Source: a virus. Taken from it: 64,000 nucleotides of DNA. Location: positions 79,986 through 143,985 of IMG/VR virus record IMGVR_UViG_3300044846_005229; one strand, 5' to 3'. Under the pieces are notes generated by a model. The model was given only the letters and a program-made list of their open reading frames with translations. It was not told the DNA's origin and ran no database searches. Both the position numbers and the translations under genes were made by a program. Positions 1 through 64,000 of this stretch are shown here, one piece after another; within the stretch, counting starts at the first letter, position 1; every line of letters begins with the position of its first letter.

Positions 1-2385
1 AAGTTTGGATGTTGGTGTTTCACCTTCAGAGAATTCCAAGGTCCCAAATTCTAAACCTTCGCAGAAACTTTGCAGTTCATCTTGCTGAATGATAGCATTG
101 GTCAGTTTGCCGTCGCTATAAAGGTTCTCAACGTAGTGGGAAATCCTTTGTTTATGGGCATGAACTTTCTGCTCTTCGAATTCCTTCTTGAGCCTATCGT
201 TTTCTTGCTTAAGGGCTTCGATCTCCCTGTAGATTTGGGCGGGGAACCCAGTCGGGCGGGCTTGACCTGCAGAACCCATTCCGCTATACTTAACTTCTTC
301 TTCCCCGTCAGAACAAGCTCCCATGGAACCCTTGGGCTCCTTATAAGTCGAACCCTTGCCTGTTACAGTCATTGGGTCTTCCTCCTCCGCTGCCTTTTTA
401 CGGCGGGACATTTCACCTTCAGCATGGTTGACGGATGCCTTCTCACCGGACTTCTGACGAACAACCCGGACCTTATCACTTTGGGTAGCATCCTTTAGGT
501 CAACTGCCATGTCGAGATCATCCGGATCTTCCTCAGAGCGAGTTGGGAAATCAGTCGGGCCACCCTCGCGGCCACGGGGGGCTTTACCACTGGAAGTCTT
601 GGCGGATTTCGGTTCTCGGACGACCCCCTCTTCATCAGGCTCACCACCTTCGGCATGGTCGGCAATTGGGCCACCTTTGAGTGGGGCTCTTTTGTCGCTA
701 GATGATTGGTGAATGACGCGAGAAGTTTTGTTACCTTTAACTGATTTGACATCTACTGCCATGTCGAGATTGTCGGGGTCTTCCTCAGAAAGGTTAGAAA
801 CTGGGGTAGGCCCTTCGCTGCGGCCATGGGGATCCTTCCCATCGGAAGTTCCAGGGCGTTGCTTCTCTGGGTACTTGGTGCTGGCATCGTCATACTGATC
901 GTTGTTTCTATCTTTGGCCATAGTGTCTTGACCGGCCCAACGACCTTCCTGACTATTGTCACCATCTTCCTCTCTAGCAGTCTTGAGACGGTCCTCGTCT
1001 TGTTCGCTATTTTTTGCAGTCTTGAGACGGTCCTCGTCTTGTTCACCATCGCTGGTTACACCCTCGCGGTCTTCCTCTGGGGCTTTACCAGCCTTTTGAC
1101 GGGCACCGTAGCTATCATCTTTAGATCGGGCAGTAACTGAACGGCCAGTAACTTTATCTCCGGTTTCACCTTTGCGGGTACCAAAGGATACTTTCCCATT
1201 AGATGCGGTTTTGTGACTAACTTCGTCGTACTCTAGTTCATTGTACTCTGAATCCTCGTCATCCATTTCCTCTTCGTCCATGTCCGCTTCGTCAACAGGT
1301 TGACTGGGGGCTTTCTTTTTCTTGGACTTGGAAACTTCCTTATGCTGAGAATCGATACCTTCCTCAAATACTTGCTCAACAACCTGAACTTCCTGGCCAC
1401 CAGCCCCTTTAGAGACACGGCGCTTAATGCCTTCTTCGAATTCGGTGTCTTGGCGCTCCGTCTCATCCTCAGGGGAGTCCATCATTCTGGACTTTTTGCC
1501 ACATTCGGTAACTTCCTTGAATTCCCCGTCTTCTTCGGTATCATCAAGTTTGGCTTCGGGGGAAACTTTTGATTTGGACATTTTTGGCTTGTTTTCTGGT
1601 GCTTTGGTTTCTAGATTGGCTACTTCTTGAGTAGACTCAGTGATTTCAGCGCCTTCGCGCCCCAAGTTCTTTTTCATTTCAGAGAATTGCTGATTAGGGT
1701 TATCGGGGTTGGCGTTTTGATCCGCCGAATTTGTGGTTTCAGGTTGTTGGCCTTGGCCGACATCTGGTTCTGTTTGTTGGTCCTGGTTTTGTTCTAGTTG
1801 CTGTAGGGACTGATTGACTTCACTTTTGACTTCATCTAGTCTTTCTTTTAGCATTTCTAGGGGACTTTTTTCTATAAGCAGCGTCGGTCCTAAGTCCTTA
1901 TCAAAAATTTGGTCAGGGGACAAGGCTACTGCAAAGTCGAAAACTCCCTCTTCTTCGCTGAAAGAGAATGGCTCCAAGCCTTTCACAGCTGGGGGTGCAG
2001 CTCCGAGTAATGCCAAATGCCTTGCACTCCACTTGCCTTTGTGTGGGTTAATGGGGGAATCGGGGGAATAGAAGGAAATGGAAACTTTCCTATAATGACC
2101 ACCTCTAACTAAGTCCTTAGCTACATCCGTAAATTCTACATCTGCATATAAGTCATCACCCTTTTGAGAGAATCCTTTAATCCACCCGTAAGCAGGTACG
2201 CTGTCGTTATCTCCAGAGTGGCCAATTACAAGGGGGGCTGAATGGACTTTGGGGTCATATGAGTTTGCAACTTCCTTAAGGTCGTCAGCAGAGAAGTTTC
2301 TCTGCACACCCTGTGCGCTAGTTTGGGGGCCAGCTTTAAATACGTGGACTTTTTTTGAGAACACTTTTTTATCGGATTTACTCAT
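1..2385 (-). CDS. Mu gpI-like prohead protease fused to acidic scaffold (3' end outside window)
   Basis: The reading frame opens with ATG at 2385 and stays open to base 1, so at least 795 residues are encoded and the C-terminus lies beyond the window. The first 150 residues resemble Mu gpI-type phage proteases: an N-terminal segment with an FSADDL motif, then a PLVIGHS motif, a GWIKGF segment, a predicted beta-rich stretch and an LALLGAAPPAVKG segment before the linker. The rest is very rich in Glu, Asp, Lys and Ser, with a nearly duplicated SEQDEDRLKTA block and a coiled-coil-like segment rich in Lys and Glu near the window edge. That is the expected make-up of a scaffold removed during capsid maturation. 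It sits directly downstream of the portal gene, with the capsid gene expected next off the left edge. The exact catalytic residues are not certain. Confidence 0.7.
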   Translation of the reverse strand, partial: MSKSDKKVFSKKVHVFKAGPQTSAQGVQRNFSADDLKEVANSYDPKVHSAPLVIGHSGDNDSVPAYGWIKGFSQKGDDLYADVEFTDVAKDLVRGGHYRKVSISFYSPDSPINPHKGKWSARHLALLGAAPPAVKGLEPFSFSEEEGVFDFAVALSPDQIFDKDLGPTLLIEKSPLEMLKERLDEVKSEVNQSLQQLEQNQDQQTEPDVGQGQQPETTNSADQNANPDNPNQQFSEMKKNLGREGAEITESTQEVANLETKAPENKPKMSKSKVSPEAKLDDTEEDGEFKEVTECGKKSRMMDSPEDETERQDTEFEEGIKRRVSKGAGGQEVQVVEQVFEEGIDSQHKEVSKSKKKKAPSQPVDEADMDEEEMDDEDSEYNELEYDEVSHKTASNGKVSFGTRKGETGDKVTGRSVTARSKDDSYGARQKAGKAPEEDREGVTSDGEQDEDRLKTAKNSEQDEDRLKTAREEDGDNSQEGRWAGQDTMAKDRNNDQYDDASTKYPEKQRPGTSDGKDPHGRSEGPTPVSNLSEEDPDNLDMAVDVKSVKGNKTSRVIHQSSSDKRAPLKGGPIADHAEGGEPDEEGVVREPKSAKTSSGKAPRGREGGPTDFPTRSEEDPDDLDMAVDLKDATQSDKVRVVRQKSGEKASVNHAEGEMSRRKKAAEEEDPMTVTGKGSTYKEPKGSMGACSDGEEEVKYSGMGSAGQARPTGFPAQIYREIEALKQENDRLKKEFEEQKVHAHKQRISHYVENLYSDGKLTNAIIQQDELQSFCEGLEFGTLEFSEGETPTSKL

Positions 2386-2387
2386 GC

Positions 2388-4205
2388 TTATTTTTTACCC
2401 TTGACCTTGTTTTCCATCTCTGATATTATAGAGTCTAATTCTCCATCGGAAATTCCACTTGTGGATTCGGCCTCATTTGACCCTTCCTCGGGGAGTTCCC
2501 CCGGTTCGGATTCCCCTGGTTCTTCAGCCAATGCAGAGTCTAAATCGGATAGTAAGGAGTCTAACTCTTTGTTGGCTTTGCTATTTTTCTTTTTTGGTTG
2601 CTTTTCTACAGGGGGTTGCTTTGTTGGAGTTTCTTCATTCGGAGTCGTCTCATCCGGGGTCTCTTCAGTTGGGGTCATCTCAACCGGAGCCTCTTCATCC
2701 AGGGTTTCTTCAGTCGGGGTCGTATCATCCGGGGTTTCTTCACCCTGAATTCCCTCATCCGGGGCCCCTTCATCTGGGGCCACCTCGTCCGGAGTCATCT
2801 CAGCCGGACCCCCTTCAGTAGGGGGAACCTCTGGGACTTCGCCCTCAGTGGTAGATCCTGGGACCCCTTCAGCATCCCCACCCGAACCATCATCAGGGCC
2901 AAAAATTGACTCATATAGGTTCTTATCCTTTTCAGGGTCAAACGTAGTTTCACCTTCGCTACCCTGTTGGCCCTCAGCAGATTTAGCCTCATCTTCCAGA
3001 TCAACTCTAAAGTGTCTCTCAATCCATTCTCTACGGGGTTTGAAACCATTTTGAATCAATAGGGAAACATCAGCGGGTGTCAGTTGGGACTCCTCAATTC
3101 TGAACTCCCTAGTTAAAGTCGGAGATGCAACATCAGCACCGAAATTTAAATCTACAATCCACCTTACCAAAGTTTGAGTTAGTTGATGACAGATCATTTC
3201 TGATATCTCAGATGCCCTCACCACTCGAACTACGTTGGCAACCATTGACGAAGCCCTGGAACCAGACTCAGCCTGCCCAGCTTCATTTTCACCGCAAATC
3301 AGAAGGCTAATGACTTTATCTAGGTAGTCAATCAAGCCTTTAAATACATCGGGGCTACCTTCAGGGTTTATAAAATCCAATACGAACCCTTCAGGTAAAA
3401 CCATCGCGGTCTCTTGGGATAAATTTGAGATCATCCCATAAATATTATCGATTTCGGCTGTTGATGCACTTAGGGGGGCAGTTGCTACGGTAGTCGGGGT
3501 TGCATATCTATCACCATAGAGAACATAAGACTCTAATGCCCTCCTCCTAAACTTCACCAGGGGGTATAAAATACGACCAATCGAAGAACCATAGGGATCC
3601 CCATTATGCTGAGTCCAGTACCTATTGATGATGAATTTACGCGCAGGTAGCTCGATACCTTCAAACATCCTGTTGAATGTCAAGCAACGCATTGTAAAAC
3701 CTGTTTGAGAATCCTCAGCTTCTTGGAAGACAAATCGGCGCTGGTCTCTAACTCGAACATCAAATGGGATGACACCCCGCTTGGTTTTTTTCCACATTAC
3801 TTCCGCAACACTGAAACCAACGATTAAGGCTTCGGCTAAGCCTTTGAAAATATCGTCTATTGGCAACTCTTCTAAAACTTCAGCTACAAAGTCCCTGACG
3901 GCTAAGTCTCCGGGTTTATCGCTGTATTCCTGAATATACCATGGCCTAGACGTAACTTCCTGGAGCAACTTAGAGTAAGAACCCTGGACTTGTTCATCCA
4001 ATAGCAACCTTTGGTAAGTTGATAATGCGCGATTACCCCCCTTTTGGATTAGTAGATCGTCATTAGGGCGAACAATGCTGGAACCAGTCCCCGTAAAAGG
4101 AGAGCTGGAACCAAACATGTAAATAGAACTAAGCGCATACGGGTTACTGATGTACGAGCTTATTTCACCGGTTGGGACAGGCGAGGTCTTAAATCTTTTG
4201 GCCAT
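2388..4205 (-). CDS. Portal protein, DUF935 / Mu gp29-like
   Basis: A 605-residue portal protein that should form the dodecameric DNA gate at the capsid vertex. Residues 1-400 follow the DUF935 pattern: a short divergent N-terminus, the helical block with YSKLLQEV and a region around the sequence GFSVAEVMWKK, then a PYGSSIGR..PLVKFRRRAL segment and the central LICGENEAGQAESGSRAS segment. The last 180 residues are an unusual acidic tail of imperfect repeats rich in Thr, Pro and Glu (units like TPTEETPDE), ending in a basic patch and a short acidic amphipathic end. The tail is much longer than in Mu. It lies between the protease/scaffold gene (2 bp away) and the gp25-like gene, consistent with an assembly operon. 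Confidence 0.85.
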   Translation of the reverse strand: MAKRFKTSPVPTGEISSYISNPYALSSIYMFGSSSPFTGTGSSIVRPNDDLLIQKGGNRALSTYQRLLLDEQVQGSYSKLLQEVTSRPWYIQEYSDKPGDLAVRDFVAEVLEELPIDDIFKGLAEALIVGFSVAEVMWKKTKRGVIPFDVRVRDQRRFVFQEAEDSQTGFTMRCLTFNRMFEGIELPARKFIINRYWTQHNGDPYGSSIGRILYPLVKFRRRALESYVLYGDRYATPTTVATAPLSASTAEIDNIYGMISNLSQETAMVLPEGFVLDFINPEGSPDVFKGLIDYLDKVISLLICGENEAGQAESGSRASSMVANVVRVVRASEISEMICHQLTQTLVRWIVDLNFGADVASPTLTREFRIEESQLTPADVSLLIQNGFKPRREWIERHFRVDLEDEAKSAEGQQGSEGETTFDPEKDKNLYESIFGPDDGSGGDAEGVPGSTTEGEVPEVPPTEGGPAEMTPDEVAPDEGAPDEGIQGEETPDDTTPTEETLDEEAPVEMTPTEETPDETTPNEETPTKQPPVEKQPKKKNSKANKELDSLLSDLDSALAEEPGESEPGELPEEGSNEAESTSGISDGELDSIISEMENKVKGKK

Positions 4206-4274
4206 TGCCTTCCCCCTTGTTGATATGATGTTTGACCAAGCTACTAAATGTTATGCTGTAGAGGTTTTACCCCG

Positions 4275-4291
4275 TGGAAACTTAGTTTCCA
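4275..4291 (-). other. Perfect 8-bp inverted repeat at the end of the gp25-like gene
   Basis: The sequence TGGAAACTTAGTTTCCA is an 8-bp perfect inverted repeat around one base and covers the stop codon of the gp25-like gene. No T-run follows it on the transcribed strand, so it is not a clear intrinsic terminator. It could serve as an RNA processing or stability hairpin between the baseplate and portal genes. Confidence 0.45.
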
Positions 4292-4659
4292 AGGGAGAAT
4301 TGAACAGGAGGTTGAGGTATGTTATTGACGGCGTAAGTAATGGCCACTAAATAAACACCGTCGTCCCCCCTGGTTACCCAGTCCCCATTAACAGAGAGGG
4401 AAGTTAAACCTGAAACCTGTGATGATATTGAAGTTTGAAACTCTGAATTAATTTGCCCAGGGTCCATTACATCTAGAGTATGGTCACCAACCCCATAATC
4501 AGCTCTCATCACCCTTTCGAAAAATCTCGTCTCTACTACACTTCTGATCTCTTGAGATTTCAATTCAAAATCAGTACTTGTAGCTAAATTACCATTCTTA
4601 ATTCTTAAAGGGTAAGCTATGCCCCTTACAGTGGGGTATGTCGGTTGCGGCACACTCAT
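4282..4659 (-). CDS. Baseplate wedge protein, T4 gp25 / phage W family
   Basis: A 125-residue protein with the gp25 signature: an N-terminal RGIAYPLRI segment, an SQEIRSVVETRFFERVMRADYG stretch that corresponds to the family motif around the conserved ER and YG residues, and a C-terminal beta-sandwich half. Family members sit in the inner baseplate and nucleate sheath assembly, and lysozyme-like activity is not expected. The start codon overlaps the stop of the upstream RHH gene by four bases (ATGA), so translation is probably coupled. The length is normal for the family. Confidence 0.85.
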   Translation of the reverse strand: MSVPQPTYPTVRGIAYPLRIKNGNLATSTDFELKSQEIRSVVETRFFERVMRADYGVGDHTLDVMDPGQINSEFQTSISSQVSGLTSLSVNGDWVTRGDDGVYLVAITYAVNNIPQPPVQFSLGN

Positions 4660-4940
4660 CTATAACACCTTAGAATTTGAAGCTCTAATTGTCTTACCCT
4701 CCTTTTTATCTCCTCCGTAGGTAAGTCACTTCCCATGACTTTCTTCATTTCTACCCTAATTAGACCATTCGGCAAAGACCCATACAGTGATGGATCAGTC
4801 AGTTGTTCTGAAACTCTTTGATTGTCGCTATCTAGCATATAGAGGCAGAATGCTTCTAATGAAACACCCTGCCCCTTAGCTTCTTGCTCTAGCTTAGAAA
4901 AAAGAGAGTCAGGAATCTGTAGCTTTAATTCCTTGTTCAT
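4656..4940 (-). CDS. Small ribbon-helix-helix-like protein inside the tail operon
   Basis: A 94-residue protein. The first 35 residues (LQIPDSLFSKLEQEAKGQG then SLEAFCLYML) fit a ribbon-helix-helix DNA-binding fold of the Arc/MetJ/HicB type: a beta strand, a helix, a turn and a second helix. The remainder is helical and basic. It lies between the sheath gene and the gp25-like gene and overlaps the latter by 4 bp. It may be a regulator of the late operon or an orphan antitoxin-like protein. A structural role cannot be excluded, because the position is purely virion context. No toxin partner is adjacent. Confidence 0.6.
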   Translation of the reverse strand: MNKELKLQIPDSLFSKLEQEAKGQGVSLEAFCLYMLDSDNQRVSEQLTDPSLYGSLPNGLIRVEMKKVMGSDLPTEEIKRRVRQLELQILRCYR

Positions 4941-4955
4941 TGACCCTCTTGTAGG

Positions 4956-7900
4956 TTAACCTAAGCCCCTTGATTGAAGTTCATTGCTCATTTGACCAAT
5001 GGAAACTCTAATCAATCCAACATCGATTCTTTCCATTGTTGGGACAGGGACATCATAGACTTGGACATTGACGATTCCGTTTTCCAGATCTTCGACCCTG
5101 TTGATCCTTTCGTCGCAGATGACTTGGAAAGCATCCGAAGGCTTAGCGCCATAAAGAGCACCTTCGTTGTAAAGTTGACCCATGACGCTGTTGCCAATGG
5201 TGACAATCTGGTTGAAGATAACTCCAAAGCCATCAATTACTGAGAAGATTTGATTATCAAATACCCTGCGGAGCGAACCATAAACAACGTTTTGAATGAC
5301 GCGGGTGTTGACAAATTGGTACTTACGTTGTTCAGGGATAGCAGGGTTAATCCTAGTTCTTCCACCCCAGATGAAAATCGCAGAAGAAGCATAACCAGGA
5401 AGAGTCCTAGCAACGTTGCAACCCCTGGGGTTTAACAGGTTCTGTTGAGCAGAGTTGACAGAAAGTTGGGCGCTAATAGCATCGACAAGTTGATACTTAG
5501 TGCCAGCTGGAGGGAATTGGAACCCCTCTGAACGATAACGCCTTAGTGCAACTCCGGCCACATACGGGGAGAGAGGAATGTACTGACCCGCTGAATTAAG
5601 GATGTGTGGGCCATAGTAGGCAATAAATCCAAAAGCGTTAAAGTAGCGTTGGCTATCCTCTAGCAAGCGTGCTACATTATCGACACCGGCCTCTATGAAT
5701 ACCGCCTCTGGTTCACCTGAATTTCCCACCCCACGTAAAGCATCATCGATAATCTCAGTGGATGTAATGGCATCAAAGTTCCACAAATTGGTTAATGGTG
5801 TTTGCTCTTCGGTTAATACAAGTTCGACTTGTGAGCCATGGCACACATGGCCAACCGAAGTAAGATCACCACCAAGGCTATTAGCAGGGACCACAACCCA
5901 GTCGTAACTGCCCCCGTTAAGCACTACAGCAATCCGGTCACCCACTTTAACTGCAGTCATACCGTCTGGTGCCACAGAGTTTGTTGGTGCCGAGGTCACT
6001 TGGAAGTAGACACCACCCAAATGGCTGATAGAAGACTGAATGTTAATGCCTGTGCTGGAAACGGCTAGTCCGCAAGCTACCGCATAAGGAGAAGCTACAT
6101 CAAGAAGTCCTGTGCCAGCGGTGGTATTAGCCCCGTAGTCGCCACCGTAGATGGCGTCAATGGCTGGAACTATGAAGGCCTGGGAGGTAAAGTTTTGGTC
6201 TGTAGTCGGGGTGCAAATATAGTTTTGAGTTGAACTCTGCGTTGCACCCGGATTAACTAAAGCCAGGGTAGGCAGCCATCCAGCAGATGTGGTTTCACCA
6301 TAGGGGAAAATCAACTCCTCACCAAGGATCTTGGAACTCCTATTAAGATACATGGACACAGTTGGGTTGCCAGCTCCGGGGGCTGGTGCCACCGATGCGT
6401 CAGCAGCCTGGCTTGCGATAATACCGCTGTTTAAACCATATTTCCGAGCCCTAATTAGGGGGATAGTGGTTAGTTCGGCCAAATTAACAGAAGTCAAGTT
6501 ACCACCCAGTACCCCGGAGTACAAAATGGTGGGCTTTGTGGAAATAGAGCCAGATGGGAAAGTAATGTATGAGCCAGACAAATACCCCGTATAGCTAGAT
6601 GCTAGCAGGATGGTATCATTATCAATGACCTTGGCAAAGTAAGGATTAATGGAGTTAGCAGTAGTTGCCTTTAGCAAAGTCGTGGTGCCAGCCAAAACAG
6701 CTTGCGTGAAGAAGACTTTTTGACCATTGACTAGACCATGCTTATTGATGTCTAGTGACGCATGAGCAGTAGTACTACCGGTCATGGTATAAGAATTGAT
6801 ACCCTCAGAAGGGTCAAACAAAGTCCTTGAGATGAAATTCAGCCTATAATCTCTGGTTGAATCCTGAAGGGTTGCAGGAAGGTGCAATGTATTAACTCCC
6901 TTTGTTTCCCCTGTGATATTTTGAACCAGGTTAGAGGTTTGCCCCTGAATTTCAACAGGCCAATTCCAGTCAGGTGTGCCGTAAGTGACGACCGCTGTAG
7001 ATCCGGTTGGGGTGTTAACTACATAAGCTCCATTTGCTGCAGCTACACCGTTAGCTACAAGGTCAGTGCCCCCAGCAGCCATAACCGCTGTCAACACTGC
7101 AGTAGCTTCAGATGCTGTTTCTGTGATGTAGACATATTGAGTGCTGCTATTAGAAGGATAAGCACAGAACAGATTCTCATCATATGGGGGTGCTACGATA
7201 TAGACAGTAGCTGAAGTCTCACCCATGCCAAACAATCCACCGAAGTCCGCACCAGCGTTGCTGATGGTTACCTCTTGAATCTCTTTCCCAACTGGCCAAA
7301 CAGCACCATCAACAACGAAAATGCCATTCTGGGCCAAACCAGAAACAGACTCCAATGCAAAGACAGCTGGGTCTAAAATGCCAACCTTCTCACCAGCAGC
7401 TACAGTTGCTGTAGATTGCAGTACTGCGACCTTTGGGCTATGGCCAGGGATCATAGATTGGTATGGCAAACGTCTGTAAGTAACGTCATTGCCGATCCAT
7501 TCGTAAATGGTATTATCAACCAAATACTTCAAGCCCATTACCAAATCTTCGGCGGGCTGATGTGGGATGTAGTTTTTATATTTATTGATATCTGTGACTA
7601 AGAACGAGCCTCCGTCTGCCAAAGCCAGCCACTTAAAGTTACCATCTTCGCAATGGGCAGCAGCAGCAGCTCCCACGGCAGTTCTACCTGCAGCATCAAA
7701 CTGTGCATATGCAGTGGGCGATAGCAGATATCCCTGGTCTTGTTGTCCGTCAAATGCAGTTCTGATGCACTGAACATAGTCTTGAGGGACCCTTTCCAGG
7801 CTAGTCTGGGCACAATCAATAGTTCCGACCACATAGCAATCGGTCATTAAGATTTTAGCAGCGCCTACAATGAATTGTTCAGGTACTACTTGGATAGTCC

Positions 7901-8606
7901 CGTCAAAAGTTGTAGCTGCCAGGACTGCAAATCCGCTTTCTGAATTTGTCTCAGGGCAAAGGGTATTTACTAGGCCCGACTCCCTGACATAGGCGGAACT
8001 GCTAATGCTAGGATTAGACTCAATTGCAGCAGCAAATGCGTTGACGATTGCAGATGAAATCTTACGGTTATTTACTTCGTCTCCAACGATATAACTAACG
8101 GGGATAGTAACGGGGACACCAAGCCACTCGCCATTGGCAGTATAACCAGTGGAACCGTCTCCAGCCACTAGCTTTTGGCCATTAAGGGTCATTTGGATAT
8201 ACACCTGGTCACCAGCTTCAAGCTGGGAAGGTAGTCCAGTGGAATTGATTTTGGTGCCAGAAGGTAGAAACTCGATTTCAGCAATCTGAGTTGGTGTTCC
8301 TACTCTGACGACACGAACGTCCCCAACTTGTTGGGCATTTAGGAAAAGTTCATTTACACAATTATAGCTAAGAAGGGGGATTTTCTCGGTGGGGACCCCT
8401 CCTACTAAGGCCCTATAGTCATTCAGAGAAGTGATGACGACAGGGGCATTAAACGGAAAGCGACTTACTGGGACAGTATCCTCAGTTTCTACCAACATGT
8501 AAGCGGTGTTAAATGTTGCGATTGGCGCGGCTGTAATATTGCCAGCGACTTCGTTTATGAATGTACCAGGGGCCCCAGGAGTGGTGCCAAAAGAGAAAGT
8601 TGCCAT
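4956..8606 (-). CDS. Tail sheath protein, unusually large
   Basis: A 1216-residue contractile tail sheath subunit. The N-terminus (about 1-90) has the typical start with an SPG-like PGAPGTFINEV segment and an FNAPVVITSLNDYRALVGG segment. The C-terminal 300 residues contain the conserved sheath core: a YYGPHI segment, PLSPYVAGVALRRYRSEG, a GCNVARTLPGY segment, WGGRTRIN, an FVNTRVIQNVVYGSLRRV segment and an NEGALYGAKPSDAFQV segment. Ordinary sheaths are about 370-700 residues, so about 500 residues of extra Ser/Thr/Gly-rich sequence are inserted in the middle. Those probably form surface-exposed domains on the sheath. It is transcribed just after a small LysM-like protein and before the RHH and gp25 genes. 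Confidence 0.88.
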   Translation of the reverse strand: MATFSFGTTPGAPGTFINEVAGNITAAPIATFNTAYMLVETEDTVPVSRFPFNAPVVITSLNDYRALVGGVPTEKIPLLSYNCVNELFLNAQQVGDVRVVRVGTPTQIAEIEFLPSGTKINSTGLPSQLEAGDQVYIQMTLNGQKLVAGDGSTGYTANGEWLGVPVTIPVSYIVGDEVNNRKISSAIVNAFAAAIESNPSISSSAYVRESGLVNTLCPETNSESGFAVLAATTFDGTIQVVPEQFIVGAAKILMTDCYVVGTIDCAQTSLERVPQDYVQCIRTAFDGQQDQGYLLSPTAYAQFDAAGRTAVGAAAAAHCEDGNFKWLALADGGSFLVTDINKYKNYIPHQPAEDLVMGLKYLVDNTIYEWIGNDVTYRRLPYQSMIPGHSPKVAVLQSTATVAAGEKVGILDPAVFALESVSGLAQNGIFVVDGAVWPVGKEIQEVTISNAGADFGGLFGMGETSATVYIVAPPYDENLFCAYPSNSSTQYVYITETASEATAVLTAVMAAGGTDLVANGVAAANGAYVVNTPTGSTAVVTYGTPDWNWPVEIQGQTSNLVQNITGETKGVNTLHLPATLQDSTRDYRLNFISRTLFDPSEGINSYTMTGSTTAHASLDINKHGLVNGQKVFFTQAVLAGTTTLLKATTANSINPYFAKVIDNDTILLASSYTGYLSGSYITFPSGSISTKPTILYSGVLGGNLTSVNLAELTTIPLIRARKYGLNSGIIASQAADASVAPAPGAGNPTVSMYLNRSSKILGEELIFPYGETTSAGWLPTLALVNPGATQSSTQNYICTPTTDQNFTSQAFIVPAIDAIYGGDYGANTTAGTGLLDVASPYAVACGLAVSSTGINIQSSISHLGGVYFQVTSAPTNSVAPDGMTAVKVGDRIAVVLNGGSYDWVVVPANSLGGDLTSVGHVCHGSQVELVLTEEQTPLTNLWNFDAITSTEIIDDALRGVGNSGEPEAVFIEAGVDNVARLLEDSQRYFNAFGFIAYYGPHILNSAGQYIPLSPYVAGVALRRYRSEGFQFPPAGTKYQLVDAISAQLSVNSAQQNLLNPRGCNVARTLPGYASSAIFIWGGRTRINPAIPEQRKYQFVNTRVIQNVVYGSLRRVFDNQIFSVIDGFGVIFNQIVTIGNSVMGQLYNEGALYGAKPSDAFQVICDERINRVEDLENGIVNVQVYDVPVPTMERIDVGLIRVSIGQMSNELQSRGLG

Positions 8607-8627
8607 TTTATATTTAGTATTCCCCCT

Positions 8628-8762
8628 TTACCTAACCCTCGTACCGGCGGGGATAACTCCGGTGGTGGTGCCCGTAGGCCAAGGATTGTTTATGGACAAT
8701 TAATATTTACCCACCATTGAATCGACATCCTTTCCGGCCTGAATGGTGATGCCCCCAGCCAA
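8628..8762 (-). CDS. Two possible micro-ORFs in one frame separated by TAA
   Basis: In the 170-bp gap before the sheath gene, one minus-strand frame reads a 20-residue peptide from TTG at 8762 to TAA at 8700. The same frame continues at once from TTG at 8699 to TAA at 8628, giving 23 residues. Both peptides look protein-like: LAGGITIQAGKDVDSMVGKY, then a Pro/Thr/Gly-rich segment. No good ribosome binding site is seen for either. This could be a remnant of a tail gene broken by a stop codon, or two virion micropeptides, or non-coding. Confidence 0.25.
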
Positions 8763-8779
8763 AGATTAGAGGTTTTATC

Positions 8780-9145
8780 CTATTGGTTGCCAGTATCGGA
8801 ATGAACACTAGCGGCTGACCAACCGTTGTTTCTTTCTACATCTCTTAAAGACAATCTGGTGTATCTCGATAGGGACTCAGCGTAAGACTCTTGAGAAGTG
8901 AAAGGGAAGAAGTCTCCAACAGAGTTTGTAACGGATGACAGTACAGGGGATTGTTGCGTCAATCCTACAGACATAGCTGGCCCCGAAACACTACCTGGGT
9001 TAAGAATTGTCCCTAAAGGGGGATTTTTTACTACGGACCATGTGGGGTTATTCTCCAGAACCTCCCTATATGAGAGGGAGTTTGAGTATAGAGCAAAACC
9101 TAGCCTCCCCCAGGTTGAACCAGATTGAAAAACTAGGTTTGCCAT
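8780..9145 (-). CDS. Small LysM-like tail protein
   Basis: A 121-residue protein. Residues 1-50 resemble the LysM-like fold of small tail proteins (gpX / baseplate hub connector type): GSTWGRLGFALYSNSLSYRE, then NNPTW, then a GTILNPGS segment matching the usual closing strand of such modules. The C-terminal half ends with a helix containing SLSRYTRLSLRDVERNNGW. The position between the tail completion genes and the sheath suits a protein that links baseplate hub and tube. The family call is by pattern only. Confidence 0.5.
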   Translation of the reverse strand: MANLVFQSGSTWGRLGFALYSNSLSYREVLENNPTWSVVKNPPLGTILNPGSVSGPAMSVGLTQQSPVLSSVTNSVGDFFPFTSQESYAESLSRYTRLSLRDVERNNGWSAASVHSDTGNQ

Positions 9146-9148
9146 CTA

Positions 9149-9598
9149 TCAGGTTCCTCTTTTTGCTTTTGCCATCAGGCGGGCACCAACTTCAGTACCA
9201 CGAGTTAGGGGGAAGCCATTATCCCTAGAAACTTCCTTAACCTCATTATTAAGTTGACTGGAAGGTACAAATGGGTCTACTTCCGGGGAGTTTAACCTGT
9301 TGGAAAGTTTCTCTTGGATAGACGCCTCGATAGACTCCTTAGTAGGTTTATCCTTAATGGCGGTGCTCTCTGCTGTTTTAAGGTCGATGACAGAGGGTTC
9401 GTGTGATTCGTATGATTCGGACCCTAAACCATGGGTTTCTGTGGGCTCTGGCGCCATGGCTACGGGGGGCTCAGGGGTTTCTGAATTGGGTGTAATTTCA
9501 GCAGCTGGATTTTCTTTCCAGGCTTCATTTACGTCGGGAGTAGTTGGGTTATCGCCAACAAATTTACCGAGGGGATCTTTAGCGCGTTGTCTTGTCAT
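9149..9598 (-). CDS. Pro/Glu-rich uncharacterised tail-module protein
   Basis: A 149-residue protein with no family that I recognise. It starts with a basic RQRAKDPLGKF segment, then a low-complexity region of about 60 residues rich in Pro, Glu, Thr and Ala. The C-terminal end is more ordered, with NGFPLTRGTEVGARLMAKAK as its final block. Its stop is 3 bp from the start of the LysM-like gene and it starts 2 bp after the virion-morphogenesis gene, so it is part of the same operon. It may be a disordered assembly or connector factor. Confidence 0.55.
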   Translation of the reverse strand: MTRQRAKDPLGKFVGDNPTTPDVNEAWKENPAAEITPNSETPEPPVAMAPEPTETHGLGSESYESHEPSVIDLKTAESTAIKDKPTKESIEASIQEKLSNRLNSPEVDPFVPSSQLNNEVKEVSRDNGFPLTRGTEVGARLMAKAKRGT

Positions 9599-9600
9599 GG

Positions 9601-10011
9601 TTATTTAAGAATGTGTTTCCAGGCAATGTCAGATAGTTTGTCAAGGGAGCTATCTGGTACTCCCATCCATGGGCGGGCGGGCATTTTTTCAGTCCCAAAT
9701 TGGTTGAACACCCCCCACGGAGTCGTATCGACTAAGAATCTATTACCCCAAGGTTTAATAGTAGCCGAGTCTTGCATTTCGCCAGTCTGCCTCAAGATTG
9801 GGCCAGCTCCAAACCCACTGGAAATTCTTTTCTTTATAGTGTTGGGGCTTAATTTAATCCATGGTCTCCCTTCGGGGTCTACTTGAGACGGCCAGTTAAC
9901 CTTATTATCATCTAGAAGGGCAGGGGCCCATTCCACTTTGGCCGGACCCCACCACCCTAATTTAAAGGGTTGCATAGAACCCGGTTCCTTTAGGGTGACT
10001 TTAATTTTCAT
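9601..10011 (-). CDS. Virion morphogenesis / tail completion protein (Mu gpG, P2 gpS type)
   Basis: A 136-residue protein matching the phage virion morphogenesis family: PEGRPWIKLSPNTIKKR corresponds to the conserved PDGTPW-x-PL segment, then ILRQTGEMQDSA (ILR-TG-L motif), NQFGTEKMPARPWMG (the HQFG...PARPFLG motif) and a closing helix. Members cap the tail tube or join head to tail. The start overlaps the end of the frameshifted chaperone frame by 4 bp, giving tight coupling. Confidence 0.85.
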   Translation of the reverse strand: MKIKVTLKEPGSMQPFKLGWWGPAKVEWAPALLDDNKVNWPSQVDPEGRPWIKLSPNTIKKRISSGFGAGPILRQTGEMQDSATIKPWGNRFLVDTTPWGVFNQFGTEKMPARPWMGVPDSSLDKLSDIAWKHILK

Positions 10012-10418
10012 TTCTTTTTCGTTAGGCTCTCTTGTTCTTCGGCATATTTTTTATTAACTTCAATCATGGCTCTAATTTTACTCATAGGTTGAGTTTCCAA
10101 CCAATCGATAGATGAATCCCACCGTTGTTTGCATAAATGGAACGCGACTTCAAGCCAATTTTCCACTGACAGGATATTCTCTTGGAAGATAGTCGTCACT
10201 GCCCAGTCAATTAATACTTTGAAAATTTTAGACGGGGTTTCATCGATGGCGTCGGTATTTAAGATCACCCTTAGAAGAAGCGGCAGGAAGCTCTTCTCAC
10301 CATTTCTGAGGATTTGTGCCTTATAGAAGTCTTTGGGGGTTATCTCCCTAAGGTGAAATGGCCCCCACCCGTCTATAGTTACAAGATATGAAAAGTCATC
10401 TTGATCCTCAATTAAGAT
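10008..10418 (-). CDS. Downstream frame of tail assembly chaperone, made by -1 frameshifting
   Basis: This frame has no ATG, GTG or TTG near its beginning but stays open for 136 codons from 10418 to 10008. It is entered by a -1 shift at the slippery site 10418-10424. The fused product is 104 residues of the chaperone followed by 136 residues, 240 in all. The downstream part begins ILIEDQDDFS, contains GWGPFHLREITPKDFYKAQI and ends with a charged LTKKK tail. An internal GTG at 10265 would give only an 86-residue product lacking the conserved front half. Such G/GT pairs are the standard arrangement for tail tube assembly chaperones in long-tailed phages. Confidence 0.8.
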   Translation of the reverse strand: MLIEDQDDFSYLVTIDGWGPFHLREITPKDFYKAQILRNGEKSFLPLLLRVILNTDAIDETPSKIFKVLIDWAVTTIFQENILSVENWLEVAFHLCKQRWDSSIDWLETQPMSKIRAMIEVNKKYAEEQESLTKKK

Positions 10419-10729
10419 TTTGGGTCAACTACAACTTCCCCCATTGCCTTGCCGACTAACTCACTGATTTTTTTGATGTCTGAAAGACGGAGATCAGCAA
10501 TTTCGTCAAAGGAAATTTTATCCTCACCGATTGTTAATCGTTCGGCCAATAGAAAGCTTTGCTTGGCTTGTTTGAATTCACCAAGTTCTTCTTCTAGGTA
10601 AATTAAATCCCTGCCGGTCATTTCCCTAATTGTGAGGGTTCGGCCGTCAGACAAAGTTTCACTATAAGTCTCAAGCCCAGTGACTGGTGTAGCCTTTACT
10701 GTGGTGGTTTCGTTGGATACGGTTCGCAT
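10412..10729 (-). CDS. Tail assembly chaperone (lambda gpG / Mu gp41 type)
   Basis: A 105-residue protein of the tail assembly chaperone type. It contains a short beta-rich N-terminus and the family motif around SDGRTLTIREMTGRDLIYLEE, in which REMTGRDL corresponds to the REPTGRDL block of Mu-like tail assembly proteins. A C-terminal helix ends with MGEVVVDPKS. It should coat the tape measure during tail length control. The last codons contain a slippery heptamer that directs a fraction of ribosomes into a second frame. The ATG at 10729 overlaps the upstream 88-residue gene by 34 bp. Confidence 0.8.
   Translation of the reverse strand: MRTVSNETTTVKATPVTGLETYSETLSDGRTLTIREMTGRDLIYLEEELGEFKQAKQSFLLAERLTIGEDKISFDEIADLRLSDIKKISELVGKAMGEVVVDPKS
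10418..10424 (-). promoter_or_regulatory. Programmed -1 ribosomal frameshift site CCCAAAA
   Basis: On the coding strand the sequence is C CCA AAA TCT TAA in the zero frame. CCCAAAA is a canonical X XXY YYZ slippery heptamer, one codon before the stop of the chaperone gene. A -1 shift leads straight into the open frame that runs to 10008. Weak stem possibilities follow, such as AUCUU with AAGAU. The mechanism is established for lambda G/GT and many other tailed phages; here it is inferred from frame geometry. Confidence 0.8.
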
Positions 10730-10962
10730 TTGGTTTTTATTGAGGGATACTCAGTGAGTTTTACCCTACTTGCCACCAGATGCCTTTCCAATTCTGCATC
10801 ACCTTTCCCAGCAGGAAGTTTGAGATATAGATGGTTAGCTGTCTGCCAGCTTTTTTCAGCCCCATCTAAATCCCCCATATCGACCCTATCGCCAACATCA
10901 TCGATCCAACTACGGATAACTTCTTTGCGAAACTGTGGGTCTAAGGGTAGCGGAAATGGCAT
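10696..10962 (-). CDS. Small helical protein before the tail chaperone
   Basis: An 88-residue protein from ATG at 10962. It has a MPFPLPLDPQFRKEVIRSW start, a helix with a DDVGDRVDMGDLDGAEKSW segment that is TPR-like in spacing, and a basic C-terminus. A longer frame to 11160 is open, but that would overlap the upstream 65-residue gene almost entirely, so the internal ATG is preferred. In equivalent positions other phages carry minor tail or tail-terminator proteins. I do not recognise the family. Confidence 0.55.
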   Translation of the reverse strand: MPFPLPLDPQFRKEVIRSWIDDVGDRVDMGDLDGAEKSWQTANHLYLKLPAGKGDAELERHLVASRVKLTEYPSIKTKCEPYPTKPPQ

Positions 10963-11014
10963 GTTGCTGTTTGGGTTGGGACGTAGTAACTTCCACGGGC
11001 TTAGTGCCCAATAG

Positions 11015-11212
11015 TCAGAGGGCCTTAAGCATTTGGACAACTTGATCTTCGGAATAGTAAAGAGCATTGTAAGCGCAATCAACTGAAGAAGGGATAAATT
11101 TATCTTTTTTATCGAAGGGTTGTGGCATATAGAAAGTACCGAGGGATCCGGGATGCGCAATAACGGTGGCAGAAACAGCGCGATTCTTTTTCAGTTTTGG
11201 TTGTGTTGACAT
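11015..11212 (-). CDS. Small uncharacterised protein at the start of the tail operon
   Basis: A 65-residue protein with a basic N-terminus (KLKKNRAVSAT), a central FYMPQPFDKKDKFIP segment and a helical C-terminus ending QVVQMLKAL. It ends 52 bp upstream of the next start. No family is recognised. It is the first gene of the virion block after the DNA polymerase gene. Confidence 0.5.
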   Translation of the reverse strand: MSTQPKLKKNRAVSATVIAHPGSLGTFYMPQPFDKKDKFIPSSVDCAYNALYYSEDQVVQMLKAL

Positions 11213-11253
11213 GGTGTTTTGGTAATTAGTTTGGATTAAACGTGAGTTGAAGG

Positions 11254-14199
11254 TTAAATGAGACCCTTCCGGATTGAATCATACCGGAAAGTCAACTTAT
11301 TGACAGCACCCAATTCAAATAGTTGGGTCATTGAGTATTCAACCCCGGGTGGTTCATCACCCCCGGACTGATTGGATGGAGTTACCGTATTCTCTTTTGG
11401 GGACTTCCGGAGCCTGTCATCAATAGCAACCGAGGAGAAGAACGCTCGGCTCAATGGTAATTCGGGTATTTCCATCGCATAGTGGAATAAACACCAAGTG
11501 AAAAGGTGGGCAATCTGGAATAACACGGCAAACTGCTCTGCGTATTTTTCCGGTGTCATGAAATGCAGTTCATCATGGATGCTAATTATGAATCGGTAGG
11601 GGATCTTAAACTCTTCAGCCAGCCATGCCACGGCAGTTAGGGTGATAGACAAGATTTCAGACCCAGACGCTTGAATTGCCCAATTTGTCCTACCTGTTTT
11701 AAAATCATTGCCGACTGCAGAGGGCATCATGGCCGTTGATATTTTTGTACCCAGACAAGGTAACCGGGGTGTACCCGGCCCCATGGAAATTCTTTCCATC
11801 ATATTGAATGCGCCTGAGTCTGACCCACCTTCGTATTTACCGAACCTTAAGACCCCCTTCTTAGACGCAATAGCTTTAAGAGCAAAAGTCTTGACTGCAT
11901 CCTCATCTTTATTGGGGAAGGTCATCCTGATGGGGTTACTAAGGGCTCTGACGCTCCCGCCGTACAAAGTAGCAAATCCTACAATCTTGGCCAGGTCCCT
12001 CGTTATTTTGAGCATAGTGTCCTTTTCCTTATCAATTGGGGACACCCAGTAGCCATCACGGGGATGGCAATCATCGCTGTCTTCAGGTTTTTGCTCATAT
12101 TTATAGCAGATCCCCAGGGTCTTATCCCAAATTAGACCTTCATACAGCTCGGGAAAGATGGCTCGGGCCAATGCAGTGTGAGGATCAGTGCCATTCTCTT
12201 TAGAACCCGAAAGCACATTGTATCCCATGGGCGAACACCCAATGAAACCACCCTCCCATTTATCACTATAGATAGACGCAATCTGCATCTCTTGGCCGTC
12301 ATAGTCCGCACTAATGATTTTCCACCCCTCAGGGGCCTGAACACGGGTCTTAAGCTCGGTTCCGATGCGCCAGCTCTTGGTAGAGCACATGGTGGCCATA
12401 AGGCTCTCTACGACCCTCCGGGTGACGGTTCCGTGGCAGATGATCTCTGGAAGGGTAACGAGGTTAGGTTTCCCTAAGGGGTTGGTGGCCCCCATGACAA
12501 TACGGCTTTTAACCCGGCTGCGAACTGATGTCCAAAAACTAATGGCATTGGCGATTTCTAGCGCCCTTTTTGCCTCCGGTAAGTCACTACTTAGTCTTCC
12601 AACTTCCATGTGAGTAACGAACTCTTTTGAGAATAGTCCGCCTACGTTTTCCCCAGGTTTCTTAGGGTGTGGGATTCTATCCAGGGTGCCTTCCCCCGTA
12701 GTAAAACACCAACCTTGTCCATCTTCCCAAACGATAGGGGTGCCTTCCCATTTTAGTTTCAGTAGGAAATGCGATAGTTTGCTTTTAACGCCAATCTCCT
12801 TATCAGGGTCCTTCTTATAGGGCCTCATCCAAGTGGGGATCCATGCGTAGACACCCTTAATAGACTTCACTTCCCAATCTAATTGGCGAATCCATGGGTC
12901 TTTTGATACCCATTTGCTTGCCTCTTTGACCCCGATTTCCTTTGTTTCGTGGCTGTCTACTATTTCCTTCCATGAATTGAAAGTATCCCATAGCAAAGTC
13001 TTACAAAGACCGGTCATTTCCTGGTTATGGCTGTTATAGACTTCCTCAGCCCCTTGCACCCATTCAAACCAGTTGTCCACTAACGGCACCACAGACCCAT
13101 TCAGATGGTAATGCCCGCAAAGCCCCACCATTGATGGTGTGCTATCAAGGTATTTTGGCCATAGAGCCTGGAATAATTCCGAAGTATAATAAGCGTCCTT
13201 AATGGCATAATCGACTGTTTCAGCTAGTACCTTATTGATTTCGGAAAGCGTATCAGCGGTAACAAAAATGTTCCTAATTTCCTTGTCGGAATCTGATAAT
13301 GGCTTTACATCGCCATCGTCAAAGAAAAATTCCTTTGCCCGTTGAACATGAAAGTTGTATGTTTTAACTAGGGAGTTTGTGCTCCCCCTGTCAAGCCATT
13401 CTGGGGAGTACTTGAGTTTCCGCTTCTCCTCATCATCAAGCAGATCAAAGTCCTTTTCAGCCAGGGCATAAAGCCACCTTTGGCCTGATGCTAATCCTGA
13501 TACGCCAACGTGGGCTGATAGGGTGTCAAAGTAGAAATTTTCCGGTTTGGTAAAATCTAGTGAATAACCCTCTTGGGCCCTCACACGGTCATAGGATATA
13601 TTATGGCCAATAACAAGCCTATCAGTTCCAATTGGAATAAGTTTAAATTGATCCCAATCATTTTGGGGAATATCAAGGTTAACAAGCTCGGCGGCTAACC
13701 AAATATAGGCGGCCCTATCACTTAGAGCAGTTCCAATAATAGGAAAGGCCCCACCTTTAACGAAAGTTTCCGTGTCAAATGTAAATACTTTTTCTTCGGG
13801 GTAGGGTACTTCCCTAGTTTGCCACTGTTTGTCAGGGCCATCGCCGATAAGCTCATACCGCGTCCACCCCGATTGGAATACTAAATCGGTGATTGACGGA
13901 ATCTTTGGTAGGGTGCATTTGGCAAATTTATTGCCTAGTTCCTTGTAGCGTCCAACTTGATTTTCTGCAATCTTTTCAAAGTGGTCGCGGATATTGTTGG
14001 CCTTTAGGCTAGGCAGGGGGACTGGCCCATCATAGATGCTTTCGGGATAATCAACTGGGGTCTCAATCCCAAATTTCCTCAAAAGGGAAACGGCCTGATC
14101 CTTTTGCTTGCTATTCATTTCGGGCCTGTAATCAGATCCAAAAATCTTTAGGTGCAAGTCATCGGACAAGACCGGGTAGCCAAGGGCAGTAGTTTTCAT
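11254..14199 (-). CDS. Family A DNA polymerase, mitochondrial Pol gamma-like
   Basis: A 981-residue replicative polymerase with 3'-5' exonuclease and polymerase domains. Exo I has D142 and E144 (FDTETF), Exo II is GHNISYDR with D204, and Exo III is YAIKD with Y331 and D335. Motif A is SADYDGQEMQIASI with D632, motif B is around R734 to YG at 746-747, and motif C is HDE at 875-877. The wording around these motifs follows Pol gamma rather than E. coli Pol I or T7: FDTLSAHVGVSGLASGQR after Exo II, KEFVTHMEVGRLSS before the palm, and a long block after motif C with LFTWCLFHYAMEIPELPLS then AFFSSVAIDDRLRK. No 5'-3' exonuclease domain is present. It would copy the phage genome. It lies between virion and topoisomerase genes. 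Confidence 0.93.
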   Translation of the reverse strand: MKTTALGYPVLSDDLHLKIFGSDYRPEMNSKQKDQAVSLLRKFGIETPVDYPESIYDGPVPLPSLKANNIRDHFEKIAENQVGRYKELGNKFAKCTLPKIPSITDLVFQSGWTRYELIGDGPDKQWQTREVPYPEEKVFTFDTETFVKGGAFPIIGTALSDRAAYIWLAAELVNLDIPQNDWDQFKLIPIGTDRLVIGHNISYDRVRAQEGYSLDFTKPENFYFDTLSAHVGVSGLASGQRWLYALAEKDFDLLDDEEKRKLKYSPEWLDRGSTNSLVKTYNFHVQRAKEFFFDDGDVKPLSDSDKEIRNIFVTADTLSEINKVLAETVDYAIKDAYYTSELFQALWPKYLDSTPSMVGLCGHYHLNGSVVPLVDNWFEWVQGAEEVYNSHNQEMTGLCKTLLWDTFNSWKEIVDSHETKEIGVKEASKWVSKDPWIRQLDWEVKSIKGVYAWIPTWMRPYKKDPDKEIGVKSKLSHFLLKLKWEGTPIVWEDGQGWCFTTGEGTLDRIPHPKKPGENVGGLFSKEFVTHMEVGRLSSDLPEAKRALEIANAISFWTSVRSRVKSRIVMGATNPLGKPNLVTLPEIICHGTVTRRVVESLMATMCSTKSWRIGTELKTRVQAPEGWKIISADYDGQEMQIASIYSDKWEGGFIGCSPMGYNVLSGSKENGTDPHTALARAIFPELYEGLIWDKTLGICYKYEQKPEDSDDCHPRDGYWVSPIDKEKDTMLKITRDLAKIVGFATLYGGSVRALSNPIRMTFPNKDEDAVKTFALKAIASKKGVLRFGKYEGGSDSGAFNMMERISMGPGTPRLPCLGTKISTAMMPSAVGNDFKTGRTNWAIQASGSEILSITLTAVAWLAEEFKIPYRFIISIHDELHFMTPEKYAEQFAVLFQIAHLFTWCLFHYAMEIPELPLSRAFFSSVAIDDRLRKSPKENTVTPSNQSGGDEPPGVEYSMTQLFELGAVNKLTFRYDSIRKGLI

Positions 14200-14267
14200 C
14201 GGCGTTAGGTTGATATGACTGTGGGTTATTTGACTGTGGGCTATGCGGCTATTTGACTATTCAGCCA

Positions 14268-14591
14268 TTAGGACACTGAGTCCAAAGGTGGTGGCACTAG
14301 GCTGTCGGCAACTGGGGAAAGGATTGCGCTGAAACCATCGCCAAATATACGTTTTGAAGGCTGCGCCCATCGTGGTTGGTTTTCTGACCAGCTATGGACA
14401 TAGTAGCTGAATGTGACGGGTCTACCGAGAGTGTCGCTCGGGGCATTGCCTGATGTGCCCAAGAAGTAACCGGAGTAAAGGTTGCTCCACCCCATGTAAG
14501 GCTTGGCTATGATGTTGCCGTATTCACTTACTGACTCCTCCCCAATAATGTCAGCTACGGCTTTCGCCATTACTACTGTAAGTGGTACCAT
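14268..14591 (-). CDS. Small uncharacterised protein downstream of a coiled-coil gene
   Basis: A 107-residue protein from ATG 14591, which has a GAGGAAG ribosome binding site immediately upstream; an alternative ATG at 14570 would avoid the 19-bp overlap with the preceding gene. Aromatic residues are frequent in the middle (PYMGWSNLYSGYFLG, then VTFSYYVHSW). There is no signal peptide or transmembrane segment and no recognised family. It sits between the polymerase gene and the coiled-coil gene. Confidence 0.5.
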   Translation of the reverse strand: MVPLTVVMAKAVADIIGEESVSEYGNIIAKPYMGWSNLYSGYFLGTSGNAPSDTLGRPVTFSYYVHSWSENQPRWAQPSKRIFGDGFSAILSPVADSLVPPPLDSVS

Positions 14592-15499
14592 TCTTCCTCT
14601 CTTTCAATTTCTTCAATTTTACCCCTTACCCAAGTTGATTCCGTATCATCATCTAGGTCACCATCTAGTTGGAAATTAATTGATTGATTTAGTTTTTGAA
14701 AACTTACTTCAAAATCCTGAAGACCTGAACTTATGTAAACATCTTTTCTATTTCTCTTGTAGATGTCAAATACGTCATCAATTTTTGAAAATTCATGGGG
14801 GCGGCATTCCGGGTGCTGCTGCCACTTTCTCATTTCGAAGAATGAAAATGGCTCATCGATTTCCCATGATTTATCTTTACCTTCGAAAAGTCTAATAAGG
14901 GCGTCCCTCTTCCACCAATTGCTTACTCTGTCAATATAATACTCCCATGCAGTTTCGTCAGTCAAGTAAGTATCACAATCTTTACGGATTGACTCAAGTT
15001 CTTTTTTACCGTCGTTTATGACATCCATGGTAGCTTCAGGGAGCACACCAAATAGGTACTCAGGGCGGCACTCATTGATGCGTTCATACACACTGGGAAA
15101 CAAAACCGAGTAGCACATTAGCTTATAGTCGTCAGAATCTCCACAAATTAAATCTAAGATAGTTTCAAAGATTGATATTGACGTTGCGATTTGCTTTTCC
15201 AGGTCTGGCTCGTGCTCTTCTTCCCGGTCTGGCAGTCCTCTTTCACTTCTAAGATCACGAATTTCACTCATCAACCCCTCAATATCAAGCTTTAGCTTCT
15301 TGTTTTCCCTACCCATTTCTCTTTCTAGCCGTGCCTTGTAAGCCTCCACTTCGTAGAATAGGTTTGTAACTTTTTCTTTTAGATAATCAAGAGATAATGC
15401 CGTCTTATTATCTAGTTGGGTGCGAGCATTAAAGTCTTTTTCAACACTGCGGATACTGGAGAGAACGCTGGTTTTTAATTTGAGAATCGAATCGTTCAC
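14573..15499 (-). CDS. Coiled-coil protein of unknown function
   Basis: A 308-residue protein. Residues 10-95 are helical and heptad-like (for example EKVTNLFYEVEAYKARLERE), strongly charged and suited to a coiled coil. The rest is acidic with Trp-rich patches (YYIDRVSNWWKRDAL, WQQHPECRPHEF) and a Glu-rich C-terminus. No enzyme motif is seen. Gene order places it in a run with the 189-residue gene upstream (1-bp gap) and the 107-residue gene downstream, so all three may act together or be minor virion or replication accessories. Confidence 0.55.
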   Translation of the reverse strand: MNDSILKLKTSVLSSIRSVEKDFNARTQLDNKTALSLDYLKEKVTNLFYEVEAYKARLEREMGRENKKLKLDIEGLMSEIRDLRSERGLPDREEEHEPDLEKQIATSISIFETILDLICGDSDDYKLMCYSVLFPSVYERINECRPEYLFGVLPEATMDVINDGKKELESIRKDCDTYLTDETAWEYYIDRVSNWWKRDALIRLFEGKDKSWEIDEPFSFFEMRKWQQHPECRPHEFSKIDDVFDIYKRNRKDVYISSGLQDFEVSFQKLNQSINFQLDGDLDDDTESTWVRGKIEEIEREEEWYHLQ

Positions 15500-15500
15500 G

Positions 15501-16070
15501 TTAAATTGGTTTGATGGTTGCTTTTAGTTTGTTTTCTGGTTCTCCGGGTTCAGTTGTATCTGATGGCCGGATTATGAAGCTGAATTTCTTTTCAGGGTCT
15601 GATAGCAGATGAAAATCACCCATAAAATGTTTGCCTTCAGAAGATAACAAAAATGAATTACCCGGTGTCGGCGGAGAACACAAGGCAATGTCACCTTCTA
15701 AATCGGGGTCAGCCTCTTCGATGGCTATTACTAATTCCCTGTAAATGGCGGAGGTCTTGGCTAGATCCTCATCAGTGGTTATTTCAGCCCTGACTTCATC
15801 CTGTACGGCCTCTAAGCGAGATTCTAGGCCAGTGTCAAGCTGGATGGTGAAGATAGCTCCGTCATTTTCCGACTCAAACATGACTTCTTCAGGTTCAAAT
15901 TCACAGTCTTCGGGCTCTTGATCTGTGAAATCAAACTCCAGAAGCGAGTAGAAAGCTTCTTTAAGTGTGTCACCGTCTGGGCCACCTAGGTAGTTGGCTA
16001 TGGCATAGAAGATTTTGGGGTTTGCTAACAATCTGGAGACAGGGTATACAATTGACATAGTTCGGTCCAT
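15501..16070 (-). CDS. Acidic uncharacterised protein, first gene of a promoter-led unit
   Basis: A 189-residue acidic protein beginning MDRTMSIVYPVSRLL. Its middle is rich in Glu and Asp (DFTDQEPEDCEFEPEE) and its C-terminal half has beta-like stretches ending ENKLKATIKPI. It starts a few bases after a good -10 box (TATACT at 16084-16079), so it heads the operon that runs into the coiled-coil and polymerase genes. No family is recognised. Confidence 0.55.
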   Translation of the reverse strand: MDRTMSIVYPVSRLLANPKIFYAIANYLGGPDGDTLKEAFYSLLEFDFTDQEPEDCEFEPEEVMFESENDGAIFTIQLDTGLESRLEAVQDEVRAEITTDEDLAKTSAIYRELVIAIEEADPDLEGDIALCSPPTPGNSFLLSSEGKHFMGDFHLLSDPEKKFSFIIRPSDTTEPGEPENKLKATIKPI

Positions 16071-16078
16071 CTACTCTT

Positions 16079-16084
16079 AGTATA
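16079..16084 (-). promoter_or_regulatory. Extended -10 promoter upstream of the replication/virion operon
   Basis: The minus strand reads TGCTATACT with a possible TTTACT -35 box about 16 bp upstream. It lies 9 bp before the ATG at 16070, so the leader would be very short. A hairpin-forming stretch lies between it and the topoisomerase stop codon. Confidence 0.55.
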
Positions 16085-16161
16085 GCAGGGAGGCCCCGTA
16101 AGTAAACCCCCCTTGTGTTTTACCCTGATTTTTAGGGGGAAAGTGTTGCATTTAGATTTTT

Positions 16162-18216
16162 TCAAGAGATTGAAGGGAGTTTAATTTCAGTTAAGTTCGC
16201 AATTTTAGCCCCTTTCGCACCAGGTTTCCCTAGCTTTATGGAAAGGTCAATTTTTGCTGGTTTTTTCTTTGTCGATACCCACTCGATGGTAAATGGTTTC
16301 TCCCCAAAATACATAAAGACGGCCCCTTCCGGCAACCATTGTTTGCCTGTACTTGTGGTTCTACACAGGGTTTCACCATCCATGGCCATAGCCCTTAGTT
16401 GACCATCAACCATGAATACAGCCAGGTATTTGCGTCCCGAGACGTATGCTTCCGGTTTTGCAAGCACCACAGGTGAATACCCTGTGGAAATTACACCCTT
16501 ATAGGAAGCAGGCACCTTCTTTAGCATTCCGTCCTCGCACACTAGGATTAGCTTGTCGGTAGACCCCATGGCCAGGCAACCCTTGGGACCCTTAGATTGC
16601 TCGACGGTACCTTTCTTCATGTCGATTTTCAGGAAGCGCGGTTTTGCTATCAGGGTAGTGGCTGAGGTGGCAGATTCCCCATTGTCTACTCTAGGGCGAG
16701 TTACCGTAGAAACCGGAACATCAATTAAAGGGCTCCTGCGGGGAACCCCATATTGCTTGTTAATCCTAGCGAGTTCCTCCAACATGTATGTCTTTCGAGC
16801 ACTGACATTATCGGCTTCGTCCCCCACCAAAGACCCGAGCCTTTCAATGTCAGCCAGTAGTTCATTCTTTTCGCATACCATCGAATCAAAGTCTAGGCCT
16901 GTTAATTGCCGCAACCTCATTTCTAAAATGGCATCAGCTTGTTGTTCGGTGAATTTAAGCGGCGGTGACATTAGGGATTGCTTGGCTTCAGATTTGTCAT
17001 TTGCGGCACGAATGCGTTTAATGACTAGGTCCATCCGGTCAATCGCCTTTAGGAGGCCATCAACGATGTGTAATCTTTTGTTTTTTGCCTCCAGTTCATG
17101 TTCAAATTTAACATCAAGCCGACCCAACCTCCATTGGACCCATCGTTGGATAATTTGGACCGGTGATAACTCAACGGGCTTAAACCCATCGATAACCAAG
17201 GTTTTAGCCGAGTATTTGCAATCAAGGTCCGTATATGTGTATAGCAACTGCTTTACCAAATTAATATCAGCACCAGGTTTGAGGACCACCACCAGCCTAT
17301 CCCCACTAATATCACTTTCATCTGTGATCTCGGCTATCCCCTCAATACGTCCTTTTTCTAACTCACTCTTGATCTGCTCACCAAGTTTCTCTGGATTGGT
17401 GCCAGGTGGCAAACAAGTGAAAGTCAAGGTGGATCGATCCCTTGATTTTCCGCCCCTTTTCTGAATACCGGACTCAACACGGGCCATACAGCGTATGCCC
17501 CCGATTCCAGTACGGGTATAAGCATCTAGTTGCTCGTCTTGGACGATTTGGGTGCCAGTTGGGAAATCGGGAATTAGAGATAGGCTGGCTTTTTTTATAT
17601 TATCAAGGTGGGCCTTTTCGGTAGGGGCATCCTTGCAAATTAACTTAATGGCTTCTACGATAGAACGTAAGCTGTGGGGAGCCAAACGGGTAGCAAAACC
17701 CACGGCAATTCCTGAGTCACCGTTTAGCAAAACGGTTGGCAAAGAAGTATTAAACCTGATGGCCTCCCGCTTACTGCCATCATAGTTTGATTTAGTTTCC
17801 CACACTTCCCGGTCTTGTAAAAGAAGTTCCACTGCGGAAATTCGTAGTCTATTTTCTAGGTACCTTTCTGCTGAGGGGGAGTCAACTGTGCTTCCAATAT
17901 TTCCATGACAATCAATCCAAGGGACATTATTGTTCCAGGGGGTAGCCATGTTAATCAGGGCCCCGTATGCAGAGCCATGGGGATGGTAATAGGCACTAGT
18001 TAGGCCCGTAGTTCGGGCACACTTTACATACGGTTTATTCGGAAGCAATCCCTCTTCAATCATCGTCTGAAGGATGCGTCTTTGAACTGCCTTTAACCCA
18101 TCGTAAATGTCCGGTATCGATCTCCCGATAAGCACGGCCATACTGTAGCTCAAATAGTCTTCCTTGAGCTGATCGACGAGATTGACTTCTGTGATTTTTG
18201 GCCTAGTTTTAGTCAT
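16162..18216 (-). CDS. Type II DNA topoisomerase subunit A (GyrA/ParC homologue)
   Basis: A 684-residue breakage-reunion subunit. The N-terminus has the expected YLSYSMAVLIGRSIPD block, then GLKAVQRRIL, a YYHPHGSAYGALI segment and the active-site tyrosine Y119 in SAERYLENRL, which forms the covalent bond to DNA. A GFATRLAPHSLR segment, a coiled-coil region with RIRAANDKSEAKQ and the MRLRQLTGLD block follow. The C-terminal part is a shortened beta-pinwheel with no clear GyrA box, so topoisomerase IV-like decatenation is at least as likely as supercoiling. No B subunit is present in the window; it must be elsewhere on the phage or supplied by the host. The start overlaps the HNH-like gene by 8 bp. 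Confidence 0.92.
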   Translation of the reverse strand: MTKTRPKITEVNLVDQLKEDYLSYSMAVLIGRSIPDIYDGLKAVQRRILQTMIEEGLLPNKPYVKCARTTGLTSAYYHPHGSAYGALINMATPWNNNVPWIDCHGNIGSTVDSPSAERYLENRLRISAVELLLQDREVWETKSNYDGSKREAIRFNTSLPTVLLNGDSGIAVGFATRLAPHSLRSIVEAIKLICKDAPTEKAHLDNIKKASLSLIPDFPTGTQIVQDEQLDAYTRTGIGGIRCMARVESGIQKRGGKSRDRSTLTFTCLPPGTNPEKLGEQIKSELEKGRIEGIAEITDESDISGDRLVVVLKPGADINLVKQLLYTYTDLDCKYSAKTLVIDGFKPVELSPVQIIQRWVQWRLGRLDVKFEHELEAKNKRLHIVDGLLKAIDRMDLVIKRIRAANDKSEAKQSLMSPPLKFTEQQADAILEMRLRQLTGLDFDSMVCEKNELLADIERLGSLVGDEADNVSARKTYMLEELARINKQYGVPRRSPLIDVPVSTVTRPRVDNGESATSATTLIAKPRFLKIDMKKGTVEQSKGPKGCLAMGSTDKLILVCEDGMLKKVPASYKGVISTGYSPVVLAKPEAYVSGRKYLAVFMVDGQLRAMAMDGETLCRTTSTGKQWLPEGAVFMYFGEKPFTIEWVSTKKKPAKIDLSIKLGKPGAKGAKIANLTEIKLPSIS

Positions 18217-19000
18217 TAGTAATTTCTTCCCTTAGCGAGGGATCAATGCCCCTAGCAGTTTGATATAGAGTGAGGGGACCAGGTGTTGATATTTTCCCAG
18301 TCACTAAGCAGCGTACACGCCTAGAATTAATTTTTTTAGCCATTTCAGAAAAATGCAGGGGATTCTTGGCCAATGTCACACGCGCTGATCGCCTAGCATG
18401 ATTGCTAAAAAACTCAGGGTCTTTGCTTAGTTTAGTTTGATTAGCTTTTTCACATGCTTGTTTCCTCTTTTCTGGAGTCATGGCCTTTTTCATCGCCAAA
18501 TACCTACTTTCTTTTTCTTCAGGGGATAACTTGGCCATCGCCGCTCGACCCCCTGCTTGTTTCTGCTCCTGGGTTTGACTAAGTGCCCCCTTTCTAGAAA
18601 ACTCTGCTTTTTCTTCAGGGGATAACTTGGCCATCGCCGCTCGACCCCCTGCTTGTTTATGCTCCCGGGTTTCTTCTCTGGGGAGACCGTTCCATCTAAT
18701 TATTGCGGGAATGGCTTTTACCTTCATCCACTTTCGCCAAAGAGATAAAATCTCCCCCTCAAGGTAAGATTTCTCCCAACCCCAAATACAAGGGTGGTTA
18801 CACTCCTCTGACTGCAAAACACCTTGAATAGCGTGGTGCTCTTTGAGCAGAAGAACGGTATTACTTCCCCCTAGGCATTTTGGGACGGGGTAATGACATG
18901 ACTCCCAATCCCCATGGCAAGAATTACCAGGTTCCAGCCGATTGTCAAAATAGTAGTCTTCGCACCACCTTACAAATTGCTCCTGAGTCGGCATCATTTT
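18209..19000 (-). CDS. HNH-like endonuclease with basic NUMOD-type repeats
   Basis: About 263 residues from the ATG ATG pair at 19000 (a TTG at 19033 would overlap the kinase gene). The N-terminal third has a Cys/His cluster, CHGDWESCHYPVPKCLGG then LLLKEHHAIQGVL and a CNHPCIW segment, in the spacing of small HNH nucleases. A tail rich in Lys, Arg and Ala follows, with two almost identical KQAGGRAAMAKLSPEEK repeats and then diverged repeats, like the nuclease-associated modular DNA-binding segments of homing endonucleases. The gene is wedged between the kinase and topoisomerase A genes and overlaps the latter, as expected of a free-standing homing endonuclease. Confidence 0.6.
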   Translation of the reverse strand, partial: KMMPTQEQFVRWCEDYYFDNRLEPGNSCHGDWESCHYPVPKCLGGSNTVLLLKEHHAIQGVLQSEECNHPCIWGWEKSYLEGEILSLWRKWMKVKAIPAIIRWNGLPREETREHKQAGGRAAMAKLSPEEKAEFSRKGALSQTQEQKQAGGRAAMAKLSPEEKESRYLAMKKAMTPEKRKQACEKANQTKLSKDPEFFSNHARRSARVTLAKNPLHFSEMAKKINSRRVRCLVTGKISTPGPLTLYQTARGIDPSLREEITND

Positions 19001-19004
19001 AGCA

Positions 19005-19568
19005 TTAGTCAAGGTAAAAATCCAGATAGTCAAGGATTGTTTCCTTGGCTTCCGATGCTTTTACCCGAACAGGAGTAAAACTTTTGCCGTACTCAGTTGA
19101 AAACGAATTAAGATACTCCTCAAGGTGCCCATCCAAACGTAAAGCGTCTTCTTCAGATTCATATCTGCCTTGGGGATCATATGTGAAATCTCTACTTAAT
19201 AGGAAATTCAAATGCACCACACCGTCATTAGTAGAGTGGTTTACAAACCCCTTGGCCGCCTCATCGACGTAACTGGATATCACACCGTGGTAATAGGTGG
19301 CATAAAACCCGGCAAGCAATACCGGGGAGTCAGTGACGATGTACCTCACGGTGCCATACAGGAAGGACTCATAATGGGATTGTTTACCTAGTAGGTACAA
19401 TTGGTCGTACTTCCCGATTTTCCTCTTTGTGTAAGCCCAGTGTTTGACATATTCGCGGACAAGTTCTGCGCTTTCGCCTTGTTTCTTGAGTTCACTGTAG
19501 ATGCCGGGCGCAGCAGTGGATTTACCAGTTCCGGGTCCACCAAATAGATTAATTACGGTAGTTTGCAT
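19005..19568 (-). CDS. P-loop nucleotide kinase-like ATPase
   Basis: A 187-residue protein with a Walker A motif FGGPGTGKST at residues 9-18 and a DSPVLLAGFY segment near residue 80 typical of nucleoside or nucleotide kinase-like AAA_28 proteins. A lid-type region with Arg follows (SRDFTYDPQGRY). The likely role is phosphorylation of a nucleoside, nucleotide or related small molecule for phage DNA synthesis. The substrate cannot be read from sequence. It lies just upstream of the HNH-like gene. Confidence 0.7.
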   Translation of the reverse strand: MQTTVINLFGGPGTGKSTAAPGIYSELKKQGESAELVREYVKHWAYTKRKIGKYDQLYLLGKQSHYESFLYGTVRYIVTDSPVLLAGFYATYYHGVISSYVDEAAKGFVNHSTNDGVVHLNFLLSRDFTYDPQGRYESEEDALRLDGHLEEYLNSFSTEYGKSFTPVRVKASEAKETILDYLDFYLD

Positions 19569-19635
19569 TTTGAGTTAGAATGTCAATCAGGGGTATTGTA
19601 TTAGCCGGAAGTCAAAAGTCAATGGGGGTCGGAGG

Positions 19636-19833
19636 TTATGAATGCTTCAGGTAAACATCCTGCAGGCAATCGGGACATTTCCAGCTTACTATTTTATTAT
19701 CTTCCAGGCATCCAAGTAAGCGCGAATGGAAAGCTCCCGGTTCGCACGTATCAGGTAAAAGCATTTCGCTTGCTATGAGATTTGTGCAACAATGGGGGCA
19801 TTGCTTGCAGTGTAGAATGGTGGGATATGGCAT
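19636..19833 (-). CDS. Zinc-ribbon microprotein
   Basis: A 65-residue protein with three clear Cys pairs (CKQCPHCC near the start, then a single Cys in the centre and CPDC near the end), a zinc-ribbon pattern that may bind one metal. It may bind nucleic acid or a host polymerase subunit. No family is recognised. Confidence 0.55.
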   Translation of the reverse strand: MPYPTILHCKQCPHCCTNLIASEMLLPDTCEPGAFHSRLLGCLEDNKIVSWKCPDCLQDVYLKHS

Positions 19834-19905
19834 TAGGGTTATTAGTGTAGAATAGTGGGGACTAGTATGGGGCTAGTATGGGCTATTTAGACCAACCCCT
19901 CAGCA

Positions 19906-20541
19906 TCAAACATCGATGTCAACGTATTCTAATTCACCTAGGCTAATAATCTCGACGCCGTTGTAAATTTTACGCGAAGATAGATGCCAATGGCCATGGA
20001 TCCAAAGGTCCGGCTTATGGATTTCAAGCATATTATCGAAGCAACTGCGAGTTACCGAAGGAATATCATACTTGTGTATTCCTTTTTCATGGCAAATACG
20101 GATTATGACCGAATCCGGGCACTCATGGGTGACGACGATTTTCGGTTTTATCAACTCATAAGCATCCATTATATTGGACAATTCACCATAGGACAATTCC
20201 TCATCGTGCCACCAATCGTAGTTTTCGGTCCGCCGGTCCCTGTCAATGGAAAAAGCCCCGCCAACACAAAAGATATCGTCGCGGCCAAAGGCAGACCCAC
20301 CGTCTTTGATCCAGAAGGGGTGTCTCTTGCAAGCTCCGGGACTATCGTGGTTTCCACGAATGAAGAAGTGCTCCCCCTTGGCCATGTGGTCGTAGGGCGG
20401 GTTGCTGTAGGGTTTGTTGGTACGGGGGTTGATGAATCCGACTCCAAAATCCCCAACTTGCAAGGAACGGTCGCACCCTTTAATGATGTCCTGAAATTTA
20501 CTCCATTTCGCGTGGACATCTCCAATGAATCTAATTTGCAT
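19906..20541 (-). CDS. Calcineurin-like metallophosphoesterase
   Basis: A 211-residue phosphoesterase with all five family motifs in order: GDVHA (D8, H10), GDFG (D31), GNHD (N64, H65), a THE motif and GHWH. Two metal ions are expected in the active site. Phage members dephosphorylate proteins, nucleotides or cyclic nucleotides. Which substrate applies here is open; cyclic-nucleotide hydrolysis for evasion of CBASS-like defence is one possibility, not shown. The N-terminus overlaps the end of the 73-residue gene by 11 bp. Confidence 0.85.
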   Translation of the reverse strand: MQIRFIGDVHAKWSKFQDIIKGCDRSLQVGDFGVGFINPRTNKPYSNPPYDHMAKGEHFFIRGNHDSPGACKRHPFWIKDGGSAFGRDDIFCVGGAFSIDRDRRTENYDWWHDEELSYGELSNIMDAYELIKPKIVVTHECPDSVIIRICHEKGIHKYDIPSVTRSCFDNMLEIHKPDLWIHGHWHLSSRKIYNGVEIISLGELEYVDIDV

Positions 20542-20749
20542 TTTGTTTTTTGGCGACTTTGTTTAATTGCCTCACGATAGACTCAGCTTGTGCGGGGCTG
20601 TCTACTTCAAGGAGAACAATGGAGATACCCGCAAATAGGGACATGGCAATCTTCGGTCCATGGGCTATGTAGGTTGCTGTGTCAACTTTTAGGGTATTCC
20701 GTAGAATGAAGCTAATTAGGGGGATTTGTGGAATTACCATTTTCTCCAT
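20531..20749 (-). CDS. Small uncharacterised protein between phosphoesterase and DUF1517 genes
   Basis: A 72-residue protein starting at the ATG that overlaps the DUF1517 stop codon by one base. It has a hydrophobic centre (IAMSLFAGISIVLLEVD) that is too mixed for a confident membrane helix and a basic amphipathic end. No family is recognised. The overlaps on both sides indicate a translationally coupled trio. Confidence 0.5.
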   Translation of the reverse strand: MEKMVIPQIPLISFILRNTLKVDTATYIAHGPKIAMSLFAGISIVLLEVDSPAQAESIVRQLNKVAKKQNAN

Positions 20750-21798
20750 CACAAAATATTCAAATCGGGATACAAACTCAAAAGCTCCTCCTTCGAAAGA
20801 ACATCATACTCATCTTCCGGTTGCCAGATAATCTCAAGGGCGACTAGGTCATCAGGTGTAATAGATCCTAGGGCCACCAGATTTGACTTTAGGCACTCAT
20901 GTGAGTCAGATGGCCTTAGGTTAAGATCCCCGTTCGTAACTACCATGACATTCACAAGGATGTATTCGTTGTCTTGGGTTTTTTCGTGAGCCTTTTCCTT
21001 ACTCTTTGAGAGACGACCGTCAACGTTCGTCAAAGTTTCTTCCGACGCTCGGGAACGCTCTTCCATGGAGAACTGGTTAAAGAGATCTTCCGCATTGTCA
21101 ATGGACTCCCTGTTCTTATCACTCCAAGCGTAGATTACCTTATCAGGGTGCCGGAGAAGGGCAAGGGTCGTTTCTTGCAGGATCTTGGCAAGACCGTACG
21201 AACTGTCGGTATCTCCTTGTTCGGCCATCCGAATTAGGTCAGATTGAATATCTTTGGCTGAAGCGAGAAGGGCTACCCGTTGACGCACTACTGTGAGTTT
21301 CTTGAATTTTTCTTTTTGGGTGCTTAACCACGGGCTTACAAAATCTTCCCAACCCCCAAGCAAGAGAATGACCGCAATAATTACCACACCCATTGAAGCA
21401 AGCAGAGTCAAAAGAACCACAGGATTGACAGGTTGTTGGCTAACTGTGGTCACCCGCGAAGGCAAGGAGTATGGGGTAACCGGTGCAACATTTGGGGTCA
21501 AGTCAGGCATGACGATGATGTTAGTGCTTGAATGACTTGGGGGGTTGTAAGAAGGTCTAGGGGCAGGCAAGGGAGTGTATGTTCTCGGTGCTGAGTAACT
21601 ATGGCTGGGACTACGACGGCTGTAGCTCGGGGTGCTAGGACGACTATAGCTCGGCCTACTATAGCTCGGGGAGCTTGAGCGGCTGCGAAAGCTACTACCG
21701 CCGATACGACCGGCAGATGCAGCAAAAGCGGGTGATGCTGTTAGTAGCATCGCAACCGTGAGCGTCAGAATTACTGTCTTGAGTGATTTGGTATTCAT
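20749..21798 (-). CDS. DUF1517 protein with signal peptide (cyanobacterial/plastid family)
   Basis: About 349 residues from ATG 21798 (an upstream ATG at 21819 adds seven residues). A Sec signal peptide ends at PAFAASA, followed by a GRIGGSSFRS motif and a Ser/Tyr/Pro/Arg-rich linker, a transmembrane helix (VVIIAVILLLGG) and the DUF1517 domain. Family landmarks are LLASAKDIQSDLIRMA, a TLALLRHPDKVIYAW segment, then FNQFSMEERSRASEETL and the ending YPDLNIL. I know this domain from cyanobacteria and plant plastids, where a plant member (FLAP1, by memory) is linked to fluctuating-light acclimation. It is a candidate auxiliary metabolic gene acting in host membranes. It overlaps no other gene with this start. 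Confidence 0.85.
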   Translation of the reverse strand: MNTKSLKTVILTLTVAMLLTASPAFAASAGRIGGSSFRSRSSSPSYSRPSYSRPSTPSYSRRSPSHSYSAPRTYTPLPAPRPSYNPPSHSSTNIIVMPDLTPNVAPVTPYSLPSRVTTVSQQPVNPVVLLTLLASMGVVIIAVILLLGGWEDFVSPWLSTQKEKFKKLTVVRQRVALLASAKDIQSDLIRMAEQGDTDSSYGLAKILQETTLALLRHPDKVIYAWSDKNRESIDNAEDLFNQFSMEERSRASEETLTNVDGRLSKSKEKAHEKTQDNEYILVNVMVVTNGDLNLRPSDSHECLKSNLVALGSITPDDLVALEIIWQPEDEYDVLSKEELLSLYPDLNIL

Positions 21799-21802
21799 GG
21801 GT

Positions 21803-22087
21803 TTAGTAAAAATTTTCATCTCCGATTAAATTAGCGAGTTCCTGTATAGTCATTTTACGGATGTCTTCGTACATGATCGTATCGGCTTCGGCTCTCTCTA
21901 CTCCCATTTTATAGCCGAAGTCGTAACCCTCCTGGTACCCTAATCGATGTTTCGGGCCATCTTCCTTATTATGTTTTCTAATAGTACGGAGAGTATCAAT
22001 GAGGTATTCCACCGTAACTGGGCCAGCTCCATTTTCAGCATAGATTTCTTTATTGAAATCCTCAAGCAGTTGTTCGTCGTGTGTCAT
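21803..22087 (-). CDS. Small acidic protein upstream of DUF1517
   Basis: A 94-residue protein from ATG 22087, chosen because AGAAGGA lies five bases upstream; a longer frame to 22123 lacks such a site. It is acidic, with a YQEGYDFGYKMGVERAEAD repeat-like helix and a MTIQELANLIG end. The promoter with an internal palindrome at 22121-22149 precedes it. No family is recognised. Confidence 0.55.
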   Translation of the reverse strand: MTHDEQLLEDFNKEIYAENGAGPVTVEYLIDTLRTIRKHNKEDGPKHRLGYQEGYDFGYKMGVERAEADTIMYEDIRKMTIQELANLIGDENFY

Positions 22088-22120
22088 TGAATTCCTTCTG
22101 TAGATTTTAAGTTCATAAGC

Positions 22121-22149
22121 CAATGATAGCAGCTCTGCAACGCAGAAAC
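22121..22149 (-). promoter_or_regulatory. Promoter with palindromic spacer, TTGTTT-17-TATCAT
   Basis: The minus strand has a TTGTTT -35 box, a 17-bp spacer containing CTGCGTTGCAG and a TATCAT -10 box. The same layout, with CTGCACTGCAG in the spacer and TATAGT at -10, occurs before the ppGpp-hydrolase-like gene at about 39.0 kb, and a looser form before the Panacea gene. The shared palindrome may be an operator. Confidence 0.5.
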
Positions 22150-22155
22150 AAGGGT

Positions 22156-22172
22156 GGAAGCCGAAGGCTTCC
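22156..22172 (-). terminator. GGAAGCC hairpin before a promoter
   Basis: GGAAGCC-GAA-GGCTTCC forms a perfect 7-bp stem between the 178-residue gene and the downstream promoter. It is not followed by a clear T-run on the minus strand, so it may be a weak terminator or an mRNA 3' end structure. Confidence 0.35.
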
Positions 22173-22210
22173 GTTCGGTTAACCGTCCTTGGGTTTAATC
22201 AATCACAGCC

Positions 22211-22747
22211 TTAATCACTACCACAATCAAAGCCGCCAAAGTCGTGGCCACCGCAATCATGGCCCCCGTAGTCGTGGCTGCTTCCATAGTCATGGCTGCT
22301 ATGGCTGTGGCCGGAGTCATGACAACTATGGTCGTGGTTAGAGCCGATATCAGAATGACTAAGGGGGTTAGAGTTAAGATCGTAACCTGCGGCTAATGCT
22401 GAGTCCAGGTCATATAGGAAGGTGTAGCTATCTTCGTCCCCCGTGTTGGGAATATTTATACGATTGTTTCTCGGTGTTTGTGACTTTTTGGCGGTCTTGG
22501 TTCCCCGATTGTTTTCATGGTGCTTATTGACCAGAATAGCAGTAGCTTCACCATAAGAGTTTTTAATGCGACTAAGGAGTATGGGATCTATAGGACCTTT
22601 GAAACCTTGATACAGGGCTGAGGGTTCAGGTTTCTCGGCAGTATCCTCTTTGCGTTTGACTTTGGGGGCTTTTTGAGTTAAGCTCATGCTTGCGGTTAAT
22701 GCCGTAGTGATTAGGAGAATGGCTATGACTGGTAAAAGAAAGGTCAT
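22211..22747 (-). CDS. Membrane-anchored His/Gly/Cys-rich protein
   Basis: A 178-residue protein. Residues 3-22 form a hydrophobic helix (LLPVIAILLITTALTAS), either an anchor or an uncleaved signal. The middle is basic and polar. The last 45 residues are a low-complexity tail of His-Asp, Ser-His and Gly-Gly-His-Asp units with four Cys. That composition suggests metal binding or a flexible surface tail. It is 150 bp away from the upstream gene, with a GC-rich hairpin at 22809-22824 in between. No family is recognised. Confidence 0.55.
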   Translation of the reverse strand: MTFLLPVIAILLITTALTASMSLTQKAPKVKRKEDTAEKPEPSALYQGFKGPIDPILLSRIKNSYGEATAILVNKHHENNRGTKTAKKSQTPRNNRINIPNTGDEDSYTFLYDLDSALAAGYDLNSNPLSHSDIGSNHDHSCHDSGHSHSSHDYGSSHDYGGHDCGGHDFGGFDCGSD

Positions 22748-22896
22748 TTGTGGGTTGGTTGTAGAGGGTGATGTGGGCCGGGTATCGCCTGCGGCGCCCG
22801 TCCCTGGTCGGGGGCTACGCCCCCTCCCGAAATTTTAGGGGGCTGTCATTAGATGGCCACCCATGCCAACAACCGATCAACAACATCTTGCAGTTC

Positions 22897-23625
22897 TTAA
22901 CCATTGGTTAACCCCTTGGCGTCGTCATACAAAGCAATGCCCCACCTTAGCGCCCAGCAGCACCGTAGGAATGAGAAGGTATACTCCGCGCAGTCGTATT
23001 CATAAAAGTCCTGGAATGGGTATGATCTGCTGGTAACTCCGCATCGCGGAGTGTGACTACCTTCCACGGCAAACATATAGGCAGCCTGTTGAGCGGCATA
23101 CTCACTATCATCAGCATGACATAAAATTTCCTCTTCGACCCGTTCCCAGGTATCTGCTATTAGTTTTTCTTTTATGGATTCCTCCAAGCTATCGTTATGC
23201 CACCGTTGGTACTCGGCCCAGTTGTCAAAATCGGTTTTGATATTTTCCTTAAAGATTCTGGGACTAAATTTAGAAACGCCCGTCCGCTTATCGACAGATT
23301 GGATCTTTTCTGCCCAGTAGCTGTAGCTGATTTGGTATCTATCGTGGCTACCACGAAAGAACTCAAACATATCTGTCAAGCGACTAAACACATACGTGCC
23401 CATATCCCCGGTGTAACACAGGCTGCCTGGCCATGTGATGATGTCGAAATACTGGTTGTTAGTGTCAGGGCACTTAAAGCGTAGGTGGCGATGAATGCCT
23501 TCGTCTTTGATTATGATTAGTTGATGGTTGGCAACTTGCTTCTTAAATAGCTCAAGTTCCACCTTGTGGTCTTCAGGTAGTTGGGGCATTTTGATGGGGG
23601 GTATTGTTGGCTGAGGAGTTGCCAA
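22897..23625 (-). CDS. Conserved phage protein with TWPGxLCYTGDMGTYVF block
   Basis: A 242-residue protein. The central block IKDEGIHRHLRFKCPD, then FDIITWPGSLCYTGDMG and YVFSRLTDMFEFF, is one I know as a widespread but uncharacterised phage/prophage family. The C-terminus has a YEYDCAEYTFSFLRCCWALRWGI stretch typical of the same family. No catalytic motif is evident. Its neighbour at 23667 belongs to another family that often travels with it in phages. Confidence 0.65.
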   Translation of the reverse strand: MATPQPTIPPIKMPQLPEDHKVELELFKKQVANHQLIIIKDEGIHRHLRFKCPDTNNQYFDIITWPGSLCYTGDMGTYVFSRLTDMFEFFRGSHDRYQISYSYWAEKIQSVDKRTGVSKFSPRIFKENIKTDFDNWAEYQRWHNDSLEESIKEKLIADTWERVEEEILCHADDSEYAAQQAAYMFAVEGSHTPRCGVTSRSYPFQDFYEYDCAEYTFSFLRCCWALRWGIALYDDAKGLTNG

Positions 23626-23666
23626 TGGTGTAGCGTGGTGTAGGATGGTATGGCAATTTACGGGTA

Positions 23667-24392
23667 CTAATCAGGAACCACCAGATCCCAACTCTCAGGA
23701 TAAAACCGTGGCTCGTGCCAATCTTTGATTATTCCATCGGGGCCAATGTTCAGAATGATGTAATCCCCATATCCCTCATCCCCATGGCAAAGATAGGGGT
23801 CGGGGACGTAATAGTCCCTACACTTAAATAATCTGCGGGATGCACTACGCAACCAACACTCCCCTTCGTCGCAAACTTTGTAATACACCCGTGCAGTCAT
23901 CCCTTCAGGCCAATCCATGACTTTACCATCGCTGAGCCGGATCGTAGGGACCCATAAGTCTCCATTACGGAAAGGCATCAAAGTACCATCAATGTCCCTG
24001 TCGCCATTAACATGGGCATCTTCCCAATACCTGACTTTGGCGGAAACTTCCAGGAATTCGGGCTTTTCGGGTACTTGTTGCTCGGGCACCAGCTGTTCCC
24101 TTTTTGTAATCCCCGCAACTAAAACGTGGGGCCAGATCCTCTCGGGGTTATTATCAATGGCAATGTCCCCATGGTAGGGCAACCGCATCGTTTCCATCTG
24201 TGGTTCACCTAGGGGGATCACCTCAATGGTGTAACCTTCGCCGTCGTTTGTAAATGAGTTGAATTTTGTTGCTTCTCCGGAATATAATGCTTCGGCCAAA
24301 CAGTCGAGTAATGCAGTCAGAGACTGGCGGTCACCGACGATATAAGCAGAATCATGCCAAGCGTCTTGGCCGTAAATGTGTAGGGTGTCCAT
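23667..24392 (-). CDS. Two-domain uncharacterised phage protein
   Basis: A 241-residue protein. The N-terminal 75 residues (YGQDAWHDSAYIVGDRQSL) look like a small alpha/beta domain. The C-terminal 120 residues (VSAKVRYWEDAHVNGDRDID, then GDLWVPTIRLSDGKV and RVYYKVCDEGE) match a recurrent phage family of unknown function. Both modules occur separately elsewhere, to my knowledge, so this may be a fusion. A TATAAT box at 24468-24463 precedes the gene. Confidence 0.6.
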   Translation of the reverse strand: MDTLHIYGQDAWHDSAYIVGDRQSLTALLDCLAEALYSGEATKFNSFTNDGEGYTIEVIPLGEPQMETMRLPYHGDIAIDNNPERIWPHVLVAGITKREQLVPEQQVPEKPEFLEVSAKVRYWEDAHVNGDRDIDGTLMPFRNGDLWVPTIRLSDGKVMDWPEGMTARVYYKVCDEGECWLRSASRRLFKCRDYYVPDPYLCHGDEGYGDYIILNIGPDGIIKDWHEPRFYPESWDLVVPD

Positions 24393-24462
24393 GCTTGTGG
24401 GGTGTTTATGGTGGGATTAGCTGATTAGAATTGACATTATTCCGGTTGCAGTTACCGAAAGT

Positions 24463-24468
24463 ATTATA
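24463..24468 (-). promoter_or_regulatory. TATAAT -10 box upstream of the 24392 gene
   Basis: The minus strand reads CCTATAATACTTTCGG, 70 bp upstream of the start at 24392. It would produce a moderate leader. No matching -35 box is obvious. Confidence 0.45.
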
Positions 24469-24487
24469 GGGAAAGATCTAGCCAAAG

Positions 24488-24808
24488 TCAATGGCTTGAC
24501 CGGCAGTCATCTAGTTGAATGTCAGGGTCAAGTTCTGTTGCGATATCCATGAGTTTACTTCGTGTGGTATGACGCTGGAGACTTTGTGCTATTTCTGTCA
24601 GATTAAATTCACCGGTAGCGTCATCATAAAAATCATTCGGCCTGGAATGCTCCCATAGGATTTCCTGTTCTGTCAAAACTCGGACAATAAACGCAGCATC
24701 CTCACGGCATTCTTCACACGGCTTCACGCAAGGACCTGCAGAAGCAGGGTACCGACGTTGACATAGTGCAATTACCAGGTCTTGGGCAGTAGGGGATAGG
24801 TCAGCCAT
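24488..24808 (-). CDS. LSP-module protein, copy 1 of a tandem set
   Basis: A 106-residue member of a paralogous set defined by an N-terminal DLSPTAQDLVIAL-type block and a C-terminal block ending LMDIATELDPD. It contains a CVKPCEECRED Cys cluster that its neighbours lack. It overlaps the upstream paralogue through the sequence ATGGCTGA, the same junction as between the next two genes, so the set arose by tandem duplication. Function unknown. Confidence 0.65.
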   Translation of the reverse strand: MADLSPTAQDLVIALCQRRYPASAGPCVKPCEECREDAAFIVRVLTEQEILWEHSRPNDFYDDATGEFNLTEIAQSLQRHTTRSKLMDIATELDPDIQLDDCRSSH

Positions 24809-25070
24809 TGGAACCCTCCAACTCGGTGGCTAGGGCAAGGAGTTTGCTCCTAATCTCAAGCGCCTTCCCTAGCACAGGGCTTTCATTACGCTCGTAATAC
24901 TCTAACATCACAGCAGGGGGCACCACTTGTTCCGCAGCGGCGCGGATAGCGACGGAAGCGTGATAAGCCATGCGTTGGGCCTCGTTTGGAATGTCGGCGG
25001 GGTCAAGTCCGTATTCACTTATGGTAAGTGCTGCCAGCACTGCCTGCGCGGCAGGAGATAAGTCAGCCAT
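24801..25070 (-). CDS. LSP-module protein, copy 2
   Basis: An 89-residue protein from the ATG in ATGGCTGA at 25070. It consists of the module alone: ADLSPAAQAVLAAL, an AYHASVAIRAAAEQVVPP block, then LLALATELEGSNG. The motif positions match copies at 24488, 25063, 29490, 30362 and 30720. The pattern suggests a helical protein, perhaps a small regulator or inhibitor. Not characterised. Confidence 0.7.
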   Translation of the reverse strand: MADLSPAAQAVLAALTISEYGLDPADIPNEAQRMAYHASVAIRAAAEQVVPPAVMLEYYERNESPVLGKALEIRSKLLALATELEGSNG

Positions 25071-25653
25071 TGGAACCCTCCAACTCGGCGGCAATGGCAA
25101 GGAGTTCGCGTCGAGTTTCGTACCTGGCCGACCACTTTGAGGCACCTATATCACTAGGTAAGCAGTCGTTTGCAACCGAAATGAATAGGTCAATTTCAGG
25201 CACCACCTGATCTGCCAGGGCGCGGATAGCGGCGGCAATTTGAACGTTCCTCGCGGGGGAGACTGGCGCATTCCAAAACTCGTGCAAAACCGCCTGCGCG
25301 GCAGGGGAGGGGTTGTCCGTTGGTTTAGGGGTTGATTCGTTCATTTTCCTTAAAGGTTTAACAAATAGCTCGTGAAGCATAACATCATCATTAATCACTT
25401 GGCCTGGTTCGACCCAGTATTCACCGTTTAAAGACGTAGACTCTTTGCCTTCTGGATGCGGGTCCATCACCAAGTTGATACCACAAGGGAATCCACCAGA
25501 GCAGCCATCGAAGATGTTTAGCATGGAAAATACGACACCATCGCATCTTTCTCTTGGAGTTTTGTCTTCTAGCTGGGACCAATAAAATGCGATCGACTGG
25601 CAATGGGCGAGAAACATCTCTCGCATTTCTTCTTTTGTGTAGGTGCCAGTCAT
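25063..25653 (-). CDS. LSP-module protein with an N-terminal extra domain, copy 3
   Basis: A 196-residue protein. Residues 1-110 form an extra domain (KEEMREMFLAHCQSIAFYW and a CDGVVFSMLNIFDGCSGG segment with two Cys). Residues 110-196 carry the module: NPSPAAQAVLHEFW, then AAAIRALADQVVPEI and LLAIAAELEGSNG. It begins with a 4-bp ATGA overlap to the 84-residue gene, so the four genes to 24488 are one translationally linked unit. Confidence 0.65.
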   Translation of the reverse strand: MTGTYTKEEMREMFLAHCQSIAFYWSQLEDKTPRERCDGVVFSMLNIFDGCSGGFPCGINLVMDPHPEGKESTSLNGEYWVEPGQVINDDVMLHELFVKPLRKMNESTPKPTDNPSPAAQAVLHEFWNAPVSPARNVQIAAAIRALADQVVPEIDLFISVANDCLPSDIGASKWSARYETRRELLAIAAELEGSNG

Positions 25654-25904
25654 TTGGAATCGTGCATACTACTTTCAATCAGATCGGCAATTTCATCTTT
25701 GGAAAGATGCGGAGGGCTTAAACGGATCATTTCAACCGCAAGGGCCATTCCTTCGTCCATAGCATATGCCACTTGCTGTTCGATTAATACGGTCACAAGT
25801 TGTGTTTGCTCTAGGGTGAGTTCAGGTACGGATGCCCAATCTATGTCTGGGTCCATGCTTCCTAATAATTGGAACAATTGTGAGGCTCTTTCTGTGTCAG
25901 TCAT
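25650..25904 (-). CDS. Small acidic helical protein
   Basis: An 84-residue protein, acidic and helical throughout (ERASQLFQLLGSMDPDIDW, then EQTQLVTVLIEQQVAYAMDEG). It overlaps the downstream LSP-module gene by ATGA. No family is recognised. Confidence 0.55.
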   Translation of the reverse strand: MTDTERASQLFQLLGSMDPDIDWASVPELTLEQTQLVTVLIEQQVAYAMDEGMALAVEMIRLSPPHLSKDEIADLIESSMHDSK

Positions 25905-25936
25905 TGCAGGGTTTGTGGGGATAATGTGGATTATAA

Positions 25937-26197
25937 CTACCCTAGGGGCATATCGTCTGGACCGAATTCGGATAGCGGGCCTTCAGAACCCAGATCCACC
26001 AGTAATTCATCATCCTCTGCTTCCATTTCCTCAGTATAAATCACAGGGTTTCTATCGAAAGTTTCCAGGGCTTTTAGCAGTTCCAAGAGTTGCTCTTTCG
26101 TGAAGCTTCCGTCTAATGCGAGTGAGTCTGGCCCGTCTGGACAAAACCAGTTATACGAATGATCCGGGCGATCAGCAATTTCATCAAATTTTGTCAT
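25937..26197 (-). CDS. Small acidic protein, tandem paralogue A
   Basis: An 86-residue protein starting MTKFDEIADRPDHSYNW, with LDGSFTKEQLLELLKALE in the middle and an acidic tail. It is a paralogue of the next gene upstream: both share MT-x-x-D-x-I-x-x-RP-x-H-x-x-N at the start and a DG/NG-x-FT-x-x-QLLEL core. The two are coupled by ATGA overlap at 26194-26197. Confidence 0.6.
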   Translation of the reverse strand: MTKFDEIADRPDHSYNWFCPDGPDSLALDGSFTKEQLLELLKALETFDRNPVIYTEEMEAEDDELLVDLGSEGPLSEFGPDDMPLG

Positions 26198-26409
26198 TTT
26201 GCATAGGGTTCGAATTGAGTAGGGTCTACAGAGTAGGAGATGCTATAGGGCCTAGGGTCCAAACTTTGGCCATCCCTAGCAAGGGCCAGCTCTAAAAGTT
26301 GGCCCCTAGTGAAACAACCATTTAAAATAATAGTTTCACCATTGTTATCTGAGTGAATGTAATTAGCGTTATGCTCAGGGCGAGTTGAAATTTTGTCGAG
26401 TTCGGTCAC
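26194..26409 (-). CDS. Small protein, tandem paralogue B
   Basis: A 71-residue protein beginning MTELDKISTRPEHNANY and containing LNGCFTRGQLLELALARDG. It matches paralogue A over the first 50 residues, then diverges, so the tail is the changing part. Unknown function. Confidence 0.6.
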   Translation of the reverse strand: MTELDKISTRPEHNANYIHSDNNGETIILNGCFTRGQLLELALARDGQSLDPRPYSISYSVDPTQFEPYAK

Positions 26410-26414
26410 TCTTC

Positions 26415-26797
26415 CTACCTGTAAAAGTAAAGTTGGGGTTTCGTGGCTTCTTCATACCGAGAGTATCCAATAAATTGACCCGAATAGGCATCAACCCATG
26501 GTAAGATCCACTTAAAGAAGGCTTCGATTTCCTGATAATAATTCTTAATGTCACCCTTTCCTAGAAGAGACCATTGCTTTGAAATTTCGTCGTAGTCTAA
26601 AAATTTACAGTGCGTTCTCGGAGTGTAGTAGCTGCAATCAGAAAAGAGGCTGTGCCAACGATCCGGAAAGCCTTTAGAGCATCGTCCGCATCGCCCTCTT
26701 CCAGTTTCCCGCACATTGCCTTGAGCACATTAAGGACCTCGTCAGGGGTTTCCTGCTTGAGGTCCACATTCACATAAATTTCTGTGTACATTCCCAT
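26415..26797 (-). pseudogene. Frameshifted conserved small phage gene
   Basis: Two overlapping frames together restore one protein that I recall as a common phage family beginning MGMYTEIYVNVDLKQETPDE. The first frame (26797-26597) gives 42 good residues ending DALK and then an unrelated tail. The second frame (from 26672 to 26415) supplies GFPDRWHSLFSDCSYYTPRT and then QWSLLGKGDIKNYYQEIE to YFYR. Joining them at AAG (26674-26672) by a -1 step gives a normal 127-residue product. No canonical slippery heptamer is present, so a one-base deletion is the simplest cause; sequence error is possible. Confidence 0.7.
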
Positions 26798-26801
26798 TTG
26801 C

Positions 26802-27146
26802 TTACTCCTCGTTGTTTATTTCGTTGTTGGTCAACTGTTTAGATTGCTTCCGGTCGTAGCGTTTGCCGGTCCAGTGAGGACAGGAGTGGCCCCAATCTGG
26901 CTTGGTTCGTCCATCCAGAAACTCGCATAGCCCTGAGGGTAGCTGTCGCCACTTCACCCCGTTCACTTTGACAGGTTTGACAGGGGGGAATCTTTTCCAC
27001 TTGATGTAGTAGACACAGGATCCGCAACTTTTGCTCATTGCCTTAGGGGGTTTAGATGGGAGGGGTGTTGGGTCGGTGGTTCCAACTTCGGATATGACAC
27101 GGGCGATTATCGGAGCGGCTCGCTCTCGCCAGGTTAGGTATTTCAT
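26802..27146 (-). CDS. Small Cys-rich protein, zinc-binding likely
   Basis: A 114-residue protein starting KYLTWRERAAPIIARVISEV, an N-terminal helix I have seen at the start of several phage and cyanobacterial small proteins. It then has a CGSCVYY...GLCEFLDGRTKPDWGHSC..W segment with four Cys and nearby His that looks like a zinc knuckle. The gene overlaps the end of the tyrosyl-tRNA synthetase gene by ATGA and may be co-translated with it. Confidence 0.6.
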   Translation of the reverse strand: MKYLTWRERAAPIIARVISEVGTTDPTPLPSKPPKAMSKSCGSCVYYIKWKRFPPVKPVKVNGVKWRQLPSGLCEFLDGRTKPDWGHSCPHWTGKRYDRKQSKQLTNNEINNEE

Positions 27147-28312
27147 TGTTGGATGAATTTAAAAATTTCTTTCTTGGAAAGCCTAATGATTTGGTTGTTT
27201 AGGATTTCTATTGAAGGGATGATCGTGGTGTCATCCGCTACTTTAATTCCGGACAAAAAGACAGACCCGGCTCTGATTTTACGTCTGGCATCGCTTGTGC
27301 TTTTTACCAGGTTGAGTGCTTTCAGCAGGTTGGCTAGTGGTATAGGGAATGTAATGCTGTTGAGAAGGGCGGTTGGCACGTTGCTGTCCGTAGGATCTGC
27401 CAGGCCAGAAAATACGATGGACTCAGCGTTTTGCTTGGCGTCCAAGGCTTTGTCCATTCCGTGAAAGGTCGCCGTAACTTCGATTGCCATTTGCCGTTGC
27501 TTTTCACGGGGGTTGGTAGGGAAATCCTCTGGGTCGCAATCAGTAAGCAAAGTGATGAACTCATTGACAGCACTATCGGGAATTTTCTCCAGTTTGGAAA
27601 ACATGTGGAGAGGGTGCTCGTTGATTCCGATGGTGTTCCCAAGGCTCTTTGACATCTTTTGGTGGCCGTCGGTACCCACAAGAATGGGCATTAACATGCC
27701 GATTTGTTGCTCTTCCGAGCCAAGTCCCCTTTGGATAGTTCGCCCGATACTGATGTTGAACTTTTGGTCGATGCCACCTAGTTCTACATTAGATTGGACA
27801 ACAAAGCTGTCGAAACCTTGCAGCAACGGGTACATAAACTCGTGTAGGCTGATTGGTGTTTCGTTTTTTAGACGGTTGGAGAAATCTTGCTTAGCCAGTA
27901 GCTGCTGCACAGTCATTAGAGACTGGAGCTTGATGATGTCGTTGAGTTGTAGGGGTGCTAAGTGGGCGGAATTAAATATGATTTCGCATTTTTCTATGTC
28001 AAGGAATTTTCCCATAGTATCCAGAAAGGACTGCCCATTAGCTCTCACCACTTCAAGGTCAAGTTGCGGGCGAGTTGTGTTTTTACCGGTTGGATCCCCA
28101 ATCCTAGCAGTGAAATCTCCAATAATTACAACCGGAGTATGGCCATCTTGCTGGAAGGCACGGAGCTTTCTCAGAAGCACAGAATGCCCCAGGTGCAAAA
28201 AATCTGAAGTCGGATCGAATCCAAGCTTGATGCGTTTTGGTTGTGATAGGAATTGGTTTAGCTCGGTGGCAGGTAGTACATCAACGATGCTGCTTTGAAT
28301 GGGTCTCATCAT
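27143..28312 (-). CDS. tyrS: Tyrosyl-tRNA synthetase
   Basis: A 389-residue class I aminoacyl-tRNA synthetase. The HIGH-type motif is HLGHS at residues 40-44, preceded by the GFDPTSDFLH block. The KMSKS motif is at 219-223 after GTDGHQ. A VIIGDFTARIGDPTGK block (residues 62-77) identifies the bacterial tyrosine enzyme of the longer, TyrZ-like type, which ends in an S4-like RNA-binding domain (residues 330-389, RRKIRAGSVFLSG). All essential parts are present and in frame, so it is probably active and charges tRNA-Tyr. No tRNA-Tyr gene is in the window. A TATAAT box lies only 7 bp upstream of the first ATG, so the mRNA may be almost leaderless. Confidence 0.93.
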   Translation of the reverse strand: MMRPIQSSIVDVLPATELNQFLSQPKRIKLGFDPTSDFLHLGHSVLLRKLRAFQQDGHTPVVIIGDFTARIGDPTGKNTTRPQLDLEVVRANGQSFLDTMGKFLDIEKCEIIFNSAHLAPLQLNDIIKLQSLMTVQQLLAKQDFSNRLKNETPISLHEFMYPLLQGFDSFVVQSNVELGGIDQKFNISIGRTIQRGLGSEEQQIGMLMPILVGTDGHQKMSKSLGNTIGINEHPLHMFSKLEKIPDSAVNEFITLLTDCDPEDFPTNPREKQRQMAIEVTATFHGMDKALDAKQNAESIVFSGLADPTDSNVPTALLNSITFPIPLANLLKALNLVKSTSDARRKIRAGSVFLSGIKVADDTTIIPSIEILNNQIIRLSKKEIFKFIQQ

Positions 28313-28318
28313 GTACCT

Positions 28319-28324
28319 ATTATA
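28319..28324 (-). promoter_or_regulatory. TATAAT -10 box directly before tyrS
   Basis: The minus strand has CCTATAATAGG, with a possible TTACTT -35 box 16 bp upstream. It ends 6 bp before the first ATG. Transcription would begin at or near the start codon, giving a leaderless or very short leader message; the second ATG at 28309 could then be used. Confidence 0.4.
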
Positions 28325-28379
28325 GGTTTACTCAGGCGGCAAGTAAAGGGCGGATAACCGAAGGCCGATGGGAGGGAAT

Positions 28380-28988
28380 CTAAGGGGATTCTGGGTCAAC
28401 AATGGCCCAATGCGGCAACCAGTGAGTGTATTTATAGATTCCGTCTGAAAGATTGTAATTCTTAATGTCGGTGTCATGCTGTAATTTCTCCCAAAGTCCT
28501 TCGACGCCTGTACCATCAGTTCTCCACCACCAACATAGCCCATCTTCATCTGCATCAGTAAAGTCTGGAAGGCGGTCAAGTACAGATACCGGGTCTACTC
28601 GAACGTCCGCCATGATAGCTGCCTTGATTGTCTCAATGTCCTGGCACTGTTCGCGGATGTCATTTGCACCGGATGTGATTGCGTGCAGGGCAGTCAAGGC
28701 TTGTTGGCGTGTTGGTGACGGTGTCTCCTTTTCTTGTAGGGAATTCAAAGTTTCACGGGTCTCTCCCCGGATATTTCGTATTCTCCCCATACTGGCTTCA
28801 ATTCTAAGGTCAGCTTCTCTGAGTTTCTTTTCTAGCTCGGGCAACTCTGAGGCGTCTGGATCCAAAATAGTTGTTGGGTGCAAGGAGCGTAGTTTTTTGA
28901 TGATTTGTAATTGTCGGCAATATAATCCGTACACCGTAACCATGGTAACCAGTATGCCAATCGTTAGAAAGACATCATAGGTAGTCAT
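28380..28988 (-). CDS. Membrane-anchored coiled-coil protein with DUF551-like end
   Basis: A 202-residue protein. Residues 5-26 are a transmembrane helix (VFLTIGILVTMVTVYGLYC). Residues 45-130 are a charged coiled coil (LPELEKKLREADLRIEAS). The last 60 residues contain a DGLCWWWRTDGTGVEGLW block and end YTHWLPHWAIVDPE, similar to the closing segment of DUF551-type phage modules. The topology and the i-spanin-like anchored coiled coil could suit a lysis or membrane role; this is an inference. Confidence 0.55.
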   Translation of the reverse strand: MTTYDVFLTIGILVTMVTVYGLYCRQLQIIKKLRSLHPTTILDPDASELPELEKKLREADLRIEASMGRIRNIRGETRETLNSLQEKETPSPTRQQALTALHAITSGANDIREQCQDIETIKAAIMADVRVDPVSVLDRLPDFTDADEDGLCWWWRTDGTGVEGLWEKLQHDTDIKNYNLSDGIYKYTHWLPHWAIVDPESP

Positions 28989-29392
28989 TGCAATTCCGGT
29001 GAGTTTAAGTTGGCAGTTAAAGCCTTGCGAATCGTATCTGTGATTTCTGGCAAGTACCTGCCGTCTTTTTCGATAGTGCTTAGCATCTCTAAAGCTATAC
29101 TATTCAGGGTTTGTGGTTCTGGTCGTCGCGCTTTCCGTAGGTCGTTGGTGTCCCACGAGCCCCTCATCACACCGTTGTTCATGAAATCTATCCAATCACA
29201 ACAGGCTTCCAACTCCCACTCTGCTGATCTAACGGCGACATGTTGAATGATGTTATCTAGTTCGAATATGAAGGGGCTATCGAAAAATATTGCGGTGCCA
29301 AGCGGAGAAATTTCCCTAATCCAATACTCTATAAGCTGATTAGATGGGGTTTGGGTTGATGGAGATAGGTTGTCACTAGTCATTGTGCTCAT
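28985..29392 (-). CDS. EACCDW-module protein, copy 1
   Basis: A 135-residue protein of a family that also occurs at 32560 and 32955. Shared features are an AEWELEACCDWIDF motif, a RKARRPEP segment and a C-terminal helix ending IRKALTANL. Copies elsewhere in phages share the same order. The function is unknown. It overlaps the downstream coiled-coil gene by 4 bp. Confidence 0.65.
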   Translation of the reverse strand: MSTMTSDNLSPSTQTPSNQLIEYWIREISPLGTAIFFDSPFIFELDNIIQHVAVRSAEWELEACCDWIDFMNNGVMRGSWDTNDLRKARRPEPQTLNSIALEMLSTIEKDGRYLPEITDTIRKALTANLNSPELQ

Positions 29393-29489
29393 CGTAAAAG
29401 TGCCAGGATGTAATTAAACAGGAATCCAAAAAATGAGGCGTACCCTAATCAGGGATGATTGGTAAGGTTCCGTAGATAGCGCTTTAATG

Positions 29490-29975
29490 TCATGGGTGGT
29501 TTTCTAATTCGGTGGCAATTGCAAGGATCGATTCTCGGATTGGATTTCTCTTCTCGTACCAGCAACCTTGGATTTCTTCGATCTCAAAAGGAACTACTTC
29601 GTCAGCAACGACCCTGAGAAACGCAGCGAGGGCATTGCCGTAGTCATCAAAGACGCCAACCTTTTCAGCTACATCATTAAAGGCGTCCCATGCGGCTTGG
29701 GTTGTTGGTGAGAGGTTGGGCATTGGTTTAGGGTCGGTAGGCACGGGTTCCAAGTATCGTTTCCATCCTTGTTCATAAGTGTCACGGGCATCCGCTTCAG
29801 CAATTTTGCGCGAGGGGTATGGCCCCATGTAGTGGTCCATGTAGTCTCGCCAGAACCATTCGTAGTTGTCGTATTGATAGATTTCGATCCGACTTAATGT
29901 TCTACCCCCGGGAAAGGGGTTTACCAGTTCTAAGTAATAGTTGCCGTTGTGGATGTCGCGTTGTGACTGAGTCAT
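29490..29975 (-). CDS. LSP-module protein fused to an N-terminal domain, copy 4
   Basis: A 161-residue protein. Residues 1-82 are an extra domain (QRDIHNGNYYLELVNPFPGG and a WFWRDYMDHYMGPYPSRKIA segment). Residues 85-161 carry the module: NLSPTTQAAWDAF, then LAAFLRVVADEVVPF and ILAIATELENHP. It starts directly after the stop of the 55-residue gene. Confidence 0.65.
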   Translation of the reverse strand: MTQSQRDIHNGNYYLELVNPFPGGRTLSRIEIYQYDNYEWFWRDYMDHYMGPYPSRKIAEADARDTYEQGWKRYLEPVPTDPKPMPNLSPTTQAAWDAFNDVAEKVGVFDDYGNALAAFLRVVADEVVPFEIEEIQGCWYEKRNPIRESILAIATELENHP

Positions 29976-30143
29976 TTATTCCCCGGGGGTTGTGTCTTCA
30001 ATTGGGAGATAAGAGCAAATAGCCTTTGATCCCTTTCTTTTCATGTCAACAAGTCTCATTCCCTCAATCTGCAACCCTACCAGAGCGGCGGCGGCACCTT
30101 TGTATGGGTCAATGTCAAATGTTAGCTTCGTGGGTTTGGTCAT
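29976..30143 (-). CDS. Small 55-residue protein upstream of LSP copy 4
   Basis: An intact frame of 55 residues from ATG 30143 to TAA 29976, directly abutting the ATG of the next gene. The sequence starts MTKPTKLTFDIDPYKGAAAA and ends SYLPIEDTTPGE. A TGCTATACT promoter precedes it at 30172-30167. No family is recognised. Confidence 0.6.
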   Translation of the reverse strand: MTKPTKLTFDIDPYKGAAAALVGLQIEGMRLVDMKRKGSKAICSYLPIEDTTPGE

Positions 30144-30166
30144 GGTTTAGGGTGGTTAAGCAACCA

Positions 30167-30172
30167 AGTATA
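30167..30172 (-). promoter_or_regulatory. Extended -10 promoter TGCTATACT
   Basis: The minus strand has TGCTATACT, with TTTCTT as the -35 candidate 17 bp upstream, 23 bp before the ATG at 30143. Confidence 0.55.
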
Positions 30173-30201
30173 GCACTCCCTCTTTGCGAAAGAAAGGACG
30201 G

Positions 30202-30387
30202 CTAACCGACCCTTATCAAGCTACGGATAGCGTCTGCATTTTCCAGGAACCACTCCACTGCTTCCCAGTTATTTGCATACCAGTCATCTAGGGGCTCTAA
30301 GTAACCACCCCCAAAAGTCCACTCATCATAGGGGCGGCGAGGTGATACATGGGGCATGGGGCTAAGTTTCGGTTTTTGCGATTCCAT
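30202..30387 (-). CDS. Small acidic aromatic-rich protein
   Basis: A 61-residue protein beginning MESQKPKLSPMPHVSPR, with a YLEPLDDWYANNWEAVEWF block. It overlaps the end of the upstream LSP-module gene by 26 bp, so a later start cannot be excluded, but the first ATG is the only obvious one. No family is recognised. Confidence 0.5.
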   Translation of the reverse strand: MESQKPKLSPMPHVSPRRPYDEWTFGGGYLEPLDDWYANNWEAVEWFLENADAIRSLIRVG

Positions 30388-30727
30388 CTAATACGTTGGC
30401 AATGTCGCAAAGTTGATCTTTGCAGGAAAGTAGCATTCCGCCTTGAGAGTTTATTTCTGGGTCTATAACAAGTTGATCAGCGGCGGCGCGAATGGACGCG
30501 GCAATTTGTCGGCGACGTGTTGTTTCGGTATCGCCGAGAGTTATAGGCAAATTCCACGCAGCATCGAATACGGTCTGAGCGGTGGAGGATAGGGGCGCTG
30601 GTTGGTCTTTTTCGGTGTTATCTAAGGGGAGTTCCTTTGTGTATTCGTAGCTGCCTGAGGCTTCGAAAAGGGGCGCTCTCCATAATTGCAAAGCGGCAAG
30701 GAGGCGGCGGTGACTTGAGTCAGACAC
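30362..30727 (-). CDS. LSP-module protein, copy 5
   Basis: A 121-residue protein. The frame is open further upstream, but only inside the preceding gene; the GTG at 30727 overlaps that gene's stop and is the best start. It carries PLSSTAQTVFDAAW, then AASIRAAADQLVIDPE and DIANVLDG, in the order of the family. The N-terminal 45 residues are unique. Confidence 0.6.
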   Translation of the reverse strand: MSDSSHRRLLAALQLWRAPLFEASGSYEYTKELPLDNTEKDQPAPLSSTAQTVFDAAWNLPITLGDTETTRRRQIAASIRAAADQLVIDPEINSQGGMLLSCKDQLCDIANVLDGIAKTET

Positions 30728-31253
30728 CGTAGTCACCCAATTCGTCGGCAAAAGCGCGAACTTCTTCTGGATTAATGCGGGCAGCCCCACAATCATCCGC
30801 ATATTGCGTGAGATCAACAAGGGCACGGAGGGTGGCAGCGAGACCTTTGCGTGGTTCATATGTTGGGGCTGAGTCTGAGCCACATGCCTTATCAATAAAA
30901 GCATCAAGCAAGGCTTTGGCGACGGGGCTTAGCGACGGCCCTTTGGATGAAGACACCAACGCAAGTACCGGCTCCTTAACGTACAGCACCGACGCTGACC
31001 GGCCCGAACGTGTGGGTCGCTGAGTTTCCTTGCCAGTTGAGGGGTCGGTTCGCTTCTCTAATTGACCCATTTGCACTAATTCCCGACATCGGGCAGAAGC
31101 AGTTTGGTGCAACATTGAAAGGTCTTGTTCGACTTCGTCGCAAGTGGCACCATTGGGTTTGGTGCGGATGTGGTTGAGAACCTTGAGCCTTAGGCTTTCT
31201 GCGATTTGGGCAACTGAGTTAGCGGCAGCTTTTTGGGTTTGGGTGGTTGGCAT
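30720..31253 (-). CDS. Winged-helix DNA-binding protein fused to LSP module
   Basis: A 177-residue protein with two parts. Residues 18-80 resemble a winged helix-turn-helix (LRLKVLNHIRTKPNGATCDEVEQD...QTASARCRELVQMGQ), the type seen in small phage regulators. Residues 105-177 are an LSP module (PSLSPVAKALLDAFI...LAATLRALVD). The fusion suggests that LSP modules may act as partner or effector domains of a regulator. It overlaps the downstream LSP gene by 8 bp. Confidence 0.65.
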   Translation of the reverse strand: MPTTQTQKAAANSVAQIAESLRLKVLNHIRTKPNGATCDEVEQDLSMLHQTASARCRELVQMGQLEKRTDPSTGKETQRPTRSGRSASVLYVKEPVLALVSSSKGPSLSPVAKALLDAFIDKACGSDSAPTYEPRKGLAATLRALVDLTQYADDCGAARINPEEVRAFADELGDYGV

Positions 31254-31354
31254 GGTTGGTTTGGGTGGTGGGTTTGAGGGGGGGTGAGACCCCGGTAGCT
31301 ACTATGGCAGGCAGGCTAGGTGCGGCGGTGCTTTTACTATCAGCAGTTTGACCC

Positions 31355-31618
31355 TTAGGCATAGTGACCCACTACCCTAGCATAAAAGTCATTAAGTGCC
31401 TTAAGCACATCAGGCTCTAACACAACCACAGGCTCATTACGGTGGTCATTTACCATTAGTGAAACGGCATATCCGTCAAACTGGGCATATACACCATCGC
31501 CCAAATAGTCAATCCAGGGGTCATTATTCATAGGGGGTCGTAAATTCATTGGTTCAGTCGTCGCTAATGCTCCGATTCTAGGGTGTCCGGCGGTGTTGCG
31601 GTACTTTGGTTCAGTCAT
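31355..31618 (-). CDS. Small protein with YLGDGVYAQFDGYAVSLM motif
   Basis: An 87-residue protein. Its central motif DYLGDGVYAQFDGYAV followed by a DHRNEPVVVLEPDVLKAL block is a phage family I have seen often in environmental phages, without known function. It overlaps the upstream gene by 4 bp. A 48-codon frame just downstream (ATG at 31362) is open across the gap but looks non-coding. Confidence 0.65.
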   Translation of the reverse strand: MTEPKYRNTAGHPRIGALATTEPMNLRPPMNNDPWIDYLGDGVYAQFDGYAVSLMVNDHRNEPVVVLEPDVLKALNDFYARVVGHYA

Positions 31619-31884
31619 TGTAATGTCAACGCACGGTCGGCTTCAGACGTGAGCAGGGCTCGAAGTTGTTTCCGGAAATCGTAATTGTGCTCCACTAAAG
31701 ATCCAAACCAAATTGGGTCCAATGGTTCTTCTTCTGGTACAAGCCAGTCGCGAATGGCTAGGATTCGAGCAGCATTGTAGTCTTCGTCGTTAAAACATTC
31801 TCCCGTCTCTCTTTCTTTTGCCAGGAGTTCATCTTCTGACTTATCCATTGCTTGCCACAGTCTGGGGGCGGATTTTGTACTCAT
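31615..31884 (-). CDS. Small acidic protein of unknown function
   Basis: An 89-residue acidic protein, beginning MSTKSAPRLWQAMDKSEDEL and ending ALLTSEADRALTLQ. It starts in the TAATG overlap with the upstream gene. No family is recognised. Confidence 0.5.
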   Translation of the reverse strand: MSTKSAPRLWQAMDKSEDELLAKERETGECFNDEDYNAARILAIRDWLVPEEEPLDPIWFGSLVEHNYDFRKQLRALLTSEADRALTLQ

Positions 31885-32090
31885 TAGGTCTCTTCGTTTG
31901 GTTTAAGCATTGAGTTTATTGATTGGAAAGCGCTTATTTTTAGACCGTGTAAGACGCCGCTTTTAGTCACTTCAATAAAGTAATTATTCCAGTTTTCATA
32001 CGGCTCTGGGGGAGGGCCCGAAAATACGCAATTGGTGATGAGGGATAAGGGCCTGTCGGTATTCATCGATGGGTGATTGTCAGTGGTCAT
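31884..32090 (-). CDS. Small uncharacterised protein downstream of the micro-membrane cassette
   Basis: A 68-residue protein from the ATG at 32090, MTTDNHPSMNTDRPLSLIT. A TTG start at 32105, directly after the TGA of the first micro-membrane gene, would add five residues. The middle has PPPEPYENWNNYFIEV. No family is recognised. Confidence 0.45.
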   Translation of the reverse strand: MTTDNHPSMNTDRPLSLITNCVFSGPPPEPYENWNNYFIEVTKSGVLHGLKISAFQSINSMLKPNEET

Positions 32091-32105
32091 TGGTGGCTTC
32101 AGCAA

Positions 32106-32231
32106 TCATCGTATTCGGCTCACCATAAATATGGCTAATCCTATGTAGATAACTCCTGCTACAACCACAGTGCCAGCGGCACCAGCGGCACCGTAAAGAA
32201 GCCAAAGTGGAATTGTGAATGTGAACGTCAT
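32106..32231 (-). CDS. 41-residue single-pass membrane microprotein, copy 1
   Basis: From ATG 32231 to TGA 32106. The protein starts MTFTFTIPLWLLYGAAGAAG, followed by a single hydrophobic helix and a short basic tail MVSRIR. It is the first of three similar proteins sharing the motif IP-x-WLL-[YF] close to the N-terminus. Confidence 0.65.
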   Translation of the reverse strand: MTFTFTIPLWLLYGAAGAAGTVVVAGVIYIGLAIFMVSRIR

Positions 32232-32303
32232 TGGGTGCTTATGGGAATAATCAAAGGTGTGTGAGAAGGATGTTATGTGACAAGGTGTTGGCCATAATTA
32301 GTA

Positions 32304-32444
32304 TCACCCCCAGGGCCCAAATCTATTGCCGCCGGTAACAAGTCCTACGAAAATAAAAACCCCTAAACACATAAACGCTAATGCCACAAGTGCGGCAAAG
32401 CCTCCTGCTGTGTATAGCAGCCAGATTGGAATTGTGAATGTCAT
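32304..32444 (-). CDS. 46-residue single-pass membrane microprotein, copy 2
   Basis: From ATG 32444 to TGA 32304. It starts MTFTIPIWLLYTAGGFAALV and has one predicted helix to about residue 34, then a polar tail VTGGNRFGPWG. Its start overlaps the stop of copy 3 by 4 bp (ATGA). Confidence 0.65.
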   Translation of the reverse strand: MTFTIPIWLLYTAGGFAALVALAFMCLGVFIFVGLVTGGNRFGPWG

Positions 32445-32563
32445 TGCAGTTTAATTGATCGAAGGTAGCGAAGCGCCAAGGCTCCGAAGCAAGCTAGGGC
32501 AAGCGTCACAATAATTGCACCGCCGCCCGCAAAAAGGAGCCAGATTGGAATGGTAATTGTCAT
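32441..32563 (-). CDS. 40-residue single-pass membrane microprotein, copy 3
   Basis: From ATG 32563 to TGA 32441. It starts MTITIPIWLLFAGGGAIIV, one helix, then a basic tail RYLRSIKLQ. It overlaps the end of the EACCDW-module gene by 4 bp, so the set is co-translated with that gene. Confidence 0.65.
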   Translation of the reverse strand: MTITIPIWLLFAGGGAIIVTLALACFGALALRYLRSIKLQ

Positions 32564-32958
32564 TGGCGAACCTCAGGTGTAGCCCCTAGTGCGCGGCGAA
32601 TGATGTCGCATTGGTCGGGTGTTAGTTTCACCGCTGACGCACCATATGTCTCAAGTAAACGCAAGGCCTGTTCTTTTTCGGAGGGTGGTTTAGGGCGGCG
32701 GTTTAATTTTAAATCCCCAACGGTAATGCCATCAAAGTATCTGTCTTTCTCTGGGATTGATTGCTGTCCCGCAAATTCGCAAATAGCGTCTAACTCCTGG
32801 TCTGCGCCGTGCATAATAAGACGACTTGCAAGTTTCATATACTCGGCACGGGGGAATGCCATCTCTACATCGGGATCTGGAACAGTGAAACCCGACTCGT
32901 GCATAAACCTCTGCACTAATTCGTAGGATGGAAGGTCAATAGATTGGTCCATAGTCAT
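32560..32958 (-). CDS. EACCDW-module protein, copy 2
   Basis: A 132-residue paralogue: GADQELDAICEFAGQQ corresponds to the EACCDW core, then KLNRRPKPPSEKEQALRLLE and ITPDQ-type end with a CDIIRRALG segment. It overlaps the genes on both sides by 4 bp. Confidence 0.65.
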   Translation of the reverse strand: MTMDQSIDLPSYELVQRFMHESGFTVPDPDVEMAFPRAEYMKLASRLIMHGADQELDAICEFAGQQSIPEKDRYFDGITVGDLKLNRRPKPPSEKEQALRLLETYGASAVKLTPDQCDIIRRALGATPEVRQ

Positions 32959-33635
32959 TGGGTATCTGTGGGAATGGTGCTCAGGGCGCGGCGAATGATG
33001 TTACATTGGACGGGTGTTAGTATCACCGTTGATGCACCGTTCGCCTCAAGTAAACGTAAGGCCAGTTCTTTTTGGGTCGGAGGTTGCGGGCGCCGAGCGT
33101 CGCGGAGAAACTCGATGGCCATCGCGTCCCTTGTATTCTTTGCGAGCCAATCACAGCAAGCCTCTAATTCCTGGTCTGCACCCCAGCGGGCTGCTTTGAT
33201 AGCTATGTAGGTTCCTTCACCATGGCTGGCAGGGTTATGAGTATAGCAAACCCACTCTCTTTTCCACTGGTTTAGTAACTCTGGGGAAGGGATGATTCGG
33301 TGTTGTTCAGTCATTGGTTGGTCTTCGTTAGTCATTGTAGTCAAATCGTTGGTTGGCGGAATGAAGTATCCATCATTACATCTGATAACTCCGTCATCAG
33401 TCAATTCTCGCAGAGCTTGCATCACTTCGTGTCTATAGGGGGCGCACGGAAAAAAGTGCGTTATCCCCAAGCGCACCCCGGCGGAGCTATGAGGTCCAGG
33501 GTTATCTTTGAGAAAGGATGTGATTTTCTTTTGTATTAGGTTCTGATAGGAAGTTTTTGATTTCATAGCTAATCCGGTTTCTTCTACGGGGTGTCGATTG
33601 TTGTTCATTGGTTCAGACAACGGGGTGGCATTCAT
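32955..33635 (-). CDS. EACCDW-module protein with N-terminal winged-helix-like domain, copy 3
   Basis: A 226-residue protein. Residues 25-90 read like a winged helix (KTSYQNLIQKKITSFLKDNP, then HEVMQALRELTDDGVIRCN). Residues 115-226 are the family module: ARWGADQELEACCDWLAK, then FLRDARRPQPPTQKELALR and VILTPVQCNIIRRAL. The fusion with a DNA-binding-like domain parallels the fusion in the LSP family at 30720. The ATG overlaps the end of a broken upstream gene by 4 bp. Confidence 0.65.
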   Translation of the reverse strand: MNATPLSEPMNNNRHPVEETGLAMKSKTSYQNLIQKKITSFLKDNPGPHSSAGVRLGITHFFPCAPYRHEVMQALRELTDDGVIRCNDGYFIPPTNDLTTMTNEDQPMTEQHRIIPSPELLNQWKREWVCYTHNPASHGEGTYIAIKAARWGADQELEACCDWLAKNTRDAMAIEFLRDARRPQPPTQKELALRLLEANGASTVILTPVQCNIIRRALSTIPTDTQ

Positions 33636-33790
33636 CGCATATCATCATAATAAAGAGTCATTCTACGGTCGCATAGCTTGCACTTGTATTACTCGCAATG
33701 GAAGTCGGACCATGTTTCTAGCATATAGGGGCATGACCATGACTCTTGTTCGGTGTTGCATCTTGTGGTTTTATCGACGGCATTATTCAT
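33632..33790 (-). pseudogene. Zinc-ribbon gene interrupted by an in-frame TAA
   Basis: From ATG 33790 the frame encodes 33 residues with WSCPYMLETWSDFHCE, then TAA at 33691-33689, then continues in the same frame YKCKLCDRRMTLYYDDMR to TGA at 33634-33632. Together the two halves make a regular C-x(n)-C ... C-x2-C zinc ribbon that I recognise as a common small phage family. The final TGA overlaps the next start as ATGA, the typical coupling in this region, so the full length frame was once translated. A CAA-to-TAA change is the simplest explanation. Confidence 0.6.
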
Positions 33791-33795
33791 TTTTA

Positions 33796-34443
33796 TTATA
33801 GGTCGATGTCCTTAGCAATAAATGGTGTGAGTTCATTTCGGAGCGCAACCCATAGCCGCCTAAAGACATTGTACTCACAGAAATTGTGAACCCTCCGCCT
33901 GATGTCAAAAAGTTCGTCATTGGTTGACAGGTACCTATCATTCAAAGAAGCATTAGTGCTTAAGGCATCGTTGAGTTTTTCCTCTAGTTTAGATTTTTCC
34001 TGCTTGGTTTCGGTAAGATCCTTATAGTATCTATTGGACTTATCAGTCTCTATCCTTTTCTCATGCTCTAATTTTGAGATTTTTCCTGCAACTTTTTCTT
34101 CATTAAATACGTGCCATAGGATGCTTTCTAGCTCAGGTTCGACGGCGAACAGGTGGTGGTAGGTATTTATATCGTCCCCGGTCTTCCAATCTTTCTCAGA
34201 GTCATACCGTTGCCAAGGTTCCGGGGGTCGAATTTCAGAGCATCCTCGGGACACTCTAAACGATTTACATACGTGGTGTAGAGGGAGAATGGTCTCCTTA
34301 ATGGACGATGGGATAAACACGGGGGATCCACCCTCAATATAAAGGGGAGACACATCCTCAGCACGGTCCATGTACCTAATATACTTATCGTTGTATACTG
34401 GAATGACTTTAGATTGAAGGGTGTATAAGGTGGCGGTTTGCAT
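33796..34443 (-). CDS. Coiled-coil protein of unknown function
   Basis: A 215-residue protein. The N-terminal 110 residues contain beta-like segments (NDKYIRYMDRAEDVSPLYI). Residues 125-195 are a coiled coil (ISKLEHEKRIETDKSN, then QEKSKLEEKLNDALS). A C-terminal amphipathic part follows. No family is recognised. Confidence 0.55.
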   Translation of the reverse strand: MQTATLYTLQSKVIPVYNDKYIRYMDRAEDVSPLYIEGGSPVFIPSSIKETILPLHHVCKSFRVSRGCSEIRPPEPWQRYDSEKDWKTGDDINTYHHLFAVEPELESILWHVFNEEKVAGKISKLEHEKRIETDKSNRYYKDLTETKQEKSKLEEKLNDALSTNASLNDRYLSTNDELFDIRRRVHNFCEYNVFRRLWVALRNELTPFIAKDIDL

Positions 34444-34457
34444 TGTGCTGTTTGGGT

Positions 34458-34898
34458 TTAAGGATGGGGGACTTCAGAAAAGTCGATGAAACTCTCGGCA
34501 GTTTTAAATTGGTCTGTAACATCCACGACGGTGTCAGTTTCCGGGTTATACAAGAACACTGTGCAATTGGACTTTACAACGTCTTTCCTTGCCCGTTCTT
34601 GTCCGACTTTGCTGTCGGCTCTCCAAGTATAGTTGATATGAGATTCCCAGCCGTTGGTAATTTCTTTTCTTGATGTTACCATAAGAATCTTCCCCATTCG
34701 CCAGGCGACTTCTTTAATGCAAGCTGTGCGACTATAAGCAATTCTGATGTGAGCGGTTATACTCTCCATTGCTGTTATAAGGTCCGCAAGACCATTTAGA
34801 TTCCCTGCTTCGCAGTTCTGTGTTCTGAAATTGAGAAACAAATCTACAAACTCGTTGAATTTGGAATTTAGTTGTTCGGTTGTTACTTGGTTGTCCAT
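34458..34898 (-). CDS. Uncharacterised protein
   Basis: A 146-residue protein, helical N-terminus (EQLNSKFNEFVDLFLNFRTQN) and a basic centre (GWESHINYTWRADSKVGQERARKD), ending SFIDFSEVPHP. No family or motif is recognised. Confidence 0.5.
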   Translation of the reverse strand: MDNQVTTEQLNSKFNEFVDLFLNFRTQNCEAGNLNGLADLITAMESITAHIRIAYSRTACIKEVAWRMGKILMVTSRKEITNGWESHINYTWRADSKVGQERARKDVVKSNCTVFLYNPETDTVVDVTDQFKTAESFIDFSEVPHP

Positions 34899-34911
34899 TG
34901 TTGTTTAGTGC

Positions 34912-35354
34912 CTAAGGGGCCCGATAAAATCCGACGCCAGCAACCTCTTCCCAAAGCTGCCGCATCGTTATTAGTATAGCAGCTTGGTGCTTAGAGTCAA
35001 GCAGTCCGAAATCGTGCCGGTAGCGCATGGCCATTGATTCTAGGAGGATCGGGTCTGGCTGTGCCTGGGTGGGGCCAAGAACCCTTAGTGTACACATGGT
35101 ATCACCTTCTCTTACGGTCCTCTCCGAGACTTCGAAACCAAACTCTTGAAGGAGTTTAAATGCAGCAATATAATATGGTTTTCTTATGGGGGGGGGTTCC
35201 CTTTGTCCACAACACAGTAGATAGTTAGTTCTACGGAACACTCACCCCTGTGGTAAGCTTTTTTAACTAGGGCCCCAATGCGTGTAAGTATCGCGCCCAG
35301 ATCTGCCAGGGCCTCTGCATTTTCTAGGGTAATGTGGCCCGATGCGGTTGTCAT
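34912..35354 (-). pseudogene. Phage gene split by a run of nine C; frameshifted or phase-variable
   Basis: From ATG 35354 the frame gives 56 residues ending VVDKGNPPP and TAA at 35184. A second frame, entered one base back at the C9 run (35188-35196), continues IRKPYYIAAFKLLQEFGFEV to the stop at 34912. The joined 147-residue protein aligns through the junction with its paralogue at 42646-43027, where that stretch is in one frame (RDPSIRKPS). The C-terminal part SMAMRYRHDFGLLDSKH...MRQLWEEV is a common phage module. The heptamer C CCC CCA allows -1 slippage, and seven or ten C would also restore the frame. Confidence 0.65.
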
Positions 35355-35441
35355 GTGGTTATTCTATTCATTTAATTTGGAGGGAAGAGTCGGTGGCTGC
35401 CATAGTGCGGGCATGGTTTGAGTGTGGTTGTGGACTCTACC

Positions 35442-36320
35442 TCAGTCATAGACGGCCCAGAGATCATAGTCATCACTTGGATCAGGAGGTTGAAGGTCTC
35501 TGTTCTTGTTTTTTGTTTGGATTCCATATATCCGATGCTTCACCTTGTTCAATTCCACCACAGGGAAAAACCATTGCCCCCTAGACTGGAATGCTCCGGG
35601 GAAGCTGCCGCCTTCTAACCAATTGCGGATTGTGCCCAGGTTGGTTACACCCAAATAGGAAGCTGCAGCTTGGGTGTCTAACAGATCGCCTTTGGAGATA
35701 AGGTGGCATGAGTTTAGGGTATCTACCATTGCACTTAAGCTCTCGTTGTTGGCGGCCAATGTTTCTGCATTTCGCGACAACGTGTCGTTTATGCCTTTAA
35801 GCTTTTCGACTGTTTTATCCAGGTTTTGAGGGTCGCTAACCACGGTTGTTGGGGAATCTTGCATTTCACTCTTGAAGGCTTTCATAATTAAGTCATCATC
35901 AATGCTCACATGGGTTCTGTTAGGGTATTTTCTTCTTGTTTTGTCAAATGGCCCATCAGTCTCATTAACCATTCGTGCAAGTTGGGAGGGAGAATATTGG
36001 CCATACAGTTCCCAAATGCGCCTCAAGAGTGGGATTCTGGGGTCGTCTTCTCGAAGAGTTGGGTAACCGTCGAGGGGTGAAAGGCAGGACGGAACTGGCC
36101 CACTTCCAAATTCTCCGGCAAAGTCATAAACACCTTGAAATCCAGGTCCCCACGGCATCATCGTCACTACTTCACTAATGATAGGCTTACCGTGTAGAGC
36201 CAGGCTCCACCCGTAAGCAAAGTATACGAGTTTTTGCAACTTGGATAGCGTGATTTGCTGGCCATCTCGCCTAGCAGAATCTATGAACCAGTTTGCCACT
36301 AATGTGCTATCGTTCTTCAT
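35442..36320 (-). CDS. Panacea (DUF4065, SocA-like) protein with C-terminal helix-turn-helix
   Basis: A 292-residue protein. Residues 1-125 match the Panacea domain: LVANWFIDSARRDGQQIT, then LSKLQKLVYFAYGWSLALH, WGPGFQGVYDFAGEFG and PLLRRIWELYG. Residues 155-205 are a coiled-coil linker. Residues 215-260 carry a helix-turn-helix of the MerR/excisionase type (LLDTQAAASYLGVTNLGTI). Panacea domains are known as hyperpromiscuous antitoxins in toxin-antitoxin systems of bacteria and phages. No recognised toxin lies beside it, so it may be an orphan phage antitoxin used against host toxins, or a regulator. A promoter resembling the palindromic family lies just upstream. Confidence 0.85.
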   Translation of the reverse strand: MKNDSTLVANWFIDSARRDGQQITLSKLQKLVYFAYGWSLALHGKPIISEVVTMMPWGPGFQGVYDFAGEFGSGPVPSCLSPLDGYPTLREDDPRIPLLRRIWELYGQYSPSQLARMVNETDGPFDKTRRKYPNRTHVSIDDDLIMKAFKSEMQDSPTTVVSDPQNLDKTVEKLKGINDTLSRNAETLAANNESLSAMVDTLNSCHLISKGDLLDTQAAASYLGVTNLGTIRNWLEGGSFPGAFQSRGQWFFPVVELNKVKHRIYGIQTKNKNRDLQPPDPSDDYDLWAVYD

Positions 36321-36324
36321 ACAT

Positions 36325-36354
36325 TTATCTTACTGTTTCTGCTCCTTAGAAGCA
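36325..36354 (-). promoter_or_regulatory. Promoter TTGCTT-17-TAAGAT before the Panacea gene
   Basis: The minus strand has TTGCTT, a 17-bp spacer with GCAGAAAC, and TAAGAT, a few bases before ATG 36320. The spacer half-site resembles the palindromes of the promoters at 22.1 and 39.0 kb, but the symmetry is not complete here. Confidence 0.4.
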
Positions 36355-36422
36355 AGCCGGAAAACCGAACCGGGCATGGCGGTTTACCCCCCGTAACTTT
36401 AGACTTATCCACATACTAATTA

Positions 36423-36965
36423 TTAGTCTGGGACAACATCAAAACGATGAAGCTCGTTTAACATTCTAGCATACTCTGATACAATGGCCCAGTGATCTAC
36501 AAAAACACGGCAGTTTGGGTGGGCACCCTTTAGCTGCATCGTTCGGAAGTCAAATGATGGTAAGGATGCGGGCGTTTCGAACTTCACACCTAGGGTACTG
36601 GCTTCCCCTGCCCCGAACAACCTGTCTGCCATCCTCTCCATTTGGAAGATATGCCCATGGTTAGCAGCTATGACATAGACAGCCTTTCCTTCTTTCGCCA
36701 GTTTGAATGCTTCGGTTAGCATCCTTGTGGTCCGGCCAGTTTGAATGTATGGGTCAGATGGCGTTGTCATAGTTGTTGGTTTGGTTGTTGGTTTGGTGAA
36801 GGATGCTTCAACGATTTGCTTGAGTTTTTCATGGTTGATTTTCTCTAAGGCAGCATTTTGTCGGCGGAGATTTTCCGTCTCTTGACGAATGGTCTCAGTC
36901 TTTTGGCGAATGCGTTCCGTGCTTTGTCGCAGGGGTTCGAGCCAATCGTCTTTGGGGTGTATCAT
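36423..36965 (-). CDS. GRTTRM-motif phage protein with N-terminal coiled coil
   Basis: A 180-residue protein from ATG 36965, which overlaps the upstream stop by 4 bp. An N-terminal coiled coil (LRQSTERIRQKTETIRQ) is fused to a domain starting TGRTTRMLTEAFKLAKEG. That motif resembles a short P-loop-like GRTTR block seen in many uncharacterised phage proteins. A Gly-rich loop and two predicted alternating strands and helices support a nucleotide-binding fold, but lysine is missing from the loop, so ATPase activity is doubtful. Confidence 0.55.
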   Translation of the reverse strand: MIHPKDDWLEPLRQSTERIRQKTETIRQETENLRRQNAALEKINHEKLKQIVEASFTKPTTKPTTMTTPSDPYIQTGRTTRMLTEAFKLAKEGKAVYVIAANHGHIFQMERMADRLFGAGEASTLGVKFETPASLPSFDFRTMQLKGAHPNCRVFVDHWAIVSEYARMLNELHRFDVVPD

Positions 36966-37234
36966 ATTAGGGACCTTAGCGGTATACCACAGGCCTTCAG
37001 CCAAAGGGTATCGTTACCGATGCGATCGGCGATCGTCTTAAGCTCAGAAATATCGCATGGTACCCTCATCCAGAATACTTCTGGATCCACACAGGGTGCA
37101 GACCCGGCATGGAACCCCTGAGCCTTAATAAGAATGTGGCCATCATCATCCATACCGTATTCTTGCCCATTGGCATCCGTCACGGTATTTCCCGCCAGCA
37201 AAACTCGAAGTAGGATTTCTATGGGTTCTTTCAT
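36962..37234 (-). CDS. Small conserved phage protein with MKEPIEILLRVLLAG start
   Basis: A 90-residue protein with the N-terminal motif MKEPIEILLRVLLAGNTV and the C-terminal DTLWLKACGIPL. I have seen this combination in other phages, without known function. Coupled to the GRTTRM gene by ATGA. Confidence 0.55.
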   Translation of the reverse strand: MKEPIEILLRVLLAGNTVTDANGQEYGMDDDGHILIKAQGFHAGSAPCVDPEVFWMRVPCDISELKTIADRIGNDTLWLKACGIPLRSLI

Positions 37235-37236
37235 AG

Positions 37237-37749
37237 TTATAGGTGGTTGGAGGGGTGGTGAGAATTAACCTTGTCCTGTACCATAAGCCGAAGTGCTTCG
37301 TCGTGAACAAATCTATGGTACAAATTTAGGGCACTTGCGAGTACTTCTGCTTTGCTTTGCTGCGTCTTCACCGCAAGCTCGTTTACAGTTGTAACGAAAC
37401 TGTCTTCGAAGGGCGCTTCCCCCTCTTCACCCAGTCCGATGTCTGCTATCGACTCCTCAAGAGTAAAAACACGCTCCTTGCCTTGTTCTACTCGGTCAGC
37501 TACAGCAATAGCTAAGCTAATTTCCTCGTCAGAGAAGTCCTGTTCATCATCGGGAACCATTGCTGAAAGCTTTTCGTCTTCATTAAGGTCCGGTGGATCG
37601 GCAAACTCTCTCTTTCTTGCTTGGTCTAGGCCACGCTTAACAGAGGCAATAGCTTCCTTATTTCTGAAAAGCCATGCCTCCTGCGTTGGGTCTAGTTTTA
37701 TCTTAAACGCCATCCCTGCAGCATCGAGCCAGCGGTATATCACAGTCAT
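37237..37749 (-). CDS. Acidic protein with a ribbon-helix-helix-like C-terminus
   Basis: A 170-residue protein. Residues 85-105 (RVEQGKERVFTLEESIADIGL) recall short Phd/YefM-type linkers. The end (FVTTVNELAVKTQQSKAEVLASALNL has the strand-helix pattern) fits a ribbon-helix-helix. It is translationally coupled by ATGA to the RHH gene upstream, which may form a regulator pair. Confidence 0.45.
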   Translation of the reverse strand: MTVIYRWLDAAGMAFKIKLDPTQEAWLFRNKEAIASVKRGLDQARKREFADPPDLNEDEKLSAMVPDDEQDFSDEEISLAIAVADRVEQGKERVFTLEESIADIGLGEEGEAPFEDSFVTTVNELAVKTQQSKAEVLASALNLYHRFVHDEALRLMVQDKVNSHHPSNHL

Positions 37750-37955
37750 ATCCCTAACCCCACAACATCACGCAAGGTGCCGTCCGAATCGCGAAGAATC
37801 ACATTGCCCCCTTGCTGGCGGGTATCTATTGCTTTCTTATAGAGAGCCATGGCACGGCGGAAGATTTCACCACGGGAATGGCCCGTTTGTTCAACAAGGT
37901 CTTGCACGTCCTGGGCGAGGTCAAGTGGCATGATTATATCGAATCTAGTTTTCAT
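37746..37955 (-). CDS. Ribbon-helix-helix regulator
   Basis: A 69-residue protein with the standard RHH order: strand FDIIMPLDLAQDV, helix, then SRGEIFRRAMALYKKAI. The C-terminal tail NVILRDSDGTLRDVVGL is typical of a RHH family I associate with cyanobacterial plasmids and phages. It probably dimerises and binds an operator; the target could be its own operon. Confidence 0.7.
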   Translation of the reverse strand: MKTRFDIIMPLDLAQDVQDLVEQTGHSRGEIFRRAMALYKKAIDTRQQGGNVILRDSDGTLRDVVGLGI

Positions 37956-38013
37956 TGTCGCGCATCCGTTGATTCTTTGGGAAACATGTGGTCTATGGTT
38001 TTATCGAAAAAGT

Positions 38014-38170
38014 TTATTTGGCCCTTTTGCGGTCAGACTTCATGGAAGCAAGTATCGATTCGAGTTTTTGGTTGAACTCTTCTCTGGCTCTTTTTGACTC
38101 TTCACGGTCAGATTTTGCAGAAGCAATTAACAAATCAAGTTTTTTTTATTAAATCGTCTTGTGCGGTCAT
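38014..38170 (-). pseudogene. Helical microgene frameshifted at an A8 run
   Basis: From ATG 38170 the frame gives MTAQDDLIKKT and stops at 38135. Dropping one A from the eight-A run (38140-38147) opens a 51-residue charged helix: LDLLIASAKSDREESKRARE, then LESILASMKSDRKRAK, ending at 38014. The second half repeats the first. Continuing in a third frame without its own start, INFFDKTIDHMFPKESTDARQ ends exactly in an ATGA overlap with the RHH gene, so a second indel may exist there. Confidence 0.5.
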
Positions 38171-38213
38171 GGTAGGTTTCCGTAAGTCTGCAGGAGCTTG
38201 GTGGCAAAATCCA

Positions 38214-38510
38214 CTACGATGTCCCGAATGTCAGTGTCTTCAACATAGGGAGAACAAGCGCCCCGTAGGAATTTTCGTAGACTAGGTCCATTGAAACAGC
38301 CAACGCAATGATTTGGTCTGTGGTGGGGAGTGGTGGGGGACGGTGACTGGTTGACGCATCGGTGGCATCTATTCCCCCAACTTCAGCAACGAACTCAAGG
38401 CAAGTTACTCTTTCAGGACACGTAAAGCAGTCGTTCTCTGCAATTTCCTGAAAAGATTTGGTTCGGCCCGGACTGTAACATTCTGGCTTTTTGTGGGCTT
38501 GAAATTCCAT
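38214..38510 (-). CDS. Small Cys-cluster protein
   Basis: A 98-residue protein from the ATG that overlaps the upstream stop (TGATG). The N-terminus holds four Cys (CYSP, then NDCFTCPERVTC), possibly for iron-sulfur or zinc binding. The C-terminal 40 residues (PTTDQIIALAVSMDLVYEN) match a separate small phage module. No function is known. Confidence 0.55.
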   Translation of the reverse strand: MEFQAHKKPECYSPGRTKSFQEIAENDCFTCPERVTCLEFVAEVGGIDATDASTSHRPPPLPTTDQIIALAVSMDLVYENSYGALVLPMLKTLTFGTS

Positions 38511-38977
38511 CAAAAATCACCTCCGTCAATCTCTTGCAGTCTAGCCATAATCTCCATGTAGAAAACATGGTACTTTGCCATCCGAGCAATATCCTTCTCG
38601 GTTACACCTTTGAGGCGGCGCACATCGGTATTGTGTCTCAAGTCACACAGCTTGACCCTCATCGCATCCTCATTGGCAAAGACCCGATGTTTGTATTCAT
38701 CGTAAGTCTCACCAGGCTGCTTGGTAAGGGCGCGGATGCCTTCGATTACCCGGTGAGTGAATCCTTGCTCTCGGAGGTCCGCATAGGTAACCTCGGTATC
38801 TTCGATAATGTCGTGACCAAGCGCAATGCACTGGAGGTCTTCGTCGTCGGTTTTTAGAAAGTACATCACCTTCAGCGGGTGAAGGATGTAGGGGTTTCCG
38901 CCTTTGTCATACTGACCGGCATGGGCGTTGGTTGCCAGCACAAGCATTTTGTTGAGGAGTTGGCCTTTGGTGGTCAT
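38510..38977 (-). CDS. HD-domain ppGpp hydrolase-like protein (MESH1/RelA-SpoT hydrolase type)
   Basis: A 155-residue HD phosphohydrolase. The metal-binding set matches SpoT/MESH1 hydrolases: H33 in YILHP, H55-D56 in ALGHDIIEDT and D112 in KLCDLRHN, plus the conserved HAGQYDKGGNPY and ALTK segments. No synthetase domain is present. It would remove pyrophosphate from (p)ppGpp, so the phage may cancel the host stringent response or destroy another alarmone. It follows a promoter with a palindromic spacer. Active-site residues all appear intact. Confidence 0.82.
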   Translation of the reverse strand: MTTKGQLLNKMLVLATNAHAGQYDKGGNPYILHPLKVMYFLKTDDEDLQCIALGHDIIEDTEVTYADLREQGFTHRVIEGIRALTKQPGETYDEYKHRVFANEDAMRVKLCDLRHNTDVRRLKGVTEKDIARMAKYHVFYMEIMARLQEIDGGDF

Positions 38978-38998
38978 GGGTCGGAAGGGGACTACATC

Positions 38999-39030
38999 AT
39001 TACTATAGCGTTTCTGCAGTGCAGAAACAA
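38999..39030 (-). promoter_or_regulatory. Promoter TTGTTT-17-TATAGT with palindromic spacer
   Basis: The minus strand reads TTGTTT, then CTGCACTGCAG inside the 17-bp spacer, then TATAGT. The inverted repeat extends to TTTCTGC/GCAGAAA. The layout is the same as at 22121-22149. A binding protein at this palindrome would block RNA polymerase. Confidence 0.55.
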
Positions 39031-39081
39031 GGGTGTGAACCGAACGGTTTAGGGCGGTTTACCGCCCCTGGGCCATTTGGG

Positions 39082-39456
39082 TTAGTTAGCCTGGGTGGAA
39101 GACTTCTTATTAGCTTGGTCTCTCATAAGCATAATGCGGCCACACTCCTCATCAGTGAGTCCAATTTTGAGACTCTTCAGATCGTAGGTGGTCCGAATGT
39201 TTTTCAAGATACGGCTCAATGCCCAGGCAAAATCAGCATCGGTATACTCCGGATTTTTAGGAATCCATTCTTTGGTTCGTCTCCAAGGCCGAGTCCTACC
39301 TAGTTTGGTACAATCGTCCCTATAGTGGCCCACATGCTGATAGTCCAGATGTTGATAGCCATCCTCGTCTTCTCCTAATAAAATTTCAATACACCCGTCA
39401 GGGTCCATGTCATCGAAGTCAGGGAGATGGGGTGGTTGGTTGAAGGGGGTTGTCAT
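39082..39456 (-). CDS. Uncharacterised acidic protein
   Basis: A 124-residue protein rich in Asp and Glu near the start (DFDDMDPDGCIEILLGEDED) and basic in the middle (GRTRPWRRTKEW). The C-terminus is helical. No family is recognised. It precedes the hairpin-rich gap before the HD-protein promoter. Confidence 0.5.
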   Translation of the reverse strand: MTTPFNQPPHLPDFDDMDPDGCIEILLGEDEDGYQHLDYQHVGHYRDDCTKLGRTRPWRRTKEWIPKNPEYTDADFAWALSRILKNIRTTYDLKSLKIGLTDEECGRIMLMRDQANKKSSTQAN

Positions 39457-39460
39457 TTAC

Positions 39461-39982
39461 TTAGAGATGGGTCACCCGGTTGCCAAACCCACATTTTTCC
39501 CATATCATTTGCCTCTCAGAATACCGAGTCCGAATAGCGTCCGTAAGCTCATCTAGGGAAGCAACTTGCTTGACGCCGTATCGCTCGCAAACAATGTCAA
39601 CGTTACCCTTTCGGTGGAATCCTTCAGGGCAGCATACGACCAGCTTGTTGGTTTTATCGGCAGCGATTCCGAGTTCCAACAGGGAGATAGGGCTCATAGT
39701 GCCTGGTGCCAAATACATAACGACCAGATTCGCCAGAGCCAAAGCATCAAGTTCCCACTCCACTTGTTCACGGAACTGGGGATTATCAGCGCTTTGAACC
39801 CATGTTGGGTCCCAGTTGTCGCGGCGCGGATTGTAGATGTCAATGTCAAGGTGGGCAAGGTTGCGTTCCACCTCAGCTTGCCAATTAGGAGCAGCACCCA
39901 TTTCGATGGATCCAGCGAGAAAGACGCTGTAGCCCTGCCATTTTGGCGGGAGTGGTGCGGGTGGTTTGTATGTGGTTGCCAT
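39461..39982 (-). CDS. Nucleoside 2-deoxyribosyltransferase-like protein
   Basis: A 173-residue protein from ATG 39982 (a longer frame would overlap the upstream gene). It carries the family pattern FLAGSIEMGAAPNWQ, then YNPRRDNWDP, QVEWELDALALANLVV and SPISLLELGI, with the catalytic Glu expected in SLLELG. The CPEGFHRKGNVDI segment is also typical. Members swap or cleave the base from deoxynucleosides or NAD-like substrates. The substrate here is not known. Confidence 0.8.
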   Translation of the reverse strand: MATTYKPPAPLPPKWQGYSVFLAGSIEMGAAPNWQAEVERNLAHLDIDIYNPRRDNWDPTWVQSADNPQFREQVEWELDALALANLVVMYLAPGTMSPISLLELGIAADKTNKLVVCCPEGFHRKGNVDIVCERYGVKQVASLDELTDAIRTRYSERQMIWEKCGFGNRVTHL

Positions 39983-39989
39983 TTTTAGC

Positions 39990-40286
39990 TTAAGGGTAAA
40001 TCTTGTGGAGCCATGAGACATTTAATTTAAGGGAGTTAGGGGAACTATCGCTGTCTACATAAACTTCGTACCCGTCGTTGGTAAGGTACTTGTAAAGTAT
40101 TTCCTTCGCGGCTTCGCCCAAATGGGATAAAGGAATGGCAATGGAAAATTCATTTTTTTGGGCCGCTTCTCGAATCTTAGTATAGTACTCTTCCAGCAGG
40201 CTGATGACGCTAGTTAAATCACTCTCTCTGAAAGAGATATCAAAGGCACTTTGGGCGGTGATTCGGTTTGGGATTTGTAGTTGCAT
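39990..40286 (-). CDS. Uncharacterised small protein
   Basis: A 98-residue protein, mostly helical in the middle (LTSVISLLEEYYTKIREAAQ) with a beta-rich C-terminus. No family is recognised. It lies between the RNA ligase and the deoxyribosyltransferase-like gene. Confidence 0.5.
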   Translation of the reverse strand: MQLQIPNRITAQSAFDISFRESDLTSVISLLEEYYTKIREAAQKNEFSIAIPLSHLGEAAKEILYKYLTNDGYEVYVDSDSSPNSLKLNVSWLHKIYP

Positions 40287-40347
40287 TTTGGTGTTGGGTT
40301 TTGGGTTTTTGGTTTCGGATTTGTTCCCGAGGATCAGGATGTTAAGG

Positions 40348-40980
40348 TCAGGCAGCTAGGCCATTGGCAACAAATTGCTGTGACCGCCAGTGCTTGTTGG
40401 CACGAACATGGTTGGCACGAACAAACTTAGCCACTGACCTACCAAAGTCATCGTAATGAAAAGATTCAACAAGGCGAACGACGTAGCCTTCGGTTTGATC
40501 CGGGTTTAGGGTATCGCAGAGACTGCGGATTGCGAGTTCATTCCATTTCCCACCCCAGAGAACGGGTACAGGTTTTACTCCGAGCATAGAAAAATACTCT
40601 AAAGTGTCACTCCAGGGTAGGGCAATGTTGTGGCTATCCCATATGCTAAACCCATAAAAGTATGATTTCAGATCGGTGTATTGGACGCTATGGCAAGCCC
40701 ATAGGTTCTCACCACAGATTCGCCACCCTTCAGGGATTTCGCCACGGATCGAAGCCCATAATCGCTTCACCCATGCCCTGTCCTCACCACCTTTGCTGTC
40801 TAGGCTTCTGGCATGAATATGGTTGCGGTACATGGTCGTATTCTCACCGTCCATCTTTTCGGTCACAATCACTTGGCGGCCCCTAAAATGAGCGACCGAA
40901 GGCACAACCTTATCATCGGATGTGGCGCCTAGGGACCACGGAAGATGCAAGGTGCGGGGATATTTGGTGTGGTTTTCCAT
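40348..40980 (-). CDS. RNA ligase-like nucleotidyltransferase
   Basis: A 210-residue protein with nucleotidyltransferase motifs in order: motif I EKMDGENT with the AMP-accepting Lys at residue 42, a motif III-like GENLWA, a motif IV-like EGYVVRL, and motif V around AKFVRAN. Size and motifs fit the RNA ligase family (Rnl2-type core without a C-terminal domain). It probably seals RNA nicks, for example to repair tRNA cut by host anticodon nucleases. A P-loop kinase/phosphatase (Pnkp) partner is not visible nearby. Confidence 0.8.
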   Translation of the reverse strand: MENHTKYPRTLHLPWSLGATSDDKVVPSVAHFRGRQVIVTEKMDGENTTMYRNHIHARSLDSKGGEDRAWVKRLWASIRGEIPEGWRICGENLWACHSVQYTDLKSYFYGFSIWDSHNIALPWSDTLEYFSMLGVKPVPVLWGGKWNELAIRSLCDTLNPDQTEGYVVRLVESFHYDDFGRSVAKFVRANHVRANKHWRSQQFVANGLAA

Positions 40981-41070
40981 TTTGACTTCGGTTTGTTGTC
41001 AAGGGCTTGCGTTGATAGGGATACATAGGCATCATAGCTCCTTAAGCATTGTATAGGGCAAAAACCAAAC

Positions 41071-41775
41071 CTACATCCCCTCGGCCGTGTTTACACTAAG
41101 GTCTACACTAGGGACAGCACCAGGGACAGCACCACTAGGAACATTAGCAGCTATCGACACAGCAAATGGCCTCGGGACATTGACACGCGGGGCAATACGT
41201 TCCCCAGTTACTGCAGCCTGTTGTGGTGCGGATGGGGTCATTGCCACGGTCGTAGGAATCGATGGCAATTGGGTAGGGGGTTGATATGGCTGATATGGCT
41301 GGTACGGTGGATACGACCCTGATGTTGGCGCAGTTTGAGTGCCAATCGTATGCTGAGCATGTAGCGGATTAAATTCAGGTAGCGGGGCTGGAGTTGAACC
41401 TGGCGGGGAAATACTAATGATTAGCTCATTTAGACAATCAGAATATGGGGGCATTGCTCCCGTCGCCATGATGCGTTGGTTTAGGTTCTCCCGGCGGTTG
41501 TTAACCCAATCAGCAACTAAAGCCGAAATCCGATCAGCCCAAAACTGTGCCTCTTCCTTTCCATTATCCTCGTCAATGAATGCCGCATAGATGGCCCCCC
41601 ACAGGGAATCCGATCGCCTACGTTCCCTTTCTAGTTCCCCCATCAGGAATGCAACTTGTTCTTCTAGTTGGGAAATTCGGTCCTTGCTGTTTGGTTCGGT
41701 TGCCATCGCTGATGGTTTGATTGCTGAGGGTTCAGTCATTTCGGGTTGGTGGTTGGTGGTTGGTGGTTGGGCCAT
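41071..41775 (-). CDS. Pro/Gln-rich coiled-coil protein with PYQ repeats
   Basis: A 234-residue protein. Residues 30-60 are a coiled coil (RISQLEEQVAFLMGELERE). The centre is helical with DNGKEEAQFWADRIS. The C-terminal half is low complexity, with three PYQ repeats and many Pro, Ala and Thr. No family is recognised. Confidence 0.5.
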   Translation of the reverse strand: MAQPPTTNHQPEMTEPSAIKPSAMATEPNSKDRISQLEEQVAFLMGELERERRRSDSLWGAIYAAFIDEDNGKEEAQFWADRISALVADWVNNRRENLNQRIMATGAMPPYSDCLNELIISISPPGSTPAPLPEFNPLHAQHTIGTQTAPTSGSYPPYQPYQPYQPPTQLPSIPTTVAMTPSAPQQAAVTGERIAPRVNVPRPFAVSIAANVPSGAVPGAVPSVDLSVNTAEGM

Positions 41776-41794
41776 TGATGCTTATAGACAGTAA

Positions 41795-41857
41795 TTATCG
41801 TGCTGTTTCGCCGTAGTCATCACCGTAGTCGTCGGTTTTCAGGTTGATTTCAGCCAT
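41795..41857 (-). CDS. 20-residue peptide downstream of the ATP-grasp gene
   Basis: ATG 41857 overlaps the stop of the ATP-grasp gene in ATGGCTGA, the same junction as in the LSP set. The peptide is MAEINLKTDDYGDDYGETAR. Coding is uncertain because it is very short. Confidence 0.3.
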   Translation of the reverse strand: MAEINLKTDDYGDDYGETAR

Positions 41858-42629
41858 TGGCATCATCTAAAAGGCTACAAAATACGATTTGCCGCCATCT
41901 TGATACTAGCATATCTGCATATTGCTGTCGGGTAGGGGGATTAGATTGGGGGTCGTTATTTTCGTACAAACCTAATGCCCACGCATCGTTAAGTTCGACT
42001 AGACAATACCTGCCTAAATCACACCTCCACCCGATGTCCACCGTATATGCTCCTGGGGCACCATTGCCTCCCAATTCTTTCATTATGGCCTCAACCAACT
42101 CAAAATCAGGTTCGGGGCACTTCATGTTTGAATCATCGTATCGAGACCAACCCTGGACTTTACCACCACCAATGAAATCCTGAACATAGAAGCGAAACTC
42201 AGCTCCGAAAGGTACGGCCTCGGAAATCCAAACTGGGGTGTCATTCGGTATGGAATCCGATGTCCCCATATCAAGGTGCCCCTTCACATTACCCGTGAAC
42301 AACTTTATCTCAATGGGTTTGATAAAATCGGTTAGAGTCGCCTCACCATAAGTCCCCCTTCGGATAGTCCTCATTAGGAATTTGTCCAGATCACCATCGC
42401 AAATCCCATAGGAAAAATCATCAGGTAGCCGGATACCGACGTGATCACCATATGCCTTGGCAAACTCAACTGAGCCGACCGGGATATATCGGATTTTTGC
42501 TTCTTGGGGGTCTAGCTTTGTTAGTTCCTCCAATGAGCAATACCTGATAGGGTAACATGAAAAGCTGCAGGCTATTTTTTCTGTCGGTAGTGGCCCACCG
42601 GATTGAAGTAGGAATGTTGGGTTTTTCAT
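41850..42629 (-). CDS. ATP-grasp protein, R2K (DUF4343-like) type
   Basis: A 259-residue protein. Its C-terminal 150 residues show the R2K ATP-grasp pattern: PVGSVEFAKAYG, a WISEAVPFGAEFRFYV strand-helix block, GWSRYDD, AYTVDIGWRCDLGRYCLVELNDAWALG. ATP-grasp enzymes form acid-amine or acid-thiol bonds; R2K members are linked with phage-host conflict and peptide tagging. A specific substrate cannot be inferred. Confidence 0.75.
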   Translation of the reverse strand: MKNPTFLLQSGGPLPTEKIACSFSCYPIRYCSLEELTKLDPQEAKIRYIPVGSVEFAKAYGDHVGIRLPDDFSYGICDGDLDKFLMRTIRRGTYGEATLTDFIKPIEIKLFTGNVKGHLDMGTSDSIPNDTPVWISEAVPFGAEFRFYVQDFIGGGKVQGWSRYDDSNMKCPEPDFELVEAIMKELGGNGAPGAYTVDIGWRCDLGRYCLVELNDAWALGLYENNDPQSNPPTRQQYADMLVSRWRQIVFCSLLDDANG

Positions 42630-42645
42630 TGCGGTTTGGGGCTGG

Positions 42646-43027
42646 TTATAAGGTTATTCTAGCAGGGTTAGTCCCGGTTGTCAATGGTGGCGGGGTCACA
42701 TCGGTAATAAAATTGTGGGGCCAAGAAACTATTAGTGTACACATGGTATCACCTTTTTTTACAGTTTTTTTCTGAGACTTCGAAACCAAACTCTTTAAGG
42801 AGTTTCAAAGCAGTAGTCATAGATGGCTTTCTTATGGATGGGTCTCTTTCGCTCACAACAGCGTAGAGAGTAAATTCTACGGAACTGTCATGCCTGTGGT
42901 GGGCTTCTTTAACCAGGGTCCCAATATGTGAAAGCATTGAGCCCATCTCTCCCAAGCCCGCCAAAGACCAATACTCAATACTTCCAAGTTCTCTATAAGG
43001 GTCGATGTGGTTTGATGTGATTGCCAT
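42646..43027 (-). pseudogene. Paralogue of the C9 gene, frameshifted at an A7 run
   Basis: The ATG at 43027 opens a frame of 92 residues with an intact first half (LKLLKEFGFEVSEK) and a premature end at 42749. Dropping one A from the A7 run at 42765-42771 restores SEKTVKKGDTMCTL, matching SERTVREGDTMCTL of the 34912-35354 paralogue, and extends to a stop at 42646. After TMCTL the sequences differ, so the C-terminal module has been lost. Confidence 0.6.
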
Positions 43028-43072
43028 GTTGTTTATAGGGATGTTGAGGCTATAGGGTGGATAATACGAACA

Positions 43073-43240
43073 TTATGCTTCAGGGTATGCCAACTCGCTA
43101 TCTTCGGAAACTAAATCCAACCAAATCGGCTTCACTTCACTAAAGAGGCTATTACTGGCTTCGATATTACCTTCCAATAGCGATAAATACGAATCCATTA
43201 CCTTCTGGGAATATGCCTGCATTTTCTCTGAATGATTCAT
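43073..43240 (-). CDS. 55-residue uncharacterised protein
   Basis: An open frame from ATG 43240 to TAA 43073: helical start NHSEKMQAYSQKVMDSYLSL, acidic end SEDSELAYPEA. It is the only frame in this gap and has normal composition. A TAAGTAT -10-like box lies just upstream of the start. No family is recognised. Confidence 0.55.
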   Translation of the reverse strand: MNHSEKMQAYSQKVMDSYLSLLEGNIEASNSLFSEVKPIWLDLVSEDSELAYPEA

Positions 43241-43290
43241 GGGGGGAGTATACTTAGCTGTAAAGAGGTTAAAAGTAATGACTTGGGTAG

Positions 43291-43485
43291 TTAATCGTCA
43301 TTAAAAATTGCAAAATCATACTGCCCTTTACCATCGATATGCGCCCTAAGCAAATCAATAACTGCCTGTAGGGACTCGGGGTTGGCATATGGCCCTGATG
43401 ATCCGGGGGTTGCATTGTACGCATCAACTAAGTCCCTACCAAGTTCAGTTAGGACGCGAGTTTGTTTTGCTTTGAAGTGTGTCAT
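43291..43485 (-). CDS. 64-residue uncharacterised protein
   Basis: A small protein starting MTHFKAKQTRVLTELGRDLV with a C-terminal LLRAHIDGKGQYDFAIFNDD. Upstream of it lie short TTGCCAGTTGC-type repeats (43505-43562). No family is recognised. Confidence 0.5.
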   Translation of the reverse strand: MTHFKAKQTRVLTELGRDLVDAYNATPGSSGPYANPESLQAVIDLLRAHIDGKGQYDFAIFNDD

Positions 43486-43583
43486 TTTGCCAGTTGCTGT
43501 CGGTCATGTGTCATTTTGCCATTTGTAATTTACTAGTTGCCAGTTGCCAGTTGCTAGTTGCCCAATAACGAATTACCCGTGCG

Positions 43584-44147
43584 TCAAGCATTGGCCCTCA
43601 GCATGTTGCAAAAAATGCGGCCCTGTTCAATGGCATCATCCAAGGCAATGTGAGTATGGCTAGATTTTGGGGGAAACCATGCCTTTGGATAATTACGTTT
43701 TGTGGATTGCCGGTAAGGTCTCTTCAAGAGAGCCATAGCATATGTCTTGCCATCTAGGGCAGAGAAGCTAAATGGGGATTCCCCTGCGAATTTAATCATA
43801 TACCAATACACGAACAGGAAGTCAAAGCCTGCAGGAAACGCAACAAATACCGGTTTGCCACTTCCTGATAGTTCCTTTACCCACTTAACATATGCCACCA
43901 TGGCATCAGCCGGTTCCTGCACATTTTCCCGGCACGCCGCCCAAGCCCCAGGTTGAGACTTCCACCATTCGGCAGTTTTGGGATCTGGTTTTGCCTCTGG
44001 CAATGTTTTTAAGTTAGCACTGAATGTCCCTAACAAAACACCATCCGAACTAAAAGCAGCTGACCCCAAAGATAACATACTGTGTGGGCCCGGGATTGGC
44101 CCGTCAGTTTCAACGTCGGTACTAAAATAGATTTCGTTATTGCTCAT
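43584..44147 (-). CDS. DEDD-type 3'-5' exonuclease
   Basis: A 187-residue exonuclease of the DnaQ/RNase T fold. Exo I is DVETDGP (D11, E13); a later acidic residue lies in [14 protein letters not shown]; the Exo III-like site is [13 protein letters not shown] with H and D in the DEDDh spacing. The length is near that of stand-alone phage exonucleases. It could trim DNA or RNA ends; it is a separate gene from the polymerase, which has its own exonuclease domain. Confidence 0.82.
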
Positions 44148-44277
44148 TGGTTGATGCTGATGGGTGCTTGTTGGTTTAGATTAGTGTTGGTTGGTATTGA
44201 CATGCATTGGCAGGTATTGGCAGGTATTGATAAGTATGATGGTCGTACCACAGGAAATACCAACCATCCGGCAACAA

Positions 44278-44604
44278 TTAGCGAGGCAAAATAAGGCGGG
44301 ACTCTGGTTCGTCTTCGATTCGAATAGCCTCCTTGACGGTTAGATCGTTAGTCCCCTCAATCCGAGTGAATGATAAGGCATAGTTTCCTTCTTCAGCTTG
44401 AGATGCTACGGAGTAGAGACCAAGTGAGCGCATGAATAATTCATCTTGGGTCAGTCCCTCTCGTTCTGAGAGCGAATTAAAAGCTTCGGCAAAGTTAGCC
44501 GGTAAATTGATTGTGACTTCGGTATGTTGTGGTTGCTGCGGTTGCTGTGGTTGCTGTGGTTGCTGTGGTTGCTGTAGCGCTTGTTCCGGGTTGTCAATTG
44601 TCAT
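44278..44604 (-). CDS. Ribbon-helix-helix protein with a PQQ repeat N-terminus
   Basis: A 108-residue protein. Residues 8-26 are a PQQPQQ low-complexity segment. A RHH follows: VTINLPANFAEAFNSL, then GLTQDELFMRSLGLY. The remaining sequence is acidic. The CAA-type triplet run in the DNA (44521-44570) suggests repeat expansion. Coupled by ATGA to the gene upstream. Confidence 0.65.
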   Translation of the reverse strand: MTIDNPEQALQQPQQPQQPQQPQQPQHTEVTINLPANFAEAFNSLSEREGLTQDELFMRSLGLYSVASQAEEGNYALSFTRIEGTNDLTVKEAIRIEDEPESRLILPR

Positions 44605-44918
44605 TTGCTATTTGCGATTTGCGAATGGGTGTTGTTGTTGCCTAGGGTTGTTGTTGCCCAGGGTTGTTGTTGCCCAGGTAGACTACGGGTCGTAAAATAA
44701 AGGCAGGATGGCAAACTTATGTCCGTTGATGACAGTGCATATCGAAGTTCGCATTCCAGTTTGTTAGCTTTCTCCTTGACCCATGCGTAATAGTCATCTG
44801 GTGTGGGTGCTCTATCTTCATTGTCCTCCCAATAGCTTAGGAAATCATCAGTTGACCATGTGAAGTTTACTGATGTAAAGAGTTCCTGTACTTTGAATTC
44901 TGGCGTGCGACCATTCAT
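44601..44918 (-). CDS. Uncharacterised protein with a repetitive C-terminus
   Basis: A 105-residue protein from ATG 44918, overlapping the upstream stop. The first 75 residues are normal (FKVQELFTSVNFTWSTDDFL). The last 25 derive from a run of triplets (CAACAACAACC repeats) that reads QQQPWATTTLGNNNTHSQ, so the gene end has probably been extended by a repeat. Confidence 0.5.
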   Translation of the reverse strand: MNGRTPEFKVQELFTSVNFTWSTDDFLSYWEDNEDRAPTPDDYYAWVKEKANKLECELRYALSSTDISLPSCLYFTTRSLPGQQQPWATTTLGNNNTHSQIANSK

Positions 44919-45316
44919 TTCAGGCACGCAATGTCACGAAACGTTTTAGGTCCTGCTTTGGTATCCCTGGCGTTGGCTATTGCTTCGGTCTTAGTTACCG
45001 CTGACTCCACGGCTTTTGAGATTGACTGCGTTAAAATGGCGGTTAGTTCTGCGGGAGTCAAAGCTGTCGAGCCGGAAAATATGATGGCAGGTTCAATAAC
45101 AACCGGTGCGGCAACAACCGGGCTACCCGATGCAGCCCTCATTGCGCGGATAGCATCGAGAGCAGTATTATGATCGGTGGCACCTAGGCACTCCAAAAGT
45201 TCACCATAGTTCGTCTGAATTTCCTCAGCCGCATAGCATATACTGCGAACCCACCCCATTAAGTCAAAGTTTGCATCCTCAATACGCTGAAGAATCGAAT
45301 CAAAATTAATGGTCAT
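44915..45316 (-). CDS. Uncharacterised helical protein
   Basis: A 133-residue protein, helical with a LTPAELTAILTQSISKAVE block and a basic C-terminus. Its ATG is preceded directly by a run of ten A (45326-45317) and no Shine-Dalgarno sequence, so translation may start by another route. No family is recognised. Confidence 0.5.
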   Translation of the reverse strand: MTINFDSILQRIEDANFDLMGWVRSICYAAEEIQTNYGELLECLGATDHNTALDAIRAMRAASGSPVVAAPVVIEPAIIFSGSTALTPAELTAILTQSISKAVESAVTKTEAIANARDTKAGPKTFRDIACLK

Positions 45317-45372
45317 TTTTTTTTTTTGAGAAAGTCATTGTCATTACCATTGTAACTACACCTGCCACAAAG

Positions 45373-45927
45373 TCAAGGTTCGGTTTCCACCCGGCAAACA
45401 ATCAGTCGCTTGCCTCTAACTGCGATGATAGATGCCCGATCTGATTTTACCAGGTCCCTAAACCATTCTTTGACTTTTGCGGTTGGTAGCTGATGAGTTT
45501 TCGCGAACGTGGTTGCATTTACCCGGTGCGGTAACCCGAAGATACCTTCAAACATAGCAGGCAAACCTTTTGCATTGACTCTAAATAGATCCTCAGGTTG
45601 CCGTATGCCTAGTACTGAGTTATAATATCGGATGGTGCTTGGTTTTAGGTTGGGGTTCTTTAAACCTAGTCTAGCCCGGATGAGTTCAGGATATGTCGCC
45701 ACTTTGGTTCTACGTGGCCCTGGCCTAAACATTCCTCCACCACGATGGAATCTAACCACATATTCATTTTCAACCAACCAATTTAATGCGCTAGGCGTAT
45801 ACCCCTTGAATTTACCAATTTGATTGGCATTCAGGGTAGAGTCTGCCAGCGGTGATCTAACCCATTCGAGTAATAGCGCTAGGGGGGCTAAGGGGGCCTC
45901 TGTTATTTTTGGGCCGTCCTGCCCCAT
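45373..45927 (-). CDS. Basic uncharacterised protein, helix-turn-helix-like
   Basis: A 184-residue protein, basic throughout. A GKFKGYTPSALNWLVENEY segment and a VNATTFAKTHQLPTAKVKEW segment read like helix-turn-helix pairs. A promoter (TATACT at 46047-46042) lies 115 bp upstream of the start, after the end of the 46049 gene. It may be a transcription regulator; not assigned. Confidence 0.5.
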   Translation of the reverse strand: MGQDGPKITEAPLAPLALLLEWVRSPLADSTLNANQIGKFKGYTPSALNWLVENEYVVRFHRGGGMFRPGPRRTKVATYPELIRARLGLKNPNLKPSTIRYYNSVLGIRQPEDLFRVNAKGLPAMFEGIFGLPHRVNATTFAKTHQLPTAKVKEWFRDLVKSDRASIIAVRGKRLIVCRVETEP

Positions 45928-46041
45928 GCTGCTTGTTAGCCGTGCAATTAGGGTTTACCCTGCACCCTGCTTCGGGGTTGCCGTCGGGATTGATCACCGC
46001 TGGTTAGGATTCTCATTAAGAATCAGTTTCAAGCCTTTCAC

Positions 46042-46047
46042 AGTATA
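46042..46047 (-). promoter_or_regulatory. TATACT -10 box after the 46049 gene
   Basis: The minus strand has GACTATACTGTG just after the stop of the 159-residue gene, 115 bp upstream of the next start. No -35 is obvious. Confidence 0.35.
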
Positions 46048-46048
46048 G

Positions 46049-46528
46049 TCAATCATGCTCCCCCGAAAAGTCATTCACCTGGAACCCTTCCCGTGTTGCA
46101 ATTACGGTGTTGTCTGACCCGAAGGTTGCCTCCATAATCGGTTCCATAACCTTTGAGGTTAAAAGAGAAGAAAGAGATTCTGTTGAGACAGGGTCTACTC
46201 CTTCGGGGATAATAACCTCTCCATATTTACATGTGAACGAATACTCAGACCAAATGTCCTCTTTTCCCCCGTCGTATTCACCCCACGAGGTGATATCCTC
46301 AAGATCTTTTCCTTCGGCATTCGTGAAGTAAGGATCATTCACACTAAACACACAAGCGTCCCCATCGTTGAAGTAAGGCGCGTATTGGGTCCAAGTTACA
46401 GCTTTAATAGCAGGGTTCTCTTCCCAGAATTTTAAGAAGAATTCTTTAAGTTTTTCCGTAACTAATTTCCTGAATTGCTCTTGGTAAGAAATAAAATCTT
46501 GAATAGGGGAGTCAAGTGATTGAGTCAT
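46049..46528 (-). CDS. Conserved phage protein with an FWEENPAIKAVTWTQYAPYF block
   Basis: A 159-residue protein. The segment KFWEENPAIKAVTWTQYAPY followed by FSVNDPYFTNAEG is a recurring uncharacterised phage/bacterial family; the C-terminus NTVIATREGFQVNDF is the usual ending. Acidic, no catalytic motif. Confidence 0.65.
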   Translation of the reverse strand: MTQSLDSPIQDFISYQEQFRKLVTEKLKEFFLKFWEENPAIKAVTWTQYAPYFNDGDACVFSVNDPYFTNAEGKDLEDITSWGEYDGGKEDIWSEYSFTCKYGEVIIPEGVDPVSTESLSSLLTSKVMEPIMEATFGSDNTVIATREGFQVNDFSGEHD

Positions 46529-46531
46529 GGT

Positions 46532-46894
46532 TTAGTCTCCGATTGGGATGAATTTAGTCTGTTTGTCTGGTGATTTGTTAGTTCCTGACATCCATGGTTG
46601 GGCAACCATATTGTTCAGGTATTTCTCGACTGTGGGAATAAACCCCAGATCCTGAATAATGTGATCCTCAGCAATGTCTCGCGGAGAGTAAGTTACTCCC
46701 GCAGAGTTGATCCGGGTGCGCCCGAACATTTGCTCGACGATGAAACACCCGAAAGAAGAGTGCAACAACGCACGGTGCCGAATGTCGGGGAACGCAATTT
46801 TACTGCTGTCGATGAAGTCGTCAATGTCAGCGTAATCGTCTGGTGATCCGCCGTACTTCTTGGCATGTTTTCGCCCATGTAGAAAAGGTTTCAT
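46532..46894 (-). CDS. DUF6915-like protein
   Basis: A 120-residue protein. HAKKYGGSPDDYADIDDFI, then DIRHRALLHSSFGCFIVEQ and RDIAEDHIIQDLGFIPTVEKYL make up the family pattern, with conserved His residues that could bind a metal. Function unknown. It is 3 bp upstream of the 46049 gene. Confidence 0.65.
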   Translation of the reverse strand: MKPFLHGRKHAKKYGGSPDDYADIDDFIDSSKIAFPDIRHRALLHSSFGCFIVEQMFGRTRINSAGVTYSPRDIAEDHIIQDLGFIPTVEKYLNNMVAQPWMSGTNKSPDKQTKFIPIGD

Positions 46895-46978
46895 TGCGCT
46901 TTTGAGTTTAAGGGGGGTATGTGTTTAGGTTTTTCATGGGGCCGCTCATCACGGTCTACAAAAGCAGGGGCCGATTTA

Positions 46979-47719
46979 CTACATGACCTTATACCGGGTC
47001 GGGCTAATAACCATGGGGGCACTGACCGCATCCATCGCAGCAACAAAATTGGCTATAGCCTCTTTACAATACTCAGTTACCCTGCCGATATCGCAACACC
47101 CATCGATCGTAACATGTGGATATTCCTTAATAAAAGGTAACTTACTCGCATTATCATAACCTTCAATAACCCTATCCATAAATGGTCTTCCTTGCGATTC
47201 AAATCGATCTTTGACATCGGATTTCCTACCCTGTTCTTGCCTCAATTGTTTACTTCTCCTTCTCACCCTCAACGCAGCTTCATCGGCTGGAACATCAAAG
47301 TAAATCTCAAAGTCTGGATAAAACAAACCACACGCAAGTTCATGTGCTTGCTTAACGGCTTGCCACCCTAAGGCTCTACCCCACCCTTGGTAAGCCACGG
47401 TGCTAGTATAGAAACGGTCGCATAATACCCAATTGCCTCTTTCAAGTTCAGGCTTAATTACAGTTTCCACATGTTGGGCTCGATCAGCCATCATCAATAG
47501 GAGTTCGGCTCTTGGGGTTAATGCAATGGCAGGATCTTTAAGTAGGGATCTAATAGCAGGCAAACAACCCGGCGCACGAGTTTCTACAACCTGGGCACCC
47601 TCTGGCAATAAACCACTTGACCATAACCAATCAGCGATAGTTGCTAGTTGAGTTGTCTTTCCACAGCCGTCTATACCTTCGAAGGTTATGAATGTGCCTT
47701 TCTTTGCTTTAGTTTTCAT
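46979..47719 (-). CDS. tmk: Thymidylate kinase
   Basis: A 246-residue dTMP kinase. Walker A is FEGIDGCGKTT (residues 13-23). A DR-containing motif sits in LCDRFYTSTVAYQGWGR, and the LID region with repeated Arg (RVRRRSKQLRQEQGR) follows. The base and substrate motifs fit bacterial Tmk. It makes dTDP from dTMP for phage DNA synthesis. The start follows an intergenic gap of about 40 bp. It is longer than the bacterial enzyme by about 30 residues. Confidence 0.88.
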   Translation of the reverse strand: MKTKAKKGTFITFEGIDGCGKTTQLATIADWLWSSGLLPEGAQVVETRAPGCLPAIRSLLKDPAIALTPRAELLLMMADRAQHVETVIKPELERGNWVLCDRFYTSTVAYQGWGRALGWQAVKQAHELACGLFYPDFEIYFDVPADEAALRVRRRSKQLRQEQGRKSDVKDRFESQGRPFMDRVIEGYDNASKLPFIKEYPHVTIDGCCDIGRVTEYCKEAIANFVAAMDAVSAPMVISPTRYKVM

Positions 47720-47756
47720 TGCTTGTATGTTGTTGATTGGCGTTAGTTGGCGTCCC

Positions 47757-48095
47757 TCAAAGCCACTGCTTGGCTAGTTTTTCAAAGTTCTCCCCGTTCT
47801 CAAAGTCAGCCTCTCCTAGAATCTCAGACGACCCGTCACTGTAGAAGTTCACCATGATGTATCTCTGGTACCCGCAACTGATTCTCCATGAACATTCTTT
47901 AAACTCTTCAGTTTCTTTTTCGGGGTACTTTGGGGTAAAGCGACCATCATCACCCCGAGCATTACAGTCTATGTCGCCCAAAAAGTGCAAATTAACTGCT
48001 TTTCTCAGTTCTCTCTGAGTTTTATCACTAAAGCCATAGCTGATGAAGACCGGGAAGGTCCCCAATAGGGCCTTATTGCGGGGTTCAGATTGCAT
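47757..48095 (-). CDS. Uncharacterised protein
   Basis: A 112-residue protein with aromatic-rich segments (FPVFISYGFSDKTQRE) and a charged centre. It ends with GENFEKLAKQWL. No family is recognised. It sits between tmk and a 62-residue gene. Confidence 0.5.
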   Translation of the reverse strand: MQSEPRNKALLGTFPVFISYGFSDKTQRELRKAVNLHFLGDIDCNARGDDGRFTPKYPEKETEEFKECSWRISCGYQRYIMVNFYSDGSSEILGEADFENGENFEKLAKQWL

Positions 48096-48098
48096 GTT

Positions 48099-48287
48099 TT
48101 ATCGAGTGATTGTCTTTAAATAGGCTTGATATCGCATAAACCTCCCAACCGATGGGTTAACACCTAGGCTCCGGCAAACTTCGCAATACGACAGGAATTC
48201 GTACCACGGGGTTGTAGGGTCTAAGGCTTCTAGGGGTCTTGGGGGACCTAAAGCTTCTAATTTCAAGATAGAGTCCAGCATTAACAC
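48099..48287 (-). CDS. Small uncharacterised protein
   Basis: A 62-residue protein from GTG 48287 or the in-frame ATG at 48281. It has a TPWYEFLSYCEVCRSLGVNP segment followed by SVGRFMRYQAYLK, a pattern I have seen in other phage small proteins. It starts immediately after the stop of the C39-like peptidase. Confidence 0.5.
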   Translation of the reverse strand: MLMLDSILKLEALGPPRPLEALDPTTPWYEFLSYCEVCRSLGVNPSVGRFMRYQAYLKTITR

Positions 48288-48851
48288 CTACGGCAGAATA
48301 CGATGAACCCATGCCCTACCGACATCAGGTTGTACTTTCTCGGAGTAATAACGAATTGAATCCCACCGATTTGTACCAACGACGCAAGCAGCATAGATGA
48401 TGCGGTCGCTATAGAATCCGTCGAAGAAGTTTACCGATGGTTTATTATAGCTCCAGGAAGGGCCATCAAATTCACTCCAAGGGTCCTTTACATTGAAAGC
48501 GTGCCCCTTAGAAGATGCCCCCGTGGCCTTCACTCCATCAAGAGCAATAACGTGACCACTGTCGGTGAACCAACCATGGGTAATTAGAAATTCACCATTT
48601 TTCAGGTAGCCAACCATATCATCGATGGAAGCACTTTCATCATAGATATACTTTTCTCCTTTGTAACGCCTAAGGATCTGGCCCATATTTGACGGGTGAC
48701 CTGCATCCCCTAGTTTCAGAAGCTGAGAGCGGATACCATAGATGTCATTACTGCCGATTGCCATAGCAATGCAAGTTGCTTGGCATGTGCTGCCATCGGG
48801 TTGAGATAAGTTTAAGGCCCGTACTTTAGTGCCCCATTCTGATTGTGTCAT
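48288..48851 (-). CDS. C39-like papain-fold peptidase
   Basis: A 187-residue protein with the catalytic order of a Peptidase_C39_2 enzyme: Cys in DGSTCQATCIAMAI (C23 or C27), His in SGHVIALDG (H100) and Asp in VKDPWSE (D123). There is no signal peptide or transporter domain. In phages such proteins can be lysins, virion peptidases or regulators. This one stands among nucleotide-metabolism genes, so the target is not clear. Confidence 0.75.
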   Translation of the reverse strand: MTQSEWGTKVRALNLSQPDGSTCQATCIAMAIGSNDIYGIRSQLLKLGDAGHPSNMGQILRRYKGEKYIYDESASIDDMVGYLKNGEFLITHGWFTDSGHVIALDGVKATGASSKGHAFNVKDPWSEFDGPSWSYNKPSVNFFDGFYSDRIIYAACVVGTNRWDSIRYYSEKVQPDVGRAWVHRILP

Positions 48852-49004
48852 AGCTTGGTTATTTTATATTTGAGTATGGGTTTGAAGTCGGATGTAATTT
48901 ATTGGAGGGGTTTGGATTATTTATTTGGTGTTGCTAAGGCGGACCACCAATCACCCCACAACCCAATGGCCACCCCCAAAGAACACAACCCAATCACCTA
49001 TACT

Positions 49005-49205
49005 TTAGGGGCAATTAGGGGCAACCAGGGGACGATCACCTTTGCCCACCAGGGACTTTACCATGAGTTCAGTAAATCGCTCTTGCCTGCTGGGGCAAAC
49101 TGACTGGGGGTAGCCGTCAATTGCTGCCTTTAACGAGGCAAGTTCTTGCCACTCTGCCAGGCTAATGGGGGCTGGGCCAATGGGTGCAACTTGTTGTGAA
49201 TTCAT
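49005..49205 (-). CDS. Small uncharacterised protein after the membrane-helix gene
   Basis: A 66-residue protein from ATG 49205, overlapping the upstream stop (ATGA). It reads SLAEWQELASLKAAIDGYPQ with two further acidic or basic blocks. No family is recognised. Confidence 0.5.
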   Translation of the reverse strand: MNSQQVAPIGPAPISLAEWQELASLKAAIDGYPQSVCPSRQERFTELMVKSLVGKGDRPLVAPNCP

Positions 49206-49531
49206 TTTGTGGTGGATGGTGTTAGAGGTTCGGGAGTTACCACAGCGGGTGCCATAACCTTGGGAGCATACACAGTTAGGGCACGATCTACAGCAATGAT
49301 CATACCGACCGGTGGAATGCAAGCTGCGAGTTTCCACCAAAACCATGGCGCAATCGCTATCCCAGCAAACCACCATGCCAAAGTAAGTAAAGATAGGACC
49401 TTCGAGATACCGAAGTCTACCTTGAGGTTGATGGTCGGTTGGTTGGTGACAGTTTCAATTGCCTTTAATGCAGTGTTGCCATTGGCGGGTTGTCTAGATG
49501 CGGAGCTAATTGATGCGGAGCTATCAGTCAT
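49202..49531 (-). CDS. Protein with two predicted membrane helices
   Basis: A 109-residue protein with a hydrophobic stretch VLSLLTLAWWFAGIAIAP and a second hydrophobic segment LAACIPPVGMIIAVDRA. The N-terminus is polar and Ser-rich. A consensus-like promoter (TTGACT-17-TACAAT, -10 at 49606-49601) is upstream. It may act at the membrane. Not assigned. Confidence 0.55.
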   Translation of the reverse strand: MTDSSASISSASRQPANGNTALKAIETVTNQPTINLKVDFGISKVLSLLTLAWWFAGIAIAPWFWWKLAACIPPVGMIIAVDRALTVYAPKVMAPAVVTPEPLTPSTTK

Positions 49532-49600
49532 TTTAGTGGGTGTTGTGGCTGCTGGGTTATGCCGTGAACCATGAGGCTAAAGGCAATCTGGTTCTGTTCT

Positions 49601-49606
49601 ATTGTA
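49601..49606 (-). promoter_or_regulatory. Promoter TTGACT-17-TACAAT, preceded by a C11 run
   Basis: The minus strand has a TTGACT -35 and TACAAT -10 with 17-bp spacing. A run of eleven C (49650-49640) lies 10-20 bp upstream of the -35 box and could vary in length. Confidence 0.55.
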
Positions 49607-49714
49607 GGGAGTTTACCCCCAAAAGTCAATGGGTGTTGTGGGGGGGGGGGATTTCCGTAAGACTACCATAGGTGTTGTGGCTCCGAATGCAAGGGCCATG
49701 AACGCAAGTACACG

Positions 49715-49810
49715 CTACCAGTCACCTTCTCTCAAACAACGGACTATAACCGAACCGGGTCCCGCGAGTTCTAACGCAGTAGTAATTGCGTGAGTTGAGT
49801 TGTGGGCCAT
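49715..49810 (-). CDS. Small uncharacterised protein at the edge of the repeat array
   Basis: From ATG 49810 the frame gives 31 residues, MAHNSTHAITTALELAGPGS then VIVRCLREGDW. The frame is open further upstream (YSLTRQHIHNI before the ATG), but the region to 49969 is repeat sequence. An uncertain gene, possibly with an unusual start. Confidence 0.35.
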   Translation of the reverse strand: MAHNSTHAITTALELAGPGSVIVRCLREGDW

Positions 49811-49952
49811 TATGTTGTGGATGTGCTGTCGGGTTAATGAGTAAGTTGAGTTTAAAGTTATTTCGGTTAGGACACGATAAGGGCGAAGTTTGCCAGGTGG
49901 TGTTGTGCTTCGGGTAGGTTTGCGGTTCGGTGAGTTGACCATCGGGTGTGAT

Positions 49953-50093
49953 GTTACAAAACTTAACATATCAGGGCGGGGAGTTTTACCATAATGAGTT
50001 AACTATCGGGTGGCAAGGAGTTTACCACGGGGGTAGTACACTTGTACTAGCTTACCCGGTGGCAATACCCGGTGGCAATACCCGGTGGCTAAC
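49953..50093. repeat. First block of the regulatory repeat array
   Basis: This spacer holds an AAAACTTAACA element (49961-49970 region) and the best copy of a 16-bp palindrome, TAGTACACTTGTACTA at 50034-50049, followed by three ATACCCGGTGGCA units. It is the left end of a family of such spacers that continues to about 62 kb. Confidence 0.7.
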
Positions 50094-50297
50094 TCACTTG
50101 GAGCGGCGGCGCCTCAGCTCATCCCCGTAGGTGCAAGCCTCATCGCTATAGCGGCCCTCAGCAATCGGGTTCCAGCCACGCATGGCAGCCTCGGCCTGGC
50201 GACAATCTCTGGCTGCATAGGACAGCTCGGCATCGGTCATGCTGCTGGCTTTGGTGGCCCAGGCGGTGAAATCAGCGGCGGTAGCGGCGGTGGTCAT
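50094..50297 (-). CDS. Small array protein, paralogue of 51258
   Basis: A 67-residue protein. It shares ATxADxTAW and a MTDxE motif with the 61-residue protein at 51258 (AATAADFTAWATKASSMTDAE versus VATIADLTAWQKEATLMTDPE). It ends with a basic RRRRSK tail. The -10 box TACAAT lies at 50328-50323, and the promoter-to-start region is a copy of that before the next gene. Confidence 0.65.
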   Translation of the reverse strand: MTTAATAADFTAWATKASSMTDAELSYAARDCRQAEAAMRGWNPIAEGRYSDEACTYGDELRRRRSK

Positions 50298-50431
50298 GGT
50301 GCCCCTTGCTTGGTACCTACATATTGTAGCACCCTGGCGGGGGCAATGTGGCCCTTGGTTCCTGGACTCGGGAAATCGTTACGGTTCGTCACATTGCCGC
50401 AGAAGTCGAAACCATGGGAAAGCCCCGGAAA
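50284..50431. repeat. 148-bp direct duplicate, copy 1 (promoter and start of 50297 gene)
   Basis: This block is identical by eye to 50629-50776. It holds a CCCCGG-AAA-CCGGGG hairpin, the TACAAT promoter (50328-50323), the ribosome entry region and the first codons of the gene. Such a duplicate shows that a promoter-start cassette can be copied as a unit. Confidence 0.85.
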
Positions 50432-50438
50432 CCGGGGC
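50417..50438 (-). terminator. GC-rich hairpin after the 50460 gene
   Basis: GCCCCGG-AAA-CCGGGGC at 50422-50438 forms a 7-bp stem, followed on the minus strand by TTTCCC. A short T-run makes it a moderate terminator. Confidence 0.5.
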
Positions 50439-50459
50439 GGTGGAGTCATGCCAGGCGGA

Positions 50460-50642
50460 TCAGCAAGTGGCAATCCATGCAGCCGCCTCGGCTTCGGTAA
50501 GGGGGCCAGCGATGCAGGTGCTGTCAACCTCAAAGCAGGAACGACGCTGCCACTCGTAGCCGAACCATGCGCCATCTTCCTGACGGATTGAGAAGCCGTA
50601 GCCGTTGCGGTCAACTCGGCGGGTGGTGGCGGCGGTGGTCAT
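50460..50642 (-). CDS. Small array protein
   Basis: A 60-residue protein beginning MTTAATTRRVDRNGYGFSI and ending ADD-free with EAEAAAWIATC. Its promoter (-10 TACAAT at 50673-50668) is in the duplicated 148-bp block. Compact, acidic, no known family. Confidence 0.6.
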   Translation of the reverse strand: MTTAATTRRVDRNGYGFSIRQEDGAWFGYEWQRRSCFEVDSTCIAGPLTEAEAAAWIATC

Positions 50643-50776
50643 GGTGCCCCTTGCTTGGTACCTACATATTGTAGCACCCTGGCGGGGGCAATGTGGCCCT
50701 TGGTTCCTGGACTCGGGAAATCGTTACGGTTCGTCACATTGCCGCAGAAGTCGAAACCATGGGAAAGCCCCGGAAA
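50629..50776. repeat. 148-bp direct duplicate, copy 2
   Basis: The second copy of the promoter-start block, identical to 50284-50431 as far as I can compare base by base. It lies before the gene at 50460. Confidence 0.85.
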
Positions 50777-50953
50777 TCACCAGCGGGCGGCCCAGACCTT
50801 AAGCTCAGCCAGGCTGTAGGTTGCCATGCAGCCAGCGAGGGTGCCATTCTCGACCCGGTGGACCCGGTACTGACCGAACCGGCGAGTAACCCTGACATCC
50901 GGGTGACTTGCGAAAAAATCTAGGATTTGATTGCTAGTGCTCAGGGTGGCCAT
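50777..50953 (-). CDS. Small array protein
   Basis: A 58-residue protein from ATG 50953, MATLSTSNQILDFFASHPDV and a C-terminus LAGCMATYSLAELKVWAARW, an ending that I associate with small cyanophage proteins. The promoter is TATAAT at 50985-50980. Confidence 0.6.
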   Translation of the reverse strand: MATLSTSNQILDFFASHPDVRVTRRFGQYRVHRVENGTLAGCMATYSLAELKVWAARW

Positions 50954-51007
50954 TTGCCGTTTGGTTGGTTGGCTTCGTAATTATAGCATGGTTGCCGGGG
51001 GTGCCGA

Positions 51008-51228
51008 CGGGTTTGCCGGGGTTTTGTTACGTTTAGTAATAATGCCATGGGAGTAATACAAACGTATTAGCTCACCCGGTGAGGTTGCGCTTCGGGTGAG
51101 TTGTAACAAAACTTAATAATCCGGTGAGTTTATTATCCGGTGGCGACACAAAACTTAACACATTGGGGCAGGGAGTTTAACGGCAATGAGTTAAGGGACC
51201 TAGTAGCAAGAACCTAGATAGCAAAAAG
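51008..51228. repeat. Regulatory repeat spacer
   Basis: A gene-free spacer (50954-51257). From left to right on the plus strand: GTTTTGTTACGTTTAGTAA box, palindrome TAATACAAACGTATTA at 51054-51069, GGTGAGTT units, and two AAAACTTAA elements near 51105 and 51148. It precedes the terminator of the 51258 gene. Confidence 0.7.
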
Positions 51229-51244
51229 CCCCGGCGAACCGGGG
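51222..51244 (-). terminator. Intrinsic terminator of the 51258 gene
   Basis: CCCCGG-CGAA-CCGGGG (51229-51244) with an A-run on the plus strand at 51223-51227, giving U residues in the minus-strand RNA. Confidence 0.75.
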
Positions 51245-51257
51245 CAGGGCCAGATAC

Positions 51258-51443
51258 TCAGCGGCGGTAGCAAAGTTCCCGGTGGAGTGCATTGGACCTT
51301 GCGATGCAGCCCCCAAGGCTCTCGGGGCGGATCCTGGCTTCGATGCCAAGGCGACGGATGGCCCGGTGGATTTCAGGGTCCGTCATCAGGGTGGCCTCTT
51401 TCTGCCAAGCGGTGAGATCAGCGATGGTAGCGACGGCGGGCAT
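51258..51443 (-). CDS. Small array protein, paralogue of 50094
   Basis: A 61-residue protein with ADLTAWQKEATLMTDPEIHR and a Cys near the end. It is a diverged copy of the gene at 50094. The promoter is a full consensus, TTGACA-17-TATAAT (-10 at 51475-51470). Confidence 0.65.
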   Translation of the reverse strand: MPAVATIADLTAWQKEATLMTDPEIHRAIRRLGIEARIRPESLGGCIARSNALHRELCYRR

Positions 51444-51475
51444 GGTGCGTTCCGGTGCGGTACTTACATATTATA

Positions 51476-51994
51476 TGCCAGGGATGGATGGGTGTCAAGG
51501 CGCCGGTCGGTGAGTTTACGCCCTGTAACAATGCCGGTCGGCGAGTTTACGCTCCGGGTGTCGCGCTTCGGGTGAGTTGACTATCAGGTGGCGACACAAA
51601 ACTTAACATATCAGGGCAGGGAGTTTGGCGGCAATGAGTTTACTGTCAGGTGGCGACACAAAACTTAACACACCCTGGCAAGGAGTAATACACTTGTACT
51701 AGCTTGCCCGGTGTTGCTCTCCGGTGTTGCTCTCCGATGAGTTGACTATCGGTGAGTTGACTACCGGGTGCGATGTTACAAAACTTTACATATCAGGGCA
51801 GGGAGTAATACACTTGTACTATCTCACCCGGCGGCAGTTTGACCGCAATGAGTTTACCGCGAGAGTAATACACTTGTACTATCTCACCCGGTGACAATAC
51901 CCGATGGCAATACCCGATGCCAATGAGTTCGACCGCAATGAGTTTACCACGGGAGTAATGCTCTTGTACTATCTTCCCCAGTGGCAATACCCAT
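51476..51994. repeat. Longest regulatory repeat spacer, four palindromes
   Basis: About 520 bp without a gene. It contains four copies of the palindrome family (51686-51701, 51806-51821, 51866-51881, 51956-51971), three AAAACTT elements (near 51598, 51660, 51781) and many GGTGAGTT and ATGAGTT units. No convincing ORF is seen. Confidence 0.7.
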
Positions 51995-51995
51995 G

Positions 51996-52018
51996 AAAAA
52001 ACCCCGGCAAGGCCAGGG
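51996..52018 (-). terminator. Intrinsic terminator of the 52044 gene
   Basis: CCCCGGC-AAG-GCCAGGG (one G-U pair) with six A on the plus strand before it, i.e. a U-run in the minus-strand RNA. Confidence 0.7.
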
Positions 52019-52043
52019 CAAGGTGGGAATTGGGCCGGAACCC

Positions 52044-52280
52044 CTAGGTAAGGGTCTCGATAGACTCGATAGACTGGCTCAGCATGCCCCTCAGCTGACG
52101 CAGGGTATCAAGGGTTTCATGGGCAGGGCGGAAGATGGCTTTGCCATCGGGGCGGTACACTTCCCTCAGGGACCCAATCAGGTTGGCCAGGGCGATTCCT
52201 TCGGTGACGGCCTTCTCCACGATTCGATCCACTTCGGCGGCGACGGGGGTGGTTACGGTGGCGGTAGTGGTGGTGGGCAT
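52044..52280 (-). CDS. Small array protein
   Basis: A 78-residue protein from ATG 52280, MPTTTTATVTTPVAAEVDRI then IVEKAVTEGIALANL and SLREVYRPDGKAIFR. A CCGGGAG ribosome site precedes the start and TACAAT lies at 52313-52308. Helical, no family. Confidence 0.6.
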   Translation of the reverse strand: MPTTTTATVTTPVAAEVDRIVEKAVTEGIALANLIGSLREVYRPDGKAIFRPAHETLDTLRQLRGMLSQSIESIETLT

Positions 52281-52353
52281 GGGTGACTCCCGGTTGGTGA
52301 CTCTGTAATTGTACCATACGGCAGGCAGGGGGCGCAAGCCCCCCTTGGGCCAC

Positions 52354-52515
52354 TCATTCCCAGGTGGCACTAGCGACCCAGCCAGGGATCCCCCGGTCGG
52401 CAAAGCCGGAATTCATCCGCTCTGCTTCGGCGATAGCGGCTTTCTTGTTAGGGGTCTCGTATAAGGTCTCGCGACCGGTTTCGGTGCAGAGGATGACGCG
52501 GTAGATGCGGGACAT
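52354..52515 (-). CDS. Small array protein
   Basis: A 53-residue protein from ATG 52515, MSRIYRVILCTETGRETLYE with a helix after it, ending WVASATWE. Promoter TTGACC-18-TATAAT (-10 at 52546-52541). Confidence 0.6.
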   Translation of the reverse strand: MSRIYRVILCTETGRETLYETPNKKAAIAEAERMNSGFADRGIPGWVASATWE

Positions 52516-52677
52516 TTGCGGTTTGGTGCGGTACCTCGTAATTATAGCATGGTGCCATGGGGGTGGTCAACTCCTGGACTTTAATGGCTGGCAAGCATGG
52601 TGCCAACGGAACCGTCAACCCCATGGATTCTGCGGCAGGAAGGGGGCCCGGCAGGCAACCCCCCCCCCTAGGCACCC

Positions 52678-52812
52678 TCAGGCCTCGCCCACGACAATCC
52701 AACCCTTGGGTTTCCGGCTAAGGGGGCCAGTGTAGACGACTTGCTCAAGGAAACCTTCGCGGTTGGTGCGCTCAAGCAGCCACTGGCTGGGGGTGGTGGT
52801 TTTGGTGGCCAT
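52678..52812 (-). CDS. Small array protein
   Basis: A 44-residue protein from ATG 52812, MATKTTTPSQWLLERTNREG, ending KGWIVVGEA. Promoter TATAAT at 52856-52851. Very short but with the same leader structure as its neighbours. Confidence 0.55.
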   Translation of the reverse strand: MATKTTTPSQWLLERTNREGFLEQVVYTGPLSRKPKGWIVVGEA

Positions 52813-52885
52813 TGCGGTTCGGTGGGTGACTCCCGGTTGGTGACTCTGAGATTATAGCACGGATAGGCAGGGGGCGCAAGCCCCC

Positions 52886-53101
52886 TCAGGCAGGCATCGT
52901 GAAGTATGTATCCTCTGCGTCCCATCCTTGCTGGATAAGTTCTTCAATGCCCCGCTCCCCGTCTTCCTTGGAAGGGTGCAGCCAATTCAGCTCCCAGCTC
53001 CCATCGGAGCCAACCCGGAAAGTGGCACAGACGGTACCGGGTAGGAGGTGGTAGGGGTGGCCCTCAGGGCAGTAGCAGATGGAAGGGGTGGTTGTGGCCA
53101 T
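52886..53101 (-). CDS. Small array protein with C-x-C-type start
   Basis: A 71-residue protein from ATG 53101, MATTTPSICYCPEGHPYHLL with three Cys and two His that could bind metal. It then has a WELNWLHPSKEDGE acidic part. Promoter TTGACA-17-TATAAT (-10 at 53138-53133), full consensus. Confidence 0.6.
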   Translation of the reverse strand: MATTTPSICYCPEGHPYHLLPGTVCATFRVGSDGSWELNWLHPSKEDGERGIEELIQQGWDAEDTYFTMPA

Positions 53102-53175
53102 GGGTGGTTGCCCTTGGTTGGTTGACTCTGTGATTATAGCATGGTTCCGGGGCAGTGTCAACCCCCTAGGAACCC

Positions 53176-53640
53176 TCAAACCGCAACCACAGCAACCTTG
53201 GCAGTCTTACGGGGGGCACGCTTGCGAGCAGGGGCAGGGGCCGGTGCAGGGGCGTCGGCGGTCGCAGAGGCCTTGGTTGCCTTGGTCGTCTTAGTCGTCT
53301 TGGCGCGGCTCTTACGGGCAGGGGCCGGTGCAGCAGCCAGCAGGGCGATAGGGCCACTTGCGGCCATCAGGACGGGAACCTCAGCGGGCACGACAATTTC
53401 CTGGAACTCAATAGCGATGCCATCGATGGCTTCAACCGTGGCCCTAGCCAGGGCAGCCAACTGATCGTTGCGGGCATCGATAGCCTCGCGGGTTTGACAA
53501 CCCAGATCATAGGCAGAGTCTGCCGTGATGGTGACCACGGCGATAGCGTAAGCGATCACAATGCCAGCAATGCGGGCAGCCTTCTCAAGGGTGGGGGCCC
53601 AATCGGCTTTCAGGATGGTTGCGATGGTGGTGGTGGCCAT
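53176..53640 (-). CDS. Array protein with Ala/Lys/Pro-rich tail
   Basis: A 154-residue protein, the largest of the array. Residues 20-45 are hydrophobic (AARIAGIVIAYAIAVVTIT) and may be a membrane segment. The last 55 residues are rich in Ala, Lys and Pro (TTKTTKATKASATADAPAPA, then KRAPRK), like the DNA-binding tails of histone H1-type proteins. It may bind nucleic acid or sit at a membrane. Promoter TTGACA-17-TACAAT at 53673-53668. Confidence 0.55.
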   Translation of the reverse strand: MATTTIATILKADWAPTLEKAARIAGIVIAYAIAVVTITADSAYDLGCQTREAIDARNDQLAALARATVEAIDGIAIEFQEIVVPAEVPVLMAASGPIALLAAAPAPARKSRAKTTKTTKATKASATADAPAPAPAPARKRAPRKTAKVAVVAV

Positions 53641-53689
53641 GGGTGGCGTTTCGCTTGGGACCCCTTAATTGTAAGCCATGGGTGGCCGG

Positions 53690-53995
53690 GTGTCAAGGTG
53701 CTGGCGGTTTTGTTTGCATTTCGTAATAATGCCAGTGGGAGTAATACAAACGTACTAGCTCACCCGGTGAGTTTGCGCTTCGGGTGTCGCGGTCCGGTGA
53801 GTTTGCCGGTCGGTGAGTTTGCGGTCCGGTGAGTTTACGCTTCGAGTGTGATGTTACAAAACTTAACACATCGGGGCAGGGAGTTTGACGGCAATGAGTT
53901 AGCCGCCCGGTGTCAACACAAAACTTAACATTCCGGTAGCAATTTGACGGCAATGAGTTAGCTATTGGGTGTCAACACACCATGGCAGGGAGCAT
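53690..53995. repeat. Regulatory repeat spacer
   Basis: This spacer has a GTTTTGTTTGCATTTCGTAA box, the palindrome TAATACAAACGTACTA at 53742-53757, GGTGAGTTTGC repeats and AAAACTTAACA elements near 53858 and 53922. Gene-free. Confidence 0.7.
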
Positions 53996-54005
53996 GTGAA
54001 ACCAG

Positions 54006-54033
54006 CATAAAGAAAGGCCGCCGATTGGCAGCC
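54006..54033 (-). terminator. Intrinsic terminator of the 54055 gene
   Basis: GGCCGCC-GATT-GGCAGCC (54016-54033) with an A-rich run before it on the plus strand, followed by TTTCTTT on the minus strand. Confidence 0.6.
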
Positions 54034-54054
54034 CTTTACTATGCGGACTTTCGT

Positions 54055-54444
54055 TCACAAAGGGTTGAAATTATCATCCACATCATCCATTCTTTCAAAC
54101 GTAGGGCAATGTAGCAGATTGCCACTTTGTGCATACCCGTCGATGACATATTGTGAATATTGCTTAATGTTTTGAACAGCATCTTTGCTGTCTACTGTAT
54201 CCACGAACTTGCCCATGTTATAGTATGAAATCTGATCACCATTGTGGAAGTGATAAACCCTCTTTAGAATGAGACGCATCCCACTCACAAAGAACTCCAT
54301 ATCGACTTGACATTCGTCCCCCACCCCAAAGTATACGGGGAATGTATACAAATCGTTAGGGGAGGGATTAGCCCAAGGGCTGGAATTTTCCCACTGAAGG
54401 GTAACTGAAGTCGTCCCACGGGAAATGATCGAGGGGGTGGGCAT
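54055..54444 (-). CDS. Array protein of 129 residues
   Basis: A 129-residue protein starting MPTPSIISRGTTSVTLQWEN, rich in beta structure and aromatic residues (YFGVGDECQVDMEFFVSGM and KRVYHFHNGDQISYYN). It has a promoter with TATAAT at 54473-54468. Lower GC and different composition from its neighbours, so it may be a recent import. Confidence 0.55.
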   Translation of the reverse strand: MPTPSIISRGTTSVTLQWENSSPWANPSPNDLYTFPVYFGVGDECQVDMEFFVSGMRLILKRVYHFHNGDQISYYNMGKFVDTVDSKDAVQNIKQYSQYVIDGYAQSGNLLHCPTFERMDDVDDNFNPL

Positions 54445-54499
54445 GGTGCGTTCCGGTTGACTCTGTAATTATAGCATGGGGCGGGAGCCTGCTGTGGGT

Positions 54500-54680
54500 T
54501 TCCGGGAGTTTTGTTTGCATTCCGTAATAATGCCGGGTCGGTGAGTTTACGCTTCGGTAAGTTGACTATCGGGTGCGATGTTACAAAACTTAACATTCCG
54601 GTGGCAGTTTGCGGTTCGGGTGTGATGTTACAAAACTTAACACATCATGGCAGGGAGTTTGACGGCAGGGAGTTAAACCT
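54500..54680. repeat. Regulatory repeat spacer
   Basis: GTTTTGTTTGCATTCCGTAA box, then GGTGAGTTTAC and two AAAACTTAACA elements near 54585 and 54634, ending in a GGCAGGGAGTTTGACGG repeat. No palindrome copy is seen here. Confidence 0.65.
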
Positions 54681-54702
54681 TGAACAGCAAAAATACCGAC
54701 TA

Positions 54703-54727
54703 CAAAAAGGTCCCGGCGAACCGGGAC
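54703..54727 (-). terminator. Intrinsic terminator of the 54748 gene
   Basis: GTCCCGG-CGAA-CCGGGAC (54710-54727) with AAAAAGG before it on the plus strand (U-rich minus RNA). Confidence 0.7.
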
Positions 54728-54747
54728 GGGTGGGGGGGCCAAGGCCA

Positions 54748-54978
54748 TCATGCGAAGCCGTAGCGTTGCATTAGGGCCTTAGTGGCAATGCGTTCTGCCC
54801 CCGTCATGTAGTCCAACAGGTGTTCAGCGCCGTCTGCGGAGACCTCCTCGAATGCCTCTTCTTTCTTGATTCCATAGTGGCTGGAAATGTTGCCCAGAAT
54901 GTTATCCCGGGTGGCTGCATCAATCGCAACGAGGAAAACGTAGTTCAGCCTGCCCTGGGGAACGGTGGTGGTGGTCAT
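54748..54978 (-). CDS. Small array protein of a widespread phage family
   Basis: A 76-residue protein from ATG 54978, MTTTTVPQGRLNYVFLVAID then DNILGNISSHYGIKKEEAFE and HLLDYMTG. I have seen this FLVAIDAATRDNILGNI pattern in many cyanophage proteins without known function. Promoter TACAAT at 55009-55004. Confidence 0.65.
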   Translation of the reverse strand: MTTTTVPQGRLNYVFLVAIDAATRDNILGNISSHYGIKKEEAFEEVSADGAEHLLDYMTGAERIATKALMQRYGFA

Positions 54979-55039
54979 TTGCCTTTCGGTGCGGGACCCC
55001 CTAATTGTAGCACACTGCGGGGGCCTGCTGTGGGGTGCC

Positions 55040-55262
55040 GGTGGTTGTCGGTAGTTTTGTTTGCGTTTTGTTACCATTGGGAATTAGCCGCCAGGAGTAA
55101 TACACTTGTACTAGCTCACCCGGTGGTATAATCCCGCAGGCACTTTACGCTTCGGGTTAGTTGTAACAAAACTTAATAATCCGGTGAGTTAACTACCGGG
55201 TGCCAACACAAAACTTAACACATCGTGGCAGGGAGTTTGACCGTAATGAGTTAAACCCCCAA
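55040..55262. repeat. Regulatory repeat spacer
   Basis: GTTTTGTTTGCGTTTTGTTA box, palindrome TAATACACTTGTACTA at 55098-55113 and two AAAACTTAA elements near 55168 and 55213. No gene. Confidence 0.7.
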
Positions 55263-55312
55263 ACAGCAAGCCCCAGCAAAGCCAGGGCAGTAGCAACAAC
55301 CTGATGCAACCC

Positions 55313-55519
55313 TCAACCTCGCGCAACCCTGGCAAAGTCCAGATCGGGATAAACCACCAGCTCCCTAGGCAGGCTGCGGGCGCGACGGGCCCAGGCGTAC
55401 TCGTCGGTGTACATCGCCTCGATGCGGGCATTATCACGGGCCACGACAGCGGTGATACGCTCACGGGCGGCAGCGCGGCGGTCGGAGGCGATCTGGGCGC
55501 GGTAGGTGGTGGGGGCCAT
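55313..55519 (-). CDS. Small basic array protein
   Basis: A 68-residue protein, Arg- and Ala-rich (SDRRAAARERITAVVARDNAR) with a WARRARSLPRELVVYPDLD end. The high Arg content could suit nucleic-acid binding. Promoter TACAAT at 55552-55547. Confidence 0.6.
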   Translation of the reverse strand: MAPTTYRAQIASDRRAAARERITAVVARDNARIEAMYTDEYAWARRARSLPRELVVYPDLDFARVARG

Positions 55520-55589
55520 TTGCCGTTTGGTGCGGTTGACTCTGTAATTGTAGCATATGGCCGGGGGTGCTGGGTGGTGCCGGTAGGTG

Positions 55590-55868
55590 CCGGGGGGTTT
55601 TGTTTACGTTTGGTTGCCATTGGGGGTTAGCCGCCAGGAGTAATACACTTGTACTAGCTCACCCGGTGAGTTTACGCTTCGGGTGTGATGTTACAAAACT
55701 TAACAATCCGGTGGCAGCTTCACGGCAATGAGTTAGCTATCCGGTGTCAACACAAAACTTAACATTTCTGGGGTAGCTTCACGGCAATGAGTTAGCTATC
55801 CGGTGTCAACACAAAACTTAACACATCAAGGCAGGGAGTTTGACGACAAAGAGTTATCGCACCGGCCA
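55590..55868. repeat. Regulatory repeat spacer with tandem 58-bp units
   Basis: GTTTTGTTTACGTTTGG box, palindrome at 55641-55656, then three units each with AAAACTTAACA and GGCAATGAGTTAGC (near 55692, 55752, 55811). The last two units differ by only a few bases. Gene-free. Confidence 0.75.
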
Positions 55869-55869
55869 G

Positions 55870-55894
55870 CAAAAAGCCCCCGGATGATGGAGGC
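55870..55894 (-). terminator. Weak intrinsic terminator of the 55904 gene
   Basis: GCCCCC...GGAGGC stem (55876-55894) with AAAAAG at the left, giving a U-rich tail in the minus RNA. Confidence 0.5.
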
Positions 55895-55903
55895 AGTATG
55901 GGC

Positions 55904-56194
55904 TCAATCAACGATAGCTGACCACTCGTTGGCATCAATGCCAGGGTGGACGTGTGCCTCGTAAAGACGGGTGCCGTCAGTGAGCTGGGCGACACAGAGG
56001 TAGTGATCTGTTTGGGCCATGCAACCAGCAATGTGGAGAACCGCGCCGGTTGCGGCGTGGCGAAAATCGGCAAGGTCGCTGATATAAGTGGTGCCGATGA
56101 CAGCAGATTGCTTGCGCATGTACGGGGTGCTGGCACGCTCGGCAGCCTGCTCGGCGATGGTCAGAACCTCTTCGTCGGTGAGGGTGGTGGCCAT
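55904..56194 (-). CDS. Array protein of 96 residues
   Basis: A 96-residue protein from ATG 56194, MATTLTDEEVLTIAEQAAER, with a beta-like centre and a C-terminal HPGIDANEWSAIVD. Ribosome site CGGGAG seven bases upstream. Promoter TATGAT at 56227-56222. Confidence 0.6.
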   Translation of the reverse strand: MATTLTDEEVLTIAEQAAERASTPYMRKQSAVIGTTYISDLADFRHAATGAVLHIAGCMAQTDHYLCVAQLTDGTRLYEAHVHPGIDANEWSAIVD

Positions 56195-56271
56195 GGGTGA
56201 CTCCCGGTTGGTGACTCTGTGATCATAGCATGGATGGGCCAGGGAACGCAAGCCCCCTAACCCCGTGGCGC

Positions 56272-56433
56272 TCAGGCGACTCTGACGTGGAGGCCCCGAG
56301 CGATCTCTTTAAGTTCGGACTCAGAGCGGAAAACCAGCATGAGCCAGAAATCTCCGGTGACTTCAAGATTGTTAGCCTTGATGACGTTCATGATGTCGTG
56401 GCGGAGGGCTTGCTTGCGTTGGGTGGTGGTCAT
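56272..56433 (-). CDS. Small array protein
   Basis: A 53-residue protein from ATG 56433, MTTTQRKQALRHDIMNVIKA then VTGDFWLMLVFRSESELKEI. Promoter TTGCTG-17-TATAAT (-10 at 56467-56462). Confidence 0.55.
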   Translation of the reverse strand: MTTTQRKQALRHDIMNVIKANNLEVTGDFWLMLVFRSESELKEIARGLHVRVA

Positions 56434-56483
56434 GGGTGGCTCCCGGTTGGTTGACTCTGTAATTATAGCACGGGGCCGTAGAG

Positions 56484-56717
56484 TCAGCAATAAGCGTTTA
56501 GAGATCCGTATGGATTGGCCGAAAGATTGAAAAAACCCTCGTAGCTTTCCGCTTCAGTGCGTGCCATTGGCATCAATGGAGGGGGTGACTGAGAGGAGCC
56601 CCACTGGTGGCGATCATTTGCTCTAGCGAGGTGATGATGATGCTTAATCCTGGAGCGTGTTTCACTCCAGTAGCAAGCGGTTCCATGAAAGTAGCCGTAG
56701 CCGGTCGAATTGGTCAT
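56484..56717 (-). CDS. Array protein with His-rich centre
   Basis: A 77-residue protein from ATG 56717, MTNSTGYGYFHGTACYWSET with HHHHLARANDRHQW in the middle and an aromatic C-terminus. Promoter TATAAT at 56755-56750. Confidence 0.5.
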   Translation of the reverse strand: MTNSTGYGYFHGTACYWSETRSRIKHHHHLARANDRHQWGSSQSPPPLMPMARTEAESYEGFFNLSANPYGSLNAYC

Positions 56718-56772
56718 GGGTGGTGATGCCGGTAGTTTGGGACTCCGCAATTATAGCATGAATGGCAGGGGG

Positions 56773-56979
56773 TTAGTCGTCGTTCCAGCATTGGCACCTA
56801 GGGTCAAGTACCCCACAGCCCCGGCACGCCATCGAGATGAGACGCAATCGCTCGTCATCGCTTAGCTGTGCAAACTTAGCGGCAGCAGCCCCAAACTTAC
56901 TTTCAACCGGCTTCCATGACCCGTCTGGAGTGGTGCGAAACCAGAGAATGCCGCCCTCAAACTTCTCTTCGTAATACAT
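56773..56979 (-). CDS. Small array protein with Cys-rich end
   Basis: A 68-residue protein. The C-terminus RLISMACRGCGVLDPRCQCW has four Cys, like the closing motif of several small cyanophage proteins; it may bind zinc. Promoter TATAAT at 57011-57006. Confidence 0.6.
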   Translation of the reverse strand: MYYEEKFEGGILWFRTTPDGSWKPVESKFGAAAAKFAQLSDDERLRLISMACRGCGVLDPRCQCWNDD

Positions 56980-57102
56980 AGTGCCTTCGGGGTGGTGACT
57001 CTGTAATTATAGCAGGTTGGGGGCCGTAGCTGTGGGCGCTGTTGAGTTTTGTAACAATCGATGCGGAAAGGGGTCACCGGCTGGCAACCCCCCCCTTAGC
57101 AA

Positions 57103-57375
57103 TCAGCCCATCCCCGCAACCCTAGCAAGCTCTTGCATGGTGCAGGGGGAAGAACCCATCAGAGGCAAAATCGCAACTTCCATATGCGAATGCAGATTCT
57201 GCCAGCGAATAGCAGCAGCAGCAGCATCCTCAATGGACCAGCCTTCTACGGGGCCACCCTGCAGGAACCAGCGGCGCTGATGGGCTGTGGGGGTCTCAGG
57301 CTTGACGCGAGCCCACAGGCGGTAGGTTGTTGCCGGGGCGGCGGGTTGCATCGGGGCGGTGGTTGCAGTAGCCAT
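57103..57375 (-). CDS. Array protein of 90 residues
   Basis: A 90-residue protein from ATG 57375, starting MATATTAPMQPAAPATTYRL and containing TAHQRRWFLQGGPVEGW. Promoter TTGTGT-17-TATAAT (-10 at 57409-57404). Confidence 0.55.
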   Translation of the reverse strand: MATATTAPMQPAAPATTYRLWARVKPETPTAHQRRWFLQGGPVEGWSIEDAAAAAIRWQNLHSHMEVAILPLMGSSPCTMQELARVAGMG

Positions 57376-57516
57376 CGTTGCGGTGTCGGTTGGGGACCTC
57401 GTAATTATAGCACAGGGGGCCAGAGAACACAATCCCTAACCCCTCGTGACGGCAGGCAGGGGGCCAACACAGTGTCAACCCCATGGCATTGTCAACCCTT
57501 GGGCATTGTCAACCCC

Positions 57517-57756
57517 TCAAACGGCAGCCAGGGCATCCAGGGCGGCAGCCAGGGCGGTGGAGGGGAAGTAGCGGTCCTCACCTTCGCAGATATCCGACAG
57601 GCACCAGCGGAAACCACGACGGGTCGCATCAGCGGTCAGGATGTAGTCGGCACCTTTGAAGAAGGCACGGGATCCTTCGCTAAATTCCACACCGGCAGGG
57701 AGGCCTTTGCGGATGGCAGCGTTGATCATGGCGGAGGGGGTTGTGAGGCAGACCAT
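57517..57756 (-). CDS. Array protein of 79 residues
   Basis: A 79-residue protein, starting MVCLTTPSAMINAAIRKGLP, with RGFRWCLSDICEGEDRYF and an Ala/Leu-rich C-terminus. Promoter TATAAT at 57788-57783. Confidence 0.55.
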   Translation of the reverse strand: MVCLTTPSAMINAAIRKGLPAGVEFSEGSRAFFKGADYILTADATRRGFRWCLSDICEGEDRYFPSTALAAALDALAAV

Positions 57757-57829
57757 TTGCCGGGGGGGTGCGTTACCTCGTAATTATAGCACAGGGCCGA
57801 GGGTGCTGGGGGGTTGCCGGTAGGTGCCG

Positions 57830-58020
57830 GTGGTTTTGTTTACATCTGGTAACATTGCCGGTCAATGAGTTTGCAGTTCGGTGAGTTAACTATCGGGTGT
57901 GATGTTACATAACTTAACATACTGGGGCAGGGAGTTTAACGGCAATGAGTTTACTGCCAGGTGGCGACACAAAACTTAACACATCAAGGCAGGGAGTTTG
58001 ACGACAAAGAGTTATTGCAC
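57830..58020. repeat. Regulatory repeat spacer
   Basis: GTTTTGTTTACATCTGG box, GGTGAGTTAAC units and two AACTTAACA elements near 57909 and 57970. No palindrome copy is seen. Confidence 0.65.
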
Positions 58021-58027
58021 CGGCCAA

Positions 58028-58052
58028 CAAAAAAAACCCCGGCGAACCGGGG
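58028..58052 (-). terminator. Strong intrinsic terminator of the 58080 gene
   Basis: CCCCGG-CGAA-CCGGGG (58037-58052) preceded on the plus strand by eight A, so the minus RNA ends in a GC stem plus U8. The best terminator in the window. Confidence 0.85.
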
Positions 58053-58079
58053 CAGGGGCAGGGCAGTATCGGGGGGGTA

Positions 58080-58292
58080 TCAGCCTACGCCTTGTCCCCA
58101 GACGGTTAAGCAGCGGTCTCGGGCGACCCGGTAGGATTCAAGCTCCCTGCGGTTGAGATCCAACATGGGGCGATAACCGTTGATACCAGCCTCACATGCC
58201 GCTTTCCAAGCAGCCTCAGCACGGTCGATAGCGCATTGGGCGATATTAGCCCAAGCATCGGCGGAGATGGTTGCGGTGGTGGTGGGGGCCAT
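58080..58292 (-). CDS. Small array protein, helical and Ala-rich
   Basis: A 70-residue protein from ATG 58292, MAPTTTATISADAWANIAQC then RAEAAWKAACEAG and LNRRELESYRVAR. Promoter TATAAT at 58322-58317. Confidence 0.55.
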   Translation of the reverse strand: MAPTTTATISADAWANIAQCAIDRAEAAWKAACEAGINGYRPMLDLNRRELESYRVARDRCLTVWGQGVG

Positions 58293-58339
58293 TGCCGTTT
58301 GGTGCGGTACCCTGAAATTATAGCATGGTGCAGGGGCAA

Positions 58340-58733
58340 TTGCGGGGTGCCGTTTGATGACGTTTGGTAACAATGCCGTTTGAGTAGTAGGTTTGTACTA
58401 GCTTGCCCGTGGTTTGTTTGCGGTCCGGGTGTGATGTTACAAAACTTAACATTCCGATGGCAGTTTGTGAGTCTGTATTAACTACCCGGTGGCAACACAA
58501 AACTTAACATTCCGATGGCAGTTTGTGAGTCTGTATTAACTACCCGGTGGCAACACAAAACTTAACATTCCGATGGCAGTTTGACGGCAAGGAGTTTACC
58601 ATCAGGTGCCAACACAAAACTTAACATTCCGATGGCAGTTTGACGGCAAGGAGTTTACCATCAGGTGGCAACACCACGGCAAGGAGTAATACACTTGCAC
58701 AAGTGTGTCCGGTGGTAATACCAGGTGTCAATA
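58340..58733. repeat. Tandem 58-59 bp repeat block with palindromes
   Basis: Palindrome TAGTAGGTTTGTACTA at 58385-58400, then four tandem units of 58-59 bp (58432 to about 58670), each with AACACAAAACTTAACATTCC and GATGGCAGTTTG, followed by a weak palindrome copy at 58687-58702. It lies directly beside the tRNA gene. No ORF. Confidence 0.8.
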
Positions 58734-58808
58734 TGGGGACTGTGGGGATCGAACCCAAACCTCCGCCGATTTATGAGATCGGAGCATTCACCAGATTGCT
58801 AAGCCCCC
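58734..58808 (-). tRNA. tRNA with CAU anticodon (tRNA-Met or tRNA-Ile2)
   Basis: On the minus strand the sequence folds as a tRNA: a 7-bp acceptor stem (GGGGGCT with AGTCCCC, one G-U pair), an anticodon stem CCGAT/ATCGG around CTCATAA, and a T-loop TTCGATC. The D-stem is weak, and the CCA end is not encoded. The anticodon is CAU, so it is methionine or, after lysidine modification, isoleucine for AUA codons. It lies between array repeats and has no own promoter that I can see, so it may be processed from a longer transcript. Confidence 0.8.
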
Positions 58809-58838
58809 GTGTTTTCAGTTTGCCCTAGTTTGAGTTTT

Positions 58839-58954
58839 GTTGCGCTTCGTGATGATAGGCACGGCATGTTGCGCTTCGTGATGATGGGCATGGCATGTTG
58901 CGCTTCGTGGCGATAGGCACGGCATGTTGCGCTTCGTGATGGTAGGCATGGTGC
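58839..58954. repeat. Four tandem 29-bp repeats
   Basis: Units of GTTGCGCTTCGTGATGATAG plus GCACGGCAT occur four times with small changes, directly right of the tRNA. They show no spacers, so they are not CRISPR. They may be part of the tRNA 5' region or a slipped duplicate. Confidence 0.7.
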
Positions 58955-58972
58955 TGTTACGTTCTGCAACAT

Positions 58973-59230
58973 TCAAACCATTCTCACCATCGGGTGAAGA
59001 TGCGAGCCGGTTTTCGGGTCTGGCGGATAGATTCGGAGGGTGATAACTTCGTCACCATACGCTTCGATGACATCCTCCAGACTGGGGAACCAGTCTCCAG
59101 TGTAGCCGTCTATGACGCAGAATTCGTAGTCGTCGCCATCTGCATAACCATCGGCAAGAACCGGCGTGATATTGGCAGGCAGATCGCCCAACCTGGTGAG
59201 GATGGCATCCAGGGTAGTTGCGGTGACCAT
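58973..59230 (-). CDS. Array protein of 85 residues, possible relative of 61327
   Basis: An 85-residue protein, MVTATTLDAILTRLGDLPAN then GYADGDDYEFCVIDGYTGDW and a RIYPPDPKT part. It follows the pattern of the 61327 protein (ILA-LP, GDE-x-x-F, IY-x-P). Promoter TATACT at 59261-59256. Confidence 0.6.
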   Translation of the reverse strand: MVTATTLDAILTRLGDLPANITPVLADGYADGDDYEFCVIDGYTGDWFPSLEDVIEAYGDEVITLRIYPPDPKTGSHLHPMVRMV

Positions 59231-59335
59231 TTGCGGTTTGGGTAGTGACTCTGTAAGTATAGCATAGGGCCAACGGAACCGTCAACCCCTGGATTTAATC
59301 CTGCGGCAGGCAAGGGGCCAACACAGTGGCAACCA

Positions 59336-59512
59336 TCACCCAATGCCTTCCCGGTCGTATTCGCCAAAGGTTGCCTCAAATTCTGCACGGTCATCGTAGA
59401 ATTCAGCCTGAGCGTCGGGATCACCGTCAGCCAGGGCTTGGAGGAATTTTAGGGTATCGCCGTCAGTGGCGGTGGTGGTGGTGGCGGTAATGGTTGTTGA
59501 AGTGGGGGCCAT
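59336..59512 (-). CDS. Small acidic array protein
   Basis: A 58-residue protein from ATG 59512, MAPTSTTITATTTTATDGDT, then acidic DGDPDAQAEFYDDRAEFEAT. Promoter TACAAT at 59541-59536. Confidence 0.55.
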   Translation of the reverse strand: MAPTSTTITATTTTATDGDTLKFLQALADGDPDAQAEFYDDRAEFEATFGEYDREGIG

Positions 59513-59739
59513 TTTTTTCTCCGGGGTGTCTGTCTATTGTAGCATAGTGCTGGGGGGTTGGGGTTTGCGGGTCGGGTGCCTCGGGATGGATGCCAGGGGT
59601 TGGATTCCAGGGGTTGGATTCCAGGGGTATCGTTGACTCCTAGGGGTGAGGTGGACAGTTTGTTAAGTGTCCATCTGACCTAAAGGAGTATCGTGCCAGG
59701 GAGTTTGGTGCCCAAGGGTTAGTGCCAGTATTAGACTTT
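59513..59739. repeat. Spacer with TTGGATTCCAGGGG repeats and a GACAGTTT palindrome
   Basis: It contains two or three TTGGATTCCAGGGG repeats (59599-59630) and a partly symmetric GACAGTTTGTTAAGTGTC at 59654-59671 that also occurs, as a perfect palindrome, before element B. No gene. It is directly followed by element A. Confidence 0.55.
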
Positions 59740-59936
59740 GGGTGCGTTTTATGAGTAATGTGGAACCTCAGGGTGCTTTTTGCGAGTAATGTGGAACGCC
59801 CCAAAATAAAAATCGAAAATTCAATCCTTGAGATCGACTGCAGCGGAACGGAGTTACTCCTAAAAAAATTAAAAATTTTAGGACCTAGTTGAAATCCATC
59901 CAAAAAATTCTACATTTGAATGCATATTATGCACCC
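59740..59936. other. Structured element A (first of three copies)
   Basis: A 197-bp element. Its left part has two direct copies of GGGTGC(n)TTTT..AGTAATGTGGAA spaced 31 bp (59740, 59771). The right end has the inverted counterpart ATTCTACATT...TGCACCC. The centre holds a TCCTAAAA/TTTTAGGA hairpin and a GAGATCGACTGCAG block. Lengths differ by no more than two bases between copies. On the minus strand one frame is open across the whole element, but its start would be TTG just after TAG. Confidence 0.75.
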
Positions 59937-60046
59937 TACTACTATAATCGCATATAAATTATTTAATAGAGTGTACTTATGTTAGTTGTACAATCAATAA
60001 GTTTTTCTTATTCTTAGGTACAATCAATGAGTTAAGGGCCAGAAGA
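59937..60046. other. AT-rich spacer after element A
   Basis: AT-rich sequence with ACTATAAT and ATATAAATTATTTAATAG (plus strand), the same flank as seen after element C. It could be a promoter region or an unwinding region. A GTACAATCAAT repeat occurs twice. No ORF. Confidence 0.4.
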
Positions 60047-60083
60047 CAAAAAAAAAGGGGGGATAACCCTAAGGCAATCCCCC
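60047..60083 (-). terminator. Intrinsic terminator of the 60110 gene
   Basis: GGGGGAT...ATCCCCC hairpin with nine A at the left (plus strand), so the minus RNA ends in a strong stem and U9. Confidence 0.8.
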
Positions 60084-60109
60084 ATTCTTTGTACTAAGTT
60101 TATCGCCAA

Positions 60110-60448
60110 TCAATCATTCTTGGCCTTCCATGCACGCAACCGGCTAATTGCCTCCTCTACGCTGCTGGCATTAGACTTGCGGAATTTGGCCGTTTTGCTA
60201 TAGGAAAACATTTCAATCTTCCCACCCCCGATGGAAAACATTGCGTAGCGGGAATTGTGGAAGATTCCGTTAATCCATTCTTCCTTAGGGTCTAGGGATA
60301 CCTTGACGATTAGGGAAGCGTTTTGCTCACCGCCAAGGGTAGACCTTTGCACAGAAGAAACCGGGAAGGTGGCATTCAGGGAAGCAGCCAGGGTGTCGCG
60401 ATCGGTTTCGGTCGGGATGAAGGCAGTTGCGAGGGTTGCGGTGGCCAT
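60110..60448 (-). CDS. Array protein of 112 residues
   Basis: A 112-residue protein, MATATLATAFIPTETDRDTL then SLIVKVSLDPKEEWINGIF and a basic C-terminus (AISRLRAWKAKND). Beta-rich centre. Promoter TATAAT at 60480-60475. Confidence 0.6.
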   Translation of the reverse strand: MATATLATAFIPTETDRDTLAASLNATFPVSSVQRSTLGGEQNASLIVKVSLDPKEEWINGIFHNSRYAMFSIGGGKIEMFSYSKTAKFRKSNASSVEEAISRLRAWKAKND

Positions 60449-60526
60449 GGGGCGCTCCGGTGGGTGACCCTGTAATTATAGCACGAAAGGGAAGGGGGCG
60501 CAAGCCCCCCAACCCCCGGCCATCAC

Positions 60527-60823
60527 TCACACAGCAGGGACCCGGCTACCGGCAGCGATCACCCCTTTGCCTTTCATCTCATCCAGCAGGGTAACGAAAG
60601 CGGCAGCGATGGCGTTCTTGGTGGCACGACCGGTTAGCTCAACCCGGAAACTCCGGCAGCTGAAGGGCAGGCATGTGAACATGCTGTAGCCGGTGCGGGT
60701 CTCTACAGTGCCCTCACTGGCAGTAACCCTAGCAGGGCGGCCAGCGGGCTTGTAGAAGGTTACCTGGAAGACAGCTCCAGGGTTGTCAAGGCTGTTCACG
60801 TAGAAGGAATTGGGGGTTGCCAT
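60527..60823 (-). CDS. Array protein of 98 residues
   Basis: A 98-residue protein from ATG 60823, MATPNSFYVNSLDNPGAVFQ, beta-rich, with two Cys in MFTCLPFSCRSF and a helical end. Promoter TACAAT at 60865-60860. Confidence 0.55.
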   Translation of the reverse strand: MATPNSFYVNSLDNPGAVFQVTFYKPAGRPARVTASEGTVETRTGYSMFTCLPFSCRSFRVELTGRATKNAIAAAFVTLLDEMKGKGVIAAGSRVPAV

Positions 60824-60910
60824 TGCGGTTCGGGGTGGTTGCCGTTGGTTGACTCTGTAATTGTACCATACAGCAGGCAGGGGGGCGCAAGCCCCCAACC
60901 ACTCAAGGCA

Positions 60911-61243
60911 TCAAATGGCCAGGGCTCGGACGCCTATGATCTTGCCTTCCCCGTCTCTCACTACGTTCTGGGGGCCAGTATCTGGGCGGTAAAGATCGGT
61001 CCGGTTGGGGGCTGCCTGTTGAACCAACATAGAAACAACAAAAATAGTACCCTCTTCGGGATCAGGGAGATTCTCTACATCCCCAAAAGTAGTCCGGGTG
61101 ACGGGGATTCCATTAATTTTGAATACCTCTTCTGTTACTGAAGATACCCGTGCCGCAGGAGCGGTTGGGGCAATAGTAAAGACTTCTCCGTTCTCCTTGT
61201 ACAGATGAAGGGGGTGGGGGGTGAGGTTGATGATGGTGGCCAT
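60911..61243 (-). CDS. Array protein of 110 residues
   Basis: A 110-residue protein, MATIINLTPHPLHLYKENGE then VFTIAPTAPAARVSSVTEEV and a C-terminal GPQNVVRDGEGKIIGVRAL. The start INLTPHPLHLY is one I have seen in many phage and bacterial small proteins of unknown function. Promoter TATAAT at 61278-61273. Confidence 0.65.
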   Translation of the reverse strand: MATIINLTPHPLHLYKENGEVFTIAPTAPAARVSSVTEEVFKINGIPVTRTTFGDVENLPDPEEGTIFVVSMLVQQAAPNRTDLYRPDTGPQNVVRDGEGKIIGVRALAI

Positions 61244-61326
61244 TGCGGCGTTCCGGTGTGGTTGACTCTGTAATTATAGCACAAAGGGGAAGGGGGGCAA
61301 CCCTAAGGCAAACCCCAGGCCATCAC

Positions 61327-61575
61327 TCACACGGCGGGCAGGTAAATCTCTAGGGTATAGGTAACCTCAGCCTCATTATAGGCAGCCAAGGTATCGGCCA
61401 GCTCCCCAAGTGACACATAGTCGCTGTATTCACCATCATCTACAAGGAAATCGACCTCATCGCCATCGGCAGGTTCTTCCGACAGGAAGGGAGCGCAGAA
61501 CGGGCTCAGCGTAACGGGCAAGGTGGCGAGGATTTCAGCCAGGGTAGGAGCAGTGGGGGCGGTTGCGGTAGCCAT
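61327..61575 (-). CDS. Array protein of 82 residues, possible relative of 58973
   Basis: An 82-residue acidic protein, MATATAPTAPTLAEILATLP and a PADGDEVDFLVDDGEYSDYV centre. Promoter TATAAT at 61608-61603. Confidence 0.6.
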   Translation of the reverse strand: MATATAPTAPTLAEILATLPVTLSPFCAPFLSEEPADGDEVDFLVDDGEYSDYVSLGELADTLAAYNEAEVTYTLEIYLPAV

Positions 61576-61643
61576 GGTGCGGTCTCGGTGGGTGACTCTG
61601 TAATTATAGCACGAAAGGGAAGGGGGCGCAAGCCCCCCACAAG

Positions 61644-61823
61644 TTAGAATCTGATGACGGGATGGCCGGGGTCAAGAGTGTCACATGCTTCAGTTGTGAA
61701 AACCAACTTAACTTTCTGGCCAAAATGCTCATCAATTCCCTCGTCATAAACTGTAACGTTAGAGTCTAGTTGTTCATCGGTGAATTGTTGCAGTTGCTGA
61801 AGCAGTTCCCGGTAGGTAATCAT
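61644..61823 (-). CDS. Array protein of 59 residues
   Basis: A 59-residue protein from ATG 61823, MITYRELLQQLQQFTDEQLD then SNVTVYDEGIDEHFG. The MITYRELL...QLD...VTV order is a small family I recall from bacteria and phages. Promoter AATAAT at 61853-61848. Confidence 0.65.
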   Translation of the reverse strand: MITYRELLQQLQQFTDEQLDSNVTVYDEGIDEHFGQKVKLVFTTEACDTLDPGHPVIRF

Positions 61824-61889
61824 TGCGGTTCGGTGTGGGACCCCTTAATTATTACACATCGGTAGGCAGAACGCAAGAGGCCGGGTCGT

Positions 61890-61982
61890 TTGTTTGCGTT
61901 TTGTGACAGTGCCACGCGAGTAGTATGTTTGTACTAACTGACCCGGTATCAATACCAGTAGGCAATGAGTTTGCCTAAGTAT
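61890..61982. repeat. Regulatory repeat spacer with palindrome
   Basis: TTTGTTTGCGTTTTGTG box and palindrome TAGTATGTTTGTACTA at 61921-61936, the last copy of its family before the window end. Confidence 0.65.
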
Positions 61983-62011
61983 AAAAAAAAGAGGGGGCTG
62001 TCAACCCCCCC
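61983..62011 (-). terminator. Intrinsic terminator of the 62035 gene
   Basis: GGGGGCTGTCAACCCCC-type stem with eight A at the left on the plus strand (U-rich minus RNA). Confidence 0.75.
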
Positions 62012-62034
62012 TAACTCAACTATCATTCTTACCA

Positions 62035-62271
62035 TCATTCGCAAACTTTCGGTAGTACGGTACCATGCACCAAATAGCCATACCTTTCGATGCCATACTT
62101 GTGCAAAATATGCACATTGGGCCATGATTCGCCTTGTCCCCAAGTACCTGACTGACTCATACGCTCAAAAGCACATTCAACGCTGTTACGCAGCCAGGAA
62201 TGATCGATACGGGATGCTGATGCCGCTTGGTTGCTGCGGTAGTTGCGGTACTTGGGGGCGGGGAATGCCAT
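62035..62271 (-). CDS. Array protein of 78 residues
   Basis: A 78-residue protein from ATG 62271, MAFPAPKYRNYRSNQAASAS then NSVECAFERMSQSGTWGQGE and GIERYGYLVHGTVLPKVCE. The frame extends far upstream through element B, but the promoter (TATAAT at 62304-62299) shows that the gene begins here. Confidence 0.6.
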   Translation of the reverse strand: MAFPAPKYRNYRSNQAASASRIDHSWLRNSVECAFERMSQSGTWGQGESWPNVHILHKYGIERYGYLVHGTVLPKVCE

Positions 62272-62357
62272 TGTTGCCGGTGGTTGGTTGGCTCCGTAAT
62301 TATAGCACATTGCCTCGGGGGTTGGGGCCCCGGATTGCTGACTCCCAAGGTGTGGTG

Positions 62358-62375
62358 GACAGTTTGTAAACTGTC
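62358..62375. other. Perfect palindrome GACAGTTTGTAAACTGTC
   Basis: An 8-bp arm palindrome with a 2-bp centre. The same region before element A has a decayed form. It may be a protein binding site linked with the element. Confidence 0.6.
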
Positions 62376-62415
62376 TATTTGACTTCGTGAGTTTGACTTT
62401 TAGGGTTTGATTCTG

Positions 62416-62613
62416 GGGTGTGTTTTCGGGGTCAATGTGGAATCTCAGAGTGCTTTTTGCAGGTAATGTAGAATGCCTAATTTGAAAAGTCTGAAAGTCA
62501 ACCGCTGAGATCGACTGCAGGGCAACGGAGTTACTCCTAAAAAAATTAAAAATTTTAGGACCTAGTGAAAAACGATCCAAAAAATTCTACATTTGAATGC
62601 ATATTCTGCACCC
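62416..62613. other. Structured element B (second copy)
   Basis: A 198-bp copy with perfect AATGTAGAAT/ATTCTACATT arms. The outer GGGTGC/GCACCC stem shows one exchange. The centre has the same TCCTAAAAAAATT hairpin as copy A. It is followed by an AT-rich flank with GTATAATAAGTG. Confidence 0.75.
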
Positions 62614-62777
62614 TAGGGTCTTTATATACACTTTTTCGCGAATATATGTATAATAAGTGTTTATTCTATGTTGTTATAGTTTGTTGTTGATGAGTCCAAG
62701 TAATAAACAACTGGGATACGGTCTCAACAGTCTCAGTTAAGTATCGGAATGATGTCACACTTCAAGAGTAAGCAGAT
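62614..62777. other. Spacer between elements B and C
   Basis: AT-rich at the left with TATATAC and TATAAT sequences. The right half (62690-62777) has normal composition. No ORF or clear repeat is seen. Confidence 0.35.
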
Positions 62778-62973
62778 GGGTGCGTTTTTCCAGTAATGTA
62801 GAAACCCGGGGTGCATTTTGCCGGTAATGTAGAATGCCCCAAATTAAAAACCTGAAATTCAATCCCTGAGATCGACTGCAGGGGAACGGAGTTACTCCTA
62901 AAATTTTTGAATTTTTTAGGACCTAATGGAAAACCATCCAAAAAATTCTACATTTGAATGCAAATTCTGCACC
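62778..62973. other. Structured element C (third copy)
   Basis: A 196-bp copy with the two direct motifs at 62778 and 62809 and perfect AATGTAGAAT/ATTCTACATT arms. The central hairpin arm changed from AAAAAAATT to AAAATTTTT on one side and its partner changed with it, so the ability to pair is kept. Confidence 0.75.
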
Positions 62974-63198
62974 CTACTACTATATACTCGCGTAAAAATT
63001 ATTTAATAGAAGACTCTTATCTTAATGTCTAGACAGATAAGTAATTCTTATCAATCTAATCCCCCATCAAACCGCAATGTTGTGGGCTATTCGAGGATGC
63101 TAACCGGAGTCTCACCAAATAGCAAAGGGGCCGATGCCTAAGCACCAACCCCCAAACATTAAACTAAGGTCAATCTAAGGCCAAACCAAAGTCCGAAT
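62974..63198. other. Spacer after element C
   Basis: The first 45 bp repeat the AT-rich flank of element A (ATTATTTAATAG). The rest holds TAAGTAATTCTTATC and normal sequence, including AACCGGAGTCTCACC, with no gene. Confidence 0.35.
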
Positions 63199-63384
63199 TC
63201 AGGTATAGAAACGAATCTGAGCCAGGAAGCACTCCCGGCGTTGCTTGCGGAGGATGGTGCGGATGCGTTTCGCCTGCGTGAGGGTCCACACTCGATTGCC
63301 AACGGGCTCAGACCACGGTTTGCGGGTGATTTCCTGAACGGTATAAAAGATGCGGGTTTTCTTGGTTGCGATTGCGGTGGCCAT
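63199..63384 (-). CDS. Small basic array protein
   Basis: A 61-residue basic protein from ATG 63384, MATAIATKKTRIFYTVQEIT then AKRIRTILRKQRRECFLAQ. Promoter is full consensus: TTGACA-17-TACAAT (-10 at 63422-63417). Confidence 0.65.
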   Translation of the reverse strand: MATAIATKKTRIFYTVQEITRKPWSEPVGNRVWTLTQAKRIRTILRKQRRECFLAQIRFYT

Positions 63385-63539
63385 TGTGGCGGTGTTGGTT
63401 GGTTGGTGACAGGTGAATTGTAGCATGGTGGCCGGGGGCTGTCAATGCCGTTGTGGCAAGGGGGCCCAGTTCTCAAAATTTTCGGAGGGGGCGTTAGCCC
63501 CTTGCCATCTGGTTATAACCCTCTGGCTACCATCCCTAG

Positions 63540-63603
63540 GCATCAATCCCAGGGCATCAATCCCAGGGCATCAATCCCAGGGCATCAATCCCAGGGCATC
63601 ATC
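63540..63603. repeat. Five short GGCATCAATCCCAG repeats
   Basis: Units of GGCATCAATCCCAG repeat about five times (63540-63603) at the 3' end of the next gene. A slipped repeat that may extend the coding end. Confidence 0.7.
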
Positions 63604-63801
63604 CCCTAGGCTAGGCCGTGAGAACTTCGGGTATATACCCCCTGTCCTAATCAGCCACCCAGCATCCACAAGGTCTTGGGCAGCATCGAGAACGCCCGCA
63701 ACGTGGAAGTAGCCGACAAGACCCACCGTATCAACGGATACACCTGGGCGGTTCAGGAAGTACAGCTTAAGGGACTCGCGGATCCACTCAGGGGATTTCA
63801 T
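63571..63801 (-). CDS. Array protein of 76 residues
   Basis: A 76-residue protein from ATG 63801, MKSPEWIRESLKLYFLNRPG then VSVDTVGLVGYFHVAGVLD and DLVDAGWLIRTG. It resembles a small winged-helix in its helix order. Its end runs into the GGCATCAATCCCAG repeats. Promoter TATACT at 63831-63826. Confidence 0.6.
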   Translation of the reverse strand: MKSPEWIRESLKLYFLNRPGVSVDTVGLVGYFHVAGVLDAAQDLVDAGWLIRTGGIYPKFSRPSLGDDALGLMPWD

Positions 63802-63961
63802 GGTTGCTTGGGGTGAGACTACAGTAGTATAACACAAAGGGGCCAGGATTGCCTATGGGTGATGGCAATGGCAGTATAGCACAAAAGGCCAGGGGTACAA
63901 GCCCCCTAGCCCAGTGAATGCAACGGTTTCGTCACCCTTCTGAATTCAATAGATGGGAGTC

Positions 63962-64000
63962 TCACCAGTTCATAGCAATTTCCTGGGCAGTTGCCCCGAA
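63962..64000 (-). CDS. 3' end of a gene entering from the right
   Basis: The minus-strand frame ...FGATAQEIAMNW stops at TGA 63962-63964 and continues past the right edge. Only 12 residues can be read, so no function is given. Confidence 0.4.
   Translation of the reverse strand, partial: FGATAQEIAMNW

Follow-up and report, generated by a model that had tools for sequence, protein, structure and literature searches.

One promoter-start block precedes two unrelated genes

In the virus genome analysed here, a single block of 148 bp that carries a promoter and a gene start stands, identical to the base, before two unrelated small genes, and a relative has the block before a third. The window, i.e. 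the whole stretch of 64,000 nucleotides that was analysed, corresponds to bases 79986-143985 of a 279,339-base virus record (IMG/VR type). We consider it probable that recombination recently placed this one block before two unrelated gene bodies, within an array of single-gene units with interchangeable modules. The support consists of the exact identity of the copies, the unrelated genes downstream, the single diverged copy in the relative (locus L016), the occurrence of one of the two genes elsewhere with other flanks, and exchanged upstream regions; the direction and the enzymology of the copying we infer.

The 1,216-aa sheath protein found cyanophages (15 records in total, with S-CBWM1 as top match at 45% identity), the portal matched Portal_Mu (1.9e-66) and the DNA polymerase is of family A. 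The virus would therefore be a large cyanomyovirus, with portal and polymerase lending no support to T4-type membership. A cyanobacterial host is probable, and the habitat is presumed likewise. The features discussed below are collected in Table 1.

Table 1. Features of the duplicated block, its neighbouring genes and the surrounding array (window positions).
Feature	Positions	Strand	Remarks
Copy 1 of 148-bp block	50284..50431	-	between gene B and gene A; letter-for-letter match to copy 2
Copy 2 of 148-bp block	50629..50776	-	between gene C and gene B; begins right after C stop codon
Gene A, 67 aa	50094..50297	-	small protein family, also in other cyanophages (S-SRM01, S-2L)
Gene B, 60 aa	50460..50642	-	unrelated to A; one relative found, on a Synechococcaceae MAG contig
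Gene C, 58 aa	50777..50953	-	upstream neighbour; 16 codons only in L016
Putative extended -10 promoter TGCTACAAT, copy 1 (gene A)	50323..50331	-	assigned from consensus
Putative extended -10 promoter TGCTACAAT, copy 2 (gene B)	50668..50676	-	assigned from consensus
Complete terminator-like hairpin GCCCCGG-TTT-CCGGGGC before copy 1	50422..50438	-	50422-50431 inside block
31-nt stretch, copy 1	50367..50397	-	same in copy 2 and L016
31-nt stretch, copy 2	50712..50742	-	same in copy 1 and L016
Array of short minus-strand genes (window part)	50000..64000	-	TG[CG]TAYAAT 25-50 nt before each ATG
42-bp exact stem-loop and promoter module, copy a	60470..60511	-	
42-bp exact stem-loop and promoter module, copy b	61598..61639	-	before different gene than copy a

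The first-pass annotation had described the two copies as identical, and this was confirmed, with a match that cannot be extended by one base on either side. No exact direct repeat in the 64 kb exceeds the block in length (the runner-up, of 87 bp, is part of a tandem array), and the copies of the block lie in tandem at a spacing of 345 bp. Read on the minus strand, it starts with the loop and the 3' arm of a hairpin (10 nt) and continues through a spacer of about 90 nt with a T-tract to TGCTACAAT, the ATG and the gene start; the leader from TGCTACAAT to the ATG comprises 34 nt in all, and the last part of the block is the first 14 nt of the gene, ATGACCACCGCCGC. Identity between the copies stops at the hairpin loop at one end and 14 nt into the gene at the other, and the bodies of A and B show no similarity. 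The absence of differences over 148 positions limits the divergence of the copies to about 2% (95% upper limit). Chance similarity of the copies was rejected on their exact 148-bp match.

A relative carries one diverged copy before a third gene

Comparison with related phages had been proposed in the first-pass annotation as a check, and it revealed one diverged block before a third unrelated gene in L016, a locus from a 53,841-base contig. Amino acid identities between the window and L016 were 94% for tmk, 97% for D and 92% for g49202, and the flank proteins g49202 and D, used as queries, each retrieved this contig alone. The gene order in L016 is D, C', complete hairpin, block, X and g49202. 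Its block is present in a single copy and is 82.4% identical to that of the window over 148 columns, with 20 mismatches and 3 gap openings. Behind the block lies gene X, of 71 aa and with a GTG start, which is unrelated to A and B; both of these are missing from the L016 stretch examined. As L016 has X where the window has A and B, the block remains in place while the gene behind it differs between the two phages. The earlier description of the region as fast-changing was borne out, since C, the block and the downstream genes differ though the flank proteins share 92-97%.

Outside these two phages the block was not encountered: its exact 23-nt core had no match in viral_contigs, the block itself had none in the phage collection, just one of the seven related records searched contained it, and among 57 loci only L016 did, apart from the window's own record.

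Given the 20 mismatches between the window and L016, about 20 differences would be expected between the two copies if they were as old as the split from L016. Their zero differences agree with the earlier proposal of a recent copy event or gene conversion and would place the copying, or a conversion, after this split. An old duplication that preceded the split, with copies since homogenised by gene conversion, is in our estimation unlikely. Direct repeats of 148 bp at a distance of 345 bp would be readily converted by phage recombination, and identity alone is as compatible with conversion as with a recent copy, which one relative cannot separate; however, the region was found in no relative but L016, which has a single copy, although the other may have been lost together with the gene between. 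Tandem duplication of the whole 345-bp unit of block and gene, followed by replacement of one gene body, would account for copies in tandem at exactly this spacing, and the gene body behind the block has been replaced between the two phages (X in L016). Yet A and B are dissimilar, so that a full replacement would be needed within the short time set by the zero block differences, which makes this course of events quite improbable.

Under the reading of a recent recombinational placement of the block, the broad lines of what had been called promoter capture find support, with one block before the unrelated genes B, A and, in L016, X. For this particular event, growth of the array is only one of several possibilities, as L016 has the different gene X at the place, which fits gain, loss and replacement alike. 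When the C stop codon was joined to the sequence after the B stop codon and this clean empty site was compared with L016, the hairpin part agreed; the boundary of an insertion is unproven, because the first 18 nt after the stop match L016 only at about chance (7/18, counted by eye).

Gene C of L016 (L016:6977-7027) has just 16 codons; in the window's C, the part that L016 lacks is bounded by two ATGGCxAC sequences, which looks like a deletion by way of start-like repeats.

Regulatory elements in the block

A terminator, a promoter, a ribosome site and first codons had been assigned to the block. The first codons and, as a putative element, the promoter could be retained, the whole terminator and a real ribosome site could not. 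The 5' arm of the hairpin lies outside the block, with the loop and the 3' arm inside, and the best candidate for a ribosome site is AAGGGG, a few bases 5' of the ATG. The hairpin fragment folds at -15.0 kcal/mol for copy 1 and for L016, but copy 2 reaches just -3.9. When the copy-2 fragment is extended to 56 nt, it pairs with the end of gene C and folds at -14.0 (-17.2 for the equivalent of copy 1), and C may therefore still be terminated. The T-tract of the hairpin is weak (TTTCCC), and a consensus scan for two-hexamer promoters and for terminators listed neither the block promoter nor the block hairpin. The block may act as an early promoter.

The differing flanks also bear on the possibility of an assembly artefact, in which strains with C-block-A and block-B were merged via the 148-bp repeat or true differences between the copies were smoothed. 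The repeat is close to short-read length and the window comes from an IMG/VR-type record, but B lies between two copies of the block whose flanks differ (a full hairpin versus none after C), which a simple collapse would not produce, and the junction of C to the block is independently confirmed by L016, apart from a 28-nt stretch. We regard such an artefact as very improbable.

Within the block, a non-coding stretch of 31 nt is exact in both copies and in L016, whereas the block as a whole is 82% alike. No further occurrence was found in 84 kb of the record or in the scanned loci with up to 8 substitutions allowed. This stretch may be a regulator site.

Relatives of genes A and B

Genes A, B and C had no Pfam or PHROGs match at E 0.1, and C and X had no match in phages. 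At a threshold of E 1e-5, gene A had relatives in two isolates (three records, one for S-2L and two for S-SRM01); 22 viral contigs also contained relatives. From these 24 loci 19 were tabulated, five near-duplicates being left out, and in 18 of the 19 a Tyr or His precedes an Ala-Thr-x-x-Asp-Phe motif near the start. The window's gene A has Ala before this motif, and its start is identical to that of B. The closest A relative by DNA, L038, has Pro at the site and an N-terminus of the same length as that of A, for which reason a replacement of A's native start is suggestive only.

Gene B had no match in phages. In viral_contigs none of 32 stretches was confirmed, and in genome_contigs one of 442 pattern stretches was. 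This sole confirmed relative is located on RGUW01000075.1 (L065), a contig of a Synechococcaceae MAG, which is probably phage DNA since it also encodes a Siphovirus Gp157 protein and a DUF4942 protein. The body of B is identical to L065 at 168 of 183 nt (shuffles: mean 99.6, maximum 116), and its flanks are at shuffle level, with 26 identities in the 60 nt upstream (shuffles 30.6 +/- 2.7) and 28 in the 60 nt downstream (29.0 +/- 2.3). The body of B thus travels without most of the block. The block and L065 have in common the 12 nt with which B begins and a stretch of 11 nt at the -10 (GCTACAATATG), so that some of the start region may have arrived together with B. Our confidence in the recent placement of one block before two gene bodies is slightly reduced because L038 weakens the replacement of the A start and L065 shares these 12 nt and 11 nt.

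Partial exchange of promoter upstreams across the array

Including the next stretch of the record, 30 genes between 50.0 and 72.0 kb (22 kb) have TG[CG]TAYAAT 25-50 nt before the ATG, a core whose invariance is a product of the search pattern itself. At 49-72 kb, the minus strand holds 35 occurrences of the pattern TG.TA[TC]AAT and the plus strand one, compared to 0 and 2, respectively, in the first 49 kb. Outside the core, 28 of the 30 genes retain a G at position +15 (numbering from the T of TG), and no -35 element is visible in these 30 promoters. The array leaders share the promoter and a C/A-rich start context. At residues 2-5, Thr makes up 38% and Ala 24% of 120 residues; in a comparison set of 45 long open frames from the first 48.9 kb, Thr makes up 21% of 180 residues. 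Each small gene of the array would be its own transcription unit, to judge from the promoter before it and, for many, the hairpin after it.

The 60 nt before the -10 were compared in 14 pairs of orthologues between our record and L016 or L060; the comparison leaves out D, the block and 62307 / L060:3618, a pair with identical upstream that the protein match did not pick up. In eight pairs the promoter upstream is kept (0.77-0.98), one is intermediate (0.63), and five are at chance (0.47-0.52; 778 other pairs have a mean of 0.51 and sd of 0.08). Coding identity in these five is 0.79-0.95, and the leaders of two of them stay fairly similar (0.84). Two chance-level upstreams match another gene of our own record better and rank among the top of the 778 pairs, L016:5976 with 57791 (0.82) and L060:4729 with 68324 (0.78).

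Ten dispersed exact repeats of at least 30 bp are present in 84 kb of the record, two of which bear a promoter, namely the 148-bp block and the 42-bp module. Among 59 loci (612,483 bases) promoter-bearing repeats of this kind were found in L053 only, where three copies of a stem-loop-promoter module have 46 bp exactly in common; L016 and L060, 27 kb of the relative's array, contained none.

Other repeats were noted in the same regions. In the intergenic regions of the array at 49900-58000, units of ACAAAACTTAACA recur and palindromes resembling TAGTACACTTGTACTA occur; these may be regulator sites. A 58-bp tandem array (about 4 copies) and a 29-bp tandem array flank tRNA-Met(cat) (58734-58808) at 58439-58948, and a 14-bp tandem repeat of about 5 copies (98% matches) lies at 63539-63605. 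L053:4300-8000 is a compact array of small genes with repeated stem-loop and promoter modules of at least two kinds between them, on a contig that also has an A relative.

How the block may have been copied

Homologous or microhomology recombination, acting while the phage replicates, would have made the joint, with the junctions located at the hairpin loop at one end and within the first codons at the other. Possibly, unequal recombination took place between co-infecting relatives that carried B and A behind the same block; alternatively, the resident block would have been copied during replication. More generally, recombination between modules, or at hairpins and common start codons, could move gene bodies to a position behind promoter-start blocks that already exist. 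A dedicated mobile element or a site-specific recombinase that inserts cassettes in an integron-like manner would be in keeping with the hairpin at one junction and with single-gene cassettes in one orientation. However, no target-site duplication or conserved recombination site was seen by eye at the junctions, and the hairpin reads as a terminator, so that we hold such an element to be extremely improbable.

As a tentative and rather doubtful extension of recombination behind existing blocks, the array as a whole might work as a cassette system that needs no recombinase. Incoming gene bodies, which would bring hardly any regulatory sequence or none, would come into use through fusion, within their first codons, to a copy of a promoter-start block already present; the hairpin loop and the start context shared by the genes (ATG, then C/A-rich Thr/Ala codons) would be favoured as joints.

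Relation to known promoter modules

Promoter early stem-loops (PeSLs) are said to have been presented by Arbiol in 2010 and Comeau in 2014 as mobile regulatory cassettes of T4-type phages. In the available parts of the sources, PeSLs of T4-type phages are composite promoter stem-loops that mediate shuffling (PMC4503421, PMC3950731). The modules described here resemble them, as far as those parts go, in three ways: a promoter is joined to a stem-loop in the gaps that separate small genes in a variable region, the copies are repeated, and between relatives the modules assort independently of the genes. An intergenic stem-loop joined to a promoter is found at copy 1 and in the 42-bp module, and copy 2 has half a stem. 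Repeats in the variable small-gene region are represented by the 148-bp and 42-bp repeats and by the threefold module of L053, and shuffling between relatives by the chance-level upstreams in 5 of 14 pairs and by X behind the block. Unlike in PeSLs, the phage has a Mu-type portal and a family A polymerase and, on these two proteins only, does not qualify as T4-type; the copied block is 148 bp long and reaches into the first 14 nt of the gene; and it has half a hairpin and an extended -10 with no visible -35, with an early role that is presumed.

Similar arrangements have been reported from other viruses, here again according to the available parts of the papers. The haloarchaeal virus HGTV-1 has a PeSL-like motif, promoter-like with an inverted repeat, before most genes of one side of the genome, and genome shuffling was proposed (PMC3950731); its promoter is, unlike that of the window, of the archaeal TATA type, and an exact promoter-start duplication is absent from the portion of the description available. 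In Cluster K mycobacteriophages, repeated start-associated sequences (SAS and ESAS) lie directly before the start codons of genes of different families, about half of them with inverted repeats (PMC3203893), but the SAS is shorter (13 bp), has no promoter and is thought to act in translation initiation. The ORFanage of cyanophage S-PM2 is a cluster of small orphan genes that are quickly gained and lost, in which the authors saw few PeSLs and judged a PeSL mechanism unlikely (PMC4503421); in the window array, by contrast, promoter modules are dense. In Campylobacter group II phages, modules are separated by repeat regions. Promoter-module shuffling is thus known from other phages, and what differs here is the type of phage and the inclusion of first codons in the copied block. 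Searches of an open-access library turned up no account of an array of this kind in the phage group concerned.

For the biology of these viruses, the interest lies in how new genes come to be expressed. Phages gain and lose small orphan genes very fast, and the route by which a new gene reaches expression is seldom caught. The block before A, B and X would extend PeSL-like shuffling beyond T4-type phages, and it suggests that the start codon and first codons of a gene can travel together with its promoter.

Follow-up and report, generated by a model that had tools for sequence, protein, structure and literature searches.

A candidate origin-like element of direct and inverted iterons beside easily melted DNA, repeated in a jumbo phage genome

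In phage lambda and iteron plasmids, the established scheme is that an initiator binds repeated iterons and opens the A+T-rich region next to them (PMC5043065). Phage T4 shows that several origins, with unwinding elements, can be in use in a single phage (PMC3016281). A repeated element of a giant virus was compared with these systems. Its likeness to the lambda origin is that a phage genome carries repeated putative binding sites next to strongly AT-rich DNA. Lambda, however, has a single origin, which lies within the O gene and whose iterons are 19-bp inverted repeats, whereas the element was found in eight intergenic copies with 31-bp iteron spacing, and no initiator was detected in DnaB_C and AAA Pfam searches covering part of the record's mostly unannotated proteins. 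The origins of the iteron plasmids P1, RK2, F, pSC101 and R6K resemble it in their direct iterons, which are helically phased, and in the unwinding element next to them. They differ from the element in its single inverted iteron at a fixed 120 bp and its many copies per genome, and no linked rep gene was found near it. The T4 origins oriF and oriG (middle promoter and unwinding element, R-loop) are similar in occurring several times per genome and in having an A+T-rich element of ~100 bp, and promoter-like sites are directed at some copies of the element. Unlike these copies, the T4 origins share little sequence homology and hold no iterons, and the promoters of the element are consensus matches only.

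The window, a stretch of 64,000 nucleotides, corresponds to positions 79986-143985 of a 279,339-bp virus record of a jumbo phage (G000, C1). Genes for portal, sheath, DNA polymerase and topoisomerase in the record indicate a tailed myophage. Its DNA polymerase was nearest to that of Synechococcus phage S-CBWM1 (54.6%), followed by the S-TIM5 group (36%), from which a cyanobacterial host is probable. Long open reading frames were located almost exclusively on the minus strand across the whole record, and the element copies on the plus strand. The region of the element cluster was GC-rich and held many small open reading frames, most of which have an extended -10 promoter of the TGTGCTATAAT type. 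Judged by the small reading frames and host-type promoters, it looks like a region expressed early, of the host-takeover type. T4-type late promoters (TATAAATA) were rare upstream of genes genome-wide and absent from the gene leaders of the cluster. To our knowledge, the origins of jumbo phages and S-CBWM1-like cyanophages are largely unmapped, and a defined repeated element with exact geometry provides a concrete origin candidate and a handle for finding its putative binding protein.

The record contained eight full copies of the element, each ~200 bp, non-coding and on the plus strand, within 15 kb (139.7-154.4 kb). Three further copies were present in the related contig G010 and one in contig L037, and all 12 shared one orientation. 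Each module was flanked by the end of one minus-strand gene and by the promoter region of the gene that follows. The three window copies were 78-86% identical over 208 nt (Table 1). The initial annotation had delimited these three copies; its first two intervals were reproduced exactly, and the third copy ended one base later than proposed. Its description of a pair of direct motifs at a distance of 31 bp, an inverted copy at the opposite end, a central TCCTAAAA..TTTTAGGA hairpin and a following AT-rich flank applied to all three. Scans of viral collections with three element patterns and an iteron-pair pattern matched only G010 and L037 besides the record itself, giving three carriers in collections from which very near records may be missing. 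No match to the element came from similarity searches against phage and plasmid records, from scans of prokaryote genomes for exact patterns or from Rfam, and protein scans for more relatives with two cluster genes as queries yielded no further carrier. The earlier statement that no known feature names the element thereby held for Rfam and the collections searched, and at the sensitivity used the element had no sequence relative outside this phage group, while its architecture resembles known origins.

Table 1. Coordinates of the element copies and associated features in the window.
Feature	Positions	Strand	Remark
Element copy 1	59740..59936	+	two direct iterons, central hairpin, one inverted iteron
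Element copy 2	62416..62613	+	first of pair, 'B' type
Element copy 3	62778..62974	+	second of pair, 'A' type
Copy 1, first direct iteron core	59757..59765	+	AATGTGGAA
Copy 1, second direct iteron core	59788..59796	+	31 bp from first
Copy 1, inverted iteron core	59908..59916	-	120 bp from innermost direct core
Copy 2, direct iteron cores	62434..62473	+	at 62434 and 62465, 31 bp apart
Copy 2, inverted iteron core	62585..62593	-	120 bp spacing
Copy 3, direct iteron cores	62795..62834	+	at 62795 and 62826, 31 bp apart
Copy 3, inverted iteron core	62946..62954	-	120 bp spacing
Copy 1, AT-rich hairpin	59858..59883	.	TCCTAAAA-N10-TTTTAGGA, loop form 1 (AAATTAAAAA)
Copy 2, hairpin	62535..62560	.	TCCTAAAA-N10-TTTTAGGA, loop form 1
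Copy 3, hairpin	62896..62921	.	TCCTAAAA-N10-TTTTAGGA, loop in opposite sense (TTTTTGAATT)
Copy 1, AT-rich right flank	59937..60040	.	candidate unwinding element; least stable 100-bp window in ~276 kb
Segment M between paired copies	62614..62777	.	AT-rich 'B' flank, then GGTCTCA/TGAGACC-type hairpins
Promoter-like TATACA-18-TATAAT (10/12)	62625..62654	+	in B flank, directed at copy 3; consensus match only
Copy 3, AT-rich right flank	62975..63060	.	
Copy 1, left-flank palindrome	59653..59672	.	GGACAGTTTGTTAAGTGTCC
Copy 2, left-flank palindrome	62358..62375	.	GACAGTTTGTAAACTGTC
Terminator-like hairpin and T run	60045..60090	-	for minus-strand gene 60110-60448; far end of intergenic module; from sequence

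Direct iterons (GGGTGYNTTTTNNNRGTAATGTRGAA) numbered two to four per copy, with 28 in the 12 copies and four in that of L037. They were spaced 30-33 bp apart, mostly 31 bp or about three helical turns, and are thus in helical phase as in iteron origins. In every one of the 12 copies, the distance between the innermost direct core and the inverted iteron core was exactly 120 bp, with the cores located independently of any alignment. Between direct and inverted iterons, a conserved CTGAGATCSNYTGCRG..AACGGAGTTACTCC segment was followed by an AT-rich palindrome, the loop of which occurred in two discrete forms, AAATTAAAAA and TTTTTGAATT. The two forms differed at 2/10 positions as reverse complements versus 6/10 in direct comparison, a contrast within an AT-rich stretch in which chance resemblance is not negligible. 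Inversion of the hairpin loop, later spread by exchange between copies, would be the simplest account and fits better than the substitution with retained structure that had been proposed for the changed loop. The inner 148 columns of the alignment showed no gaps across the 12 copies despite at least 76 substitutions, whereas flanking non-coding sequence showed 26 gap openings per 157 substitutions in nine alignments. Around 12.6 indels were expected in the inner columns versus none observed (Poisson P ~3e-6), a rough figure since the alignments share ancestry, pairs are non-independent and some of the counted gaps are end gaps. The lack of inner indels, with indels common in the flanks and the cores placed alignment-free, indicates that the length of the element is constrained while part of its sequence varies, as expected for protein sites kept in register.

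The right flanks provided the adjacent A+T-rich, easily melted region known from iteron origins. When the 100-bp windows of the ~276 kb sampled were ordered from the least stable upwards by summed nearest-neighbour values, six of the flanks stood at ranks 1, 3, 4, 5, 12 and 16, although the copies are mutually related and their common melting minima not independent. The flanks of the 145.8- and 149.4-kb copies were less extreme, at about the top 1-3%. The second-ranked window was located at 155.5 kb in the same region, and the cluster itself was more stable on average than the genome. Cumulative GC skew, which had been suggested as a check for an origin at the elements, had its minimum near 100 kb and away from them; its maximum, near 156 kb, adjoined the cluster instead. 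This pattern is opposite to that of a simple bidirectional origin with bacterial-type skew. A skew minimum is a supporting, not a strictly defining, property of origins and is weak in phages.

Comparison with the relatives showed conserved positions. The 139.7-kb copy matched the G010 copy at 48.4 kb and the 142.4/142.7 pair matched a single G010 copy at 50.3 kb, in both cases with homologous flanking genes. The 154.1-kb copy matched that of L037. The 145.8/146.4 pair probably corresponds to the G010 copy at 53.1 kb, judged by the flanks only. Three or four of the four relative copies are therefore at positions matching those of the record. Flanks were common to several copies and conserved between phages; segment M was not found at the matching locus of G010. 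Where G010 holds single copies versus pairs in the record, its left flank resembled that of the first copy and its right flank that of the second. The copies were also mosaic, with sub-segments matching different partners in a gene-conversion-like manner. Both patterns suggest recombination among copies.

The explanation we favour, with confidence somewhat short of even, is that the element is a DNA site, an origin-like module of iterons and an unwinding element that is present in many copies and recombines between them. Among the three candidates of the initial annotation, an origin or partition-type site fared best, since the iterons are phased, the 120-bp geometry is free of indels, the least stable DNA lies adjacent and the positions are fixed in relatives; the GC skew speaks against it and it stands as a candidate only. 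The element would act as a double-stranded DNA binding platform, not as an RNA gene. A sequence-specific protein, encoded by phage or host, would bind the direct iterons together with the inverted one and bend or loop the intervening DNA, the centre of which is the AT palindrome. It may then load onto the very AT-rich flank next to the inverted iteron or melt that flank. This would most likely serve to start DNA replication, with several copies through the early-type small-gene region. Mutual recombination of the copies would account for mosaics and for single versus paired loci, and perhaps for gene turnover between copies. Promoter-like matches that could lead into an unwinding element in the manner of T4 were restricted to the B flanks and to the stretch upstream of the 154.1-kb copy. 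For an origin, a set of eight copies so close together is unusual. The element is possibly a new variant of the origin-type architecture, with its membership in that class being provisional. A wider version, in which the eight elements form at least five iteron-origin loci across the small-gene region, used both to start replication and as recombination hubs for small-gene duplication, loss and inter-phage exchange, appears improbable. If the copies do double as recombination points, this would provide a way for small genes to turn over rapidly in the region. S-CBWM1 contained other intergenic repeats, none with this motif or geometry, and no comparable module at its least stable windows. A DnaA box was rejected as the identity of the iteron; by inspection, its core TTCYACATTA resembled TTTTCCACA only in the last seven bases, and it tolerates C/T at a normally fixed position.

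Control of transcription is a possible, though rather unlikely, alternative to the origin-like module. A regulator, either a phage activator or repressor, would bind the iterons and the AT-rich flanks would be promoters, making the site an enhancer, insulator or switch for small-gene operons or plus-strand transcripts. The location of the modules between a minus-strand gene end and the next promoter region agrees with this, as do the TATA-like boxes that adjoin the inverted iteron in both flank types. All five plus-strand promoter matches of at least 10/12 in a 20-kb region fell into modules or the small-RNA units next to them; three were in B flanks, and the other two preceded the RNA motif. 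However, the downstream minus-strand genes have their own extended -10 promoters, flanks A and B lack a common hexamer spacing, and a 200-bp element of fixed geometry would be an unusually elaborate operator.

We consider it unlikely that the element is a non-autonomous mobile element or a site-specific recombination site, with iterons as transposase or recombinase sites and GGGTGC/GCACCC ends as boundaries. MITEs are likewise ~200 bp long and multicopy with short terminal inverted repeats, and the multiple subterminal sites, the single versus paired copies between relatives, the mosaic copies and a TnpB-type gene elsewhere in the record (G000 6808-7152) could be read in the same way. The single orientation of all 12 copies and the confinement of the record's copies to 15 kb, not dispersed, argue against mobility, as do the flanks shared between copies and conserved between phages and the matching loci in relatives. 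Inspection of the ends revealed no target-site duplication, no empty site was found, and no related transposase ends were seen. A tyrosine recombinase/integrase search of the record gave no match, the TnpB region showed no similarity to the elements in a repeat search, and homologous recombination between repeats accounts for the mosaics without a dedicated enzyme. The small mobile element envisaged in the initial annotation is weakened by the single orientation, the shared flanks and the absence of duplications and empty sites.

A smaller probability still is given to transcription across the element into a structured small RNA or an RNA leader; a structured small RNA had also been among the initial candidates. 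Folding z-scores of the full-length element reached about -4.9 in some copies, and B flanks as well as the sequence ahead of the 154.1-kb copy contained promoter-like plus-strand units. Several copies, however, hardly exceeded shuffled sequences (z -0.8 to -1.2), plus and minus strands folded similarly, the number of direct repeats varied from two to four and Rfam gave no match. The paired changes reported for the element were not borne out by RNAalifold, a covariance check of the kind that had been called for. No variation was seen in the central hairpin stems or in most of the end pairing, a double change was found in 1/34 consensus pairs, and the covariation term comprised -0.71 of -24.14 kcal/mol, in an analysis whose power is limited by only 12 related sequences. 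Since the end pairing is a consequence of the inverted iteron, it does not count as independent evidence for a folded RNA, and the folding of the element as a whole is likewise explained by inverted DNA sites. With almost no covariation and about equal folding of both strands, a structured RNA is unlikely.

The least probable reading, and a very improbable one, is that of a repeat without present function, expanded by duplication and kept similar by recombination, which would suit the gene-conversion-like mosaics and the restriction to three virus records, but is opposed by the exact spacing without indels where indels are common around the element, by the melting minima at the flanks and by one locus, 142.4/142.7, at which the non-coding left flank was 100% identical between phages and thus conserved as much as or more than the neighbouring gene on the right (80-90%).

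The capsid gene of the virus record (G000) appears to be split by putative group I introns into about a dozen predicted exons, since the stretches between 12 matches to the Rfam group I intron family (57-102 bits, within 5.7 kb) were collinear with the Synechococcus phage S-CBWM1 major capsid protein. Between genes of the S-CBWM1 genome lay copies, some in each orientation, of a repeat (TTTCCTGAGG..TATGTGAAAGATTCGAAACTGTCCCATGGC) that is about 57-150 bp long and carries no annotation.

An unannotated conserved RNA-like unit, GAGGGGCGRGGTAGCCCTGANGACGAAAAAGGTCGYCAC, was present in G000, in the related contig L037 and, according to an exact-pattern scan, in 22 other viral contigs (L056-L077). 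Both G000 copies were preceded by a perfect match to the sigma-70 consensus, and some copies were followed by a terminator-like hairpin. An Rfam scan gave no match in the stretches with the unit that were scanned. The unit at 154.0 kb points toward a copy of the element, the non-coding iteron repeat of ~200 bp.

Positions of features in G000, its stretches L027 and L029, L037 and S-CBWM1
Feature	Position	Strand	Remark
Group I intron array	G000:C1:72199-77911 = L029:12235-17911	-	Rfam matches; just left of window (start G000 79986)
RNA-like unit, G000	L027:16450-16575 (G000 152.4 kb)	+	
RNA-like unit, G000	L027:17995-18115 (G000 154.0 kb)	+	
RNA-like unit, L037	L037:2040-2170 and 4095-4215		
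Segment M with GGTCTCAACAGTCTCA...TGAGAC units	G000:C1:146078-146350; 149577-149900; window 62614-62777		
S-CBWM1 repeat	MG450654.1: 26517, 65805, 84557, 96335, 126584, 135629, 10458		
TnpB-type (OrfB_IS605) gene	G000:C1:6808-7152	-	E 1.4e-31; open frame 417 aa
Repeat family, 90-310 bp	G000:C1:129903-138718		68-96% identical
14-bp tandem repeat GGCATCAATCCCAG	window 63525-63608		several copies

The second least stable 100-bp window among those sampled was located at G000:C1:155478-155577 (L027 ~19478), where it adjoins repeated AACACTATCGTTATA-type motifs and the turning point of the GC skew. Between paired elements, segment M held tandem hairpin units in varying number. The GC-rich small-gene region of the elements was shared by a family of 90-310-bp repeats, and a short tandem repeat was also observed (see table).
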